Shown: in pieces, positions 1-60,375 of the stretch | Position numbering within the stretch: the stretch's first letter is position 1 | How the letters are laid out: every line of letters begins with the position of its first letter | NCBI GenBank assembly: GCA_017623055.1 | Contig: JAGAPX010000046.1 | Span: 1 to 60,375, forward strand | Length of the DNA stretch: 60,375 nucleotides | DNA from: Phascolarctobacterium sp. | Lineage (GTDB): Bacteria; Bacillota; Negativicutes; Acidaminococcales; Acidaminococcaceae | Reading direction: 5' to 3' | The notes under the pieces: generated by a model | Told to the model about the DNA's origin: nothing | Seen by the model: the letters and a program-made list of their open reading frames with translations, nothing else | The model's database searches: none | Position numbers and translations under genes: made by a program

Positions 1-1376
1 CCATCACTCATAATCAAAGAGCCAACGAAGTTTTGTTCTGCCATGCTACCGAGGATAATGCCAATGATGATTGCAGACATGGAGAAACCAAGCTTGTTAA
101 GGAAGTACCCTACAAAACCGGAAGCTACCATTAGGTACACATCGTTGATGGAGTTGTTATAAGAATAAGTACCAACGAAGGTCATCATCACGATAATAGG
201 AAGCAGAATATGCACAGGCACATTAACAACCTTTGCAAACAGGCGAATCAAAGAGAAGCCCATAATACCCATAATGACGTTAGCAAGAAGCAAACCGATG
301 AAGATTGCGTAAACGTCAGGTGCTTTTTCTACGAAAAGCAAGGGACCGGGCTGTAAGCCTTGTACCATCAGCGCACCCATCATAATTGCAGTTGCGCCGT
401 CACCGGGAATACCCAAGGTCAAAACAGGAATGAACGCACCACCGGAAACTGCGTTGTTACCAGCTTCGGGAGCGGCAACGCCTTCAGGCTCGCCATTGCC
501 AAAGTTAGCGCTATTCTTAGACCAACGCTTTGCTTGGTCGTAGGATACGAAGGAAGCAATATCGCCACCGGTACCGGGTACGCAACCGATAAATGTACCA
601 ATGGTGGAAGAACGCACCAAGGTTACGAAAACCTTTTTAATATCTGCCCAAGAGGGTAAAACCTTGTCGAGGAATTTAATAGGCTCACTTTGAGGGCTTT
701 GGTGGTAATCTTCAATACTGGTCAGCACCTGCGCAAATGCGAATACACCAATCAGTACGGGAATAAAGGATACGCCACCGAGGAAATAAGTAGTATCCAT
801 GGTAAAGCGAACGGTACCGCTCATATCGTCAATGCCTACAGTAGCAAGGAACAAACCAAAAAGACCACCCATAATGCCTTTAACAACGCTACCACTGGAA
901 ACAGAGGTAATAATACTCAAACCAAAGATTGCCAACGCAAAATATTCCGGCTTGGAAAATTGCAAAGCGAACTTCGCCAGCTGGGGTGCCAGCAAAATAA
1001 GGCAAATGGTACTGAACACACCACCGAACATACTTGCCATGGTGGAAAGACCCAAAGCACGACCAGGTTGTTTGAGCTTGGTAGCCATGGGATAACCGTC
1101 CAAAGTTGTAGCTACGGAAGCAGGAGTACCGGGAGTTTTTAACAAAATTGCAGAGATACTACCACCATAGATAGCACCGCAGTAAATACCAAGAAGCATT
1201 AAGATACCGCCAATGCCTTGGAAGCTAAACGCCAAGGGGAACAACAATGCCAAGCCCATATTTACAGAAAGACCGGGCATACAGCCAAAGGCAATACCAA
1301 CGGCAACACCAAACGCCAAACCTAAAAGGTTCAAGGGAACAAAAATCATATTTAAAGCAGCGAGAATATCAGCCAT
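1..1376 (-). CDS. tctA: TctA-family tripartite tricarboxylate transporter permease, partial (C-terminus beyond window)
   Basis: This is the large membrane subunit of a tripartite tricarboxylate transporter, which moves citrate-like or other carboxylates across the inner membrane with a periplasmic binding protein (TctC). The reading frame opens with MADILAALNMIFVPLNLLG at 1376 and runs open to the left edge, giving about 458 codons of a family usually near 500 residues, so only a short C-terminal part is missing. Family hallmarks are visible: a glycine-rich GVAVGIAFGCMPGLS stretch near residue 25, the YGGSISAILLKTPGTPAS loop, and GYPMATKLKQPGRALG. It starts 13 bp after the tctB stop, so the two are surely co-transcribed. 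No tctC lies between or upstream of the pair in this window. The substrate cannot be read from sequence. Confidence 0.93.
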   Translation of the reverse strand, partial: MADILAALNMIFVPLNLLGLAFGVAVGIAFGCMPGLSVNMGLALLFPLAFSFQGIGGILMLLGIYCGAIYGGSISAILLKTPGTPASVATTLDGYPMATKLKQPGRALGLSTMASMFGGVFSTICLILLAPQLAKFALQFSKPEYFALAIFGLSIITSVSSGSVVKGIMGGLFGLFLATVGIDDMSGTVRFTMDTTYFLGGVSFIPVLIGVFAFAQVLTSIEDYHQSPQSEPIKFLDKVLPSWADIKKVFVTLVRSSTIGTFIGCVPGTGGDIASFVSYDQAKRWSKNSANFGNGEPEGVAAPEAGNNAVSGGAFIPVLTLGIPGDGATAIMMGALMVQGLQPGPLLFVEKAPDVYAIFIGLLLANVIMGIMGFSLIRLFAKVVNVPVHILLPIIVMMTFVGTYSYNNSINDVYLMVASGFVGYFLNKLGFSMSAIIIGIILGSMAEQNFVGSLIMSD

Positions 1377-1388
1377 CTTGCACCCTCC

Positions 1389-1859
1389 CTACTCTAAGAA
1401 CATAGATTGCGGCATTTGAGTATGCAACAATACGCTAAACACAAGATAAATAAAAGCAATGGTGCCAACGGTGGTCATGGCAATAACTTTTTTGTTGTGG
1501 AAATCCATCAGCTTCATAGTTGCAGGAATTAAAAGTGCAGAAGCAGGATAGAAGCCAAGCACGTTAATAAGACCAACGTAAATAACGATAATTGCCATCA
1601 TCATATACACACGCATATTGGCAGGCAAGGTTAATGCCACCAATTCTTTAGACAATTCCTTTTTATTGCTAATGGTGTAAATCAAAAGCACTACTGCCGC
1701 AATGGTCAGGGCGGTACCTAAAGCAAAGGGCCAAAAGCCAGCACCAGGACCGTTTTCTGTGAACTCCAAGGGGAATTCACTGGCAGCGTTCATAATGGCA
1801 GCACCTATCATCATCCCCAGGATGCTTACCACGAAATTACAGTTCGCCATATTTTTCAT
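1389..1859 (-). CDS. tctB: TctB-family tripartite tricarboxylate transporter small membrane subunit
   Basis: This is the small integral-membrane partner of TctA. The 156-residue protein has about four hydrophobic segments (roughly residues 8-27, 42-62, 82-102 and 118-150), the usual size and topology of TctB. The chosen start is the first ATG, preceded by AAGAGG; an internal ATG at codon 4 is possible. It is the first gene of a tctB-tctA unit with its own promoter-like sequence upstream. The periplasmic receptor TctC is not adjacent and must be encoded elsewhere or beyond the left edge after tctA. Confidence 0.87.
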   Translation of the reverse strand: MKNMANCNFVVSILGMMIGAAIMNAASEFPLEFTENGPGAGFWPFALGTALTIAAVVLLIYTISNKKELSKELVALTLPANMRVYMMMAIIVIYVGLINVLGFYPASALLIPATMKLMDFHNKKVIAMTTVGTIAFIYLVFSVLLHTQMPQSMFLE

Positions 1860-1912
1860 ACATAAACCTCTTAAATCTTTATATTGTAGCCAAAATTGAC
1901 TATAACATTTTA

Positions 1913-1941
1913 ATTGTAACAGATTACTATAATTTTGTCAC
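1913..1941 (-). promoter_or_regulatory. Putative sigma-70 promoter for tctBA
   Basis: On the minus strand, GTGACA and TACAAT are separated by 17 bp, about 55 bp upstream of the tctB start. A second TACAAT lies closer to the gene without a good -35 partner. Confidence 0.4.
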
Positions 1942-1967
1942 GGAATGGCACATTTTATTACTTACTA

Positions 1968-2010
1968 AATAAAAAACTGCACTCTTCTAAATTAGAAAAG
2001 TGCAGTCTTA
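1968..2010 (-). terminator. Intrinsic terminator of the sec operon
   Basis: On the minus strand, ACTGCACT...AGTGCAGT arms form a long hairpin with an AT-rich loop, followed by TTTTTTA. It lies 140 bp beyond the secF stop, so repeat copy A ends up in the 3' untranslated region of the secDF transcript. Confidence 0.85.
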
Positions 2011-2022
2011 ATACAGTATCTA

Positions 2023-2147
2023 AAAAATTGTTAGAAGTGCTGGAAGGCGCGAAGCAGTGAAGCTTATGAAGCGACGGCGTACTGGACGTACGTGTCGAGC
2101 AAGCAATTTTATGACAACAACGCTAGACAGTGCTTATGGCGTGTTTT
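2023..2147. repeat. Long-hairpin repeat, copy A (3' of secF)
   Basis: This is a full copy of a dispersed imperfect palindrome of about 120 bp. It shares the blocks AGAAGTGCTGG, GCGTACTGG, CGAGCAAGCAATT and AGACAGTGCTTATGG with the other copies at about 37.0, 41.8, 42.8 and 46.2 kb. The left arm pairs with the right arm using several G-U wobbles, and the tip of the hairpin is the palindromic GTAC region. It ends 2 bp from the secF stop codon. It has no coding capacity of its own. Confidence 0.82.
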
Positions 2148-2149
2148 AA

Positions 2150-3022
2150 TTATGCTTTTATTTTACCTCTAAGCATCAACCACAACGGCCCCGCCAAGAA
2201 CACAGAAGTATACGCACCACTGCAGAAACCTACCAACATTGCGAAGGAGAAGTTATGAATGGTTTCGCCGCCCCACAGGAAGATGGATACGATGGCGAAT
2301 AAGGAAGTACCTACGGTGTAGCAGGTACGGGTCATGGTAGACCAAATGCAGTTATCTACCATATCGCCAAGGCTTTCGTTACGACGGTGAGTTTTCAGTG
2401 CTTCACGAATGCGGTCAAAGATTACGATGGTACCGTTAATGGAGTAACCTACAACGGTAAGGAGCGCTGCTACGAAGGAAGAATCCATTTCCATGTGCAG
2501 CAAGGAGAAGTAGCTCAAAGTTACCAGTACGTCGATAATCAAGGCGATGATCGCCGCAATAGCAAACTTAAATTCAAAACGCAGGGTTATGTAGGCAATC
2601 ATCAATACCCAAGAAAGACCAATCGCCATAACAGCTTGTTGGATAAGCTCGCCGCCAATGGTTGCGCCTACTTGTTCAACACGTTGAATTTGGAATTCGC
2701 CCAGCTTGTTACCAAGGTCAGCCATAACTTCACGACGATGGCTGTCATCAATAACACCGGTACGAATAAGCACGCCTTTAGAAGTTTGCTCGCCGTCAAC
2801 GTTTTCCAATTGGATAATAGCGTTGCCCAGTTTGTGTTCTTTCAAAACATCACGAACTTCTGCAACGGTAACAGCCTTGTTGAAAGAAAGGTCCATAATG
2901 CTACCACCGGTAAAGTCAATGCCCAGGTTAAAGCCACGGAACAAAATGGAACCTACACCGATGATTAAGAAAGAAATAGTAATTGCAAAAAAGATTTTCC
3001 AGTTTTTAACGATAGAAAACAT
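2150..3022 (-). CDS. secF: Protein translocase subunit SecF
   Basis: SecF is the second half of the SecDF complex, which uses the proton motive force to help pull exported proteins through SecYEG. The 290-residue protein has an N-terminal membrane segment, the conserved GIDFTGG motif at residues 34-40, a periplasmic domain to about residue 125, and a C-terminal five-helix RND-like block that includes VVGYSINGTIVIFDRIRE. Its start codon touches the secD stop, so the two are translationally coupled. Length and domain order are normal for the family. Confidence 0.96.
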   Translation of the reverse strand: MFSIVKNWKIFFAITISFLIIGVGSILFRGFNLGIDFTGGSIMDLSFNKAVTVAEVRDVLKEHKLGNAIIQLENVDGEQTSKGVLIRTGVIDDSHRREVMADLGNKLGEFQIQRVEQVGATIGGELIQQAVMAIGLSWVLMIAYITLRFEFKFAIAAIIALIIDVLVTLSYFSLLHMEMDSSFVAALLTVVGYSINGTIVIFDRIREALKTHRRNESLGDMVDNCIWSTMTRTCYTVGTSLFAIVSIFLWGGETIHNFSFAMLVGFCSGAYTSVFLAGPLWLMLRGKIKA

Positions 3023-4266
3023 TATTTAGACACCTCCTTAGCAGTATCAACTTTAGGAGCTGCCACACCAAAAATCCAAGGATTTTGGGTAAATCTAGAA
3101 TAAATCAAGAAGCGTAACAGGTATTTGGTTACGGTAATTGCAGTAAACATACTGAGGAGTACGCCTAATGCCAAGGTAACTGCAAAGCCTTTGATAGGAC
3201 CAGTACCAAGATAGAACAGGATTGCTGCTGCCATCAAGGTAGTTACGTTGGAGTCGAAGATGGTTACAAAAGCACGACCGAAGCCTGCGTCCATAGCGCT
3301 ACGCAAGGTTTTGCCACGTCTAATCTCTTCCTTGAAGCGTTCAAAGATAAGTACGTTGGCGTCAACCGCCATACCAATGGACAGGATGATACCTGCGATA
3401 CCAGGCAGGGTCAAGGTTGCACCCAAGTAACGCATTGCCAAAAGAAGCATCATTACATAAAGGAGCAAAGCGATATCTGCAACGATACCGGAAAGGCGAT
3501 AGAACAAAATCATAAATACGAAAACGCCTGCGATACCAATACCAAAGGCTTTGATACTCTTTTCTTTAGAGTCTTGACCAAGGGTGGGACCTACGGTGCG
3601 GTTTTCGAGAATTTCAATTTTAACAGGCAAGGAACCGCTGCGGAGCAAAATTGCCAAGCGTTCTGCGTCCTCAATGGAACGGGAGCCGGAAATTTGCGCA
3701 CGACCACCGGTAATTGCTTCTTGTACTACGGGAGCAGTAAGCACTTCACCGTCAAGTACGATGGCAATTTGTCTGCCAATGTTTTTCGCGGTCAGTTCTG
3801 CAAATTTATCTGCGCCTTCGGAGTTAAATTCCAAACCTACAACAGCTTGGTTCCCTTGAGAGATTTGCGCACGAGCGTCCTTCAAATCACTACCGGTAAG
3901 CACAATATTGCCGTGGTCATCTTGGAAGTGCAGCATTGCAGTACGACCAAGCATAGCGATTGCCTTTTCAGGGTCTTTTACGCCGGGCAATTCAACGATG
4001 ATACGGTCTTTACCTTGACGTTGAATAACGGGCTCCGTCAAACCCAGTTCGTTTACACGACGTTCAATAATCTTAACACTGCGGTTTACAGCGTCATCAT
4101 CAACTTTAAATTCAGGTGTATCCACTGCTTGCAAAACAACGTGGGTACCACCTTGCAAGTCCAAACCTTGTTTAATGGAATTGGACAACGGTTGGATATA
4201 AACGCAGAAGCCCCCGATGATTGCCAATGCAATAATCAGGAATTTCCCTAATTCATTCCATCTCAA
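3022..4266 (-). CDS. secD: Protein translocase subunit SecD
   Basis: SecD is the larger SecDF subunit, with the P1 periplasmic domain. At 414 residues it is the short form found in Firmicutes, where SecD and SecF are separate proteins. Visible marks are one N-terminal membrane helix, the GLDLQGGTHVVLQ motif near residues 34-46, the substrate-binding P1 region with RRVNELGLTEPVIQRQG, and the C-terminal helices with SIGMAVDANVLIFERFKEE. It lies between yajC and secF in the classical yajC-secD-secF order and overlaps the secF start by one base. Confidence 0.96.
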   Translation of the reverse strand: MRWNELGKFLIIALAIIGGFCVYIQPLSNSIKQGLDLQGGTHVVLQAVDTPEFKVDDDAVNRSVKIIERRVNELGLTEPVIQRQGKDRIIVELPGVKDPEKAIAMLGRTAMLHFQDDHGNIVLTGSDLKDARAQISQGNQAVVGLEFNSEGADKFAELTAKNIGRQIAIVLDGEVLTAPVVQEAITGGRAQISGSRSIEDAERLAILLRSGSLPVKIEILENRTVGPTLGQDSKEKSIKAFGIGIAGVFVFMILFYRLSGIVADIALLLYVMMLLLAMRYLGATLTLPGIAGIILSIGMAVDANVLIFERFKEEIRRGKTLRSAMDAGFGRAFVTIFDSNVTTLMAAAILFYLGTGPIKGFAVTLALGVLLSMFTAITVTKYLLRFLIYSRFTQNPWIFGVAAPKVDTAKEVSK

Positions 4267-4302
4267 AACTATTCCCCCTTAACTAATCTACCCCACTACG
4301 GC

Positions 4303-4599
4303 TTATTCAGCTTGAGTGTGGTTAGGATCTTGGAAATTGCTTACTGCGGAACGAACCATGGTAACTTCCACGCCTTCAGCAACTTCTACCTTAACGGTTC
4401 TTTCGGAAATATCAGTGATAGTACCATAAATACCGCCAATAGTAATAATTTTATCGCCCTTTTTCAAGGAATTAAGCAGGTTTTGACGTTCTTGTTGTTG
4501 TTTCTTTTGGGGTTTCCACAGCATGAAGTAGAAAATACCACCCATCAGGAAAAACGGCAAAACAGCATTAATCATAGCCATTGTATCAGCACCAAACAT
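4303..4599 (-). CDS. yajC: Preprotein translocase subunit YajC
   Basis: YajC is a small membrane-anchored accessory of the SecDF complex. The 98-residue protein has one transmembrane segment at about residues 10-27, followed by the family motif WKPQKKQQQER and a small beta domain with GDKIITIGGIYGTI. It sits 36 bp upstream of secD and just after tgt, the same order as in many bacteria. Confidence 0.94.
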   Translation of the reverse strand: MFGADTMAMINAVLPFFLMGGIFYFMLWKPQKKQQQERQNLLNSLKKGDKIITIGGIYGTITDISERTVKVEVAEGVEVTMVRSAVSNFQDPNHTQAE

Positions 4600-4666
4600 A
4601 GCGCACCTCCAAAATTTAAAGACTTATAATCTATTTATATTCTCCAACAAAGCAAAAACTCCTTGT

Positions 4667-5809
<1,143 letters not shown>

Positions 5810-5812
5810 TTA

Positions 5813-6835
5813 TTACTTATTTTTTATGAACATCGCGTCCCCAAAAGAGAAGAAGCGATACTTTTCTGCAACTGCAATTGAGTAAGCGTGAAGCATAATT
5901 TCGCGACTGCTTAATGCGGAAACCAGCATCAAGAGTGTGCTTTGAGGCAAGTGGAAATTAGTCACCAACGCATCTACGAAGCGGTATTCGTAACCGGGGT
6001 AAATAAAGATTTGGGTAAAGTTACCTCCTGCCTTCATCACTCCGTCCGCTCCAGCAGATTCCAAAGTGCGCACAGCAGTAGTGCCTACTGCAATAATGCG
6101 TCTGCCTTCTGCTTTTGCCTTGTTGATGGCAGCAGCAGCCTCTTCGCTTACGGTGTAGAACTCGCGGTGCATTTGGTGGTCTTCAATTTTTTCCGCACTT
6201 ACAGGACGGAAGGTGCCAAGACCAACATGCAGGGTAACAAATACTTCCTCACAGCCCTTGTCCTTAATCTTTTGCAAAAGCTCCTTAGTAAAATGAAGGC
6301 CTGCAGTGGGAGCAGCGGCACTACCACGTTCACGGCTGTAAACGGTTTGGTAGCGTTCCTTATCTTCCAAGGGAGCAGTAATGTACGGAGGAAGCGGGGT
6401 CTCGCCCAATCTGTCCAGTATCTCTTCAAAAATACCTTCGTATTCAAAACGCACAATGCGTCCGCCAAAATCAGTATAATCAATAACTTCTGCAGAAAGG
6501 TCTTCGCTGAACTTAATCTTAGCGCCGACCTGCAGCTTTTTGCCAGGACGAACAAGCGCTTCCCAATCCGTAGCGTTCTTGCGTGCTAAAAGGAATACTT
6601 CTACGTGGGCGCCAGTATCCTTAAAACCAAAAAGGCGTGCCGGAATTACGCGGGTATCGTTAAACACCAACAAATCTCCCGGTTCAAGATAGTCCAGCAA
6701 ATCATAAAAATGCTTATGCTCAATCTCGCCAGTAGTCTTATCTACAACCATCAAACGGGAATGGTCGCGGGGCTCCATGGGGTGTTGAGCAATCAGCTCT
6801 TGTGGTAATTCGTAGTCAAAATCTTTTACAAACAT
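5813..6835 (-). CDS. queA: S-adenosylmethionine:tRNA ribosyltransferase-isomerase
   Basis: QueA transfers the ribosyl group of SAM to preQ1-modified tRNA and makes epoxyqueuosine. The 340-residue protein starts [14 protein letters not shown] and contains [39 protein letters not shown] and [15 protein letters not shown], all family signatures, at normal length. It lies between the spoIID-like gene and tgt, 24 bp upstream of tgt. Confidence 0.97.
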
Positions 6836-6847
6836 ACTAATCTCTTC

Positions 6848-8131
6848 CTATTTAATAAGGCTGGTACCGGGATAATAATGAGCGAGGATTTTCTTGTAGG
6901 TATTCTTAGAGGAGGCATTTGCCATGCCCCTTGCCCCCCACACGCTCAAACCAACGCCCTCGCCCTTGCCCTTGCCTCGGAAGGTAATCTTTTCATCCTT
7001 ACCCCCACTAAGCAAATGGTAACTGCGAATAACGTTTTTCCACACTGGTTCGCCTTTATCTTTTACTTTTATATTAATATCCTTGCTACCGATTTGCATG
7101 CCATAATAATTAGTTATAGGCACGTTCAAAATATCGGGAACAGGGACACCAGTTTCTACATCAAAATGAGTGCTGTTCAAGCTTAAAAGTCCCATCAGCT
7201 CCAAACCGGAAACTTTCACTACACCTGCATCACCTGCAATGATGAGGTAGCTGACTCTGCCAGTAGCTGAGCGGTCAATATCAGGCTCATCTACGGGAGA
7301 AAGCTTAATGCTTTCCAGCTTGCCCACTGCGTAACCGTTTTGCTCTAAAAAGTTACGCACCATAATGGGTGAAGCGTGATACTCCCATTTATATTCAGGA
7401 CTGTCGCTGTCGTAATCTTCTACAGATTGCAGATAGCTTACTTCCCTGCCCCACACCTCTTTAGCAGAAGCAGTCTTGCCACCGGAACTTGAGGTTGTTA
7501 CTGCTTGAACAGGGTTGCCGTTATTATCTACCAAGATTTGTCCGGCAGTTGATTTAATAAATTTGCTAATAGCAGCTTTCTCCGCACCAGTACCTTGATA
7601 AGAAAGCTCCTTATCGTTGGCGGTGATGTCGTAAGCTTCATTAGCATTTTGCCACATCATATACTTGGCGTAGCTACGAGCTGCTACTGCCTGCGCCTTA
7701 ATTGCTTCGTCAGGCCAGATGGGCATGGTCTTGCTTGGCAAAACGCTACACAAATACAGCTCTAAATTAACGATATTGTTGATTAAAAGCTTGTCCCCTT
7801 GAGCTTGCGCAACCAAAGTGCCTGCATAACGGCGCTTGTTGATTTGCGGCAGGGACTTGCCTTCAAAACGATTGATTTTTATTTTATTACTAAAGGCTTG
7901 CTCCCCCATGGTGAGCTTGCCTTCTTTAACATTCAAAAAGTATTTGCCCTTGGGGATTGTGCTTTCCTTCCCTGTGGCAAGGTCTTCCACGGTAAATTCA
8001 TCATCACAGCTGATTTCAGCACTGTACTGCCCATAGACCAGCGCTACACGCAAGTCGTCGCTTGCACTCGCAACCGCAGTGCTACATACGCTTAACACTA
8101 TCAAGCAGATGAGTAAAAGCTTTTTCAGCAT
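6848..8131 (-). CDS. SpoIID/LytB-domain secreted protein
   Basis: This secreted protein has a SpoIID/LytB domain, a family that includes lytic transglycosylases cleaving denuded peptidoglycan and amidase activators. Residues 1-23 form a signal peptide (MLKKLLLICLIVLSVCSTAVASA). Family features are visible: YLCSVLPSKTMP, AIKAQAVAARSYAKYM, TTSSSGGKTASAKEVWG and the C-terminal EGVGLSVWGARGMA. The usual GHGVGMSQWGA-type motif appears here as GEGVGLSVWGA, so the common His is a Glu. The substrate is unknown. A role in the thin diderm cell wall, not in sporulation, is an inference from the lineage. Its position between queH and queA is normal in Firmicutes. Confidence 0.87.
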   Translation of the reverse strand: MLKKLLLICLIVLSVCSTAVASASDDLRVALVYGQYSAEISCDDEFTVEDLATGKESTIPKGKYFLNVKEGKLTMGEQAFSNKIKINRFEGKSLPQINKRRYAGTLVAQAQGDKLLINNIVNLELYLCSVLPSKTMPIWPDEAIKAQAVAARSYAKYMMWQNANEAYDITANDKELSYQGTGAEKAAISKFIKSTAGQILVDNNGNPVQAVTTSSSGGKTASAKEVWGREVSYLQSVEDYDSDSPEYKWEYHASPIMVRNFLEQNGYAVGKLESIKLSPVDEPDIDRSATGRVSYLIIAGDAGVVKVSGLELMGLLSLNSTHFDVETGVPVPDILNVPITNYYGMQIGSKDINIKVKDKGEPVWKNVIRSYHLLSGGKDEKITFRGKGKGEGVGLSVWGARGMANASSKNTYKKILAHYYPGTSLIK

Positions 8132-8185
8132 GATGACCTCCTTTATTTGTACTAACGATAATGTAATTTATATATTTTGGAGTGA

Positions 8186-8311
8186 CCTTAAGAAATGTAG
8201 TGACACTTGAATCAAGAAAATTTTGGTAGTGAGCAATTGTCTGAGTGCTTGCACGAGTTTTGCGAACGACAAAATTTTCATACTAAAGGGAACGTTAAGC
8301 ATTTCTTCAGG
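8186..8311. repeat. Second type of long imperfect palindrome between queH and the spoIID-like gene
   Basis: CCTTAAGAAATG at the left end pairs with CATTTCTTCAGG at the right end with one mismatch. Further inside, AAAATTTTG pairs with CAAAATTTT, and the centre is GTGCTTGCAC. The element is about 126 bp and fills most of the 197-bp gap. It resembles the copy A-F family in size and design but not in sequence. Only one copy is visible here. Confidence 0.6.
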
Positions 8312-8328
8312 AACGGAAAATATATAAA

Positions 8329-8937
8329 TTACTTATCAACACTATTAATCATATATAGAATTTTGCTAACTCTAGTAATCTTTTCAGTAGGTGCTTCCGC
8401 CTTCTTCTTAACGACGAGGTAGCGGTCACGCTCGCTAAAGACACAGCCACAGTATTGTTGGCGGTAAAGCCCCATCTCTAAGCTGATGTCCACCCCACGT
8501 TGGTAACCTACGCGGAAGTCCTCGTAATAGAAGGGTATGCCAAATTCTTCGGCAGCGGCTTCTGCTTCCTTAATGATGAGGGCGTGCTTTTGGTACGGAC
8601 TTACGAGAAGTGTGGTGCTAAAAGCGTCGTAGCCATTTCCCTTTGCGAACTTGGCAGCGTAACGCATACGCACACGATAGCAATAAGCACAGCGCACCGT
8701 AGGCTCGCACACCATTCCACGCACAGTTTCTTCCAAAGGATAGCTCTTGTCGATAAAGAGAGCAATCTGCTTCTTTTCGCAGAACTGGCGCAGGGTTGCA
8801 AGGCGTTGCTTAAACTCCTTGTAAGGGTGAATATTGGGATTGAAGTATAAAATATCAAACTCCTTGCCGTCAGACACCAGCTTTTCTGTTGGATAGCAGG
8901 CGCAGGGGCCACAGCAAGCGTGTAGTAAAATCTTCAT
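8329..8937 (-). CDS. queH: Epoxyqueuosine reductase QueH
   Basis: QueH (formerly DUF208) is the cobalamin-independent enzyme that reduces epoxyqueuosine to queuosine in tRNA. The 202-residue protein begins MKILLHACCGPCACYP, with the Cys-rich N-terminal motif, and has CAYCYRVRM near residue 85 and YCGCVFSERDRY near residue 163, the cysteines expected to bind iron and the 4Fe-4S cluster. It starts 1 bp from the ruvB stop and belongs to the same operon as tgt and queA, completing the pathway with no queG needed in this window. Confidence 0.93.
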   Translation of the reverse strand: MKILLHACCGPCACYPTEKLVSDGKEFDILYFNPNIHPYKEFKQRLATLRQFCEKKQIALFIDKSYPLEETVRGMVCEPTVRCAYCYRVRMRYAAKFAKGNGYDAFSTTLLVSPYQKHALIIKEAEAAAEEFGIPFYYEDFRVGYQRGVDISLEMGLYRQQYCGCVFSERDRYLVVKKKAEAPTEKITRVSKILYMINSVDK

Positions 8938-8938
8938 A

Positions 8939-9943
8939 TTATTTCTCCGGGAAAGGAACTCCCAAATAACGGTAGGCTTCTCTTGTGGCGATTCTTCCTC
9001 TTGGCGTACGTTGCAACATACCTAATTGCATCAAGTAAGGCTCGATAACGTCCTCAATGGTAGTAGTTTCTTCACTAACAGCTGCAGCAATGGTTTCAAT
9101 ACCAACGGGTCCACCGCCAAAGGTTTTAACAATGGTAGTCAAGATGCGTCTGTCATTACGGTCAAAGCCGTAGCCATCTACTTCCAGCTTAGCCAATGCT
9201 TCGGAAGCAAGCTGCTTGTTAATGGCAGGAGCGCCCAAAACTTGTGCGAAGTCGCGTACTCGTTTTAAGAGACGGTTGGCGATACGGGGCGTGCCTCTGC
9301 TGCGACGAGCGATTTCAGCAGCGCCTTCCTTATCGATTTGTACGTTAAGGATTTCTGCAGCACGGGTGATAATGAATTGCAATTCTTCCGGCTTGTAGAA
9401 CTCCAAACGACATTGCACGCCAAAACGGTCACGCAAGGGTGCGGCAATGCTCCCCAAACGAGTAGTAGCACCAATAAGGGTAAACTTGGGCAAATCCAAA
9501 CGCACACTACGAGCACTAGGGCCTTTGCCAATAATTATATCTAAGGCGAAATCCTCCATGGCAGAATACAAAATTTCTTCTACCGTTTTGGAAAGCCTGT
9601 GAATTTCATCTATAAAAAGCACATCATTATCGCCCAAGTTGGTCAAAATCGCTGCCAAATCTCCCTGTCTTTCGATAGCAGGGCCACTGGTCACGCGGAT
9701 GTTGACGTTCAGCTCGTTAGCAATAATGTTTGCCAAAGTAGTCTTGCCCAAACCCGGAGGTCCAAAAAGCAGTACGTGGTCAAGTGCTTCATGACGAGCA
9801 GCGGCAGCCTTGATAAAGATGGAAAGGTTATCCTTCACTTGGTTTTGACCGATGTATTCATTTAACAGACGGGGGCGCAGGCTGTACTGCCAACCATCGG
9901 CTTCCTGCTCCTGTCCGGCAATAATTCTATCGTCGAATTCCAT
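8939..9943 (-). CDS. ruvB: Holliday junction branch migration DNA helicase RuvB
   Basis: RuvB is the AAA+ motor that drives Holliday junction migration together with RuvA. The 334-residue protein has Walker [13 protein letters not shown] near residues 60-71, Walker [11 protein letters not shown], sensor 1 LIGATTR, the arginine-finger region LRDRFGV, and the C-terminal winged helix ending [20 protein letters not shown]. Its start overlaps the ruvA stop by one base (TAATG), indicating translational coupling. Confidence 0.98.
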
Positions 9944-10551
9944 TACTGCCTCCTTGCAAACAATCTAAGTGCTTGACGCAACAGTTCTTCACTGGTAAGA
10001 CTTGCACTATTGGGAATCTCTTTAAGTACGGGCATGATTTCGCTATTACTATAACCTAAGGAGTTCAATGCTTCAATGGCTTCTGCAACAGCACCGCTTC
10101 CTCCTGCCTGCACAGTTTCACCAAAATCATCCACGCTTTCACTGCTGATGCCACCCACCTTGTCTTTAAGCTCCAGCAGCATACGTTCTGCTGTTTTCTT
10201 ACCGACACCGGGAAGCTTCACCAGTACCTTCATATCTTTACTTTGTACTGCCAAGTAAAATGCGTCAGGCTTCACTGCGGATAAAATTCCCAGCGCCATT
10301 TTGGGACCAACGCCACTAACAGTCAAAAGCAGTTCAAACAAATCATAATACTCTTGGCTCAAAAAACCGTAGAGCAAAATTGCGTCCTCACGCACCGCTG
10401 TGTGTACGTGAACGCGAACCTCCTTGCCCAATGTAAGCTGTGCCAAATGAGCGGCAGGCATGAACACACGATAACCTACGCCACCTGCAGTATCCAATAT
10501 GCAGTTATCTGCTGCCAAGTGGGCAACAACACCTTTCAGCGCACCTATCAT
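9943..10551 (-). CDS. ruvA: Holliday junction DNA-binding subunit RuvA
   Basis: RuvA binds four-way junctions as a tetramer and loads RuvB. The 202-residue protein has the N-terminal OB fold ([12 protein letters not shown]...), two helix-hairpin-helix motifs ([16 protein letters not shown] and [19 protein letters not shown]), and a C-terminal RuvB-contacting three-helix domain with [12 protein letters not shown]. It begins one base after the ruvC stop. Confidence 0.97.
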
Positions 10552-11046
10552 CTAAATCAACTCCTGCCATCTTCTTGTTGCTGCGGTATGCAGCCCGCAA
10601 ATTGCTACGGCTAAAGCATCGGCAACATCGTCCGGTTTAGGCTTTTGCCTAATGTTCAGCAAATGCTGTACCATAAAAGTTACCTGCTCCTTGGTGGCAC
10701 TGCCTGTGCCAACCACCGCCAGCTTAATTTGCATGGGGGTAAATTCTAAAATGGGAAGATTTTTATTTGCCGCAGCAAGTAGCACTACGCCCCTCGCCTG
10801 CCCTACAGGGATTGCGGTAGTAACGTTACGATTAAAGAACAGCTTTTCAATACTCATAATGTCAGGCTTATAAGTATCAATAAGCACGCTGATTTCTTCA
10901 TAAATCTTCTTCAAGCGCAGCTCCGGTGCCATATCCTTATCAGTAAACACCGCCCCAAAATGAATGGGTCGCAATTTATTCCCTGTTAAATCTACAATTC
11001 CGTAACCGCAGATGGCGGTACCGGGGTCGATGCCTAGTGCGATCAA
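10552..11046 (-). CDS. ruvC: Crossover junction endodeoxyribonuclease RuvC
   Basis: RuvC is the metal-dependent resolvase that cuts Holliday junctions symmetrically. The 164-residue protein shows all catalytic acidic residues in context: GIDPGTAICGYG (first Asp), SIEKLFFNRN (Glu) and KPDDVADALAVAICG (the C-terminal Asp pair). It is the first gene of the ruvC-ruvA-ruvB-queH set and is separated from yebC by a terminator, so it should have its own promoter in the short gap. Confidence 0.97.
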   Translation of the reverse strand: MIALGIDPGTAICGYGIVDLTGNKLRPIHFGAVFTDKDMAPELRLKKIYEEISVLIDTYKPDIMSIEKLFFNRNVTTAIPVGQARGVVLLAAANKNLPILEFTPMQIKLAVVGTGSATKEQVTFMVQHLLNIRQKPKPDDVADALAVAICGLHTAATRRWQELI

Positions 11047-11067
11047 ATCAATATCTCCCTTATAGTA

Positions 11068-11098
11068 AAGAAAGCAGGCAAGGAACTTGCCTGCTTAT
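11068..11098 (-). terminator. Intrinsic terminator after yebC
   Basis: On the minus strand AAGCAGGCAAG and TTGCCTGCTT pair around a four-base loop, with T-rich sequence after the hairpin. It separates yebC from the ruv operon. Confidence 0.85.
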
Positions 11099-11107
11099 AT
11101 AGTACTC

Positions 11108-11845
11108 TTACTCTTCGTCTTCCGGCAAGTCAGCGTTGGTATAAACGTCTTGCACATCGTCCAAATCATCAAGAGCGTCCAGCATTTTTTGCATTTTTAC
11201 AGCATCGTCACCAGCCAGCTCAGTCATGGTATCAGGAACCATGGTGATTTCGGACATTTCAACTTCGATATTGTTGTCAGCCAATGCTTTTTCTACCTCG
11301 TCAAAAGCAGCGGGGTCAGTAACAATTTCAAAGCTATCTTCTTCAACCTTGATGTCTTCAGCGCCAGCGTCAAGAGCAATCATCATCAGGTCGTCTTCTT
11401 CAACACCAGATTCTTTGCTTACAACAAAGATGCCTTTTTCTTGGAACATATAGCTTACGCAACCAGTTGCACCCATGTTGCCGCCGTATTTAGAGAATAC
11501 GTGACGAACGTCTGCAGCAGTACGATTACGGTTATCGGAAAGTGCGCTTACCATCAGAGCAACGCCACCAGGGCCGTAGCCTTCGTAAGTAATTTCTTCC
11601 CAGTTGCTACCGTCTTGTGCACCGGAACCTTTATCGATTGCGCGTTTAATATTATCTTTAGGAATGTTGTTAGCTTTTGCTTTGGACAAAGCCAATTTCA
11701 ATTTCATGTTACCGGTAGGGTCAGCGCCGCCCATGCGAACTGCAATGGTAATTTCTCTTGCGATTTTAGTTGCAATCTTACCAAAAGCTGCGTCTGCTTT
11801 ACCTTTTTTATGTTTAATATTGGCCCATTTAGAATGTCCTGACAT
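11108..11845 (-). CDS. yebC: YebC/PmpR-family DNA-binding regulatory protein (TACO1-like)
   Basis: This is a universally conserved protein described as a transcriptional regulator and, in recent work on the family, as a translation factor that helps ribosomes at difficult motifs. The 245-residue protein begins MSGHSKWANIKHKKGKADA, the family hallmark, and contains KANNIPKDNIKRAIDKG and YEGYGPGGVALMV. Length is normal. It has its own promoter and terminator, so it is monocistronic, directly upstream of the ruv genes as in most bacteria. Confidence 0.96.
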   Translation of the reverse strand: MSGHSKWANIKHKKGKADAAFGKIATKIAREITIAVRMGGADPTGNMKLKLALSKAKANNIPKDNIKRAIDKGSGAQDGSNWEEITYEGYGPGGVALMVSALSDNRNRTAADVRHVFSKYGGNMGATGCVSYMFQEKGIFVVSKESGVEEDDLMMIALDAGAEDIKVEEDSFEIVTDPAAFDEVEKALADNNIEVEMSEITMVPDTMTELAGDDAVKMQKMLDALDDLDDVQDVYTNADLPEDEE

Positions 11846-11900
11846 ACTTGAATTCCTCCAAACTTGTATCTATCTTAGTATTTGAAATATTTACCGTAAT

Positions 11901-11929
11901 ATTATACTACGATGACTGCCTTTTTACAA
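11901..11929 (-). promoter_or_regulatory. Sigma-70 promoter of yebC
   Basis: On the minus strand TTGTAA, a 17-bp spacer and a consensus TATAAT lie about 55 bp upstream of the yebC start. Confidence 0.7.
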
Positions 11930-11930
11930 G

Positions 11931-11962
11931 AAAAAGGAGCAGATTTTTGTCTGCTCCTTTAG
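11931..11962 (-). terminator. Intrinsic terminator of the first AGCS symporter gene
   Basis: AAAGGAGCAGA and TCTGCTCCTTT arms enclose a short AT loop, followed on the minus strand by TTTTTC. It lies 25 bp after the symporter stop codon. Confidence 0.85.
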
Positions 11963-11986
11963 GTTAAAAATTCCAATTTTATGTTA

Positions 11987-13330
11987 TTACTTTTTATTTT
12001 CTTCCAAGTGTTTCAAGTAAGCTTTGGTTTCAGATACAACTACACCCGTCAAAGCAAGAAGTGCAATCAAGTTAGGAATTGCCATCAAGCCGTTAACGAT
12101 ATCTGCCAGAATCCAGATAGCTTCCAATTTCAGGAAGGGACCGCATGCTACCAAACCAACGAAGATAATGCGGTACGGAAGAATTGCTTTAACGCCCATC
12201 AGATACTCAACGCAACGTTCGCCATAGTAGTTCCAGCCCAAAATAGTGGTGAATGCAAAGAGCACCAAGCCAACCATCAAAATAATAGAGCCAAATTCCG
12301 GATAAACAGAGCTAAATGCTTGGTCAGTCATTGCTGCGCCGTTCAGTTCGCCTTGCCATACACCAGTTACTACCAAAGACAAACCAGTCAAGGTGCAGAT
12401 GATGATGGTATCAATAAAAGTACCGGTCATAGAAACGAGACCTTGTTCAGCAGACCATTTAGTTTTTGCAGCAGCTGCTACGATAGGAGCAGAACCTAAA
12501 CCAGATTCATTGGAGAATACGCCACGAGCTACACCACTACGCATTGCCAGCATCATGCCTGCGCCAGCAAAGCCACCTACAGCAGCAGTACCATTGAATG
12601 CGCTGTCAATTACAGTTGCGATTGCAGTAGGAACTTGGTCAGCGTTAGCAACTAAGATGCCAACGGTGGAAATCAAATAGATAACTGCCATACCGGGAAC
12701 AATTTTTTCTGCAACGCTAGCAATGGATTTCAAACCACCAATGGTTACAACTGCAACTACTATGGTGAGTGCGATACCAGTATAAACAACCGGAATACCA
12801 GCGGAGATTTGAGTGATTTCTACGATGGAGTTAACTTGTGCGAAGGTACCAATGCCAAAGAACGCACACATTACACCGAAAGCTGCAAACATAACTGCCA
12901 AAGGTTTGTATTTCTCACCCATACCTTTTTCGATGTAGTACATGGGACCACCGGAGATATTGCCGTTGTCATCCACAGTACGATATTTAACTGCCAACAA
13001 ACATTCTGCGTATTTAGTTGCCATACCAAAGAATGCCGCAACCCACATCCAGAACAATGCACCAGGACCACCCATCTTAACAGCAGTCGCTACACCAACG
13101 ATGTTACCGGTACCAACGGTAGCTGCCAAAGCAGTACACAAAGCTTTAAAGCTACTTACATCGCCTTCGCCCTCACTTTTCGCACCAAAGATAAGCTTCA
13201 AAGCAGGAATAAGCTTAAAAACTTGAATAAGGTTCAAGCGGATGGTAAGCCAGATACCGGTACCAACTAAAAGGATAAGCAGCGGAGGACCCCAGACAAA
13301 GGAGTCAATTTGGTTGAGCAGGTCTAACAT
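11987..13330 (-). CDS. Sodium:alanine/glycine symporter (AGCS family), copy 1
   Basis: This inner-membrane transporter of the alanine or glycine:cation symporter family takes up small amino acids with Na+. The 447-residue protein has about ten hydrophobic segments and family motifs: FKALCTALAATVGTGNIVG, GGPGALFWMWVAAFFGMATKYAE, GLGSAPIVAAAAKTKWSAEQG and TTILGWNYYGERC. The upstream tandem glycine riboswitch strongly suggests glycine as the natural substrate (inference from context). It is the first of three tandem paralogs; copy 2 is very close along its whole length, copy 3 less so. Confidence 0.94.
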   Translation of the reverse strand: MLDLLNQIDSFVWGPPLLILLVGTGIWLTIRLNLIQVFKLIPALKLIFGAKSEGEGDVSSFKALCTALAATVGTGNIVGVATAVKMGGPGALFWMWVAAFFGMATKYAECLLAVKYRTVDDNGNISGGPMYYIEKGMGEKYKPLAVMFAAFGVMCAFFGIGTFAQVNSIVEITQISAGIPVVYTGIALTIVVAVVTIGGLKSIASVAEKIVPGMAVIYLISTVGILVANADQVPTAIATVIDSAFNGTAAVGGFAGAGMMLAMRSGVARGVFSNESGLGSAPIVAAAAKTKWSAEQGLVSMTGTFIDTIIICTLTGLSLVVTGVWQGELNGAAMTDQAFSSVYPEFGSIILMVGLVLFAFTTILGWNYYGERCVEYLMGVKAILPYRIIFVGLVACGPFLKLEAIWILADIVNGLMAIPNLIALLALTGVVVSETKAYLKHLEENKK

Positions 13331-13383
13331 TTTTCATTACCTCTTTCTTTTTTATAAATACTCTCTCATGTTTTAGGTAAGTA

Positions 13384-13421
13384 AATAGAAAAGCCAGAGC
13401 ATATAAAAATATACTCTGGCT
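13384..13421 (-). terminator. Terminator in the glycine riboswitch expression platform, copy 1
   Basis: On the minus strand GCCAGAGTATA and TATGCTCTGGC pair around an AT loop and are followed by TTTTCTATTT. It lies between the aptamers and the symporter start, so it can act as the switchable terminator of the leader. Confidence 0.75.
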
Positions 13422-13502
13422 GAAAAAACAAACTTGTATAATCATCCTCGCAGGCATACCAAATAAATATACCCGTTTCGGAATGTATCATCATATTGTT
13501 TT

Positions 13503-13663
13503 TGCTCTGTCCTTTGGCCTGAGAGATAAGGATACTTGATCCGTGCACCTTCGGCGCCCATTTAAGGGACTCTCCAGAGTTGTGTCCATATACGGTTCCG
13601 TTTCCTGAGAAACACCTGAGAGTTTTGCTCCTTCGGTAGACCGTAAGGTCTTCTCCCATATAC
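13503..13663 (-). promoter_or_regulatory. Glycine riboswitch (tandem gcvT-type), copy 1
   Basis: Read on the minus strand, aptamer 1 starts GGGAGAAGACC with a CCGAAGGAGC element and is followed by aptamer 2 with ACTCTGGAGAGTCCC, GGGCGCCGAAGGTGCACGG and ATCTCTCAGGCCAAAGGAC. These are the conserved cores of the tandem glycine riboswitch. It controls AGCS copy 1. The sequence is almost the same as the leader at 15.3-15.5 kb, so leader and gene were probably duplicated together. Confidence 0.94.
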
Positions 13664-13694
13664 TTCATCCACTCAATATTTACTTACGAGGAAT

Positions 13695-13722
13695 ATTGTA
13701 GCACAATATCTAGAAAATGCAA
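13695..13722 (-). promoter_or_regulatory. Sigma-70 promoter of glycine riboswitch copy 1
   Basis: On the minus strand TTGCAT, a 16-bp spacer and TACAAT stand just upstream of the first aptamer. Confidence 0.65.
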
Positions 13723-13807
13723 GAGCTTTTATCACAAGATTTTCTAAAATATGACATAGCAACAGGCACCTTACTTATAACTATAAAAAAAAGATTATCC
13801 ACATACA

Positions 13808-13840
13808 AAAAACTGCACCCCTTGCGGAGTGCAGTCTAAG
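13808..13840 (-). terminator. Intrinsic terminator of the second AGCS symporter gene
   Basis: On the minus strand ACTGCACTCC and GGGGTGCAGT pair around a short loop, followed by TTTTTTG, 15-20 bp after the stop codon of AGCS copy 2. Confidence 0.85.
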
Positions 13841-13854
13841 TTTTTAACTAATTA

Positions 13855-15195
13855 TTATTTATCTTCTTCCAAATGTTTCAGATAAGCTTTGGTTTCAGAT
13901 ACAACTACGCCACTCAGGAGAACAAGAGCAACCAAGTTGGGGAATGCCATCAAGCCGTTGCAGATATCGGACAGAACCCAAATTTCTTCCAATTTCAGGT
14001 AAGGGCCGCATGCTACCAGCACGATGAAGATTACGCGATACGGGAGAATACCTTTTACGCCTACCAAATATTCTACACAGCGTTCGCCATAGTAGTTCCA
14101 GCCAAGAATAGTGGTGAATGCAAAGAGGGACAAGCCAATCATGAGCAGGATAGGACCAACGTTGGAATAAGTGCTGGAGAATGCTTGGGAAGTCATTGCT
14201 GCACCGTTAACGTCACCGCACCATACGCCAGTTACGATTAAGGAAAGACCAGTAAGAGTACAAATGATGATGGTATCGATGAAGGTACCGGTCATGGAAA
14301 CGAGACCTTGTTCAGCGGACCATTTGGTTTTTGCTGCTGCCGCTACGATAGGAGCAGAACCTAAACCGGATTCATTGGAGAAAATACCGCGTGCGATACC
14401 ACTACGCATAGCCAGCATTACGGAAGAACCTAAGAAACCGCCTGCTGCTGCAGTAGGATTGAACGCGCCATTAATAACCATGGAGATTGCGTTGGGAAGT
14501 TGGTCGATATGAGTAGCGATAATACCAAGAGTGCAAACGAAGTAGATACCAGCCATGGTAGGAACTACCATTTCGGAAACGTTAGCGATGGATTTAATAC
14601 CGCCAATGGTAATAACTGCTACCAAAATGGTAAGCGCGATACCGGTGTAGCCAGTGGGGATACCAGCTGCGATTTGAGTAATTTCTACGATAGAGTTAAT
14701 TTGTGCGAAGGTACCAACGCCTAAGCAAGCACTGCCGATACCGAAGATTGCAAACAAAACTGCCAAGAATTTAAAGTTTTGACCTAAGCCCATTTCGATG
14801 TAGTGCATCGGGCCACCGGCGATATTGCCGTTTTTGTCAACTTTACGGAATTTAACTGCCAGTAAGCATTCTGAGTATTTGGTAGCCATACCGAAGAAAG
14901 CTGCCAGCCACATCCAGAACAATGCACCAGGACCACCTGCTTTAAGAGCAGTAGCAACACCTACGATGTTACCGGTACCAACGGTAGCTGCAAGAGCAGT
15001 ACAAAGAGCTTTAAAGCTGTTAACGTCGCCTTCGCCGTCACTTTCAGCAGAGAAGATAAGTTTCAGAGCCATGGGAAGTTTCATAACTTGGATTAAGCCC
15101 AATCTTACGGTGAGCAAAATACCGGTGCCAAGTACCAAGATAATCAGTGGCAAGCCCCATACATAACCATTAATTGTGTTTAAAGTGTCTAACAT
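13855..15195 (-). CDS. Sodium:alanine/glycine symporter (AGCS family), copy 2
   Basis: This is the second tandem AGCS symporter, 446 residues, near-identical in layout to copy 1, with the same FKALCTALAATVGTGNIVG, GLGSAPIVAAAAKTKWSAEQG and TTILGWNYYGERC motifs and a matching C-terminal VVVSETKAYLKHLEE. It also lies behind a tandem glycine riboswitch and its own terminator, so it forms an independent glycine-responsive unit. Glycine uptake is inferred from the riboswitch. Different kinetic properties of the two copies are possible but cannot be seen from sequence. Confidence 0.94.
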   Translation of the reverse strand: MLDTLNTINGYVWGLPLIILVLGTGILLTVRLGLIQVMKLPMALKLIFSAESDGEGDVNSFKALCTALAATVGTGNIVGVATALKAGGPGALFWMWLAAFFGMATKYSECLLAVKFRKVDKNGNIAGGPMHYIEMGLGQNFKFLAVLFAIFGIGSACLGVGTFAQINSIVEITQIAAGIPTGYTGIALTILVAVITIGGIKSIANVSEMVVPTMAGIYFVCTLGIIATHIDQLPNAISMVINGAFNPTAAAGGFLGSSVMLAMRSGIARGIFSNESGLGSAPIVAAAAKTKWSAEQGLVSMTGTFIDTIIICTLTGLSLIVTGVWCGDVNGAAMTSQAFSSTYSNVGPILLMIGLSLFAFTTILGWNYYGERCVEYLVGVKGILPYRVIFIVLVACGPYLKLEEIWVLSDICNGLMAFPNLVALVLLSGVVVSETKAYLKHLEEDK

Positions 15196-15241
15196 TTTTT
15201 CCTCTCCCTTATAAATAAATTTCTCTCATGTTAGATAAGTA

Positions 15242-15273
15242 AATAAAAATGCCAGAGCATATACATACTCTGG
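15242..15273 (-). terminator. Terminator in the glycine riboswitch expression platform, copy 2
   Basis: On the minus strand CCAGAGTATG and CATGCTCTGG-like arms form a hairpin followed by CATTTTTATTT, between the aptamers and the start of AGCS copy 2. Confidence 0.75.
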
Positions 15274-15311
15274 TTTGATTGCAAAACGCCAATAAAATAC
15301 CAACGCTTGCG

Positions 15312-15472
15312 TTCTCTGTCCTTTGGCCTGAGAGATAAGGATGCGTAATCCGTGCACCTTCGGCGCCCATTTAAGGGACTCTCCAGAGTTGTGTCTGCGA
15401 GCGGTTCCGCTTTGTTAAAAGCACCTGTGAGTTTTGCTCCTTCGGTAGACCGTAAGGTCTTCTCCCACACGC
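15312..15472 (-). promoter_or_regulatory. Glycine riboswitch (tandem gcvT-type), copy 2
   Basis: The same two aptamer cores as in copy 1 are present on the minus strand: GGGAGAAGACC / CCGAAGGAGC / GGAACCGC for aptamer 1 and CTCTGGAGAGTCCC / GGGCGCCGAAGGTGCACGG / CTCTCAGGCCAAAGGAC for aptamer 2. The linker and peripheral loops differ in a few places from copy 1. It controls AGCS copy 2. Confidence 0.94.
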
Positions 15473-15503
15473 TTCATCCACTCATTATTTACTTATGTGT
15501 TTT

Positions 15504-15531
15504 ATTATAGCACTTTTTGTAAAATACGCAA
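15504..15531 (-). promoter_or_regulatory. Sigma-70 promoter of glycine riboswitch copy 2
   Basis: On the minus strand TTGCGT, a 16-bp spacer and a consensus TATAAT lie just upstream of the first aptamer. Confidence 0.7.
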
Positions 15532-15597
15532 GTGTTTCTTCACATTTTTGTTATGTATACAATACACTACTTACACAAATTAGAAAATAGAAAAAAC

Positions 15598-15634
15598 AAA
15601 GAGGACTCCCGATTTTTTCTCGGAAGTCCTGTAA
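15598..15634 (-). terminator. Intrinsic terminator of the third AGCS symporter gene
   Basis: AGGACTCCCGA and TCGGAAGTCCT arms with a T-rich loop form a strong hairpin 17 bp after the stop codon. An almost identical hairpin lies on the other side of this gene at 17.2 kb. Confidence 0.75.
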
Positions 15635-15650
15635 AATTTGAAACAATTTT

Positions 15651-17033
15651 TTATTTGCCTTCAGCTTTAAGCTCTTTAAAATGAGCTTTTCTTTTGCGAA
15701 CCTCGCCCCAATATTCAAAGTAACGCTTGGTTTCTGCAACTACTACCCCACTCAAACCGATAAGCGCGATTAAGTTGGGAAGCGCCATCAAACCGTTAAC
15801 AATATCTGCAATAACCCAAATGGTTTCTAATTTCAGGAAAGCACCACAGCCTACAAGGGCAATGTAAACGTAACGGTAAGGCATAATACCTTTAACGCCT
15901 ACAAGATACTCCATGCAACGCTCGCCATAATAGCTCCAGCCAATAATGGTAGTGAACGCAAAAAGTACCAAGCCACTGGTCAACAAATATTTTGCTGCAA
16001 AGGGGAACGCTGCGGAAAAGGCTGCTTCAGTAAGTGCAGCACCGTTTACGTCGCCACACCATACGCCAGTTACAATCAAGGAAAGACCAGTCAAAGTACA
16101 AATGATGATGGTATCAATGAAGGTACCAGTCATAGAAACAAGACCTTGCTCAGCAGGCCACTTGGTTTTCGCAGCAGCTGCTACGATGGGCGCACTACCC
16201 AAGCCTGCTTCGTTGGAGTAAATACCACGAGCAATACCACTGCGCATTGCCAGCATCATTGTCGCACCAAGGAAACCGCCAGTTGCCGCAGTACCGGTAA
16301 AGGCACTATCCAAAACAAGCTTAATTGCAGGAATAACTTGGTCAGAGAACACACAAAGGATAGAAACAGTGGTAATGATATACAGCACTGCCATAAAAGG
16401 TACAATCTTACTTGCTACATTGGCAATGGATTGCAAGCCACCAATAATGATGAAAGCAACAAGTACGGTAAGCACGCCTGCAGTATAAAGCACAGGCAAA
16501 TCAAAGGACACATTCAAAATAGAAGTAATTGCATTGACTTGGGTAAAGGTACCGGAGCCTAAAGCAGCAGTCATTACGCCAAAGATTGCAAACATTACTG
16601 CCAAAGGTTTAAACTTTTTACCTAAACCGTTTTCGATATAGTACATGGGACCGCCGGAAGCGTTACCATTTTCGTCAATAATACGATATTTAACAGCAAG
16701 CACGCCTTCTGCATACTTGGTTGCCATTCCGAAGAAAGCAGCAAGCCACATCCAGAAGAGTGCACCCGGACCACCTGCTTTTACCGCAGTTGCTACACCT
16801 ACAATATTACCAGTACCTACGGTTGCCGCAAGGGCAGTACACAAAGCTTGGAAACTGTTGATGTCACCGCTACCTGTGTTTCTGGCGGCAAAAATGAGCT
16901 TTAGTGCCATGGGAAGCTTGAACACTTGCAACAAGTTCAAGCGAATGGTAAGGAGAATACCTGTACCAATCAAAAGAATCATTAAGGGCGGACCCCACAC
17001 AAAGCCATTTACTGTCGTCAAAAATTCTAACAT
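15651..17033 (-). CDS. Sodium:alanine/glycine symporter (AGCS family), copy 3
   Basis: This is the third tandem AGCS symporter, 460 residues, with the family motifs FQALCTALAATVGTGNIVG, GLGSAPIVAAAAKTKWPAEQG and TTIIGWSYYGERC. It is clearly more diverged from copies 1 and 2 than they are from each other and has a longer, basic C-terminus (EVRKRKAHFKELKAEGK). Its leader has a good promoter but no glycine riboswitch, so it is probably regulated differently and may prefer another substrate such as alanine (inference). Confidence 0.93.
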   Translation of the reverse strand: MLEFLTTVNGFVWGPPLMILLIGTGILLTIRLNLLQVFKLPMALKLIFAARNTGSGDINSFQALCTALAATVGTGNIVGVATAVKAGGPGALFWMWLAAFFGMATKYAEGVLAVKYRIIDENGNASGGPMYYIENGLGKKFKPLAVMFAIFGVMTAALGSGTFTQVNAITSILNVSFDLPVLYTAGVLTVLVAFIIIGGLQSIANVASKIVPFMAVLYIITTVSILCVFSDQVIPAIKLVLDSAFTGTAATGGFLGATMMLAMRSGIARGIYSNEAGLGSAPIVAAAAKTKWPAEQGLVSMTGTFIDTIIICTLTGLSLIVTGVWCGDVNGAALTEAAFSAAFPFAAKYLLTSGLVLFAFTTIIGWSYYGERCMEYLVGVKGIMPYRYVYIALVGCGAFLKLETIWVIADIVNGLMALPNLIALIGLSGVVVAETKRYFEYWGEVRKRKAHFKELKAEGK

Positions 17034-17076
17034 TACAACACCTCACATAATTTTTAGAAAACAAAATATGTTTAGT

Positions 17077-17105
17077 ATTTTAACAGATAACCGTATAGCG
17101 TACAA
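17077..17105 (-). promoter_or_regulatory. Sigma-70 promoter of AGCS copy 3
   Basis: On the minus strand TTGTAC, a 17-bp spacer and TAAAAT lie about 45 bp upstream of the start codon. No aptamer-like sequence is seen between promoter and gene. Confidence 0.6.
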
Positions 17106-17191
17106 TATTAAATTCAATTGTATACACGTATATTTAATGACACAAAAGGTTTCAATAAAAAATAAAGCTTATTTTCAAGAGAAGAACAAAA

Positions 17192-17224
17192 TAAAAAGGA
17201 CTCCCGATTACTCGGAAGTCCGTG
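17192..17224 (-). terminator. Intrinsic terminator after the tRNA pair
   Basis: On the minus strand GGACTTCCGA and TCGGGAGTCC pair and are followed by TTTTTATTTT, 10 bp beyond tRNA-Ala. It is nearly the same hairpin as that at 15.6 kb. Confidence 0.85.
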
Positions 17225-17234
17225 TTGTAAAATT

Positions 17235-17310
17235 TGGTGGAGACGAGCGGAATCGAACCGCTGACCCCCTGCTTGCAAGGCAGGTGCTCTCCCAGCTGAG
17301 CTACGCCCCC
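17235..17310 (-). tRNA. tRNA-Ala (anticodon TGC)
   Basis: On the minus strand the gene begins GGGGGCGTAGCTCAGC and ends with encoded CCA. The anticodon stem-loop is CCTGC-CTTGCAA-GCAGG with anticodon TGC, and the T arm has GGTTCGATTCC. Length is 76 nt and all arms fold. Confidence 0.97.
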
Positions 17311-17375
17311 AGATTTTTTGAAAGCCATTTGCTGACCCCAGCAAAATTACGCACCCAAATGGTATTTTACTGTGT

Positions 17376-17450
17376 TGGTGGGCCCAGTAGGGTTCGAACC
17401 TACGACCAGCCGGTTATGAGCCGGCGGCTCTACCACTGAGCTATAGGCCC
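17376..17450 (-). tRNA. tRNA with CAT anticodon (probably Ile2, possibly Met)
   Basis: On the minus strand the gene begins GGGCCTATAGCTCAGTGG and ends with encoded CCA, 75 nt. The anticodon loop is CTCATAA. The short D loop and the GGTCG variable region resemble the lysidine-modified tRNA-Ile2 more than an elongator Met tRNA. It lacks the initiator hallmark GGG/CCC stem. The final assignment needs a TilS-identity model. Confidence 0.9.
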
Positions 17451-17505
17451 AAATCACTTCACCAACAGATTTGATTTTACAATATAATTATTTGCTTGTC
17501 AATAC

Positions 17506-19128
17506 TTATTCTAAAAAGTCTTTCAAACGTTTGCTACGGCTAGGATGACGCAATTTGCGCAAAGCCTTCGCTTCAATTTGACGGATACGTTCGCGGGTAA
17601 CGCCAAAATGCTGCCCTACTTCTTCCAAAGTGCGGGAACGTCCATCTTCCAAACCAAAGCGCAGTTCCAAAACTTTCTTTTCGCGCAAAGTCAAGGTTTC
17701 CAGAACCTCATCTAATTGTTCACGCAGCAAAGTAAAGGAAGCAGCGTCTGCCGGAGCAGGTGCATCGTGGTCTTCGATGAAGTCGCCAAGATGGGAATCT
17801 TCTTCCTCGCCGATAGGAGTTTCCAAAGAAACAGGCTCTTGAGCAATCTTCATGATTTCACGTACACGCTCAACGGTGGTATCCATTTCACGTGCGATTT
17901 CTTCCGGTTGAGGTTCACGACCAAGCTCTTGAAGAAGCTGACGAGAAACTCTGATAAGCTTGTTAATAGTTTCAACCATATGTACCGGAATACGGATGGT
18001 ACGCGCTTGGTCTGCAATAGCGCGGGTAATCGCTTGGCGAATCCACCAAGTAGCATAGGTACTAAACTTAAAGCCTTTATTATAGTCAAACTTTTCAACA
18101 GCTTTAATCAAACCAAGGTTGCCTTCTTGAATCAAATCCAGGAACAGCATGCCACGACCAACATAGCGCTTAGCAATGGAAACTACCAAACGCAGGTTAG
18201 CTTCAGAAAGGCATTTCTTAGCGTCGTCGCCTTGAGCTTGCACTGCTGCCAAAAGTTTTTGGAAGTCCTCGAATAAATCCATGTATTTTTCCGCAACAGC
18301 ATAATCCTGTTCGCGACCATCTGCCAAACGAGCTTTAACTTCTTCAAGCAAAGCGTTCAGCGGATAAAGGGAATGAACTTCCTTATCACTGGTAGGACGT
18401 TCAATCATAAGCTTGTCGCAATCGTGGATATAGCAGCGTTGATCATACATCAAGCGTTGCAAATGCAGGCGTTCGTCTCTGGTAAATTCAAAAATCAAGT
18501 CCAGATATTCTTCAACGGAATAAGGATTGCCTTCTTCGTTTCTAGTGCGGATTTTTTTCAAAACCTTGGGCACAGAACGAGAATCAGTCATTTGCCATTC
18601 TTCTTGCAGATAAGCAGCAATCTTTTCGAGCAATACGTCGGTGCCATCAGTGCCGCTGAAGATGGGTGCTTCAAGAGAAACCATCTTGCCACGCAGCAGG
18701 CGGTCAGCTTGTTTGCCCTTATCCATACGTTTTGCCAGCTTGATTTCGTCCTCGCCAATAAGCAGGGGTACGCGACCAATTTCTTTCAGATACATACGTA
18801 CCGGGTCATCAATGCTAATGCCTTCAGGTACGGAAAGATTTGCCAGCTCCGCTTCGTTGATTTCTTCGATTTCGTCATTATCGTCAACCACGTCATCAAC
18901 TACGGGCAAAACATCGTCAACGTCTTCGATGACAGTATCATCAACAAGTTCAATGCCTTTAGAGGAAAGAACTTCATATACGCCTTCCACGCACTCAGGA
19001 CTAATATCGGACATGGACTGCATTGCTGTCATAATATCTTGATAAGTGAGAACACCATTATTGGCTTTTGCTTTTTGTAAAAGCTCATCAATTTGTTCTT
19101 GTGTGAATTTGCCTACATTATTTTCCAT
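17506..19128 (-). CDS. rpoD: RNA polymerase primary sigma factor (RpoD/SigA)
   Basis: This is the housekeeping sigma-70 factor. I chose the ATG at 19128 ([12 protein letters not shown]) because AAGGAGGGG stands directly upstream; an upstream in-frame start would overlap dnaG. The 540-residue protein has region 1.1 near the N-terminus, region 1.2 ([16 protein letters not shown]), a non-conserved insert, region 2 ([32 protein letters not shown]), region 3, and region 4.2 ([28 protein letters not shown]). It follows dnaG by 25 bp, the classical macromolecular-synthesis operon. Two tRNA genes lie directly downstream with no terminator in between. Confidence 0.97.
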
Positions 19129-19153
19129 GGTGTCCCCTCCTTCCATCTTGTTT

Positions 19154-20935
19154 TTAACTTCCATAGAGTCTTTTGATTTCATTATTTATCCTTTGGCTTT
19201 CCAATAGTTCATCCATAAAACGCTCATTTCCGGAGCGCTCATATTCATCGGCTAAAAGACGATGCTTTTCGTACTCTTTTTCCAAAAAGCCCTTCTTCAT
19301 CTGTCTTAGGCAATCATCGATAATCTTGGCGCAATCGCCGTCGGGTACGTTCTTCGAAAGAATGCCTGCCAAAACAGAAGACGCTTCGTCCTCTAAGATT
19401 TCCATCAACCGATGTACTTCAACAGTCTGCTCACCGTCGTGAGCAAGGATACAGTCAAAAATTTGCCTGCGTGCTTGGTGAACAAAACCCGCCTCTTCAA
19501 CAATATCTTGGCATCCTAACGCCAGTTCTGGGTGTTCCAAAAGCACTGCCAGCAACATTTCTTCTGCCTGCTGTTCAGCAGTATATGTGGATTTAACCGT
19601 AGGCTGCTGCACTACGCTGCTCGCCTGCACTCCACTATTTTTAGCTGCCTTGCGGTACTCTGCGGCGATAAGCCCTTCGTCTATGGTAAGACGTTGCGCC
19701 AGCCTGCGAATATGCTCTGCAGCTTCAATTTCATTTTTACATTCTAGCAGGAATGGTATTATTTTCGACACAGCTTCCACTTTTCCTGCTAAATTTGTAA
19801 CATTATTTTGCAAAATAGTTTCTTCAACCTGATAATCTATGCCATCAAGCCCTTGCCTGATAACTTCTAAGAATGCATCCTTGCCATGTTGACGGATAAA
19901 TTCGTCAGGATCCTTGCCATCAGGCACCCCTGCAACGCGCACCTTAAGTCCTGCAGCACGAGCAATACTCACCGCACGGACAGAAGCGTTACGCCCTGCA
20001 TTGTCGCTATCGTAGCAAAAAACAACTTCGTCACACATACGCTTTAAAAGACGTGCCTGTTCTGCCGCAAAAGCAGTACCCATGGAGGCAACTGCGTTCT
20101 TCACTCCTGCAGCGTGCAGGCTAATGGCATCCATATGCCCTTCTACCACGATTGCCTGACGAGTTTTGCGGATTTCATTAACCGCTATATCTAAACCAAA
20201 AAGTAAATATCTTTTAATGAAAAATTCCGTTTCACCAGTATTCATATACTTGGGCATTCCATCCCCCAAGATACGCCCCGTAAAGCCTACAATCTTGCCA
20301 CGAGGATCCTTGATGGGAATCATCACCCGATTGCGAAACTTATCATAAGCTCCGCCATTTTTGCCAGGCACAGCAAGCCCAGCCAGCATAAGCTGTTCAG
20401 CAGTATAACCACGTTTTCCCAATGCATTCATCAAACCGTTAAAGCTGTTAATGGCGTAACCCATGGAAAAAGCTTCTATAATATCATCCGTAATGCCACG
20501 GCGATGTAAATATTCTAAAGCACCCTTACCGTAGGGAGTCTTAGTCAAGCAAGCTTGGTAAAACCTTGCCGCAAGTTCATTGGTAGCTACAACCTGCTTT
20601 GCCTTTTGCTCACGAGCAATTTCAGCAGCAGATTTTTGACGTTCAGGAACGGGAATACCATACTTATTTGCCAAAAACTTTACCGCATCCATAAAGCCGC
20701 AGTTTTCGCTCTTCATTATGAACTTGAAAACATCCCCGCTTTCGTGACAGCCAAAGCAGTAGAAAAATCCCTTTTCCTCATCAACGGTAAAGGAAGGTGT
20801 TTTTTCGCCATGGAAGGGACAGCAGCCCCAATGCTTCCTGCCCTTTTTCTTGAGCGCCACATAACCGGAAACCACTTCCACAATATTTGCGTGGTTGCGG
20901 ACCTGCTCCTTAAAATCATTTGCTTCGACGCTCAT
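19154..20935 (-). CDS. dnaG: DNA primase DnaG
   Basis: DnaG makes RNA primers at the replication fork. The 593-residue protein has the N-terminal zinc finger ([11 protein letters not shown]...[10 protein letters not shown], about residues 38-65), the RNA polymerase core, the TOPRIM fold with [12 protein letters not shown] and [13 protein letters not shown], and a C-terminal helicase-interaction domain. Length is normal. It is the upstream partner of rpoD and is divergent from the lptA-like gene. Confidence 0.97.
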
Positions 20936-21036
20936 AAAAACACTCCTGACGTTAAACTTACCTTCTTAAGTATTCCCTATTCAACTATAAAATCCTCTTT
21001 TTTCACGAAAACTTCTTATTAACGTTGCCTAAAAAG

Positions 21037-21065
21037 TTGCTCATACAATTAAAAAAGACTATAAT
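21037..21065 (+). promoter_or_regulatory. Sigma-70 promoter of the lptA-like gene
   Basis: TTGCTC, a 17-bp spacer and a consensus TATAAT lie just ahead of the ribosome binding site; the predicted transcript begins within about 15 bp of the start codon, so the leader is very short. Confidence 0.65.
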
Positions 21066-21086
21066 AACTTTTATGAGGTGACCAAA

Positions 21087-21620
21087 ATGAAAAAAATCTT
21101 TCTAATTATCTTAAGCCTACTTCTTATCCCTACCCTCTGCTTCGCAGCGGAAGAAACATCTTCCACCCACAAAACAAGTAAGGGCAAAGAAGTAATCATC
21201 CAATCTGACACACGTACCTTCGACATCATGAAAGGTATTTATAATTTAAAAGGCAACGTTCACGTACAAATCCCCACCAAGGAAAAAATGCTCACCATCA
21301 AAGGTGACCAAACTGCGGTAAGCCTTTTTAAAAAAGAAGTGCATGGTGCAGGCAACATTACCTTGATTTACGACGACCTTAACTTTAACTGCGACAAGGT
21401 TGACGTTTATCACAAGGAAAGAACCGCCTACGTTAATGGTAACATTAAATTCAAGCACGATAAAACTAAAATCACTTCTGATAAAGCTTCCTTTAACTGG
21501 AAAACAAAGCTTGCCATCTTCGAAGGCAACGTACTGGTAAACGGCAAAGCACAGGATAAAATGGCAATCTACCACGTTATTCAAAAGAAGTTTTTAGACC
21601 AGCTTCCCCCTACAAAATAA
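21087..21620 (+). CDS. lptA: LptA/OstA-like periplasmic protein
   Basis: This is a periplasmic protein of the LptA/OstA (N-terminal OstA-like) family, which bridges lipopolysaccharide from inner to outer membrane. I chose the ATG at 21087 because GAGGTG stands 7 bp upstream; a GTG at 21078 is part of that site. Residues 1-20 form a signal peptide (MKKIFLIILSLLLIPTLCFA), and the rest is beta-strand rich with repeats of the type 'KGNVHV', 'NGNIKFKHDKTKITSDKASF' and 'FEGNVLVNG', as expected for a beta-jelly-roll. At 177 residues it has the size of LptA. It is evidence for an outer membrane. It stands alone, without lptB/C/D neighbours. Confidence 0.8.
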   Translation: MKKIFLIILSLLLIPTLCFAAEETSSTHKTSKGKEVIIQSDTRTFDIMKGIYNLKGNVHVQIPTKEKMLTIKGDQTAVSLFKKEVHGAGNITLIYDDLNFNCDKVDVYHKERTAYVNGNIKFKHDKTKITSDKASFNWKTKLAIFEGNVLVNGKAQDKMAIYHVIQKKFLDQLPPTK

Positions 21621-21621
21621 A

Positions 21622-21656
21622 CAGGACTGTCCAAATGGACAGTCCTTAATTTTTTA
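21622..21656. terminator. Bidirectional intrinsic terminator between lptA-like and PPSR genes
   Basis: AGGACTGTCC and GGACAGTCCT arms around AAAT are followed by TTAATTTTTT on the plus strand. The convergent gene arrangement means it can serve both directions, with the stronger T tract on plus. Confidence 0.85.
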
Positions 21657-21658
21657 GA

Positions 21659-22486
21659 TTAGTTTTCACCGTAGCGTTCTTGATTCTTTTTAACATATTC
21701 AAGAATCATGCCAGCAGTTTCTTCGATTGCACGGTTAGAAACGTTAATGATTGGGCAATGAATACGACGCATAATGCCTTTTGCGTATTCAAGCTCTTCA
21801 CCAATGCGTTTTACGTCCGCATAAACTGCGCTATCAGAAAGACCCATGGTCTTTAAGCGTTCAGAACGGATTTCGTTAAGCTTGTAAGGGTCAATCAAAA
21901 GACCAACAACCTTGTAGGGAGGAACTTTGAACAGTTCTTCAGGAGGAGCAAGCTCCGGAACCAAGGGAACGTTAGCAACCTTAATACGTTTATGAGCAAG
22001 ATACATAGAAAGCGGAGTTTTAGAGGTACGGCTTACGCCGATGATTACCACGTCAGCCTTCAAAAGACCCATGGGGTTCTTGCCATCGTCGTACTTAACA
22101 GCAAACTCTACAGCTTCCACGCGTTTGAAATATTCGTGGTCAAGAGAATGAATAAGACCAGCTTGGTTACGAGGCAACATACCGGTAGCCTTTTCAATGG
22201 ACTTAATCATAGGTCCCAAAACGTCAACCACTTGTACATCAAGGGCAAGTGCTCTATCAGCAATGTGGTCGCGCAAATCAGGAGAAACAATGGTATAGCA
22301 CACAACTGCCTTGTGATGAGCAGCCTCTTCTAAAACTTTATCAATTTGCGCTTTATCCCTAACGTAGGGCACACGGGTAATGTCAAACTTTTCTTCAATG
22401 AATTGGCTAACCGTAGCCTTAACTACAGATTCAGCAGTTTCGCCAATAGAATCGGAAACAGCATAAATAATAGGATTATTCTTCAC
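21659..22486 (-). CDS. Pyruvate, phosphate dikinase regulatory protein (bifunctional kinase/pyrophosphorylase)
   Basis: This protein reversibly phosphorylates pyruvate phosphate dikinase (or PEP synthase), switching the pyruvate-PEP conversion (DUF299 family, B. subtilis YqfL). I chose the GTG at 22486 (VKNNPIIYAVSDSIGETAE), preceded by AGGAGGG; an upstream ATG would lie deep inside ccpN. The resulting 275 residues match the family's usual 270. Marks are AVSDSIGETAE at the N-terminus and the P-loop-like GVSRTSKTPLSMYLA near the middle. It overlaps the ccpN stop by 11 bp, so it is translationally coupled, as in the B. subtilis ccpN-yqfL pair. Confidence 0.93.
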   Translation of the reverse strand: MKNNPIIYAVSDSIGETAESVVKATVSQFIEEKFDITRVPYVRDKAQIDKVLEEAAHHKAVVCYTIVSPDLRDHIADRALALDVQVVDVLGPMIKSIEKATGMLPRNQAGLIHSLDHEYFKRVEAVEFAVKYDDGKNPMGLLKADVVIIGVSRTSKTPLSMYLAHKRIKVANVPLVPELAPPEELFKVPPYKVVGLLIDPYKLNEIRSERLKTMGLSDSAVYADVKRIGEELEYAKGIMRRIHCPIINVSNRAIEETAGMILEYVKKNQERYGEN

Positions 22487-23141
22487 TCTTATAGTGCCCT
22501 CCTTTGCCTTCTGCCAAATCAACCAGCAGACGAGTAAAATTAGTTTTGGTAATACGTCCAACCACCTCATAGCTGCGTTTGCCATTATTAACGGCGCGCA
22601 CTACGGGCAAGCTGTCAATTTCGTTATCAATAACTTTACGTGCAGCAGCAGCAACGGATTCATCCTCATTTGCCACAATAATCTTAGACAAAGGAGTCAT
22701 AACCATAACTACTGGCAGGCTGTGTAAATCTGCATTATTGATTGCTGCCTTGAGCAAATCCTTACGAGATACTACGCCAGCCAAAAGCCCTGCTTCATCT
22801 AAAATGAAAACAGAACCAACATCTTCTAAAAACATAGTAACGATTGCTTCATAAGCACTCTTGTCATTGCCAATGGCAATGGGTACAGATTGCAAATCCT
22901 TTACGCAAATATTGGAGATTTCCTCCATCAACATGCCTAAAGTATTTTTACCTGTGTAATAATAACCAACCTTCGGGCGTGCGTCCAAGATACCGCCCAT
23001 AATCAAAATTGCCAGGTCACTGCGCAGAGCGGCTCTGGTAACGTTTAAGCGCTGCGCAATATGTTCACCGGTAATAGGTCCTTCCAAGCGCACAATCTCA
23101 GCAATACGTTTTTGCCTGTTGCTTAAAGCTATGATGCTCAC
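22476..23141 (-). CDS. ccpN: CcpN-type transcriptional repressor (HTH plus two CBS domains)
   Basis: CcpN-family regulators repress gluconeogenic genes in Firmicutes and sense nucleotides through CBS domains. The GTG at 23141 gives a protein starting VSIIALSNRQKRIAEIV, which lines up with the known N-terminus of the B. subtilis protein; an earlier TTG is less likely. It has an N-terminal winged helix (ITGEHIAQRLNVTRAALRSDL), then MGGILDARPKVGYYYTG, then two CBS repeats (about residues 80-135 and 145-205), 221 residues in all. It is coupled to the PPSR gene, which supports joint control of the pyruvate/PEP node. Confidence 0.92.
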   Translation of the reverse strand: MSIIALSNRQKRIAEIVRLEGPITGEHIAQRLNVTRAALRSDLAILIMGGILDARPKVGYYYTGKNTLGMLMEEISNICVKDLQSVPIAIGNDKSAYEAIVTMFLEDVGSVFILDEAGLLAGVVSRKDLLKAAINNADLHSLPVVMVMTPLSKIIVANEDESVAAAARKVIDNEIDSLPVVRAVNNGKRSYEVVGRITKTNFTRLLVDLAEGKGGHYKSEE

Positions 23142-23235
23142 ACCCTTTCCAACAATTTCCAAATATAGTGTATACTATTGAGCCACTTTTTTCAACACGT
23201 GGTCATAAATATTTTTGAAAGCTTTGGACAGAGAA

Positions 23236-23264
23236 TTGTGCAACATTCGAGAAAATGTTATAAT
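23236..23264 (+). promoter_or_regulatory. Sigma-70 promoter of the lipoprotein gene
   Basis: TTGTGC, a 17-bp spacer and a consensus TATAAT lie 40 bp ahead of the lipoprotein start codon. Confidence 0.65.
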
Positions 23265-23303
23265 TTATATAGGAATAATTCAAATCCGAAAGGAGACATA
23301 CTT

Positions 23304-23963
23304 ATGAAAAAAATTATTAATATTATTTTAAGCTGTGTATTTTTGCTGAGCATCTTCGCAGTAAGTGGTTGCGCAAAACTTGATGACAAGAACATCGTTT
23401 TAAAACCTGTAGAATGGACCCGCTCTGCTAAAATCTTGGGCTTAAAACTTACCTCTGACAATTTTGGCGTGCTTGTTACCAATAACGGCGATGCTACCGT
23501 ACAAGTAAACTTCAAAGCAGATTGCTACGACAAAGGCGATTTCTGGCTGGAAGCAATTGACAACGTAACCGTTCCCGCAATTGGCGCAAAGCAAAGCGTT
23601 TATGTACCCATGAACCCCACCAAAAAAGAAACTGAAAAAATTAAATACTCCCTTATCAAACAAGAACGCTCTAAATTTTACGTACTTGTTCCCGGCATTG
23701 ACGAAGATAATAAATCTGGCGTAATCTACAACATGGACTATGCCAAGGAAAAAGTAGCTATCGCTAACAGCACCAAAAACAAATTGAACTGCTCTGCCCA
23801 AGTAGTTTACTACGACGAAGCTGGCGAAATCATCTACGCAAGAAGCCTTTTTGAAGTAACCGTTCCCGCTGGCGAAAAGGTTGCTGCTAAGTTCGATATG
23901 GGCAGAACCCCGAAAGCATACGCAAAAATGGATGTGCTGGCAGCAGCAGCGTATAAAAAATAA
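23304..23963 (+). CDS. Predicted lipoprotein of unknown function
   Basis: I do not recognise this family. The start at 23304 is supported by AAAGGAGA upstream. Residues 1-22 form a lipoprotein signal (MKKIINIILSCVFLLSIFAVSG) with the lipobox VSGC and Cys-23 as the acylation site. The mature part (about 197 residues) looks like two beta-sandwich repeats: each half has a motif of the kind 'VTVPAIGAKQSVYVPM' or 'VTVPAGEKVAAKFDM', as in FxLYD or late-embryogenesis-type (LEA14/WHy-like) domains. That similarity is a pattern impression only. It has its own promoter and ends before a large palindrome. Confidence 0.75.
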   Translation: MKKIINIILSCVFLLSIFAVSGCAKLDDKNIVLKPVEWTRSAKILGLKLTSDNFGVLVTNNGDATVQVNFKADCYDKGDFWLEAIDNVTVPAIGAKQSVYVPMNPTKKETEKIKYSLIKQERSKFYVLVPGIDEDNKSGVIYNMDYAKEKVAIANSTKNKLNCSAQVVYYDEAGEIIYARSLFEVTVPAGEKVAAKFDMGRTPKAYAKMDVLAAAAYKK

Positions 23964-23990
23964 AAACCATAACCCTCAAATAAAAATCCC

Positions 23991-24094
23991 CTCACTCTTA
24001 TAATGGGTCAAAAACACTAGAAAAGGGACATTAGGAAAAAATTTTTCTTCCTGATGTCCCTTTTTGTTAATAAATAGCCCATTATAAGGGTGAG
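23991..24094. repeat. Nested palindrome after the lipoprotein gene
   Basis: The outer arms CTCACTCTTATAATGGG and CCCATTATAAGGGTGAG are 17 bp long with one mismatch. They enclose the strong inner hairpin at 24021-24065. The 104-bp unit lies in an intergenic stretch of 359 bp. Whether it is a mobile palindrome, a terminator within a target repeat, or a long RNA hairpin cannot be decided from a single copy. Confidence 0.7.
24021..24065. terminator. Intrinsic terminator of the lipoprotein gene (inner hairpin)
   Basis: AAAGGGACATTAGGAA and TTCCTGATGTCCCTTT form a 16-bp stem with one mismatch, around an A/T loop, ending in TTTTT. Both strands have T tracts. Confidence 0.8.
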
Positions 24095-24157
24095 ATTTCT
24101 TTTTTCCTCTCTTCTTTTGTTGGTTTTCTTCTCTCCTTTATTTCTTTGCCCTGTATC

Positions 24158-24180
24158 AAGAAAAGCTGAAAGCTTTTCTT
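24158..24180. repeat. Perfect 10-bp inverted repeat upstream of the LysE-type gene
   Basis: AAGAAAAGCT and AGCTTTTCTT flank a 3-bp spacer, about 85 bp upstream of the LysE-gene promoter. No T tract follows on plus. It could be an operator or a weak hairpin. The remaining parts of this intergenic region are C/T-rich with no gene visible. Confidence 0.4.
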
Positions 24181-24263
24181 CCTTGTTCCCTAAGTATGTA
24201 GTAAGTTGGAGTTATAACTCTTCACTTCTCACACTTCTATTCTCTCACACAAAATTTTTATCT

Positions 24264-24291
24264 TTGTAGTCCGCAGTATAACTGATATAAT
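24264..24291 (+). promoter_or_regulatory. Sigma-70 promoter of the LysE-type exporter gene
   Basis: TTGTAG, a 16-bp spacer and a consensus TATAAT end 31 bp before the start codon. Confidence 0.6.
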
Positions 24292-24322
24292 ATTGCATAT
24301 ATTTTTCAATAGCAGGTGAATT

Positions 24323-24931
24323 ATGGAATACTTCTTACAAGGTTTGACCATGGGCTTGGCTTACGTGGCACCCATTGGCGTGCAAAACCTCTTCGTTATA
24401 AATTCTGCTTTAACTCAAAATAGATTGCGTGCCTTAATCACAGCATTGATTGTCATTTTCTTTGATATTACCCTTGCACTGGCTTGCTTTTTTGGAATTG
24501 GCATGGTGATGGAAAATTATCACTGGCTGCAAATGCTCATCATATTGGTTGGCAGTATAATCGTTATTTATATTGGCGTTGGTTTGCTTCGCGACAAAGG
24601 TGCGGAGCTTACCCGCAACGTTCCTCCACCGTCCATAAGCTCTACAATCTACACTGCCTGCGTGGTGACTTGGTTTAACCCACACGCAATAATTGATGGA
24701 ACAATGATGCTTGGCGCCTTCAACGCAAGCCTTCCTCCTGCTCAGTCAACCGCTTTCATCTTGGGTGTGGCAACTGCTTCTTTTTTATGGTTCACCGGGC
24801 TGGCAACGACCATCTCCACTTTGAGCAACTGCTTCAATGCAAAAGTACTACGCACCATTAACGTAGTGTGTGGCATTGTAATAATTTTCTTTGGCTGCAA
24901 ACTGTTGCTAAACTTTTTTGAGATGATATAG
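24323..24931 (+). CDS. LysE/ArgO-family amino acid exporter
   Basis: This inner-membrane exporter belongs to the LysE superfamily, whose members export basic amino acids (LysE, ArgO). The 202-residue protein has six hydrophobic segments and the family N-terminus GLAYVAPIGVQNLFVINSAL, with the conserved P-x-G-x-Q-N, plus VVTWFNPHAIIDGTMMLGA in the centre. GGTGAATT precedes the start. The P-x-G-V-Q-N sequence favours the LysE/ArgO branch over RhtB. A substrate of lysine or arginine is an inference from the family. Confidence 0.88.
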   Translation: MEYFLQGLTMGLAYVAPIGVQNLFVINSALTQNRLRALITALIVIFFDITLALACFFGIGMVMENYHWLQMLIILVGSIIVIYIGVGLLRDKGAELTRNVPPPSISSTIYTACVVTWFNPHAIIDGTMMLGAFNASLPPAQSTAFILGVATASFLWFTGLATTISTLSNCFNAKVLRTINVVCGIVIIFFGCKLLLNFFEMI

Positions 24932-24935
24932 AAAC

Positions 24936-24972
24936 AAAACAAAAAAGACGTAGACCGAAGTCTACGTCTATT
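24936..24972 (-). terminator. Terminator of the tRNA operon (also faces the LysE-type gene)
   Basis: AGACGTAGAC and GTCTACGTCT pair around a four-base loop. On the minus strand a TTTTTTG tract follows, ending the Asp-Gly-Trp tRNA transcript. On plus it can also stop LysE-gene transcription, though with a weaker tail. Confidence 0.8.
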
Positions 24973-24981
24973 ATAATCGCT

Positions 24982-25057
24982 TGGCAGGGGCAGTAGGAAT
25001 CGAACCCACAACCAACGGTTTTGGAGACCGCTACTCTACCAGTTGAGCTATACCCCT
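24982..25057 (-). tRNA. tRNA-Trp (anticodon CCA)
   Basis: On the minus strand the gene starts AGGGGTATAGCTCAACTGG and ends in encoded CCA. The anticodon arm is CGGT-CTCCAAA-ACCG with anticodon CCA, and the T arm has GGTTCGATTCC. Length is 76 nt. Confidence 0.97.
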
Positions 25058-25058
25058 G

Positions 25059-25135
<77 letters not shown>

Positions 25136-25141
25136 AAAAAA

Positions 25142-25218
25142 TGGCGACCCGGAAGGGACTCGAACCCTCGACCTCCGCCGTGACAGGGCGGCATTCTAAC
25201 CAACTGAACCACCGGGCC
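25142..25218 (-). tRNA. tRNA-Asp (anticodon GTC)
   Basis: On the minus strand the gene starts GGCCCGGTGGTTCAGTTGG and ends in encoded CCA. The anticodon arm is CCGCC-CTGTCAC-GGCGG, anticodon GTC. Length is 77 nt. It is first in the three-tRNA transcript and is a queuosine target. Confidence 0.97.
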
Positions 25219-25245
25219 ATTTTGTCAGTCGCCTGACATTTATAA

Positions 25246-25274
25246 ATATTACCATAAGTCAGAACAAATTGCAA
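25246..25274 (-). promoter_or_regulatory. Promoter of the Asp-Gly-Trp tRNA operon
   Basis: On the minus strand TTGCAA, a 17-bp spacer and TAATAT lie about 27 bp upstream of tRNA-Asp. Confidence 0.55.
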
Positions 25275-25294
25275 GTACTTTTATAAAATATTTT

Positions 25295-25320
25295 CAACAA
25301 CGTTAGATGGTGCTTATGGA
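25295..25320. repeat. Fragment of the long-hairpin repeat, copy F
   Basis: CAACAACGTTAGATGGTGCTTATGG matches the right end of copies A and C with two or three differences. Only the end is recognisable; the left arm has decayed or been lost. It lies 4 bp from the stop codon of the GNAT gene, the same placement as copies A, B and C. Confidence 0.6.
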
Positions 25321-25324
25321 AAAA

Positions 25325-25810
25325 TTAAAACATGATATCGCCAGGTTGGTAGTCGACGGTAGTCTTTACGAAAGCAATCTCACTGCAGTACGGATACTGC
25401 GGGCAATATACACATTCCTTCCAAACTTTTTGAGGAAGCTTTTCTTTCGCAGTTTCAATATAATTGCATTTTGCAAAGAAGCCAGGTTGATAAGTAAGGG
25501 TGAAGAACATTTTTACGCCACGTTCAACGCCTTCTTTTTCCAACAGCTCTACAATCTTTCTGCCAATACCTGTGCATTTAAGTTCCGGGTCTACGGCAAG
25601 GGAGCGAATCTCTGCTAAACGATCCCACACAAAATGCAAAGCACCACAGCCAACTAAATGACTGCCTTGTACGGCAACGATGTAGTCACGCAAGTTCTCA
25701 TAGATTGCGTTACGGGAACGAGGCAACATCAAGCCTTCCTTGGCGTAATCGTTGAGAAGCTTATGGATATTTTCCACATCATCAAATTTTGCTTGTCTAT
25801 ATGTAATCAT
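25325..25810 (-). CDS. GNAT N-acetyltransferase, ArgA-like short form
   Basis: This GNAT-fold acetyltransferase resembles the short N-acetylglutamate synthase-like proteins of Firmicutes. The start at 25810 (MITYRQAKFDDVENIHKLL) overlaps the preceding stop as TAATG and has AGGAGCG upstream. The 161-residue protein has the acetyl-CoA motif LKCTGIGRKIVELLEKEG and a C-terminal KVWKECVYCPQYPYCSEIA region typical of the ArgA-like group. A role in arginine synthesis is a family inference. It is translationally coupled to the hydrogenase-like operon, so it is co-transcribed with genes of no obvious relation. Confidence 0.85.
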   Translation of the reverse strand: MITYRQAKFDDVENIHKLLNDYAKEGLMLPRSRNAIYENLRDYIVAVQGSHLVGCGALHFVWDRLAEIRSLAVDPELKCTGIGRKIVELLEKEGVERGVKMFFTLTYQPGFFAKCNYIETAKEKLPQKVWKECVYCPQYPYCSEIAFVKTTVDYQPGDIMF

Positions 25811-26538
25811 TACATACGCTCCTTTAACAGGTCTGCTGCTGCACAAAGCGCCACAATCATAGCACTCGGTCTCGGCGGACAACCAGGCACAGCAATATCC
25901 ACAGGCACAACGTCTGCAGCCTTACCAACAATTGCATAAGTGCTACCGTAGGTTTCTCCGCCTGCCGCGCAAGCACCACACGCCATAACAAGGCGAGGTT
26001 CGGGCATTGCTTCGTAGGTCATACGCAAAGCTTGTTCTAAGTTACGGGTAACAACACCAGTTACCATAATCATATCTGCGTGGCGAGGAGAAGCTACAAA
26101 GGCAATACCATAACGATGCAAATCGTAGATGGGGTTGCTCAGTGCGCACATTTCAAAATCACAAGCGTTACAGCTACCAGCATCTACGTGACGCACATGC
26201 AAGGAGCGTCCTAATTTGGCAGTAACCATTTCTTTGACTTCTGCTTGTGCTTCCGTCAAAATTTCTGCCAAAGCTTCTTTATTGCTGTGTTGCAGTACGC
26301 GTTCAGCGCAAACTTCAACACAACGACCACAGAAGATACATTTTTTATAATCAATGCTAGGCTTGCCATCAACAAGACTGATTGCGTTTACGGGGCAAGC
26401 ATTAACACAGGCGCCACAGCAAGTATAGTTCTTGCCATACATGGCCTTAAGCTGACCACGCATGCGTTTGTCGCCTGTAACTTTAACACCTTCAGTTACT
26501 ATTCTCTTTGCCAAAATGGCTTCTATCATCTTTAACAC
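25810..26538 (-). CDS. Fused ferredoxin and small subunit of a group-4 hydrogenase-like complex (HyfH-HyfI / NuoI-NuoB)
   Basis: This is the electron-input arm of a membrane hydrogenase/complex-I-like complex, facing the cytoplasm. Residues 35-85 form a two-cluster 4Fe-4S ferredoxin domain (CCGACVNACP and CIFCGRCVEVC). Residues about 110-240 are the NuoB/HyfI-type subunit with GSCNACDFEMCAL, MACGACAAGG and VPGCPPRP, which supply the four cysteines of the cluster next to the active site. In E. coli hyf these are separate genes; here they form one 242-residue protein. It is the last hydrogenase-like gene of the operon, 11 bp after the large subunit. Confidence 0.88.
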   Translation of the reverse strand: MLKMIEAILAKRIVTEGVKVTGDKRMRGQLKAMYGKNYTCCGACVNACPVNAISLVDGKPSIDYKKCIFCGRCVEVCAERVLQHSNKEALAEILTEAQAEVKEMVTAKLGRSLHVRHVDAGSCNACDFEMCALSNPIYDLHRYGIAFVASPRHADMIMVTGVVTRNLEQALRMTYEAMPEPRLVMACGACAAGGETYGSTYAIVGKAADVVPVDIAVPGCPPRPSAMIVALCAAADLLKERM

Positions 26539-26549
26539 AATAGTTCCCC

Positions 26550-28058
26550 CTATCGGTCAAGGCAAGCATAACATAATTCAAAGCTTTTGTTAATCAGCGG
26601 GAAGTCCGGAATAATGTCCCCTTGCACCGCAATTGTTAACGCAGGCCAGTTAGGATAAGAAGCGCTACGCACAAACAATCTGTCGATGCGACCTTCTTCG
26701 TCCAACATAAGCCAATGAACATTATCACCACGAGCAGATTCGCTAATGCCCCAGCTACCTTCCAAGGTACGCAGGGTTCCCAAATCTACCAGCAGTTCTT
26801 TACTATTATCATAACGCAAAGCATTAATTGCTTGGCGCACAATTTTCAAACTTTCGGCAACTTCAGCAATACGCACTTTAATACGTGCTTCAACATCACC
26901 GGATTGTTCAGTTACCAACTCAAAGTCAAATTCATCATAAATTCCGTAGCCCATATCCTTACGGCTATCACGCTCCATGCCGCTGGCACGAGCGCCCACG
27001 CCTACCATGGCAAGGTCAAAAGCAGTTTTGCTCTTGATAATACCTGTAGTACGCACACGGTTGATGAAATTGTTTTGTTCCCACATGATGTGTTCAATGG
27101 TAGCGTATTCCCTTTCCACTTCACGGAGTACTTCTTCAATTTCTTCAAGAATATGGTCATCCACATCGTACTTCACGCCGCCAGGAACAATAAGACCACG
27201 CAAGAAGCGGTTGCCAGCCAGCACTTCGTCCAATTGCATGAGGTATTCCTTTAGACGGGAACCCATGCTAATTACAGGAGAAAAGCCTACGCCAGCACAC
27301 ACATTACCGGTATCGCCTACGTGATTGTAAAGGCGTTCCAGTTCTGCAGCCAAAGTGCGGATAAGCCACGCACGTTTAGGAACCTCAACATCAGAAAGTT
27401 TTTCCACCGCCTGACAGAAGCTCAAAGTATTAGCAACGGTGCACGCACCACAAATGCGTTCTACAATGTGCAAGGCTTCCATGGGAGTTTTGCCTTCCAC
27501 AGCCTTTTCAATACCACGATGGGTAAAGAACAGCTTAGCATCCAATTGGAGCATGGATTCGCCTGCTTGGCTAAAACGGAAGTGACCAGGTTCGATGATG
27601 CCTGCGTGAATAGGACCAACAGGAACTTCAAAAAGACCTTCACCATTAGCAGCAGCCATTTCATATTCACGATTGCCACGTACTTGGAAATTAGCATTAA
27701 AACGTTTCAGCAAGGGATGGAATCCTTTGGGAAATGTTTCGTGAAGCACCAAGGGGCGCAGGTCAGGATGACCTTCGGGAACAAAACCAAACATATCGTG
27801 GAGTTCCCTTTCGTACCAGGCAGCAGCAGGCAAAAGGGTTGTAAGGCAAGGATAGTTCAAGGGACCATCTGCCGGGAACTCTGCCTTTACGGTGTCTAAG
27901 GTACGTTTTTCTTTATTATAGAACAGGCAATAGATGGCAAGTCCGCCACCACGATGAGTTTCGTCTACACCGAACATAGCTGCTAAAGGATGCTTGCCAC
28001 CATCACCGCAAATATTAGCAGCGCCACGTAAGTTTTCAGGTTTTACATGCATCACCAT
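26550..28058 (-). CDS. Large catalytic subunit of a group-4 hydrogenase-like complex (HyfG/HycE, NuoC-NuoD type)
   Basis: The N-terminal part (about residues 1-145) is a NuoC/30-kDa domain with AAWYERELHDMFGFVPEGHPD; the rest is the NuoD/HycE domain with GPIHAGIIEPGHFRF. The usual nickel-site motifs are altered. The first is VERICGACTVANTLSF, with Asn where hydrogenases have His after CxxC. The second is the terminal NKSFELCYACLDR, where Glu-Leu replaces the usual Asp-Pro. All four cysteines are present. The chain ends directly after the position where hydrogenase precursors are normally cleaved, so no maturation peptide exists. AGGAGG precedes the start. It may be an active hydrogenase or a complex with another redox function. 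Confidence 0.88.
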   Translation of the reverse strand: MVMHVKPENLRGAANICGDGGKHPLAAMFGVDETHRGGGLAIYCLFYNKEKRTLDTVKAEFPADGPLNYPCLTTLLPAAAWYERELHDMFGFVPEGHPDLRPLVLHETFPKGFHPLLKRFNANFQVRGNREYEMAAANGEGLFEVPVGPIHAGIIEPGHFRFSQAGESMLQLDAKLFFTHRGIEKAVEGKTPMEALHIVERICGACTVANTLSFCQAVEKLSDVEVPKRAWLIRTLAAELERLYNHVGDTGNVCAGVGFSPVISMGSRLKEYLMQLDEVLAGNRFLRGLIVPGGVKYDVDDHILEEIEEVLREVEREYATIEHIMWEQNNFINRVRTTGIIKSKTAFDLAMVGVGARASGMERDSRKDMGYGIYDEFDFELVTEQSGDVEARIKVRIAEVAESLKIVRQAINALRYDNSKELLVDLGTLRTLEGSWGISESARGDNVHWLMLDEEGRIDRLFVRSASYPNWPALTIAVQGDIIPDFPLINKSFELCYACLDR

Positions 28059-28059
28059 A

Positions 28060-29535
28060 TTAGCCTCCTATTACCTTTACAGCATTATTCAAAAGATTAT
28101 TAATCCAAGCGATTTTTTCAAAGCCTGCACCTACGATGCAAGTTAAGAGCAGCAGAGCAGCCAAAACAGGCACATCAATCTTGCCCAGCAAATCGCCCAA
28201 GGGTTTACGTTTAGGTTTATCGCACAGCATACGCATGCCGTGGTACAAAATACCAATGAGTACGCCAGTCAGCAGCAAAATCAAAAGACCACCTGCTACC
28301 CAATGACCTTGGCGGAACATATCGGTAAGAATGTAGAATTTACTAAAGAACAAGCCCATAGGAGGCAAGCCCAAAATACCAAGCATACCAGTCAGCCAGA
28401 AAGTTGCAGTATGGGGAACGTCGCTCATCATACCATGGATACGCATCATATTACGGGTTTGATATTCTTGGATGATGGTACCAGCGATGTAGAACAGTAC
28501 AAATTTAATCATAGCGTGGCTATACATATGGAGCAGTACTGCTTTTAAGGAGAAGGCAGTGAACACGCCTACGCCAGCCATCATGATGCCAATGTTTTCC
28601 ATAGAGGAGTACGCCAAAATACGTTTCACGTCACGTTGTACAACAACGAAGGGTACGGCGATGGCAACGGTCAGCACTGCGAAGAAAAGTACCATGCTAC
28701 CCATCAGTTCTGCTCCAGCAGTAGGAAGCAGGATAACGAGGTTACGCATCATTACGTAAAGAGCGCAAGTACACAACGCACCGGAAAGCATACCACTGGT
28801 CAAAGAGGGAGCTTCCGCATAAGCATCGGGAAGCCAAGTATGCATGGGCGCCATACCAATTTTGGTACCGTAACCAATCAAAATGAACATCAATGCCAGC
28901 TTGGTCAAGGAAGGATCAAGCAGAATTGCGTGTTTGTGCAGGTAAAGCCAGCTAAGCGCATTTTCGCTACCCACAGCATTGATTTGGGCATAATATAAAA
29001 TCAAAGTACCCAACAGCGCCAAGCAAATACCTACGGTACAAACCATAACGTATTTCCAAGTAGCTTCCAAAGCTTGACGAGTAAATTTAAAGGAAATTAA
29101 AAGTGCGGAAATCAAGGTAGTTGCTTCGATGGCAACCCACATCAAGCCAATGTTCTTCACTAAAAGTACGATAAACATGGTCCAAACGAAGAGCTGCATC
29201 AACGCAAAGTAACGACCGGTTTGCAAGCGTTCACCTTTTAAGATACCGCAAATTTCTTCGCGAGTAAGGTAGGAACGTGCGGTCCAGCTTGCAGCCAAGT
29301 ACAAGGTAGTAATAATCATCAGCATCCATGCGCTTAAAGCATCGATGTAGAAATATTCGCTGATAAAAGGATGTGCAGGGTTCAGCTTGTATAAAATAGC
29401 TGCTACCAAAACACCTACACCACTAGCAGTCAAACGATGGAGCCAGTGTAATTTTTCGTTATCAAAATTACCTTTCAGTGCCAAAACCGCACACAGAGGG
29501 GGTAAAACTAAAAGTGCAATAATTAAACTAAGCAT
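28060..29535 (-). CDS. Hydrogenase-4-type membrane subunit HyfF (NuoN/NuoM-like proton-pump subunit)
   Basis: This antiporter-like membrane subunit has about 14 hydrophobic segments over 491 residues. Marks are TRSYLTREEICGI, the WLPDAYAEAPSLTSGMLSGAL segment shared with NuoL/M/N proteins, and RDVKRILAYSSMENIGIMMAG. It lies in the E-F-G order of the hyf operon. Proton or Na+ translocation is the family role; the coupling ion cannot be told from sequence. Confidence 0.87.
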   Translation of the reverse strand: MLSLIIALLVLPPLCAVLALKGNFDNEKLHWLHRLTASGVGVLVAAILYKLNPAHPFISEYFYIDALSAWMLMIITTLYLAASWTARSYLTREEICGILKGERLQTGRYFALMQLFVWTMFIVLLVKNIGLMWVAIEATTLISALLISFKFTRQALEATWKYVMVCTVGICLALLGTLILYYAQINAVGSENALSWLYLHKHAILLDPSLTKLALMFILIGYGTKIGMAPMHTWLPDAYAEAPSLTSGMLSGALCTCALYVMMRNLVILLPTAGAELMGSMVLFFAVLTVAIAVPFVVVQRDVKRILAYSSMENIGIMMAGVGVFTAFSLKAVLLHMYSHAMIKFVLFYIAGTIIQEYQTRNMMRIHGMMSDVPHTATFWLTGMLGILGLPPMGLFFSKFYILTDMFRQGHWVAGGLLILLLTGVLIGILYHGMRMLCDKPKRKPLGDLLGKIDVPVLAALLLLTCIVGAGFEKIAWINNLLNNAVKVIGG

Positions 29536-29539
29536 ACTC

Positions 29540-30169
29540 TCACCCCTTCAATTTGTTCAGCTCGTTGGTATCGGTAGTTTTGAAGGAGATGCGCAAACGG
29601 CTGGTCAAAATTACCAAGATAACAACAGCAATCAACACGTCAAGGAAAACGCCCAATTCAATAATGATGGGCAAGCCTTCGGTCATAACAAGACCAAAGA
29701 GGTAGATACCGTTTTCCAAGGTAATCAGGCCAATCATCTGCATAATGGCACGACTGCGCATTACGATCAGAATGAGGCCTGTCATAATCATAAACAAGGA
29801 GGACGCCAAAATATCGCGACCTTCAAAATTAGGCAACAGGCTATCGAAAACCATATAGCTTAACGCCAAGGCACAAGCTGCTACCGCAGTAGAATAGTTA
29901 ACGTTAATATCGCTAACGATTTCAGATTCATCTTGCAGGTTACGTACAACCTTTAAGATAGCGTAAGGAATAAAAATAACCTTAACGGCAATAGTCAAAA
30001 CACCGGGCAAAAAGGCATGCAAGCCTCCCCCATGGCTCATACCGATAACAAGGCATGCTGCCGCAATAATCGCAGATTGCACACCAAGGCAATAAACTGC
30101 GCGGCGCAAGTCCATAATGCGAGTTTGCAGGAACACTACAAACATGAGCGCTACTACTAAATACTCCAC
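29540..30169 (-). CDS. Hydrogenase-4-type membrane subunit HyfE (NuoK-like)
   Basis: This is a small membrane subunit of 209 residues with about six hydrophobic segments, matching HyfE in size and place. Conserved acidic residues occur inside membrane segments, for example MIGLITLENGIYLFG, which resembles the NuoK glutamate region. It stands 4 bp upstream of hyfF and 11 bp downstream of the NuoH-like gene. Confidence 0.85.
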   Translation of the reverse strand: MEYLVVALMFVVFLQTRIMDLRRAVYCLGVQSAIIAAACLVIGMSHGGGLHAFLPGVLTIAVKVIFIPYAILKVVRNLQDESEIVSDINVNYSTAVAACALALSYMVFDSLLPNFEGRDILASSLFMIMTGLILIVMRSRAIMQMIGLITLENGIYLFGLVMTEGLPIIIELGVFLDVLIAVVILVILTSRLRISFKTTDTNELNKLKG

Positions 30170-30180
30170 AGCTTACCTCC

Positions 30181-31068
30181 TTAACGTGCTACAACTGCCA
30201 AAAGCATCATAATGCCTGCAGCTGCCAAATAGATGCGCACTTTAAACAGACGCATTTTATTATTCAAAGTTTCCATCACTGCAATACCAGCCGCACCAAT
30301 AAGCACCTTAACTACCAAAGGCAGGTTAAAGGGAAAATACAGCAGGGAGAAAATCAGCAGGAAAACCAAAAGCTTCAATTGACTTGCCCAATGAATGAGG
30401 CTTAAAAGTCTACCGGAATATTCCAAAGTCATACATTCGTGAACCATGGTCAATTCCAAATGGGTATCAGGGTTATCTACAGGAATACGAGCGTTTTCTG
30501 CAAGCATTACCAGGAAGAAGGCAACGGCAGTAAGCACGCCTGCTACAGTTAAGTTCACTTCGCTAGGGTTCAAGGTCATACCACTTAAGGAAGTGCTACC
30601 GGTGTGCAGTACGTTGGACAAAATACCAAGCATAATTACCGGTTCTACAAAAGCAGCAATGTAAACCTCACGGCTACCACCCATACCGCCAAAAGCAGTT
30701 GCAGCATCCATAGAAGAAACTGCCATAAAGAAGCGACCTAACGCAAAAAGGTAAACGAAAACAAAAACATCACCAAAATTTGCCTTGCCACCAATAAAAT
30801 TGGGAAGCATACTTGCCGCAGCCAAAGTTGTAATGAAGTACACGCAAGGCGCCAAGATGAACACAATGCTGGTATGCGGGGTGAGCATGGTAGGTTTACG
30901 CCACCATTTGTAAATATCAAAGTATTCTTGGAAAATGCTGGAGCCAATACGATTTTGCATAAAGGCTTTCAGCTTTTTCACGATACCGCTTACCATAGGA
31001 GCAAGCAGCAGTAAAATCATAGCCTGTCCAAGGCAATATAATAAATTCATGAGCATATCATTCATCAT
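30181..31068 (-). CDS. Hydrogenase-4-type membrane subunit HyfC (NuoH-like)
   Basis: This NuoH/HycD-type subunit links the redox arm to the membrane arm. The 295-residue protein has about eight hydrophobic segments, the FMQNRIGSSIFQEYFDIYKWWRKP loop of the NuoH family, and the acidic loop ENARIPVDNPDTHLELTMVHE, which lies near the quinone-like cavity in complex I and is strongly conserved in hydrogenases. Its start overlaps the hyfB stop by 4 bp (ATGA). Confidence 0.9.
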   Translation of the reverse strand: MMNDMLMNLLYCLGQAMILLLLAPMVSGIVKKLKAFMQNRIGSSIFQEYFDIYKWWRKPTMLTPHTSIVFILAPCVYFITTLAAASMLPNFIGGKANFGDVFVFVYLFALGRFFMAVSSMDAATAFGGMGGSREVYIAAFVEPVIMLGILSNVLHTGSTSLSGMTLNPSEVNLTVAGVLTAVAFFLVMLAENARIPVDNPDTHLELTMVHECMTLEYSGRLLSLIHWASQLKLLVFLLIFSLLYFPFNLPLVVKVLIGAAGIAVMETLNNKMRLFKVRIYLAAAGIMMLLAVVAR

Positions 31069-33050
31069 TTATAAATCGCCCCCCAAACCAGAACTATAAC
31101 CATGGCTACCATAACGTAGCTTACATACAGACGCACGCTACCTTGTTGCAGACGACGCAGGAAAGCAGACGCGCTAACGAAATATTTATTAAAGGGTTGA
31201 TACAGTTTTTCTGTAATCATATCGGGAATTTCCAGCTTGTAGTACAGCTTGCGACCAAAATAGGAATGGTCGTTTTGAGTAAAGGTGCGTTCACGCTTGG
31301 GCTTCAAGAGATAATCGAAAGCGCGACGTACCGGCTTGGAAAAACCAGTTGCAGAATATTGTTGACGAGCGGTGGGATAAGTACCGCAGTTCCAGGTAAC
31401 ATCTTTTTCGATGCACACGCCTTGTCTTACAACAAAGACCAAAAGTGCAACACCTAAAAGACCCAAAGCAAATGCAATCACCAAAGGACTAAAGGTTACA
31501 AAGGTACCACTGCCACTCCAAATCAAGCGACCACCTAAACCAATAACCATGTAATCGCTCATATCAATTGCTTTGCACAGCAGTTCAATTACATAGGCAG
31601 GGAAAATACCTACCAATAATACTAAGGCACTGCTCATACCCATAGCAGCCAACATAAAGATATCGCTTTCGTGAGCATGGTCTACAAGTTTGCTACGAGC
31701 AGCACCCAAGAAGGTAATGCCAAAGTAACGAACGAAGCAGCCCAAAGCAAGAGCACCGGTTAAGCCCATAAGAATGAACGCCAAAGCAGACCACAGACGC
31801 ACATCTTGAGCAGGACCATTATGTGCCAAGGTGATAAAGCTTTGCAGCACCATCCACTCCCCTACAAAACCATTGGTCAAGGGCAGTGCGGAAAGGCTCA
31901 TAGCGCCGATAAAGGTAAAGAGTGCGGTGTAAGGCATCTTGCGAGCCAAGCCACCAAAAAGTTCAAGGTTCTTGCTACCGGTTCCGTGCATAATGCTGCC
32001 TGCGCTCATAAACATCAACACTTTCATGATGGAATGGTTGAAAGCGTGTAAGAGTGCGGCAAGGAAACCGATTTGACACCAGTTGGAGTCAGTAACAACT
32101 TTCAAAAGCATACCGCAGCCAAAGGCAGCAAAGATAATGCCCATGTTTTCTACGGAAGAATATGCCAAGATACGTTTAATATCCACTTCCATTTGAGCGT
32201 ACAGCACGCCAAGGAAAGCAGAGATAAGACCAATTACCATAACGATAACTGCCCACCAGTAATTCCATTCCGGCAGGAAGTCAAACATAAAACGACCGAA
32301 GCCGTACAAAGCAATTTTCAGCATAACGCCACTCATCAGCGCAGAAACATGACTGGGAGCTGCAGGGTGAGCGTTGGGAAGCCATACGTGCAAGGGAACT
32401 AAGCCTGCCTTCAATGCAAAGCCAATGAACGCAGCAGCAAAGGTTGCGTGGAGCCAGCCACCTTTTAAAGTGTTAGCACTCATTGCCGCAAAGCTAAAGC
32501 CTTCGCTAAAGGTAGTGGTCAGGAAGAAAGCAATCATAATTGCCGCAGTACCGATGGAAGTCATTACCAGATATTGGTAAGCAGCGTTCCAAGTAGTGCG
32601 TTTTTCTGCTTCGTGATTTACGAGGAGGAAGGAAGCAACTGCCATGATTTCCCAGAACAGGAGGAAGCTGAGGGCATCGCCTGCCAAAAGTACCAGCACC
32701 ATGGAGCAGATAAACAAGTTCCATAAACCATTGAGCATGCGTAAGCGTTTACCTTCGTAGCTTTCAGCATAACCAAGAGCGTAGACGCTGGCAATGATGC
32801 CTGCCAAACCAGTAAGCATCAAAAAGGGAGCGCTCCATCCGTCACAGGTAAGAGTATAACTCCCCCACCTAAAGGCTCTGATGGTCGCATCGCCTGCCAA
32901 AATAGCCCACGCATTAAAGAACACCAAGCCACTGCCCATAACGGCAGCCAAGTTTGCCACATAATGAGCCATCATCTGCATGTGATGTGGCGCAAACAAA
33001 GTTAAAATACCAATGCTATAACACAGCACGGCAGCAAAAAACATATCCAT
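31065..33050 (-). CDS. Hydrogenase-4-type membrane subunit HyfB (NuoL-like antiporter subunit)
   Basis: This is the largest membrane subunit, first gene of the operon. I chose the ATG at 33050, preceded by AAAGGTG; ATG at 33056 and GTG at 33059 are alternatives. The 661-residue protein has about 15 hydrophobic segments. Motifs shared with NuoL/MrpA proteins include WEIMAVASFLLVNHE, HVWLPNAHPAAPSHVSALMSG and DIKRILAYSSVENMGIIF. The operon has hyfB, C, E, F, G and a fused H-I but no hyfA or hyfD, so it has one antiporter-like subunit fewer than E. coli Hyf. Confidence 0.88.
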   Translation of the reverse strand: MDMFFAAVLCYSIGILTLFAPHHMQMMAHYVANLAAVMGSGLVFFNAWAILAGDATIRAFRWGSYTLTCDGWSAPFLMLTGLAGIIASVYALGYAESYEGKRLRMLNGLWNLFICSMVLVLLAGDALSFLLFWEIMAVASFLLVNHEAEKRTTWNAAYQYLVMTSIGTAAIMIAFFLTTTFSEGFSFAAMSANTLKGGWLHATFAAAFIGFALKAGLVPLHVWLPNAHPAAPSHVSALMSGVMLKIALYGFGRFMFDFLPEWNYWWAVIVMVIGLISAFLGVLYAQMEVDIKRILAYSSVENMGIIFAAFGCGMLLKVVTDSNWCQIGFLAALLHAFNHSIMKVLMFMSAGSIMHGTGSKNLELFGGLARKMPYTALFTFIGAMSLSALPLTNGFVGEWMVLQSFITLAHNGPAQDVRLWSALAFILMGLTGALALGCFVRYFGITFLGAARSKLVDHAHESDIFMLAAMGMSSALVLLVGIFPAYVIELLCKAIDMSDYMVIGLGGRLIWSGSGTFVTFSPLVIAFALGLLGVALLVFVVRQGVCIEKDVTWNCGTYPTARQQYSATGFSKPVRRAFDYLLKPKRERTFTQNDHSYFGRKLYYKLEIPDMITEKLYQPFNKYFVSASAFLRRLQQGSVRLYVSYVMVAMVIVLVWGAIYK

Positions 33051-33106
33051 AAGCATCACCTTTTATTAAAAATATTGTTCATAAAAAATTCACCTTTAAC
33101 TTAGTT

Positions 33107-33135
33107 AGCATACTACTTTCTTTGCAGTTTTTCAA
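33107..33135 (-). promoter_or_regulatory. Putative sigma-70 promoter of the hydrogenase-like operon
   Basis: On the minus strand TTGAAA, a 17-bp spacer and TATGCT lie about 60 bp upstream of hyfB. Confidence 0.4.
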
Positions 33136-33259
33136 GCATTTTGAATCTGAAAAAAGCACAAAATTTACTTCCTTTTTATTCAGAAGATTTTTCCTAAAAA
33201 CTTGCCTTAACAATGAAAATATTATAGAATTTTTCTATAATAAAAGGAGCGTGATTTAC

Positions 33260-34048
33260 ATGAAGATATACGCATTAATGGAAAATATTTCTCACGACGA
33301 ATGCTTGGCTTGCGAGCACGGCTTAAGCTTATATATCGAGGCTGACGGCAAAAAGATTTTGTTCGACACCGGTGCTTCTGAAAAATTTGCAGATAACGCT
33401 GAAAAAATGGGTGTAGATTTAAAAGCAGTAGACTTCGCTGCAATCTCCCACGGTCACTACGATCATGGCGGCGGTTTGAAAAAGTTTATCGAAATTAACG
33501 ACCACGCCCCCATCTACATTAGCGATAAAGGCTTTAACCAATATTACTCCGGAACTGACTTTAATGTTAGCATTCCCGAAGGCTTGGCTGGCAACGAACG
33601 CTTTGTTTTGACCAGCGAACCGTTGAAGCTTTCCGAAAACATTACCCTTTTAAACTGCAACGACCGTGAAGCAAAATACTACGCTGATCCTTACGGTCTG
33701 AACAAGGTTGTGGACGGTGAGTTCCTGCCCGACGACTTCCTCCACGAACAATACCTTATTATTGAAGAAAATGGTAAGCGCATTGTAATCAGCGGTTGCT
33801 CTCACAAAGGTATCCTCAACATTATGGAATGGCTCAAGCCCGACATCTTGATTGGTGGTTTCCACTTCTTCCGCCTCACCACTGAGGGCGAAGACGCAGC
33901 AACCTTGGATAAATCTGCTAAGATTCTTAATGAATACGGTGCTACCTACTACACTTGCCACTGCACCGGCACTGAGCAATATGATTATTTGAAAGCGCAA
34001 ATGCCCAAGCTGAACTACATTGCTACCGGTGACTTAATCGAATTTTAA
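33260..34048 (+). CDS. MBL-fold metallohydrolase (dihydropterin-related family)
   Basis: This cytoplasmic metallo-beta-lactamase-fold hydrolase starts at 33260 (MKIYALMENISHDECLACEHG) with AAAGGAG upstream. The 262-residue protein carries the metal-binding motif SHGHYDHGGG at about residues 65-74 and an FDTG strand before it. A later ISGCSHKGILN and the Cys/His-rich YYTCHCTGTEQYD near the C-terminus are typical of the subgroup related to methanopterin/dihydropterin synthesis proteins. The reaction is unknown. It is divergent from the hydrogenase-like operon and alone in its transcript. Confidence 0.87.
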   Translation: MKIYALMENISHDECLACEHGLSLYIEADGKKILFDTGASEKFADNAEKMGVDLKAVDFAAISHGHYDHGGGLKKFIEINDHAPIYISDKGFNQYYSGTDFNVSIPEGLAGNERFVLTSEPLKLSENITLLNCNDREAKYYADPYGLNKVVDGEFLPDDFLHEQYLIIEENGKRIVISGCSHKGILNIMEWLKPDILIGGFHFFRLTTEGEDAATLDKSAKILNEYGATYYTCHCTGTEQYDYLKAQMPKLNYIATGDLIEF

Positions 34049-34058
34049 AAAACGCAAG

Positions 34059-34097
34059 ACATAAAAAAGCAGTTCTCATTTCTGAGAACTGCTTTCT
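34059..34097. terminator. Bidirectional terminator between the MBL gene and fabK
   Basis: AAAGCAGTTCTCA and TGAGAACTGCTTT pair around a short loop. T tracts flank both sides, serving the convergent genes. Confidence 0.88.
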
Positions 34098-34100
34098 ATT

Positions 34101-35045
34101 TTAGAACTCAATGCCTTTAATGCGTTCGATTGCTTCTTTAGCTTCAGCAATCAATCTGTCCATAACTTCTTGGCAGGAAAGTACGTCGTTCAAAACGTTC
34201 AAGCTTTGACCAACCATTACAGTGCCGTTTTCGATGTCGCCTTCGAGAATGCCACGTTTGTTAGTACCAGCACCAACTTCCATCAGCTTTTCAGTGGGAA
34301 CACCGCTAACTTCCATTTCAGTATATTTTTTAGTGAAGGAATTTTGCAGGCAACGTACACCATGGTTACGGCTGTAACCGGTAGTTACGCTGTCAGTATC
34401 AACTGCCTTCATGATTGCTTCTTTAGCAGCAGGATGAGCAATGCATTCGTGAGTCAGGATAAAGCGGCTACCCATTTGCACGCCTTCTGCACCCATGAGC
34501 AGAGCTGCAGCAATGGCACGACCATCACTAATGCCACCTGCTACAAGAACAGGAACATCTTTTACGTTAGGAAGCACGTTTTCCATAAGCGCCATGGTAG
34601 TTTGTTTACCAATGTGACCGCCAGCTTCCATACCTTCTACAACCATTGCGTCTGCACCAGCAGCAGCAATACGTTGAGCAAGTTTTACGTTGGGTACAAC
34701 AGGAATAACCTTAATGCCAGCTTCTTGGAATTTTTTAATGTAAGGAACAGGGTTGCCTGCACCCAAGGTTACGAAAGCAGGTTTTTCTTCGCAGATAACG
34801 TCAACAATTTCATCAACGTTGGGAGCCATCAACATTACGTTTACGCCAAAGGGTTTGTCAGTCAAGGTTTTAGCTTTACGAATATCTTCACGTACCCAAT
34901 CTGCAGTACGTCCACCACAAGCAATGATGCCTGCGCCGCCAGCATTGGACACCGCTGCTGCCAAGCAAGCTTCACTGGTCCAAGCCATGCCACCTTGTAA
35001 AATGGGGTACTTAATTCCTAAAAGTTCAGTAATTTTAGTTTTCAT
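34101..35045 (-). CDS. fabK: Enoyl-[acyl-carrier-protein] reductase FabK (FMN-dependent)
   Basis: FabK is the flavin-dependent enoyl-ACP reductase that completes each fatty-acid elongation cycle. The 314-residue protein starts MKTKITELLGIKYPILQGGMAW and contains KPFGVNVMLMAPNVDEIVD, VVEGMEAGGHIGKQTT (FMN-binding and catalytic His), LVAGGISDGRAIAAALLMGAEGVQMGSRF and SVMVGQ-like GTVMVGQS, closely like the pneumococcal FabK pattern. The broader family includes nitronate monooxygenases, but residue pattern and length favour FabK. It stands alone, without other fab genes around. Confidence 0.9.
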   Translation of the reverse strand: MKTKITELLGIKYPILQGGMAWTSEACLAAAVSNAGGAGIIACGGRTADWVREDIRKAKTLTDKPFGVNVMLMAPNVDEIVDVICEEKPAFVTLGAGNPVPYIKKFQEAGIKVIPVVPNVKLAQRIAAAGADAMVVEGMEAGGHIGKQTTMALMENVLPNVKDVPVLVAGGISDGRAIAAALLMGAEGVQMGSRFILTHECIAHPAAKEAIMKAVDTDSVTTGYSRNHGVRCLQNSFTKKYTEMEVSGVPTEKLMEVGAGTNKRGILEGDIENGTVMVGQSLNVLNDVLSCQEVMDRLIAEAKEAIERIKGIEF

Positions 35046-35198
35046 AATTATTGCACCTCACAAAATTATTTCTGTTAATATTATATACTAAAATTATATC
35101 AATTGCAGTGAAAAAATTTTGAAGAAGCCAATTATTTTTACAGATGTGTTAAATCCGTTATACTTTTTTCTTAGCAGAAGTCTTATCCCTTAACAAAA

Positions 35199-35227
35199 TT
35201 GACAATGCGAATAAAAGAATGTAAAAT
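35199..35227 (+). promoter_or_regulatory. Sigma-70 promoter of ilvD
   Basis: Consensus TTGACA, a 17-bp spacer and TAAAAT lie 56 bp upstream of the ilvD start. The rest of the 238-bp upstream region is AT-rich; no T-box or leader peptide is evident. Confidence 0.8.
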
Positions 35228-35283
35228 TTCTATATGCCTTTATGGATTTTTAGAAAAAATTTTATAAAGAGAGGTCTTTAAAT

Positions 35284-36954
35284 ATGCGTAGTATTGAAGT
35301 TAAAAAGGGTTCTACCCGCGCAGCTCACCGCTCCCTGTTCTATGCGATGGGCTATACTGAAGAAGAACTGAAAAAACCGCTCATTGGCGTATGCTGTGCA
35401 GCTAACGAAATTATTCCCGGTCACATGCACCTTGATACCATTGCTCAAGCTGTTAAATACGGTATCCTGGAAGCAGGCGGCACTCCCATCGAGTTCCCTG
35501 CAATTGGTATCTGCGACGGTATTGCAATGGGTCACAATGGTATGAAATATCCTTTGGCAAGCCGCGAGCTTGTAGCTGATAGCGTAGAGGCTGTTGCTAA
35601 CGGCCATGCTTTTGACGCATTGGTACTTATCCCTAACTGCGATAAGATTGTTCCCGGTATGCTCATGGCAGCTGCTCGTCTGAACATCCCCACCGTTGTA
35701 GTAAGCGGTGGTCCTATGCTCCCCGGTCGTCTCAATGGAAAAGACATTAGCGTATCCACCGTATTTGAAGCTGCTGGCCGCTTCGAATCCGGTCAAATTG
35801 GCAAAGCAGAACTGAGCGAAATCGAACATTGCGCTTGCCCCGGTTGCGGCAGCTGCTCCGGTCTCTTTACTGCTAACACCATGAACTGCTTGACTGAAGT
35901 TTTAGGCATGGGCTTGCCCGGTAACGGCACCATTCCCGCTGCTTACAACGGTCAACGTATTGCTCTTGCTAAACACGCTGGTATGGCAGTAATGAACCTT
36001 TTAGAAAAAAATATCCGTCCTCGCGACATTATGACTAAAAAAGCTTTTGAAAACGCAATCACCGTAGATATGGCTATTGGTGGCAGCTCCAACACCGCAC
36101 TTCACTTGCCTGCAATCGCTCACGAAGCTGGCATTGACCTGCCCTTGGAACTTTTCGACAAAATCTCCAAGAAAACTCCGTATCTTACCAAACTTAGCCC
36201 CGGTGGCAGCCACCACATCATCGACCTTAACGAAGCTGGCGGTATCAGCGCTGTTATGCACGAACTTGACAAACTGAAACTTATCAAAAAATCCTGCATG
36301 ACCGTTACCGGCAAAACCATTGGTCAACTTATTAAACATGCAGAAATCACTCGCCCCGATGTTATCCGCACCGTTGAAGACCCCTATCGCAAAACTGGCG
36401 GTATCGCAGTACTCAAAGGTAACATCGCTCCTGAATGCAGTGTAGTTAAAGAAAGTGCTGTTGCAGAAGAAATGCTGGTACACAGTGGTCCTGCTAAAGT
36501 ATTTAACTCCGAAGACGAAGCAATCGCTGCTATCTGCGGTAGAAAGATTGAAAAAGGCGACGTTGTTGTAATTCGCTACGAAGGTCCTAAAGGTGGTCCT
36601 GGCATGCGCGAAATGCTCAACCCCACCTCCGTATTGGCAGGCATGGGTCTGGATAAAGACGTTGCTCTCTTAACTGACGGTCGCTTCTCCGGTGCAACTC
36701 GTGGTGCTTGCATTGGTCATATTTCTCCGGAAGCACGCGAAGGCGGTAACATCGCTCTTATCCAAGACGGAGACATCATCGAAATTGATATTCCCAACCG
36801 CACTTTGAACGTGAAGCTTTCCGAAGAAGAACTGGCTGAACGTAAAGCAGCTTGGGTTTGCCCGCCCCCGAAAGTTAAATCTGGTTACTTGGCTCGTTAC
36901 GCAGCTTTAGTAACTAGTGCAGCTACTGGCGCAGTACTTCGCATCCCTGAATAA
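35284..36954 (+). CDS. ilvD: Dihydroxy-acid dehydratase
   Basis: IlvD dehydrates 2,3-dihydroxy-3-methylvalerate and dihydroxyisovalerate in branched-chain amino acid synthesis, using an iron-sulfur cluster. The 556-residue protein has the family signatures [15 protein letters not shown] and [18 protein letters not shown], which hold the cluster cysteines, and the C-terminal [29 protein letters not shown] precedes the start. It is a single-gene unit with a strong promoter. Its stop codon touches repeat copy B, and a strong terminator follows. Confidence 0.97.
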
Positions 36955-37073
36955 AATTGCTATAAGCGCTGTTATACTTTGTCACAGCTTGCTTACTTGC
37001 TCAACGTACTACCAGTACGCTATCGCTTCATAAGCTTCGCTGTTCCTCGTCTTCCAGCACTTCTACCAATTTT
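36953..37073. repeat. Long-hairpin repeat, copy B (3' of ilvD)
   Basis: This full copy is in the reverse orientation relative to copies A, C and E. The stem base is AAAATTG on one side and CAATTTT on the other, unlike the base of other copies but again self-complementary. Shared blocks include CCAGCACTTCT, CGTACT and the GCTTGCT region. Its first two bases overlap the ilvD stop codon. Confidence 0.82.
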
Positions 37074-37088
37074 TCTAATTTTAATGAA

Positions 37089-37128
37089 ACAAAAAGGATT
37101 GTGCAAAATTTGCACAATCCTTTTTTAT
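37089..37128. terminator. Bidirectional terminator between ilvD and the P-loop/Asp23 gene
   Basis: AAAAAGGATTGTGCAAA and TTTGCACAATCCTTTTT form a near-perfect 17-bp stem with T tracts on both sides. Confidence 0.9.
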
Positions 37129-37131
37129 TGC

Positions 37132-37986
37132 TTATAACACTTTTTCTTTTTTCACAGACAAACTGCGAATTGATACGTTGACATTCTTTACCTGCATCGC
37201 CGTCATATACTCCACCTTCTCCTTAATCTTAGCTTGGAGCTGACGAGTAATGGTAAAAATCTGCACGCCGTAGAAAAGAATTACCTCCATAGAAATAGTA
37301 ATCCCCTTGCTATCAGTACGACGACGAATGCTCACATCCGTTACCTTATCCACGCCCAACATCTTATCCGCGATAAGCATAATGATATTTTCCACAGCAG
37401 TATCTGCAATTAAAAGCTTGCCGTAAAAGCTAAAGGCAGGACGCACGATGGAACGGTCCGCATCTTTTTTCTCACGTCTTTGCTTGGAGAAAATATTGTA
37501 GGGCAAATCCGCAAAGTATCCAGTAAAATGAGGCTTCAGCTCTACAGACGGAACAGGCACAATATGCTTGCCCTCCTGCAAGCGGGAGTGACGTGCTTTC
37601 TTGATTTCCTTCTTTGTCGCAATCTGACTAATATAAACAGTCTTAACAGGCGCTTCAAGGTTAAGACGCTTGGTAATCTTGTTAATCATATTGTCAGAGG
37701 TTGCGATTATCAAAAGGCGACGGATATTATTCTTGCCTAAAGCTTCACGCACCACTCTTGCATGCTCATCATCAGTAAAGATAGCACGCTTAACTGCTTG
37801 TATTCTATTTCCTTCATTCTTAGCAGATGTGCCTGCTAAAATTCTTGTACCCTTAATTAAGAGACCATCGTCAATGATGGCATCACATTTATTATCAAAG
37901 GCAACCCCAATGGCGCGGTGGCTTTTGCCCGTACCGCTTGGGCCTACAAAGGCAACAACTTCCACAACGACCTGCCTGCCTTTCAC
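37132..37986 (-). CDS. P-loop NTPase fused to an Asp23/Gls24-like domain
   Basis: I do not know a characterised member. The N-terminal half holds a P-loop GPSGTGKS at residues 15-22 and an IIDDG strand soon after, then LLIIATSDNMINKI. The C-terminal third (about residues 190-280) resembles the Asp23/YloU fold found in envelope-stress proteins (ADTAVENIIMLIADKMLG, VSIRRRTDSKGITISMEV). The frame starts with GTG directly behind the stop of the PHP gene; a second GTG 18 bp downstream is a possible alternative start. A regulatory ATPase role is only an inference. It is the last gene of a pepA-PHP-ATPase unit. Confidence 0.72.
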   Translation of the reverse strand: MKGRQVVVEVVAFVGPSGTGKSHRAIGVAFDNKCDAIIDDGLLIKGTRILAGTSAKNEGNRIQAVKRAIFTDDEHARVVREALGKNNIRRLLIIATSDNMINKITKRLNLEAPVKTVYISQIATKKEIKKARHSRLQEGKHIVPVPSVELKPHFTGYFADLPYNIFSKQRREKKDADRSIVRPAFSFYGKLLIADTAVENIIMLIADKMLGVDKVTDVSIRRRTDSKGITISMEVILFYGVQIFTITRQLQAKIKEKVEYMTAMQVKNVNVSIRSLSVKKEKVL

Positions 37987-38808
37987 TTATTTTTCTTTAT
38001 ATTGTATCACACCTGCGACGTTTTGCCACTCCACTTCAAAAATTCCCAGCTCTGTCGGAAATCTATCAGGTATACCGTGAAAATCGCTTCCACCACTTAC
38101 GAGAATATTATATTTTTTCGCAAGGGCAAGCCATTTTTCTTGGTCAGCTTCATCTGCACTGGGGTGATACACTTCGATACCATCAAAGGCAAAATTGCTA
38201 ACCAAATATTCCGGCAGATTGCCGTCACTTAATTCACTTGGGTGAGCTAAAACTGCAATGCCACCTGCCTTGTGAATTAAGTCCACCGCTTCATCAGGCG
38301 CAAGCTTGGGTTGAGGAACGTAAGCTGGTCCCCCACGATGAAGAAGCGCATCAAAAACATCTTGCACAGTTTCGAAGTAACCTTTTGCTACTAACGCCTT
38401 TGCAACGTGAGGTCTACCCACTGCCCTATTATTCGGGTCACAGGCTTCCACTTCAATCTCGTAGCCCAAATTATGCAGCTTCTCTAACATTTTCAGCAAA
38501 CGGAACTCGCGGGCGTGACGCAGCTCGTTCATCTTTTCCAAAAGAGGAGCGTAGGTCATATCCACATAATAAGCCAAAATATGCACGCTGTCTTCTGCGT
38601 ACTGCGCTCCCAACTCTACACCAGGAATAACGCGCAAGCTTCCGCCTAAACCATCTGCTACCTTTTGGGCTTCCCCTACTCCGTTCCAAGAATCGTGGTC
38701 AGTAATGGCAAGAACGGTCAAGCCCTTAGCCATTGCTTCCTGAACCAGCCGGGTTGGAGTATAACGTCCATCTGAAAATGTACTATGAGTGTGCAAATCA
38801 ACTAACAT
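37987..38808 (-). CDS. PHP-domain phosphoesterase (TrpH/RNase AM-like)
   Basis: This is a metal-dependent phosphoesterase of the PHP superfamily, like E. coli YciV/RNase AM, which acts on 3',5'-nucleoside bisphosphates and trims RNA 5' ends. The 273-residue protein shows the four PHP motifs: DLHTHSTFSDG (residues 4-14), ITDHDS (35-40), GVELGAQ, and the later HPSE and GGSDFHG. It starts on the pepA stop (TAATG overlap) and is followed with no gap by the P-loop/Asp23 gene. Confidence 0.9.
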   Translation of the reverse strand: MLVDLHTHSTFSDGRYTPTRLVQEAMAKGLTVLAITDHDSWNGVGEAQKVADGLGGSLRVIPGVELGAQYAEDSVHILAYYVDMTYAPLLEKMNELRHAREFRLLKMLEKLHNLGYEIEVEACDPNNRAVGRPHVAKALVAKGYFETVQDVFDALLHRGGPAYVPQPKLAPDEAVDLIHKAGGIAVLAHPSELSDGNLPEYLVSNFAFDGIEVYHPSADEADQEKWLALAKKYNILVSGGSDFHGIPDRFPTELGIFEVEWQNVAGVIQYKEK

Positions 38809-40292
38809 TATAAAGTACCTGCGTATTTAATCAGGGTCATAGTACCAAAACCAGTACCACCCTTTACTTTAAAACCACTTGTCTTAGTAGCGGTGGAAGT
38901 ACCGCCAATATCAATGTGTGCCCAATCCACGCCTTCTTTGACAAATTCGCCCACAAAGAGACCACCGGTAATGCAACCACCTGCACGACCAGCGCTATTC
39001 AGCAAATCAGCAACGTCGCTCTTGATTGCTTCCTTACATTCCGGCAAGGAGGGTAATTGCCAGTAGCATTCCCCTGCCTTCTTGCCTGCTGCCTTAATTG
39101 CTTCGGCAAGCTCGTCGTTATTAGCAATGATACCACTGGTTTCGTTACCCAAAGCAATGATAACTGCACCAGTCAAAGTAGCAATGTCAATTACACGCAC
39201 TGCACCCTGCTCACAAGCATACCATACCGCATCAGCAAGAACCATTCTGCCTTCTGCATCAGTGTTGACAACTTCAATGGTCTTGCCATTAGCAGCCTTC
39301 ACCACGTCACCAGGACGTTGTGCATTGCCACCGGGCATATTCTCTGCGCAGGAAAGAATAGCAATAATATTGCAAGGCAACTTCATTTGCGCAATGGCTT
39401 GCATCGCACCCAGAATAGCGCCTGCGCCGGACATATCGTCCTTCATTTCGCCCATGTTTTCTCCTGGCTTAATGGAGATACCACCGCTGTCAAAGGTAAT
39501 TCCCTTACCAACAAAAGCAGTGTAAGGAGCATCGCCTGCGCCATTATATTTAAGAGTAATCATTCTGGGATGGTTCTTACTGCCTTGACCAACTGCTAAA
39601 ATTGCGTTCATACCTTTGGCAGCCATTGCCTTTTCATCCAGAACTTTTATTTCTAAATTATAAGCTTCTGCTACTTTTTGAGCTTCTTCTGCCATTACCA
39701 CAGGGTTCACCCAATTTCCGGGACGATTCACTAAATTGCGGGTAAGGGTTACACCTTGGGCAATAGCTTCCGCTTGAGCAAGCACTGCTTCGCCGTTTTC
39801 AACTGCACTGGTAATTTGAATGTTGCAGTTAGTATCAGGCTTCACTTCCCCCTTGCACTCATTAAATTTATACGCACCAAGGTACAAGCCTTCAGCAATT
39901 GCTTGCAGGTAGTGGGAGCGAGTTGCTTTCAAAAGCAAAGGCACTACTACGATAGCAGTAGTAGCCTTTTGTTTTTGAAGAGAGCGTACTGCTGCCCCTG
40001 CTGCTTTGCGGAAATTGGCGGGCGTACATTCCTTGCCTTCACCACAGCCAACGATGGTCAGCTGCAACAATTTACCTTCGTGCATAAGCGCCAGGGTATT
40101 TACAGCTTCCACCTCGTAGAAATCAGGATACTTTGCAAGATAAGCATTAACAGCTGCTTGCAGGCTCTCCGGCAAATCAATCTTGGCAACACCGGGAGCG
40201 CACTCCTTGCACAGCATAATTACAATACTATCTACCTTTTCATAAGTTGCTGCCTTGAAATCAACAACAGCACATTCAATATCATTAATCAT
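38808..40292 (-). CDS. pepA: Leucyl aminopeptidase (M17 family)
   Basis: This hexameric dizinc aminopeptidase removes N-terminal residues from peptides in the cytoplasm. The 494-residue protein has the metal-binding GKGITFDSGGISIKPG and the family signature NTDAEGRMVLADA, plus ENMPGGNAQRPGDVV between them. Length is normal. It lies 15 bp downstream of the NlpC/P60 gene, so the two may be co-transcribed, linking cell-wall peptide release with peptide breakdown (inference). Confidence 0.95.
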   Translation of the reverse strand: MINDIECAVVDFKAATYEKVDSIVIMLCKECAPGVAKIDLPESLQAAVNAYLAKYPDFYEVEAVNTLALMHEGKLLQLTIVGCGEGKECTPANFRKAAGAAVRSLQKQKATTAIVVVPLLLKATRSHYLQAIAEGLYLGAYKFNECKGEVKPDTNCNIQITSAVENGEAVLAQAEAIAQGVTLTRNLVNRPGNWVNPVVMAEEAQKVAEAYNLEIKVLDEKAMAAKGMNAILAVGQGSKNHPRMITLKYNGAGDAPYTAFVGKGITFDSGGISIKPGENMGEMKDDMSGAGAILGAMQAIAQMKLPCNIIAILSCAENMPGGNAQRPGDVVKAANGKTIEVVNTDAEGRMVLADAVWYACEQGAVRVIDIATLTGAVIIALGNETSGIIANNDELAEAIKAAGKKAGECYWQLPSLPECKEAIKSDVADLLNSAGRAGGCITGGLFVGEFVKEGVDWAHIDIGGTSTATKTSGFKVKGGTGFGTMTLIKYAGTL

Positions 40293-40307
40293 TTCTGAGA
40301 AACTCCT

Positions 40308-41603
40308 TTATTTATACTCTACTGCCGTAGTCAAATCGCCAAGCATGCTATTGCCATTATGACGAGTCAAGGTCAAATCGCTAACAACGACACGCATGGT
40401 GCGAACTGTTTTGCCATCCTTATAATAACTTCCCAAAGAATGGAGTACGAAGGGAACGTCATTGGATTTACCAATACACATCATGCAATGACCGTCCATA
40501 TAAAGACCAGCACCAGGCGTCAAAGTCTTGATGGCAGCAAGCTTACCTGCATCGTCAAGCTTAGACAAATTAATATGAACTCCTGCGCTTGCTTCCTGCT
40601 CGTCCGCATTGCGAGGCAAATAAATTCCCACAGTACGATACGCATTATACATTAAGCTGGAACAGTCCACACTACTTTTCAAGCCACCCCAACCGTAGGG
40701 TTCGCCATAAAATTTAAAAGCACTGCGCAAAATATTGTTAGAAGTATAAGGCAAATAGCCTTCGCTCAAAGCAGCATTCTTGGCAACCTTAACCTTTACC
40801 TTATCAAGATTACCGTCCTTACCACGACCAGCAACGTTAAGTACATAACCAGAGTCATCCACATTATGAATGGGAATACGGCTGCCTTGTTGGTACTCTA
40901 CAGTTTCTTCCCAAGTTTTCAGCTTTACGCTCTTGCCTACGACCACTACGAACTTTTTAGGGTCTACGTATTGTAGCCAAGTACTTCTATCTGTAAAAGC
41001 AATATCGTAGGTGCTAATCCAACCACTGTAATTAGCAGCTTGGATATATTGGAACTGACCATTCTCGCTGGTATGCAATACAACTACCGGGTCACAGGGG
41101 TCTAAAGCAGTCTCCTGCAACGCGTCGAAATCCTTATCCGCTGCAAAATAGAATAAGCCTTCGCCCGTAGGCAGGTTACGTAAATTACTACGTCTTACCA
41201 CAACGGCATACTTCACCTGCACGTCATCGGTAATCGCCGCAGAATTAACCAGCTTCCGCAAAATCCCCTTATAATTATCGCTGACTTTGTTACCACGCAG
41301 GTACAAATCTTCTTCCAAAGCTTCAAAATTATTCAGCTTCGCCTTAACCGTACGCTTAGACACCGTTTCAGGATATTTTTCTAAATCGACAACCGTAGGT
41401 GAAACCTTGCGAATAGTTTTATTAAACTCTTCTACTCCTTGAGCATCTAAGATTAACACGTCTCCGTCAGTATTATTTTCTATCCAGTAATCAGCAGTAA
41501 CCAGCTTGCTGAAATTAGTAATGCCTGCTGCATTTACAGGTGCTGCTACGCAACACAAGCACAATAAACACAAACATAAAAACTTTTTTAGCAAGTTAGA
41601 CAC
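40308..41603 (-). CDS. Secreted NlpC/P60 peptidase with SH3-like domains
   Basis: This is a cell-wall endopeptidase that probably cuts gamma-D-Glu-diamino acid bonds. Residues 1-25 form a signal peptide (LLKKFLCLCLLCLCCVAAPVNA). The middle has two SH3b-like regions (VVVRRSNLRNLPTGEG and the VVGKSVKLKTWEE region). The C-terminal NlpC/P60 domain has the catalytic Cys in GGLKSSVDCSSLMYNAYR, the His in MDGHCMMCIG, and a following LHSLGSY. At 431 residues it fits the two-SH3 plus NlpC layout of YkfC-like proteins. It is the first gene before pepA. Confidence 0.9.
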   Translation of the reverse strand: MSNLLKKFLCLCLLCLCCVAAPVNAAGITNFSKLVTADYWIENNTDGDVLILDAQGVEEFNKTIRKVSPTVVDLEKYPETVSKRTVKAKLNNFEALEEDLYLRGNKVSDNYKGILRKLVNSAAITDDVQVKYAVVVRRSNLRNLPTGEGLFYFAADKDFDALQETALDPCDPVVVLHTSENGQFQYIQAANYSGWISTYDIAFTDRSTWLQYVDPKKFVVVVGKSVKLKTWEETVEYQQGSRIPIHNVDDSGYVLNVAGRGKDGNLDKVKVKVAKNAALSEGYLPYTSNNILRSAFKFYGEPYGWGGLKSSVDCSSLMYNAYRTVGIYLPRNADEQEASAGVHINLSKLDDAGKLAAIKTLTPGAGLYMDGHCMMCIGKSNDVPFVLHSLGSYYKDGKTVRTMRVVVSDLTLTRHNGNSMLGDLTTAVEYK

Positions 41604-41705
41604 TCCTTCCTCGATTCTTCATACTAAATTTAATTCGTTACTGACGGAGAAAATCCTGCCTTTACTTTTAATACAGGAACGATGTAACAAATTTGCTACA
41701 AACGC

Positions 41706-41740
41706 AAAAACACCACGCAACCGAAGTTACGTGGTGCCTA
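41706..41740 (-). terminator. Intrinsic terminator of the dap operon
   Basis: On the minus strand CACCACGTAAC and GTTGCGTGGTG pair around TTCG-like loop bases, followed by TTTTTG. It lies 130 bp beyond the dapA stop, with repeat copy C between. Confidence 0.85.
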
Positions 41741-41759
41741 AATTTACTCTACTCATTTC

Positions 41760-41879
41760 AAATGCGTCAGAAGTGCCGGATAGCTAGGCGGAATAAAATT
41801 GTGCCGCGCTGGCGTACTAAGCGTACGTCAAGCAAGCAATTTTATGACAACAACGCTAGACGGTGCTTATCACGCATTT
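41760..41879. repeat. Long-hairpin repeat, copy C (3' of dapA)
   Basis: This full copy has the stem base AAATGCGT / ACGCATTT. Compared with copy E, the base pair T-A at the end of the AAGTGCT block is replaced by C-G on both arms (AAGTGCC and GGTGCTT), a compensatory change. Its right end covers the dapA stop codon. Confidence 0.82.
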
Positions 41880-42769
41880 ACCAAGCCATATTCTGCAAGG
41901 ATAGCATCCAATTTAGCCACGCCACCTTCGCTCAACGGAGTCAGAGGCAAGCGCGGAGCACCTGCGTCAATACCGGTAACTTTAGTTACAGCATATTTTA
42001 CAGGGATGGGATTGCTTTCGATGAATAGGGAGTTTGCCAACGGAACAAGCTTCTTGTTCAGTTCAGCAGCTTCTGCAACTTTGCCTTCGCTATACAGTTG
42101 CATTACGTCTTGCAGCATTTGACCACCAATATTGCCAAGAACAGAGATTACGCCACGAGCGCCAACTGCCATGAACGGAAGAACCAAACCGTCATCACCA
42201 CTGTAAATGGTAACGTTTTCAGGAAGAACACGGAAGAGTTCTGCAGTTTGAGCTACATTGCCAGCAGCCTCTTTAACTGCAACGATATTGGGAAACTCTG
42301 CTGCCAAGCGAGCAACAGTTTTCGGTTCGATGTTGGAGCCGGTACGACCGGGAACATTGTAAACGATAATGGGCAGATTAGTGGATTTAGCCACTGCTGC
42401 AAAATGTTGGTAATAACCTTCTTGAGTAGGTTTATTGTAGTAAGGACCTACTACAAGCAAACCATCAACGCCACAAGCTTCTACTGCGTTAATCAATTCT
42501 AATGTACTTGCAGTGCAGTTAGTGCCGGCGCCTACAATTACGGGAGCACGACCGTTAACACGTTCAACTACTGCTTTAAGTACAGCAATCTTTTCGTCCA
42601 TGAACATGGTAGCTGCTTCACCAGTAGAACCTTCTACTACCAAACCATCACTGCCATTTGCCAATAACCATTCTGCAAAATCAGCAGCTGCTTCACAATT
42701 AACACTACCGTCTGCATTAAACGGTGTAACCATTGCAGTTAATAGTCTACCAAAATATGCTTCTGCCAT
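41870..42769 (-). CDS. dapA: 4-hydroxy-tetrahydrodipicolinate synthase
   Basis: DapA condenses pyruvate with aspartate semialdehyde, the first committed step to lysine and diaminopimelate. The 299-residue protein has VEGSTGEAATM, the YYNKPTQEGYYQHF loop, YNVPGRTGSNIEP (active-site Tyr) and the Schiff-base lysine in VAVKEAAGN. It is the last gene of the lysine-riboswitch-controlled dapB-asd-lysC-dapA operon. Its stop codon lies inside repeat copy C, and copy D sits between it and lysC. Confidence 0.97.
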   Translation of the reverse strand: MAEAYFGRLLTAMVTPFNADGSVNCEAAADFAEWLLANGSDGLVVEGSTGEAATMFMDEKIAVLKAVVERVNGRAPVIVGAGTNCTASTLELINAVEACGVDGLLVVGPYYNKPTQEGYYQHFAAVAKSTNLPIIVYNVPGRTGSNIEPKTVARLAAEFPNIVAVKEAAGNVAQTAELFRVLPENVTIYSGDDGLVLPFMAVGARGVISVLGNIGGQMLQDVMQLYSEGKVAEAAELNKKLVPLANSLFIESNPIPVKYAVTKVTGIDAGAPRLPLTPLSEGGVAKLDAILAEYGLVNA

Positions 42770-42793
42770 AATGTATCTCTCCTATCTCCTACT

Positions 42794-42912
42794 AACTTTC
42801 CATAAGCACTGTCTAACTTTGTTGGAACTGCGATTGCTTGCTCGACGTACCACAAGTACGCCTTCACTTCACAATCTTGTTCCGCCTCGTTATTCAGCAC
42901 TTCTGAAAAGTT
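42794..42912. repeat. Long-hairpin repeat, copy D (between lysC and dapA)
   Basis: This full copy is in reverse orientation, with a stem base AACTTTCC / GAAAAGTT that pairs fully with one G-U wobble. Shared blocks include ATAAGCACTGTCTAACTTTG and GCTTGCTCGACGTAC. It fills the 170-bp lysC-dapA gap and will be part of the operon mRNA; it may set off dapA expression from the upstream genes. Confidence 0.82.
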
Positions 42913-42939
42913 TGCGTTTCTCAAAATTTTTAAGCAGTT

Positions 42940-44160
42940 TTAGAGTTTGAACGCCTCGTGCAACGCCTTAACCGCTTCATTCAAGCACTCTTCTTTAATA
43001 ATTGCGGAAATGGTGGTGTCGCTGTCCACAGTTTGCAAAATAGCAATTTTCTTGCTAGCCAAAGCTGCAACGAAGGTAGCCATAACGCCGGGTACACCGC
43101 GCATTGCGTTACCAACAACGGTAACCTTACCGCAACCAGTGTTAAGAACATATTTAAATTCAGTGTTATCAAGAACTTCGCAGGTACGATCCACGTCGGG
43201 AGAGAATACTGCAAACATTGCTTCTTTCTCAGAAAGGTTCAAACTGCCAACGGAAATGCCAGCTGCTGCCAAATCTTCGAACAATTTTCTACCAGCGGAC
43301 ATATCTTCCGGATTAAGAGCAATGCGGAATTGAGCCAAATCACTAAGGCTTGCAACGCCACTTGCCATATTATCGTTAATTGCAACGTCGCTACCCAAAC
43401 TACCAGCAGCACGTTCGTTGGTAATGATAGTACCAGGTGCTTCGCTGAAAGTAGATTTTACAATTAAAGGTACGTTGCTGCTCATAGCAATTTCTACTGC
43501 GCGCGGGTGAATAACCTTTGCACCATTGTGTGCCATTTGACAAACTTCTGCGTAAGAAATTTTTTCCAAGATGTTTGCTTGTGCTACTACACGAGGGTCA
43601 GCAGTCATAATGCCATCAACGTCAGTGTAGATTTCTACAAATTCTGCGTGGAGCGCTGCGCCCAAAGCTGCTGCAGTAGTGTCACTGCCACCACGACCAA
43701 GAGTAGTGAATTTTTGGTTGTCTTCGGTTACGCCTTGGAAACCGCAAACAACGGGAATGATGCCAGCTTCCAGCAGGTGATGCAGGTTAGAAACGTTAAT
43801 ATTTTTGATGCGAGCTGCACCAAATTGAGAGTCAGTGATAATACCTGCTTGACCACCGGTCAAAGCCATAGCATTGATACCGTGTTTTTGCAGATGAGCT
43901 GCCATGATGCAGGAGGAAATAATTTCGCCACAGCACATCATAACGTCCATTTCACGTACGTTAACGGAAATGTTTTCTGCTTTCAGAACGTCAATCAAGG
44001 TATCAGTTGCGTAAGGTGCGCCCTTACGACCCATAGCAGATACTACAACTACAGGAGAGTAGCCATTGTGAATGGCTTGTTGAATTTTATTTTTTACGGC
44101 AAGGCGAGATTCTTCGTTTGCAACGGAGGTGCCACCGAATTTTTGCACTATGATTTTCAT
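42940..44160 (-). CDS. lysC: Aspartate kinase
   Basis: Aspartokinase phosphorylates aspartate as entry to lysine, threonine and methionine synthesis. The 406-residue protein starts MKIIVQKFGGTSVANEESR, has the catalytic-domain motifs TLGRGGSDTTAAALGAAL and YTDVDGIMTADPRV, and carries two ACT domains (about residues 265-400) for amino acid feedback. Placement behind a lysine riboswitch predicts a lysine-responsive isozyme. It is third in the dap operon. Confidence 0.96.
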   Translation of the reverse strand: MKIIVQKFGGTSVANEESRLAVKNKIQQAIHNGYSPVVVVSAMGRKGAPYATDTLIDVLKAENISVNVREMDVMMCCGEIISSCIMAAHLQKHGINAMALTGGQAGIITDSQFGAARIKNINVSNLHHLLEAGIIPVVCGFQGVTEDNQKFTTLGRGGSDTTAAALGAALHAEFVEIYTDVDGIMTADPRVVAQANILEKISYAEVCQMAHNGAKVIHPRAVEIAMSSNVPLIVKSTFSEAPGTIITNERAAGSLGSDVAINDNMASGVASLSDLAQFRIALNPEDMSAGRKLFEDLAAAGISVGSLNLSEKEAMFAVFSPDVDRTCEVLDNTEFKYVLNTGCGKVTVVGNAMRGVPGVMATFVAALASKKIAILQTVDSDTTISAIIKEECLNEAVKALHEAFKL

Positions 44161-44197
44161 TTGAACTCTCTTCCCTTCGGCTTTATCTTAATTGAGA

Positions 44198-45229
44198 TTA
44201 AATCCAACCATTTTTAATCATGGTTTCTGCGATTTGCAAGGTGTTCAATGCAGCACCTTTGCGGATTTGGTCGCCAACAACCCACAGGTTGAAGCTGTTG
44301 GGGTTAGATTCGTCGCGACGGAGACGACCGATGAAGCAATCATCTTTGTCAGAAGTGTACAGAGGCATAGGATATTCTTGTTCAGCAGGATTATCCAGCA
44401 TTTGTACGCCCGGGAACGCTTCGATTGCTTTAATCATATCAGCCAATTCAAGGTCATGTTCAAATTCGATATTTACAGATTCACTGTGGCTGCGATATAC
44501 GGGAACACGAACGGTGGTTGCGGTAATGCGCATATCATAGTCTTCCATAATCTTCTTGGTTTCGTTAACCATTTTCATTTCTTCCTTGGTGTAAAGGTTG
44601 TCAAGGAATACGTCGATTTGCGGAATCAGGTTGAATGCGATGGGATAATGTTTAGCAAGGCTAGCAGAGGGCAGAATATTTGCTACCATTTCTTTACCTT
44701 CGCTGTAAGCTTTAACTTGGTCAGTCAATTCGTCAATGCCTTCTTTGCCAGCACCGGAAACTGCTTGATAAGTGCTTACTACTACGCGTTTAATTCTTGC
44801 CAAATCATACAAGGGTTTCAGCGCCATAACCATAATAATGGTGGAGCAGTTGGGGTTAGCAATAATGCCTTTATGTTTCAAAATCGCTTCAGGGTTTACT
44901 TCAGGAACAACCAGCGGAACTTCCGGATCCATACGGAAAGTACTGGAGTTGTCGATTACAACAGCACCAGCTTCTACAGCGTAAGGAGCAAATTCTTTGG
45001 AAATGCTGCCACCTGCGAACAGAGCAATGTCAATGCCTTTGAAGGAATCTTTAGTAGCTTCTTCTACAACGTAGGTTTTACCCATCAATTCGATTTCAGT
45101 ACCAGCGCTACGTTTGGAAGCCAAAAGGCGCAGTTCGTTGAACGGGAAATTACGTTCTTCGATAAGTTTCAAGAATTCGCCGCCTACAGCACCGGTAGCA
45201 CCTAAAATTGCAACATTATATTTTTTCAT
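44198..45229 (-). CDS. asd: Aspartate-semialdehyde dehydrogenase
   Basis: Asd reduces aspartyl phosphate to the semialdehyde with NADPH. The 343-residue protein begins NVAILGATGAVGGEFLKLIEE (dinucleotide binding), has the active-site cysteine in ANPNCSTIIMVMAL, and the later SGAGKEGIDEL and VPVYRSHSESV motifs. Length is typical of the Gram-positive type. It stands 21 bp after dapB. Confidence 0.96.
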   Translation of the reverse strand: MKKYNVAILGATGAVGGEFLKLIEERNFPFNELRLLASKRSAGTEIELMGKTYVVEEATKDSFKGIDIALFAGGSISKEFAPYAVEAGAVVIDNSSTFRMDPEVPLVVPEVNPEAILKHKGIIANPNCSTIIMVMALKPLYDLARIKRVVVSTYQAVSGAGKEGIDELTDQVKAYSEGKEMVANILPSASLAKHYPIAFNLIPQIDVFLDNLYTKEEMKMVNETKKIMEDYDMRITATTVRVPVYRSHSESVNIEFEHDLELADMIKAIEAFPGVQMLDNPAEQEYPMPLYTSDKDDCFIGRLRRDESNPNSFNLWVVGDQIRKGAALNTLQIAETMIKNGWI

Positions 45230-45250
45230 AAGGTTACCCTCCCCATTTAT

Positions 45251-46027
45251 TTACAATAATTTATCAAGTCCGTACACAAGACCTGCTTTATCCATAATTT
45301 TACGACAGCCAAGGGCTACACCCGGCATATAGCATTCGCGGTTAATAGGCTCTGTACTGATGCGAAGCACTTCACCTTGACCACCAAACACAACTTCTTG
45401 AGAAGCAACATAGCCCGGGAGACGAATACTGTGAATTTTCATACCTTCGTAATCTGCACCACGGCAACCTGCCATAGTTTCCTTTTCTTCAGGATGACCT
45501 TGCTTCATTGCTTCGCGCACCTCTGCAATTTTTTGTGCAGTGATAATTGCGGTACCAGAAGGAGCATCCAGTTTTTTATCGTGATGTTTTTCGATGATTT
45601 CTACGTGGGAGAAATATTTTGCTGCTTCACAAGCAAGCTTCATCATAACAACAGCACCAAGTGCAAAGTTAGGAGCAATTAAAAGCGCCGTATTGTTTTC
45701 TTTAGCTAAAGCGTCCAGCTCGTCCAAATCTGCTTGCTTGAAGCCTGTTGTGCCTACAACTGCACGTACCCCCAGCTTCAAAATTTTACGCAAATTGTTC
45801 ATTACTACATCAGGACGGGTAAAGTCTACCACAACGTCGGGAGCACTTGCTTTAATAGCAGCTTCCAAGTCAGTTTGAGTTGCCATTGTTGTACCATTGT
45901 CGAGAGCAATGTTTGCTTCCTTAATGTCAACTACTGCTGCCAATTCCAAATCAGCTTCAGCACAAACTTTTTTAACTACTTCGCTACCCATACGCCCTAA
46001 AGCGCCATTAACTAATACGCGAATCAT
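45251..46027 (-). CDS. dapB: 4-hydroxy-tetrahydrodipicolinate reductase
   Basis: DapB reduces the DapA product to tetrahydrodipicolinate. The 258-residue protein has the N-terminal nucleotide-binding motif VNGALGRMGSEV, VVGTTGFKQADLD, and the signature EIIEKHHDKKLDAPSGTA with the catalytic His-His and Lys. It is the first gene of the operon; its leader carries a lysine riboswitch, its terminator, and repeat copy E. Confidence 0.96.
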   Translation of the reverse strand: MIRVLVNGALGRMGSEVVKKVCAEADLELAAVVDIKEANIALDNGTTMATQTDLEAAIKASAPDVVVDFTRPDVVMNNLRKILKLGVRAVVGTTGFKQADLDELDALAKENNTALLIAPNFALGAVVMMKLACEAAKYFSHVEIIEKHHDKKLDAPSGTAIITAQKIAEVREAMKQGHPEEKETMAGCRGADYEGMKIHSIRLPGYVASQEVVFGGQGEVLRISTEPINRECYMPGVALGCRKIMDKAGLVYGLDKLL

Positions 46028-46164
46028 TCAGTTCACTCCTTAACTATTTTCAAATTATATGAAACCAGTGTTTTTACTCTTGTTATTATTTTACTAAACT
46101 TCTGTATTTTTTACAAGTACAGTTGTACTGAAAATATTAACTTCTATTTCTTCAAGCTTCGTTT

Positions 46165-46287
46165 AAAACGCGTCAGAAGTGCTGGATAACGCGAAGGAAC
46201 AAAATTGTGCAGCGATGGCGTACTTGAAGTACGTCGAGCAAGCAATTGTAGTTCCGACAAAGTTAGACAGTGCTTATCACGCGTTTT
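46165..46287. repeat. Long-hairpin repeat, copy E (between lysine riboswitch and dapB)
   Basis: This is the best-paired copy: AAAACGCGT at one end and ACGCGTTTT at the other form a perfect 9-bp stem base, followed inward by AAGTGCT pairing with AGTGCTT through two G-U wobbles, and the tip is GTACTTGAAGTAC. It lies directly after the riboswitch terminator and 137 bp before dapB, so every read-through mRNA contains it. Confidence 0.85.
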
Positions 46288-46288
46288 A

Positions 46289-46330
46289 TAAATAAAACAA
46301 GCTGTTGAGATACACTATCTCAACAGCTTT
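46289..46330 (-). terminator. Terminator of the lysine riboswitch
   Basis: On the minus strand AAGCTGTTGAGATA and TATCTCAACAGCTT form a perfect long stem with a short loop, followed by GTTTTATTT. The stem shares TTGAGATAG-like sequence with the 3' side of the aptamer P1 region, as expected for an anti-terminator switch. Confidence 0.88.
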
Positions 46331-46344
46331 GTAGCTTCACTTTA

Positions 46345-46503
46345 GTTGAGATAGCCCTCCGCTCTCACAAGCGACAGTCCGGCAGCTTTCACTGACGACC
46401 CAGCATAGCAACATGGCTGCTACTACACTTCGGCGGTTACCCTTTCCCCTGCTTCTTCGCTCCCGCTCCACAGGTTACTATTGCTTTCCGCGCCTCTATC
46501 TTA
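46345..46503 (-). promoter_or_regulatory. Lysine riboswitch (L box)
   Basis: On the minus strand the conserved L-box cores are present in order: GATAGAGGCGCGGA, AGTAACCTG, GGGAAAGGG, CCGCCGAAGTG, GCTGGGTCGTCAGTGAAAGC, CGGACTGTC, and GCGGAGGGCTATCT closing P1. It should shut off dapB-asd-lysC-dapA when lysine is plentiful by forming the downstream terminator. Confidence 0.95.
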
Positions 46504-46528
46504 CTGGTTCAAATATTTTATTAAAAAA

Positions 46529-46557
46529 ATTATATTACTCGAAGCGATGCTTGTCAA
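46529..46557 (-). promoter_or_regulatory. Consensus sigma-70 promoter of the dap operon
   Basis: On the minus strand perfect TTGACA and TATAAT hexamers are separated by exactly 17 bp, about 25 bp upstream of the lysine aptamer. Confidence 0.88.
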
Positions 46558-46614
46558 ATTTGCAAGTGACAAACTTTTTAATGCTTACAAATTTGTACAA
46601 TTGTTACAAAATTA

Positions 46615-46663
46615 CCCCTCACTCACCTACGGTGACAGCCCCCTTTCAGGGGCGCCAAGAATT
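46615..46663. repeat. Short palindromic repeat downstream of dut
   Basis: Read on the minus strand, TTGGCGCCCCTGAAAGGGGG is followed by CTGTCACC, GGTGAGTGAGGGG. It has two small hairpins (GCCCC/GGGGC and CACC/GGTG). The pattern 'GGCnCCCCT..AGGGG.GCTGTCAC...GTGA.TGAGGGG' is one I recognise from intergenic regions of many gut Firmicutes; this is from memory, not a search. It may also serve as the dut terminator, though no T tract is present directly after it. Confidence 0.55.
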
Positions 46664-46676
46664 TTGCACTAACCTT

Positions 46677-47129
46677 TTACTTACTGGTAGAGCCGAAGCC
46701 ACCGCCCCTAACTTCCTTTTCAGTTTCTGCATCACCGTCAGCTACAAGATAATTGTAGAAGATACCTTGAGCAACACGTTCACCTTTGGGAAGAGCTACA
46801 GATTCGCTACCCATATTGAGAAGCGCCAACATAATGTGACCTTCGTTGTCTTCATTATTATAGTAGTCAGCGTCAATGATGCCTACGTTGTTCACCAGCA
46901 TAATGCGTTTTTTAACTGCCATGCTGCTACGAATGTGCACGCCAAGATATTCGTCATCTTGCATATACGCCTTAACACCGGTAGGAACCAGCTGCAGTTT
47001 GCCAGGTTCAAGGACTACATCTTCCGGCAGGCAGAAGTCATAGCCTGCGGACTTTTGGGTTTTGCGTTCCGGCATTTGGAAGTCAACGTCAGCATACTTA
47101 GCGATTTTTTCAAAGCCTCTTAATTTCAT
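46677..47129 (-). CDS. dut: dUTPase (deoxyuridine 5'-triphosphate nucleotidohydrolase)
   Basis: Dut cleaves dUTP to dUMP, preventing uracil incorporation and feeding dTMP synthesis. The 150-residue protein shows the trimeric dUTPase motifs: KSAGYDFCLPED (motif 1), HIRSSMAVKKR (motif 2), NNVGIIDADYYNN (motif 3), KGERVAQGIF (motif 4) and the C-terminal RGGGFGSTSK (motif 5). Motif 3 has an unusual YYNNEDNEGHI continuation, seen in a Firmicutes subgroup. It lies after the pnp terminator, so it has its own promoter. Confidence 0.93.
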   Translation of the reverse strand: MKLRGFEKIAKYADVDFQMPERKTQKSAGYDFCLPEDVVLEPGKLQLVPTGVKAYMQDDEYLGVHIRSSMAVKKRIMLVNNVGIIDADYYNNEDNEGHIMLALLNMGSESVALPKGERVAQGIFYNYLVADGDAETEKEVRGGGFGSTSK

Positions 47130-47149
47130 AAGCTTCCTCCTATCGTATA

Positions 47150-47183
47150 TACAAAAAGGCAGAGTAAAACTCTGCCTTTTATA
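47150..47183 (-). terminator. Intrinsic terminator of pnp
   Basis: AAAAGGCAGAGTT and ACTCTGCCTTTTT arms, with the T tract on the minus strand, about 10 bp after the pnp stop codon. Confidence 0.88.
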
Positions 47184-47191
47184 GTTTTAAA

Positions 47192-49279
47192 TTATTTGGA
47201 CAAGCCTTTAGTCAGTACAGCTTTACGGGACAGGTTAATGCGACCTTTGTTGTCGATTTCGGTTACTTTAACAACGATTTCGTCGCCAACGGAAACAACA
47301 TCTTCAACTTTTTCTACACGTTCGGTAGAGAGTTGAGAAATGTGAACCAAGCCTTCTTTGCCCGGCAGAATTTCAACAAATGCACCAAAGTTCATCAAAC
47401 GGGTAACTTTACCGGTGTAAACTTTGTCTACTTCTGCTTCAGCGGTGATGCCGTTAATCATATCAATTGCTTTGTAAGCAGATTCGCTGTTTACAGCAGC
47501 AATGAAGATACGACCGGTATCATCAATATCAATTTTAGCACCGGATTCTTCAACGATTTTCTTAATCATTTTGCCGCCGGGACCAATTACTTTGCTAATT
47601 TTGTCGGGGTCAACGTTGATGGTGGTAATCTTCGGAGCGTATTTGGAAAGTTCAGCACGCGGAGCGGAGATGCATTCCATCATTTTGCCCATGATGAATT
47701 CGCGACCTTGTTTAGCTTGTGCCAATGCTTGGGTGAAGATATCTTTGTTGATACCATCAATTTTGATATCCATTTGGATTGCGGTAATACCTTTGTCGGT
47801 ACCAGCAACTTTGAAGTCCATATCGCCAAGAGCATCTTCCAAGCCTTGGATGTCAGTCAAGATGGTGAAGTATTCGCCGTCTTTAACAAGGCCCATAGCT
47901 ACGCCAGCAACAGGAGCTTTAATGGGAACACCTGCATCCATCAAGGACAAGGTGCTTGCGCATACGGAACCCATGGAGGAAGAACCATTGGATTCCAAAA
48001 CTTCAGAAACCAGACGAATTGCATACGGGAATTCATCTTCAGAAGGAATTACCGGAACGAGAGCACGTTCTGCCAAAGCACCGTGACCAATTTCACGACG
48101 GCCGGGGCTACGCAAAGGTTTGGTTTCGCCTACGCTATACGGCGGGAAGTTGTAGTGGTGAATGTAACGTTTGGTATCTTCTGCACCAAGACCGTCCAAG
48201 GTTTGTGCTTCACGAAGCGGAGCCAAAGCCAAAACGTTCAAGATTTGGGTTTGACCACGGGTGAAGAGTGCACTGCCATGAGGACGAGCAAGCAGACCAA
48301 CTTCACAGGTTACAGGACGAACTTCGTCCAGTTGACGACCATCCGGACGGATTTTGTCAACAGAGATGGTACGACGAACGATTTTCTTAACCAGTTTTTG
48401 GGTAATGTAAGCAACGTCTTTAGCGTTGTCAGGATATTTGTCGATGAAAACTTCTGCGATTTCAGCTTTAACGCGTGCAACGTTTTCTTCACGTTCCAAT
48501 TTGTTAGCGTCCATCAAAGCTTCTTTCAATTTAGCAGCACCGTATGCTTCAATTTCTTCTGCGATTTCAGCAGGAGGATTGTATACGGGAACTTCCATTT
48601 TGGTTTTGCCAATTTCAGCAACGATTTTTTCTTGGAATTCTACCAATTCTTTAATCACGCCATGAGCGAACCAGATTGCATCAAGCATAGTTTCTTCGGA
48701 AACTTCTTTAGCGCCTGCTTCTACCATGAGGATTGCGTCTTTGGTACCAGCAACAGCAAGATTCAAAAGGCTTGCGCGAGCTTGTTCAACGGTGGGGTTG
48801 ATGATGAATTCGCCATCAATCAAACCAACGCGAACACCAGCGATAGGACCTTCAAAGGGAATGTCAGAAATGGAAAGTGCGCAGGAAGCGCCTACCATTG
48901 CGGGCATATCAGGAGCATTGTCCGGGTCAACGGAAACTGCAGTTGCAACGATTTGTACGTCATTATGATAGCCATCGGGGAACATAGGACGGATGGGACG
49001 GTCAATCAAACGGCTGGTCAAAATAGCTTGTTCGCTAGGACGACCTTCACGTTTAATAAAGCCACCAGGAATTTTACCAACGGCATACATTTTTTCTTCA
49101 AAATCAACGGTCAAAGGGAAAAAGTCTACACCTTCACGGGGTGTTTTGGTGCCGGTTACTGCTACTACTACTGCAGTATCACCGTAACGAACCAACACAG
49201 CGCCATTTGCTTGTTTAGCAATTTTGCCAGCTTCAATGGTAAGGGTTCTGCCACCAAGATTCATGCTGTAACTATGCAT
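47192..49279 (-). CDS. pnp: Polyribonucleotide nucleotidyltransferase (PNPase)
   Basis: PNPase degrades RNA 3' to 5' by phosphorolysis. I chose the ATG at 49279 ([19 protein letters not shown]) because TAGGAGG stands upstream; an ATG nine codons earlier has no such site. The 695-residue protein has two RNase PH domains with an all-helical linker, a KH domain ([20 protein letters not shown]) and a C-terminal S1 domain ([20 protein letters not shown]). Length is normal. No rpsO lies upstream, unlike in many bacteria. Confidence 0.97.
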
Positions 49280-49406
49280 ATTCTTATGCCTCCTATAATT
49301 TTTCACATTTTGGGTTATCTGTGTCTATTCGACGTAAATTGAAAAACTCCTCTTTATTTTTTAGAAAAACTATAAAAAATTTAACTATTTTCGATTAAAA
49401 AGTTTC

Positions 49407-49435
49407 TTGTTGCTAAAAACAACTTGTGATAAAAT
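49407..49435 (+). promoter_or_regulatory. Sigma-70 promoter of the AAA ATPase gene
   Basis: TTGTTG, a 17-bp spacer and TAAAAT lie 63 bp upstream of the start codon. The predicted transcription start falls inside the overlapping inverted repeats at 49439-49469. Confidence 0.6.
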
Positions 49436-49438
49436 AGA

Positions 49439-49469
49439 CTCGTAAGTTACTAACTTACGAGTTAGTAAC
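49439..49469. promoter_or_regulatory. Two overlapping perfect inverted repeats (probable operator)
   Basis: CTCGTAAGTT-act-AACTTACGAG (49439-49461) and GTTACTAACT-tacg-AGTTAGTAAC (49446-49469) are both perfect and share their middle, so only one can fold at a time. Placement at +1 of the promoter suggests a repressor site. GTTAGTAAC-type half sites occur with HxlR/MarR-like repressors, but no regulator gene is adjacent. Confidence 0.6.
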
Positions 49470-49497
49470 TTTAGATTCAACAAAGGAGGTTTTCTGA

Positions 49498-50886
49498 ATG
49501 TTTCTTTGTCGTGAGCAAGAACTTTCTACATTAAATAAACGTTATCAAAAAAATACCTTTGAATGTATGATTATCTACGGCAGAAGACGTGTCGGTAAAA
49601 CTTCAATCATAAATGAATTTTCCAAAGACAAACCAACTATTTTCTTCTCTGCTTTAAATGCTTCTGCCCAAGAAAACTTGGAAGCACTTTCCCAAGTAAT
49701 CCATTCTTATTCTAATCCGAATGTAGTTAACGCTCCTATCTATCCTAACTTAGACAGTGCTTTAAACGCAATAACGGAGCTTGCAAAAAAAGAAAGACTC
49801 ATCTTCGTAATTGATGAATATCCTTATCTTGCAAAAGCAGATGCTTCCATTTCCTCACGCCTGCAACATCTCATAGACCACGTTTGGGAAAAAGGCAACT
49901 TATTCCTAATCCTTTGTGGTTCATCCATGAGCTTTATGGAAAACCAAGTTCTTGGTTACGAAAGTCCTCTTTATGGCAGACGTACCGGACAAATGAAAAT
50001 ACAGGCTCTCACCTACAAAGAAATGACCGCCTTCAATCCACAACTTACCCCTGAACAACAAGCTTTAGTTTATGGTATTACCGGAGGCATCCCCCACTAC
50101 ATTAACAAACTTAACGTACAGGATAATATTGACGAAGCTCTGCTGGAAAATCTTTTCAATACGTCAAGTTATCTTTACGAGGAACCGGAAAATTTATTGA
50201 AGCAAGAACTTCGTGAACCTGCTGTCTACAATTCCATCATCACTGCCATCGCAGGTGGTGCGTCTCGCCCTAATGAAATAAGCACAAAAGTCGGTATCGA
50301 ATCTGCAATTTGCGCGAAGTACCTTAAGGTTTTACTGGAGTTAGGCATTTTGACTAAGACAACTCCCATTACTGAAAAGTTTGGCAAAAAAACAATCTAT
50401 CGTATCGAAGATAACTTCTTCCGCTTTTGGTACCGCTTTGTTCCGCAAAACATCTCTGCCATCAGTTCAGGAAGGTTTCCACAAATTTACGAGCAAGCTG
50501 TTAAGAAACTTATCCCCACTTATATGGGACTGATTTTTGAAAAAATGTGCCGTGACTATTTATTACGCTACGAAACATTCTACCCCATACTTCTTTCTGA
50601 AATTGGTGAATGGTGGGGTTCAGACTCTAAAACAAAAAAAGAAGTACAGATTGATATTATCGGTACTTCTGCAGAAAACGATGAATATATCATCGGTTCC
50701 TGCAAGTTTAAAAACGAAAAGATTGGCGTAGATGAATTAGAACTACTCCAAAATTACGCAAAAGTTTTTGGCAAAGGCAAGAAATATCATTATTACATCT
50801 TCTCTAAAAGCGGATTCACCCCCGCCTTAGAAGAACGTGCCAATAATAATGAAGTTAAGTTAATTAAATTAGAAGATATGTATTAA
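49498..50886 (+). CDS. AAA-family ATPase with C-terminal DUF234-type nuclease-like domain
   Basis: This is an ATPase of the family often called archaeal-type ATPase (STAND-like), of unknown cellular role. The 462-residue protein has Walker A GRRRVGKTSI at residues 28-37, Walker B LIFVIDEYPYL at 101-111, a sensor strand LILCGSSMSFM, a winged-helix region (about 230-300), and a C-terminal DUF234 domain that resembles a PD-(D/E)XK fold (EVQIDIIG...YIIGSCKFKNEKI). AAAGGAGG precedes the start. It is a single-gene unit with a palindromic operator. Members are often found in defence or mobile contexts, but nothing mobile is visible here. Confidence 0.85.
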   Translation: MFLCREQELSTLNKRYQKNTFECMIIYGRRRVGKTSIINEFSKDKPTIFFSALNASAQENLEALSQVIHSYSNPNVVNAPIYPNLDSALNAITELAKKERLIFVIDEYPYLAKADASISSRLQHLIDHVWEKGNLFLILCGSSMSFMENQVLGYESPLYGRRTGQMKIQALTYKEMTAFNPQLTPEQQALVYGITGGIPHYINKLNVQDNIDEALLENLFNTSSYLYEEPENLLKQELREPAVYNSIITAIAGGASRPNEISTKVGIESAICAKYLKVLLELGILTKTTPITEKFGKKTIYRIEDNFFRFWYRFVPQNISAISSGRFPQIYEQAVKKLIPTYMGLIFEKMCRDYLLRYETFYPILLSEIGEWWGSDSKTKKEVQIDIIGTSAENDEYIIGSCKFKNEKIGVDELELLQNYAKVFGKGKKYHYYIFSKSGFTPALEERANNNEVKLIKLEDMY

Positions 50887-50923
50887 AAATAGCTCCCTCA
50901 AAATCGAGGGAGCTATTTTACTT
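50886..50923. terminator. Bidirectional terminator between the AAA ATPase and autotransporter genes
   Basis: AAATAGCTCCCTC and GAGGGAGCTATTT arms around AAAATC form a strong stem with A/T tracts on both sides of these convergent genes. Confidence 0.9.
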
Positions 50924-50963
50924 TCATAAGTGTTTTACCTTAAACAACATGGAACTTAACTGA

Positions 50964-53900
50964 TTAGAACTTCCAGTTAACGTTAACCATCCATTTATCT
51001 GCTTCAACATTGTCGCCTTTTTGATATTCATAACCCAATGCGTAGCTGATATTAGCTTTTTCTGCTTCCAGCATAAAACGACCTACATAGCTACCGCTAT
51101 CAGTTACGTCATAACCAAAGCCATTGCTTGCACCGTTTAAACTTACGGTTTGGTCAGCATCGGTATCGCCGAATGCCCATACATAACCGAATTCTACTAC
51201 CGGACGCATAGTCCAGCCATTGGTGTTCTTAATATCTGCGCTGTATTTCAAGCCCACAGGCAACAAGAACAGTTCTGCATCGTCAGCATTATAAGCCAAG
51301 CCAATGCTATTGGTGTAGTTACCAGTACCAAGGTGCATATAACGCAAGCCTGCATACGGAACAAGTTTGCCAATGCCAGCCTTAGCTTCTTTTTCTACAC
51401 GAACGCCTACGCTGAATGCATCAGATTCAGGTTCACCAGTGATAACTTTACCGCTGTTACGTTGGGTAATGTCGTGTTCGCCGTGGAGGTAGGATACATC
51501 TGCGATTACAGCAGTATCATCGTTTTGAATGCTACCATATACGCTTGCACCATAGTATTTAGCATCGTTTTCAGTACGAGCTGCTACAGAAGACCCATTG
51601 ATATTGCCATCAACATAAGTCAATGCAGCGCCAACAGTTGCTTTGCCTTCGTTATAAAGGTCAGTGCCAACTACGATACCGTTGTATTGTGCATCATAAG
51701 CGCCTGCACGTTTCAAACCGTCAACGTTTTCTTTGGTGTGTACATAGTGTGCCCAGATATCTTTGTCGTGTTCTTTATCGTTAGCCAAGGACATATGGTC
51801 AGCAACTGCATCAGTCAAGATATTGCTTGCAGCATAAGTAGTATGAGTTACGCCAGCAAGTTCGTTCATAGAACCAATGCTATTCAGAGCGTCAACTTGT
51901 GCATTTCTGTCAACGTTAATGTCTTCATTTGCAGCGGAGTTGAAGATATCAGAGGAAGAACCACCATTAGCAATAGATTCGTCTACAACTTCACCAATGA
52001 TAACGTCATCACCATATACATCATTGACACTTTGAGATACAGCTTTAACATCAAATGCATTACCAGTTGCACTACCTTCAAAGGCAATCAATTTATTGTT
52101 AGTGATGATGTTGTCATCAGCCCAAACAGTACTAATACTAGAACCTGCTAAGATCTTATATTCGCCATCTTTTTGAGCGTTGTTGATATAGAGTTTAGCA
52201 TTATCATTAACGTCAGTTGCGGTTACGTCAGAGATAGCTGCTTTATTAGCAACTTTTTCAGCTTCAACCATCAACAAGGATTTATCAGCAAAGGTTACTT
52301 TACCTGCAGTAACAGTGTAATTATCCGCAGAAGTCAAAGCACCATTAGCAGTAATAGAACCAGCTAGTTTACCTTCAGCATTATTCAAGCTAACAGAATC
52401 AGCAATATAAATAACTGCATTAACGTCACCATTAACAGTGTTGCCATTTTGAGTACCACTACCGAAGGTCAATTCAGTTTCAGCAAATACTGCATGTGCA
52501 GCTTCAAGATTATCTACACCAAAGCTGATAGTAGAGTTTTGTCCTGCTACATAAGCACCATCCAAATTAGCAGCTTCCTTCAAAGCAAATTCGGAACCTT
52601 TGTCAATGCCATCAGCATAAGCAGGATCTAAGAACAAAGTTGCTCCATTAAGTTTAGATTTTTCAGCATGCATTTTACCCGCATGTTCACCACTACCTAA
52701 ATGTACTTTAGCATCTTTATGACCATCGTCTACATGCAAGTTACCAGTTACTTTACCAGTAATAGTAGAGTGTTTATCACCTTGAACTTTAATATCGGCA
52801 TGCAAATGAGAATCTTTTTCTACATTAACAGTACCATTTTCGAGTTCTACGCCATCGGTAATTTTAGTTTGACCTTTAGTATTCAATTGGCTACCTGCAT
52901 TTACATGTACGCTACCATTGAGTTCATATTTAGTATCTTTATTAGCTAACTTGTTACCGATGTTCAGAGTACCATCATGGTCATGATTATGGTCGCCAAT
53001 ACCATCGGTATCATGTGCAGTACCAACAACTACTTTAACAGGTTTATTAGTTTCGCCAGCACTTACCAAATTATCGCAGTCTTCACTACCGCCCAAGGTT
53101 ACAGTTTGATTACCAGTAATAACTGCACCAGTAGAATCCTCACTTAACTTCAGTTGCTTAGCAGCGAAGCCATTAGCAACACTATCTTTAACTACGATAG
53201 TATCATCGCCTGCTTTTACTTGTACAGAACCATCTTCAGGAACCACAGCACCAATAAGAAGGTTATTTTCAGCTTCTACAGTAACTTTATCCAATTGAAC
53301 TTCGTTACCCAAGTTACTAGCTTGGTCAACATTGATAGTGCCTTCCGATTTTTCAACCTCTTCAACAGCAGTTACCAACTTACCAGTCATAACCAGTTTG
53401 GTAGTACTTGCATTGTTGCCATCATATTTGTATGCTTTCATAGCATCATTGATGGAGCTCAAATATTCATAGCTGTAATCATCACTCAAAGAAACAGTAC
53501 CTGCTTTATAGGTAACTTTATCGTCAATAACTTTGTTACCTTCTAAACCAGTAGTAGCTTTAGTATCTTCAGCCACAGTAAATACTTGGTCTGCTTTAGT
53601 TTTAAGTACACCAGTACCATCAATTACAAGCTTACCTTCATTATCTTTGCTAAATATAGAAGCCAAATCTTTGGTTTCTATAGTCGCACCAGTTAAGGAC
53701 ACAGTGCTACCTTTAGCAATGTTCAAGGTGCTAGTAACATTACCAGCAGTCAAGTTCACATTTCCACCGATAACTTTCAATTCACCACTAATATTTCCAC
53801 CAGCAATGTTGATTACACCGTTATTTTCAGTAGCAAATTGTTTATTTGCATCATAAGCAAAGTCGCCAGTTGTAATATTAACAACAGAATCTTCACCGTC

Positions 53901-56900
53901 TGCAACTACTTTGCCATTGAACACAAGATTTGCAGCATCAATATTAACTTCACCGTTTACATTAATCGCATCGCAACCTTCTTTATTGTTTAATGTTAAA
54001 GTTGCTGCCTTAATATTAACATGAGTATCTTTCTCTGCATAAATGCCTCTCTCGGTAGCATTCACTGTAATATCGCTGTCAGAGTTAAGAGTTACATTAC
54101 CACCTAAGCCGTCACCATCTTCATTTATAACGAAATCTACACCAGTAATAGTGCTTACTGTGTCATCATAATCATCATTAATATCATTAGGAAGATGACC
54201 ATCAATAGTAACTACGGCGCCTTTTACACCCTCAGCTGCTTTAACATTGAATTCATCACCAATAATGCCACTTACAGTACTATTTCCTGTTACATACCAA
54301 GTAGCACCTTTTTCCAAGACCAGAGTTGCACCTTTATCTGCATCAGAGTTTTCTTCTCCAACCGCACTTTCAATATTGGTAGCACCAGTATAAGAAGCAT
54401 TTGTACCTTTCAATTTTAAGACAACAACACCATTATTTTCGGTAAAAATATCACCTTTAATATTAGCTGCTGTATTCGCAGTAACATTGATACGAGAATC
54501 TTGACCTTCTGCATACATCATTCCATCAATATTAGCAGTGCCAGCAACAACGTTAACCATGCCACCTTCTTTTGCCTGCAAGCTACTACCAGGTTGATTT
54601 GTGTTTTTGCTAGTAGCATTTACAGTTAAAGTACCAGCAGTAATGTCAACTTTAGAATCTGCATTACCCGCGAATACAGAAATTGCTTCATCTGTAGATG
54701 CAGTTCCTTTACCAGTTGCAGTAATAGAAACAGCCTTACCAGCAGAGCCTAAGCTAACAGAAGAACCTTCTATTGCTTCAACACCATAAGCAGAATTGCC
54801 TTCAGCACCAACGATTACATTACCATTGAAATCTACCTTACCAACGCCATCAGCATATTCACCAGTATAAATACCATACGCTTGACCATCAGAAGAATTA
54901 GCATTGATTGAAACATCAGTGGTATTAGCAGATGTTACAGCCATTGTGTCATATTGCGCATATACACCATACGCTTTAGTTTTGCCTTCTACTTCAATAG
55001 TAACGTTTGTGCCATTAAAATTAGCGCCACCATTATTGGAACCACTAGTCAAAATACCAAATGCTTCACCATTAGATTTTGCAGTTAAATTAGTAGTTTC
55101 TCCCTCAAAAGTAATTTTACTATTAGTATGTTTTTTTGTGTCACTATCAGCATCACCTAACATTCTAACTGCATAAGCATAATCACCAGTAGAAGTTGCA
55201 GTAATGATAGCATCTTTTTCAAAAGTTACATCAGAATATTGGCTATAAATACCTTGCGCATAGTTAGCACCATTTGCAGTAATATTTGCATTACCACCTA
55301 CAGTAACAGTATTACCAGACACAGTAGTTACACCATTTTTAATCTCTTGACCAGAAGCTAATCTAAAGCCAAAGCCATTACCACTTACGGAAGTAGAAGT
55401 AATGGTGGTCGCACCTAAAGTTGCTGTAGATTTATTTTCTAAGTTTATACCATAAGCGGAGCCAGTACCATTATTAGTAACGGTAATATTAGAAGCACCG
55501 TCTAAAGTAACATCTGAACTATTTAATGCATCAACAGCTTTAAGCGCTGTTGCCGATTCAGCTTCTGTTTTTAATTCAATACTAGGTGCCTCTACATAAG
55601 CCATACCCAAATTGTCAGCTTTAACTGCAGCCTCGCTACTAGTTATTTTCAAATAATTAGTAGCATCAACAGTAACACCTGCTTTTTCAGTTGTGGTAGC
55701 ACCTTTATATACATTTATGCCTTTTTTAGCAATAATGTCAATATTATCAGCAACAATATTAATATTACCTTCTACTTTTTCGCCAACCACACCATTATAA
55801 AGGCCTTCACTAGCACTGATAGCTGACGCATTAGGTGCATCTATTCTCAAAGAACCAGACGTAACATTAAGTTTGCTTGCACCTTCATCATTAGGATAAG
55901 TACCAATGCCAATTACAGAATTTGTAGTTTGTGAATTTAAAACAATTTCATTAGCATTAATATTCAGCAATGCTTCATCTTGAGCATAGATACCATTTGT
56001 AAAGTTTTCTATGTGGATTTTATTTGCATTGACATTCATTTCACCTTTGTGAACATGAAAAACAATACTACCCCAACCATCAGCGTTAAAGCTGAAATGT
56101 TCAGTATCAATAATGTTAATAGGTGCCTCTTTCGACCCTAAGTTCATTATGCCATCATTAACATAAAAAATATTTCTATCAACATTTTTTATTTTATTTT
56201 CTGAGGAATCCCAATTCCCATCTAATTTAATAGCATCAAATCCTTTTATGGTTACTACGCCATCTTTACCAGCAGTAAGAGCATTACCTATACCAGCAAC
56301 GCCTGTTACAGTAAGTACATTTTGTCCATTGCCAGTTACTTCAACAGTGCTTCCATTAATAGCTTTCACACCACTATTTTTACCAGCCAACTTAACATCA
56401 CCAGTTGCATTTATATCAATAGTGCTATTTTGGCTTGCTGCCATAACTGCATAGCCATTATAAGTATCGCTTCCAGCATAAGAAGAAGTTAAAGTTACAT
56501 TTTCAGCATTTATTACAATACTATTTTCTTTATTTTTTACACTAGTAACATCTTTGTATGTATAAACTGCATTTTCACCAGCACTTATGGTTACACCGCC
56601 TGCTGTTATATCAACTTTTCCATCCATAGCACCACCAGTATTGATACCATGACCTGTTGCAGTAATAGACAACTCACCCTCAACATCTAAATCTAATTTT
56701 GCACCATAATGCAATTGGATACCATTATTATCGCCACCAGTGACTATTTTCAATCCTGTTGCATGAAGATTCACATTTGGATTCTCATTAACAGCTTCGC
56801 CACCTTGAACATTACCATCAGATTTAGTCACACCAGAAAAAGTCATACCATTACCAGTAACAGTAAGGTCAACATTACCTAATTCAACAACGTCAGAATT

Positions 56901-57053
56901 ACTTACCAAAAAATGATAGTCATTCTTATTTTTATGTGTTGTATTATTTGTCACAACAACAGCTTTTTCTTCCGCCGCCCAAACTTGACCAGTGATAACA
57001 AACGCCATCAATGCGCCAAGTGCCAAGCTTCTTTTAACATCTTTATTAGACAT
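50964..57053 (-). CDS. Giant autotransporter (type V secretion, beta-helix passenger plus beta-barrel)
   Basis: This is a surface-exposed protein secreted by the type Va route. I chose the ATG at 57053 (MSNKDVKRSLALGALMAFVI) because AAGGAAGAAGG lies upstream; an earlier ATG has no such site. The 2029-residue protein has a signal peptide to about residue 26 (VWA cleavage), then about 1700 residues of short beta-helix-like repeats rich in Asn, Thr, Val and Gly (patterns like 'VNITAGxxTVNA'). The C-terminal 260 residues form a 12-strand barrel that begins near DIWAHYVHTKENVDGL and ends MVNVNWKF, with the terminal Phe needed for barrel assembly. A His-rich patch occurs near residue 1355. Adhesion or biofilm roles are family inference. 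Confidence 0.93.
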   Translation of the reverse strand: MSNKDVKRSLALGALMAFVITGQVWAAEEKAVVVTNNTTHKNKNDYHFLVSNSDVVELGNVDLTVTGNGMTFSGVTKSDGNVQGGEAVNENPNVNLHATGLKIVTGGDNNGIQLHYGAKLDLDVEGELSITATGHGINTGGAMDGKVDITAGGVTISAGENAVYTYKDVTSVKNKENSIVINAENVTLTSSYAGSDTYNGYAVMAASQNSTIDINATGDVKLAGKNSGVKAINGSTVEVTGNGQNVLTVTGVAGIGNALTAGKDGVVTIKGFDAIKLDGNWDSSENKIKNVDRNIFYVNDGIMNLGSKEAPINIIDTEHFSFNADGWGSIVFHVHKGEMNVNANKIHIENFTNGIYAQDEALLNINANEIVLNSQTTNSVIGIGTYPNDEGASKLNVTSGSLRIDAPNASAISASEGLYNGVVGEKVEGNINIVADNIDIIAKKGINVYKGATTTEKAGVTVDATNYLKITSSEAAVKADNLGMAYVEAPSIELKTEAESATALKAVDALNSSDVTLDGASNITVTNNGTGSAYGINLENKSTATLGATTITSTSVSGNGFGFRLASGQEIKNGVTTVSGNTVTVGGNANITANGANYAQGIYSQYSDVTFEKDAIITATSTGDYAYAVRMLGDADSDTKKHTNSKITFEGETTNLTAKSNGEAFGILTSGSNNGGANFNGTNVTIEVEGKTKAYGVYAQYDTMAVTSANTTDVSINANSSDGQAYGIYTGEYADGVGKVDFNGNVIVGAEGNSAYGVEAIEGSSVSLGSAGKAVSITATGKGTASTDEAISVFAGNADSKVDITAGTLTVNATSKNTNQPGSSLQAKEGGMVNVVAGTANIDGMMYAEGQDSRINVTANTAANIKGDIFTENNGVVVLKLKGTNASYTGATNIESAVGEENSDADKGATLVLEKGATWYVTGNSTVSGIIGDEFNVKAAEGVKGAVVTIDGHLPNDINDDYDDTVSTITGVDFVINEDGDGLGGNVTLNSDSDITVNATERGIYAEKDTHVNIKAATLTLNNKEGCDAINVNGEVNIDAANLVFNGKVVADGEDSVVNITTGDFAYDANKQFATENNGVINIAGGNISGELKVIGGNVNLTAGNVTSTLNIAKGSTVSLTGATIETKDLASIFSKDNEGKLVIDGTGVLKTKADQVFTVAEDTKATTGLEGNKVIDDKVTYKAGTVSLSDDYSYEYLSSINDAMKAYKYDGNNASTTKLVMTGKLVTAVEEVEKSEGTINVDQASNLGNEVQLDKVTVEAENNLLIGAVVPEDGSVQVKAGDDTIVVKDSVANGFAAKQLKLSEDSTGAVITGNQTVTLGGSEDCDNLVSAGETNKPVKVVVGTAHDTDGIGDHNHDHDGTLNIGNKLANKDTKYELNGSVHVNAGSQLNTKGQTKITDGVELENGTVNVEKDSHLHADIKVQGDKHSTITGKVTGNLHVDDGHKDAKVHLGSGEHAGKMHAEKSKLNGATLFLDPAYADGIDKGSEFALKEAANLDGAYVAGQNSTISFGVDNLEAAHAVFAETELTFGSGTQNGNTVNGDVNAVIYIADSVSLNNAEGKLAGSITANGALTSADNYTVTAGKVTFADKSLLMVEAEKVANKAAISDVTATDVNDNAKLYINNAQKDGEYKILAGSSISTVWADDNIITNNKLIAFEGSATGNAFDVKAVSQSVNDVYGDDVIIGEVVDESIANGGSSSDIFNSAANEDINVDRNAQVDALNSIGSMNELAGVTHTTYAASNILTDAVADHMSLANDKEHDKDIWAHYVHTKENVDGLKRAGAYDAQYNGIVVGTDLYNEGKATVGAALTYVDGNINGSSVAARTENDAKYYGASVYGSIQNDDTAVIADVSYLHGEHDITQRNSGKVITGEPESDAFSVGVRVEKEAKAGIGKLVPYAGLRYMHLGTGNYTNSIGLAYNADDAELFLLPVGLKYSADIKNTNGWTMRPVVEFGYVWAFGDTDADQTVSLNGASNGFGYDVTDSGSYVGRFMLEAEKANISYALGYEYQKGDNVEADKWMVNVNWKF

Positions 57054-57188
57054 AAAAACTACGCCTTCTTCCTTAAATTTTTTATATATTACAAAGCTTC
57101 TGTTTATCACGAAGCTATATAACCAACACCAATAGTTTGTATTTTAAATATAATTTTTACAAATTCGCCATATTTATAGTTATGTTTA

Positions 57189-57216
57189 ATTATAACACTT
57201 ATTATTTTTAAATCAA
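57189..57216 (-). promoter_or_regulatory. Sigma-70 promoter of the autotransporter gene
   Basis: On the minus strand TTGATT, a 16-bp spacer and consensus TATAAT lie 136 bp upstream of the start codon, so the mRNA has a long AT-rich leader. Confidence 0.6.
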
Positions 57217-57245
57217 CACTTATTCTGATAGGATATAAAACATAA

Positions 57246-57284
57246 AAAGAGCCCCCTGCTTTCGCAGAGGGCTCCTAAAATTTT
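57246..57284 (-). terminator. Intrinsic terminator of purL
   Basis: GAGCCCCCTGC and GCAGAGGGCTC arms form the hairpin; on the minus strand TTTTTATG follows, about 10 bp after the purL stop codon. Confidence 0.9.
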
Positions 57285-57292
57285 ACAATGTT

Positions 57293-60200
57293 TTATTTAA
57301 AATAGTTTACGCCGGATTTGAACAGCATTTGGTCTTTGTTGCCATAGATGTTACGGAACAGACCATCGGTGAAGCGTTCGGTGTGACCCATTTTACCAAG
57401 TACACGGCCGTCAGGGCTGGTGATGCCTTCGATAGCATACAAGCTGCCGTTGGGATTGTAAGGCATGTTCATTGTCGGGTTACCTGCTGCATCCACATAT
57501 TGGGTTGCAACTTGACCGTTAGCAAAGAGTTCTTTAATGGTGCTTTCCGGTGCGTAGAAGCGACCTTCACCATGAGAAACTGCAATTGCGTGTTCATCGC
57601 CGGGTTCGCACATTGCTAACCACGGAGATTTATTGGAAACAACTTTGGTGGTAACGATTTGAGAAATGTGACGACCAATGTTGTTGAAGGTCAAGGTCGG
57701 GCTAACTTCTTCCATATCACGGATTTCGCCGTAAGGAACAAGACCCAGTTTAATCAAAGCTTGGAAGCCGTTGCAGATACCAAGCATCAAACCGTCGCGG
57801 TTGTTAAGCAAGTTGCTAACTGCTTCTTTGATGCGCGGGTTGCGGAGCATGGTTGCAATGAACTTACCGCTGCCGTCCGGTTCGTCGCCTGCGGAGAAGC
57901 CACCAGGAATCATTACGATGTTAGCGTTGTTGATGTATTGAACCATTTTTTCAACGGATTCTTCGATTGCTTGAGCAGTGAGGTTACGTACAACAAAAGT
58001 TTCAGCAATTGCACCTGCTGCTTCGAATGCACGAGCACTATCGTATTCGCAGTTGATGCCCGGGAATACGGGGATGAATACGCGAGGTTTAGCAATAGTG
58101 ATGGGTGCGGTCAAAGGCAGTTCTGCTTTGTAGAGCGGTTGTGCGATATCAGCAGGAGCTTCTACGTCAGCAAGTTTATAGGGGAAGATGCCTTGGAGAG
58201 TTTCCATGTAAGCATGTTTTGCTTCAGCTTCACTGATTACAGCATCGTTGATAGCAACACCAGCATTAGCAGTGGTATGACCGAGGAGCATATAATCAAG
58301 ACCTTCGAAGATTTCTTCCGGTTCAACGCCTTTAGCAAGTTCGAGCACTAAGCCACCCGGTTGCAGGGTGAAGAGGCTATCAGTATCGTTAAAGGGTTTA
58401 ATGAATTCAAAGCCAAGTTCATTGCCGAGGCACATAGTAGTTACGAGGGCAGCGATACCACCGTCTTTAACTGCTGCTGCAGCATTGATTTTGCCAGCTT
58501 CCATTGCAGCGTGAACAGCAGTAAGGTTTTTACGCAGAGCTGCGAAGTCAAGAACTTCTGCATTGTCGCGCGGGCAGGAAAGGAATACAACTTCGTTGCC
58601 AGCTTCTTTGAATTCTGCGGAAACAGCTTTATTGCCATCAATTACGCCTACTGCGAAAGAAACCAGGGTAGGCGGAACAGTTTTATCCATAAAGGTACCG
58701 GACATGGAGTCTTTACCGCCAATTGCAGGCAGTTCAAGAGCGTCCAGAGCAGTGAAGGCACCTAAAAGTGCGCCAAAGGGCAAGCCCCAAGCAGCAGTGT
58801 TGTTCAGTTTGGGGAAGTATTCTTGTAAGGTCAAACGCAGTTTCGCCGGGTCAGCACCCAAAGCTACTGCACGAACTACAGATTCTACAACTGCGTACAT
58901 TGCGCCGTGGAACGGGCTCCAGATTGCAACTTCCGGATTGTAGCCGCAAGCCATTACGGAAGCAGCAGTGGTAGTACCGTGAAGTACAGGGATTCTGCCT
59001 ACCATACCTTCGGACGGAGTGATTTGAGTTTTGCCACCAAAGGGCATCATTACAGTACCACGACCGATGGTGCTATCGAAGCGTTCGCTCATACCTTTTT
59101 GGCTGCAAACGTTAAGACGTGCCAAGTTGCTCAGCCAAGCAGCTTTGATGTCTTTAGCTTCTGCAACTTCAGCAGGAACTTTATCAAATACGTTGCTTGC
59201 TTTAGTATCTTCAACTACGATGCTGGTGTGTTGTGCTACGCCGTTAGTATCCAGGAAAGCACGGGACAAATCTACAATCTTGTCGCCTCTCCAGTACATT
59301 ACAAGGCGCGGGTCAGCAGATACTTCTGCAACAACGGTAGCTTCCAAGTTTTCTTGGTCAGCAAATTTAATGAAGGCTTCTTTATTAGCAGCTTCAATTA
59401 CAACTGCCATACGTTCTTGAGATTCGGAGATAGCAAGCTCGGTGCCGTCCAAACCTTCGTATTTTTTAGGAACTTTGTCCAGGTCAATTACAAGACCGTC
59501 GGTCAATTCGCCAATTGCTACGGATACACCGCCTGCACCAAAGTCGTTGCAGCGTTTAATCATAGCAGTAACTTCCGGATTGCGGAACAAGCGTTGGATT
59601 TTACGTTCAGTAGGCGGATTACCCTTTTGAACTTCTGCACCACAGCTCATCAAGGAGTCTACGGTATGTTCTTTGGAAGAACCGGTTGCACCGCCGCAGC
59701 CGTCACGACCAGTTTGACCACCAAGAAGTACTACGATATCGCCTGCAGCCGGACGTTCACGACGAACTGCACTACGAGGAGCAGCACCAATTACAGCGCC
59801 GATTTCCATACGTTTTGCCACGAATTTTTCGTTGTAGTATTCTTGTACGTGACCGGTAGCAAGACCAATTTGGTTACCATAGGAGCTATAGCCTGCAGCA
59901 GCACCAATGGTGATTTTGCGTTGGGGCAGTTTGCCTTCGATAGTTTCAGATACGGGAACGCGAGGATCAGCAGCACCAGTTACGCGCATTGCTTGATATA
60001 CATAGGAACGACCGGACAACGGGTCACGAATCGCACCGCCCAAGCAAGTAGCTGCACCACCGAAAGGTTCGATTTCGGTCGGATGGTTGTGAGTTTCGTT
60101 TTTGAACATTACAAGCCATTCTTCAGTGTTGCCATCTACTTCGATGGGTACAACGATAGAGCATGCATTGATTTCTTCGGATTCGTCCAAATCAGCAAGC

Positions 60201-60375
60201 TTACCTTCTTTACGCAGTTTTTTCATACCGATAACTGCAATATCCATCAAGGTTACAGGGCGCTCGGTGTTTTCGCCATATACACCATCGCGAGCAGCCA
60301 TGTATTTATCGTAAGCTTCTTGTACCGGTTTAGTGTAAGTACCGGGTACAATTTCTACATCTTCAATTTGAGTCA
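57293..60375 (-). CDS. purL: Phosphoribosylformylglycinamidine synthase (large single-chain PurL), partial (N-terminus beyond window)
   Basis: PurL makes FGAM from FGAR and glutamine in purine synthesis. The frame is open to the right edge; the first ATG inside (60301) is not the start because 24 in-frame codons (ending PVQEAYDKY) precede it. About 1027 residues are visible. They include the ATP-grasp-like synthase halves (NETHNHPTEIEPFGGAATC, DGCGGATGSS, FGAGGVSVAIGELTDG) and the C-terminal glutaminase domain (VFPGINCEYDS, IPGGFSAGDEPDGSGKF, GICNGFQALIKLG, SHGEGRF). This is the fused PurL-PurQ form seen in Clostridia and Negativicutes, normally about 1250 residues. No other pur gene is visible. 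Confidence 0.96.
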   Translation of the reverse strand, partial: TQIEDVEIVPGTYTKPVQEAYDKYMAARDGVYGENTERPVTLMDIAVIGMKKLRKEGKLADLDESEEINACSIVVPIEVDGNTEEWLVMFKNETHNHPTEIEPFGGAATCLGGAIRDPLSGRSYVYQAMRVTGAADPRVPVSETIEGKLPQRKITIGAAAGYSSYGNQIGLATGHVQEYYNEKFVAKRMEIGAVIGAAPRSAVRRERPAAGDIVVLLGGQTGRDGCGGATGSSKEHTVDSLMSCGAEVQKGNPPTERKIQRLFRNPEVTAMIKRCNDFGAGGVSVAIGELTDGLVIDLDKVPKKYEGLDGTELAISESQERMAVVIEAANKEAFIKFADQENLEATVVAEVSADPRLVMYWRGDKIVDLSRAFLDTNGVAQHTSIVVEDTKASNVFDKVPAEVAEAKDIKAAWLSNLARLNVCSQKGMSERFDSTIGRGTVMMPFGGKTQITPSEGMVGRIPVLHGTTTAASVMACGYNPEVAIWSPFHGAMYAVVESVVRAVALGADPAKLRLTLQEYFPKLNNTAAWGLPFGALLGAFTALDALELPAIGGKDSMSGTFMDKTVPPTLVSFAVGVIDGNKAVSAEFKEAGNEVVFLSCPRDNAEVLDFAALRKNLTAVHAAMEAGKINAAAAVKDGGIAALVTTMCLGNELGFEFIKPFNDTDSLFTLQPGGLVLELAKGVEPEEIFEGLDYMLLGHTTANAGVAINDAVISEAEAKHAYMETLQGIFPYKLADVEAPADIAQPLYKAELPLTAPITIAKPRVFIPVFPGINCEYDSARAFEAAGAIAETFVVRNLTAQAIEESVEKMVQYINNANIVMIPGGFSAGDEPDGSGKFIATMLRNPRIKEAVSNLLNNRDGLMLGICNGFQALIKLGLVPYGEIRDMEEVSPTLTFNNIGRHISQIVTTKVVSNKSPWLAMCEPGDEHAIAVSHGEGRFYAPESTIKELFANGQVATQYVDAAGNPTMNMPYNPNGSLYAIEGITSPDGRVLGKMGHTERFTDGLFRNIYGNKDQMLFKSGVNYFK

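Follow-up and report, generated by a model that had tools for sequence, protein, structure and literature searches.

Dispersed hairpin elements with variable but self-complementary arms in Phascolarctobacterium and other Negativicutes

The window analyzed here, a 60,375-nt stretch of a Phascolarctobacterium genome (Negativicutes), carries five full copies and some remnants of a hairpin element that consists of a 103-nt core (AGAAGTGC...GTGCTTAT) and two arms of about 10 nt each. These copies are probably non-autonomous, dispersed miniature elements in which the fold is under selection, the double changes in the stem arising through template switching or exchange together with G-U steps and the arms travelling along with the element. 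The family is apparently undescribed and found class-wide; a search of the literature on repeats in Phascolarctobacterium or Negativicutes found no description of the element.

Copies in the window and across the class

Copy E (46165-46287, +; also delimited as 46161-46291) is a 123-base repeat with its core at 46175-46277. It scores 137 bits with covariance model R1 and folds at -54.3 kcal/mol (z = -7.0), the left arm AAAACGCGTC (46165-46174) pairing with the right arm CACGCGTTTT (46278-46287). Copy C (41755-41884, +; 126 bits) has the arms AAATGCGTC/CACGCATTT, and the stop codon of dapA (41870-42769, -; DHDPS by Pfam) lies inside its right arm. In copy B (36948-37078, -; arms AAAAATTGG/GCAATTTT; 125 bits) the right arm starts at the stop codon of ilvD (35284-36954, +; Pfam ILVD_EDD), and copy D (42788-42918, -; 122.6 bits) carries the arms AAACTTTTC/GGAAAGTT.

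The arms of these four copies, as quoted in a sequence-only reading of the window, are present in the DNA and are self-complementary though their letters differ between copies. The T-A to C-G exchange reported there at the end of the AAGTGC block was likewise found (GTGCTG/CAGTGC in copy E, GTGCCG/CGGTGC in copy C), with a third version, GTGCCA/TGGTGC, in other copies, and the G-U pairs of AAGUGCU with AGUGCUU are real and conserved, some G-U or U-G pairs being the consensus. The list of four is extended by a fifth copy, A (2019-2151, +; arms AAAAATTGTT/GGCGTGTTTT; 106 bits), the right end of which adjoins the stop codon of secF (2150-3022, -; Pfam SecD_SecF_C). Its arms are mismatched with each other (fold z -0.7), and it looks like a chimera of two subfamilies, as do several copies elsewhere, including those at L130/L162 and L123/L151, which also have mismatched arms. 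A decayed partial copy of repeat family D6 is located at 25240-25331 (+; right half 25297-25328; 14.7 bits, E 0.26), and a right-end remnant, GCTTATAACACTTTTT (37115-37137, +), lies at the 3' end of the gene at 37132-37986 (-), at a site where the sister genomes G001 and G003 have an intact element. Elsewhere in the window are three tandem sodium:alanine symporter-like genes (11977-17033), 70-84% alike in DNA, the middle one checked against Pfam and at least two of the three preceded by glycine riboswitches (13497-13587, 15306-15396), as well as an autotransporter gene of 2048 residues (50964-57110).

A genome-wide search yielded 24 usable copies, which were aligned without structure; RNAalifold predicted 38 pairs in this alignment, 19 of them with double changes. 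With a covariance model built from the 24 aligned copies, using a short calibration, 30 full copies were found in the genome of the window (G000), 61, 71 and 74 in three sister species, and fewer in genomes of other families. The genomes are MAG assemblies, the named records being Phascolarctobacterium MAGs mostly from roe deer gut. In a sample of the class, matches at E <= 1e-6 were found in 36 of 120 genomes and 24 of 65 genera, often with many copies each, and the relatives in these 36 genomes retain the fold. As in MITEs, the copies are short, non-coding, numerous and dispersed, and they end in inverted repeats (the arms plus AGAAGTGC/GTGCTTAT). A search of plasmids did not find the element, nor did a search of viral contigs with the G032-type pattern; the core motif occurs in one IMG/VR contig (L261:11478-11501), where the searched stretch ends. 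In the distant genome G032, copies on contig C6 (L068 and others) share a conserved 5' extension, AATCCGTTCCACTTATAAACTAGTACGAAGATAG. Elements nearly identical to those of G032 occur in G029, a genome of another family, and this near-identity suggests recent spread. At two contig ends of the sister genome G002 (L141 and L144) the left flank and the element are nearly alike, perhaps through assembly ambiguity.

Arm complementarity and the folding strand

The complementarity of the arms goes far beyond chance. Among 133 distinct copies, with the arms aligned solely by their distance from the core, 1057 of the 1197 cells in arm pairs 1-9 were Watson-Crick, compared to 754 with the right arms shuffled, and the most variable pairs (4, 5 and 6) were Watson-Crick in 120, 120 and 123 copies, respectively, compared to about 60 after shuffling. 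Zero mismatches across eight pairs were seen in 81 copies, where 12 were expected. The pairing extends over 9 bp and ends abruptly, reaching background level from pair 11; the outermost AAA/TTT is constant in most copies while the inner arm positions vary.

A covariation test was among the checks proposed in the sequence-only reading. In a test on 100 ungapped 131-mers, which did not use the structure and in which the null replayed the substitutions of each column on the tree, seven pairs covaried at E <= 0.05 (11-121, 10-122, 9-123, 39-92, 36-95, 29-103 and 24-108), although element trees are affected by exchange between copies. All seven fall on the hairpin axis (position sums 131-132) and show mainly Watson-Crick exchanges, and the first three are in the arms. 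The element thus has covariation above a phylogenetic null, as expected of a structured RNA. In a class-wide set of 52 sequences, 94.7% of the cells were paired and 34 of 38 pairs had double changes, with a covariation score of 0.662 as compared to 0.187 when shuffled and at most 0.109 when slid; in the genus set the score was 0.327, with 0.155 for the control. Because these two alignments were fitted to the model, more weight is placed on the arm test with 133 copies and on the test against the tree null.

On the + strand, departures from Watson-Crick columns were G-U rather than A-C in a ratio of 94:20 in the class-wide set (p = 1e-12), 84:46 in the genus and 60:12 in distant genomes, which makes the tolerance of G-U specific to one strand. 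Since G-U is favored over A-C on that strand, it is the fold of that strand that appears to be selected. If template switching alone kept the inverted repeat perfect, with no selection and with the RNA fold as a by-product, homogenization would be blind to G-T as opposed to A-C, yet the class-wide ratio is about 5:1, and specific G-U pairs as well as unpaired internal-loop motifs are conserved. Template switching is known to act in this way (PMC8794818, PMC8604942), the variable arm pairs (3-6) taken alone show only a small G-U excess (14 vs 6), and orthologous sites include chimeras, cores that are inverted, elements replaced as a whole and arms changed at several bases; as a complete explanation without selection, it nevertheless seems quite improbable.

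Of the 133 genus copies, 130 fold more stably on the + strand, as do 38 of 45 distant copies. DNA parameters also favor the + strand, in 131 of 133 copies, and since they agree in sign, we infer the RNA form of the selected fold rather than read it from these energies, the RNA fold being not fully separable from that of the strand as single-stranded DNA. A DNA fold serving a recombinase or transposase, as in attC, IS200/IS605 and REP elements, would account for the stability under DNA parameters and for the orientation of the elements in G032, which follows the replichore (23:5 and 6:20 on the two sides of dnaA). However, this bias may merely follow gene orientation, as expected if the elements are antisense to mostly co-oriented genes, and a search for Y1 transposase found none in G000, G001 or G003. 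In addition, copies in the genome G033 (L070:1501-1631; L080:1501-1625 and 2406-2530) occupy the transcribed strand of the 23S-5S rRNA spacer and of gaps between tRNA genes, flush with the mature RNAs, a context that is suggestive of RNA. A role of the fold as DNA instead of RNA is therefore rather unlikely, if less so than the absence of selection. The earlier proposal, in which selection maintains the hairpin as RNA, finds good support in the class-wide covariation, the pairs significant against the tree null and the G-U excess on one strand, though a DNA fold of this strand could produce the same signal. The genome G032 also has zero copies in the approximately 1.1 Mb farthest from dnaA.

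Orthologous sites and the origin of the arms

Orthologous occupied sites, recognized by their flanks, amounted to about 50 pairs among the four species, and the 22 comparisons with a core identity of at least 0.88 were scored for arm-pair changes. While 168 cells were unchanged, 9 had changed on both sides with pairing kept, and 5 had changed on both sides and were unpaired in at least one copy; one-sided changes proceeded via G-U in 4 cells and broke the pair in 12. The nine paired double changes come from approximately four loci, so the independent events are few. Compensatory change in place is nonetheless directly visible at sites with a core identity of at least 0.93, where TCG/CGA corresponds to TTG/CAA (L037/L109), CGCG/CGCG to CTCG/CGAG (L111/L165) and a U-G pair to A-U (L129/L176), and where three arm pairs have changed at L060/L136. 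The site of copy E is also occupied in the three sister species, and its orthologue in G001 has both arms altered (AAAACTCGCT/AACGAGTTT).

At other sites, larger parts of the element differ. Inverted cores within the same flanks were found at L041/L132, at L048/L135 and at L050 compared to L111 and L215, which share their arms. Copy D of the window has arms identical to those at the same site in G002 and G003 and an inverted core, and this G002/G003 counterpart has its right end directly at the stop codon of the aspartate-kinase-like gene upstream. At some further orthologous sites the whole element is replaced by a different subfamily with different arms. Template switching has been reported to homogenize the arms of inverted repeats and invert their spacers (PMC8604942) and to yield compensatory changes in RNA stems (PMC8794818). 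These patterns suggest that it may be active at these elements, although exchange between paralogues (gene conversion) would give some of the same patterns. Homogenization of arms with inversion of cores, by either process, was not considered in the sequence-only reading and fits the orthologous sites.

In the explanation favored here, the + strand would form a long hairpin whose internal-loop motifs are conserved and whose arms vary in sequence, and the stem bases would differ between copies because the fold rather than the letters is under selection. Template switching during replication between the inverted arms, the presumed mutational source, would rewrite one arm from the other and could invert the core; exchange with other copies would supply further double changes, and the remaining changes could occur as single steps through G-U intermediates. 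The arms would move with the element instead of being inherited from a palindrome at the target, and the fold would be what the mobilizing machinery recognizes.

An alternative raised earlier, in which the loop of a pre-existing palindrome, such as a terminator stem, receives the element and supplies its complementary flanks, is not supported. At the site L048/L135, the only truly clean empty site, with reading frames read from the sequence itself, G002 has an uninterrupted gene that terminates in ...HLNIPLSYLERGSKK, overlapping the start codon that comes next. The G000 element, with ATCG arms, follows ...HLNIPLSYLK-stop, and the G003 element, with CGCG arms, follows ...HLNIPL and contains a new stop, the two insertions being in opposite orientation and about 12 nt apart. 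The uninterrupted G002 gene end contains no inverted repeat of at least 6 bp, and two independent insertions must therefore have brought or made their own arms. Inheritance of a palindrome would agree with the dyad symmetry of YPAL targets (PMC2229807), with the intrinsic terminator found just beyond the element in 24 of 85 stop-abutting copies and with a short AAACCGCGTTTT palindrome in G001 where G002 has a CGCG-armed element. However, the G001 case could equally be a deletion between the direct repeats formed by CGCG arms, and the terminators past the elements are intact structures distinct from them. Moreover, most copies carry the outermost AAA/TTT as part of the element itself, and compensatory arm changes are seen at occupied orthologous sites, all of which makes inheritance from the target very improbable.

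Other seemingly empty sites are mostly remnants or mini-elements of approximately 30 nt (AAAAnnnGTTAGAAGTGCTTATAACnnnTTTT; L027:1248-1280, L152:157-215, L219 and L222). The mini-elements were considered as pre-insertion targets and set aside, since their loops consist of element sequence and the loss of the segment between the AGTGC repeats at the hairpin base explains them. Occupied, empty, truncated, inverted and replaced sites in the four sister species demonstrate mobility or turnover. No direct repeat beyond the arms exceeded shuffled expectation as a target site duplication, perhaps because the copies are too old.

Placement at gene ends and comparison with known repeats

The right end of the element is placed at the 3' end of an oppositely oriented gene. 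With gene neighbors taken from simple gene calling by codon usage, 98 of 124 copies have a right-hand neighbor that is oriented towards the element, and in 85 of the 124 its stop codon falls in the right arm or within 20 nt of it, as compared to 2 for the left end (p = 5e-23). This stop codon is the host's own, fused to the arm, or located inside the arm or core (TTATAA), so that the C-terminus of the neighbor is altered. Placement is mostly alike in the distant genomes G032, G035 and G029, whereas it is weaker (9 of 31) in another set with cruder gene calls. Exceptions are the inverted copy D and copy E, which in each of the four species is found at one position, behind a lysine riboswitch and before dapB. 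This riboswitch (46344-46506, -) and a terminator, together spanning 46299-46506, adjoin copy E upstream of dapB, and the arrangement of riboswitch, element and dapB is retained in the three sister species.

Such placement raises the question of whether the element is mainly a 3'-end device of the abutted gene, either a terminator or an mRNA-stabilizing hairpin, as proposed for YPAL. The 85 of 124 right ends at a neighbor's stop codon would be in line with this, as would arms that are T-rich on the gene-sense strand and a placement that is often alike in distant families. By comparison, the gene-sense strand folds worse (on average -34.5 vs -49.2 kcal/mol for the + strand). Most Phascolarctobacterium copies have their + strand in antisense to the gene they abut, so the better-folding strand is absent from the mRNA of that gene, which also weighs against selection of the fold as RNA. 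Sites that are empty or remnant in sister species, and the families with weaker placement, further argue against this role, which we regard as unlikely. A SINE-like, RNA-borne element would also account for one-sided placement: the folded + strand RNA would be mobile and would enter by its 3' (right) end at gene 3' ends, antisense, for example through target-primed reverse transcription, across the entire class. This idea is doubtful. Neither RVT_1 nor Y1_Tnp was common to the copy-rich genomes searched.

In overall kind, the element resembles ERIC and YPAL; membership in either family is not claimed, and YPAL was compared by its description. YPAL reportedly inserts closely behind stop codons, and so does the present element, at its right end only. 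In attC sites of integrons, structure is retained while sequence is not, and the fold is strand-specific; the present element also keeps structure over sequence in a strand-specific manner, but its copies have no gene cassettes between them. Like YPAL/RU-2 (approximately 168 bp), it forms a hairpin, is dispersed, is present or absent between relatives and lacks TA termini (PMC2229807). YPAL targets span or adjoin dyad symmetry (PMC2229807), whereas this element entered a gene end without dyad symmetry at the clean G002 site; it further differs in its Negativicutes host, its variable arms, its single orientation with the right end towards the gene and a target duplication that was not detected. 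ERIC/IRU (127 bp, in enterobacteria) and Correia/NEMIS are similar in size, as imperfect palindromes and in their intergenic location, and the RNA fold of ERIC and Correia/NEMIS is thought to act on mRNA (PMC2229807). In contrast to both, the present element has neither TA termini nor target duplications, its outer flanks are variable and lack the TA duplication of ERIC, and the letters of its arms vary freely. It shares with Rfam families the character of a structured RNA with covariation, but no match above the curated thresholds of Rfam release 15 was found, whether at the window element or among the distant copies.

Taken together, we consider the element a mobile miniature element with a selected fold, probably recognized by the mobilizing machinery, and cis effects on the neighboring gene would be a by-product or a later use. 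The hundreds of paralogous and orthologous copies provide a natural test bed for whether partners in RNA stems change by slow compensation or by one-step template switching. New stop codons and C-termini arise from the one-sided placement at gene ends, which calls for a targeting mechanism that the enzyme families searched do not explain.
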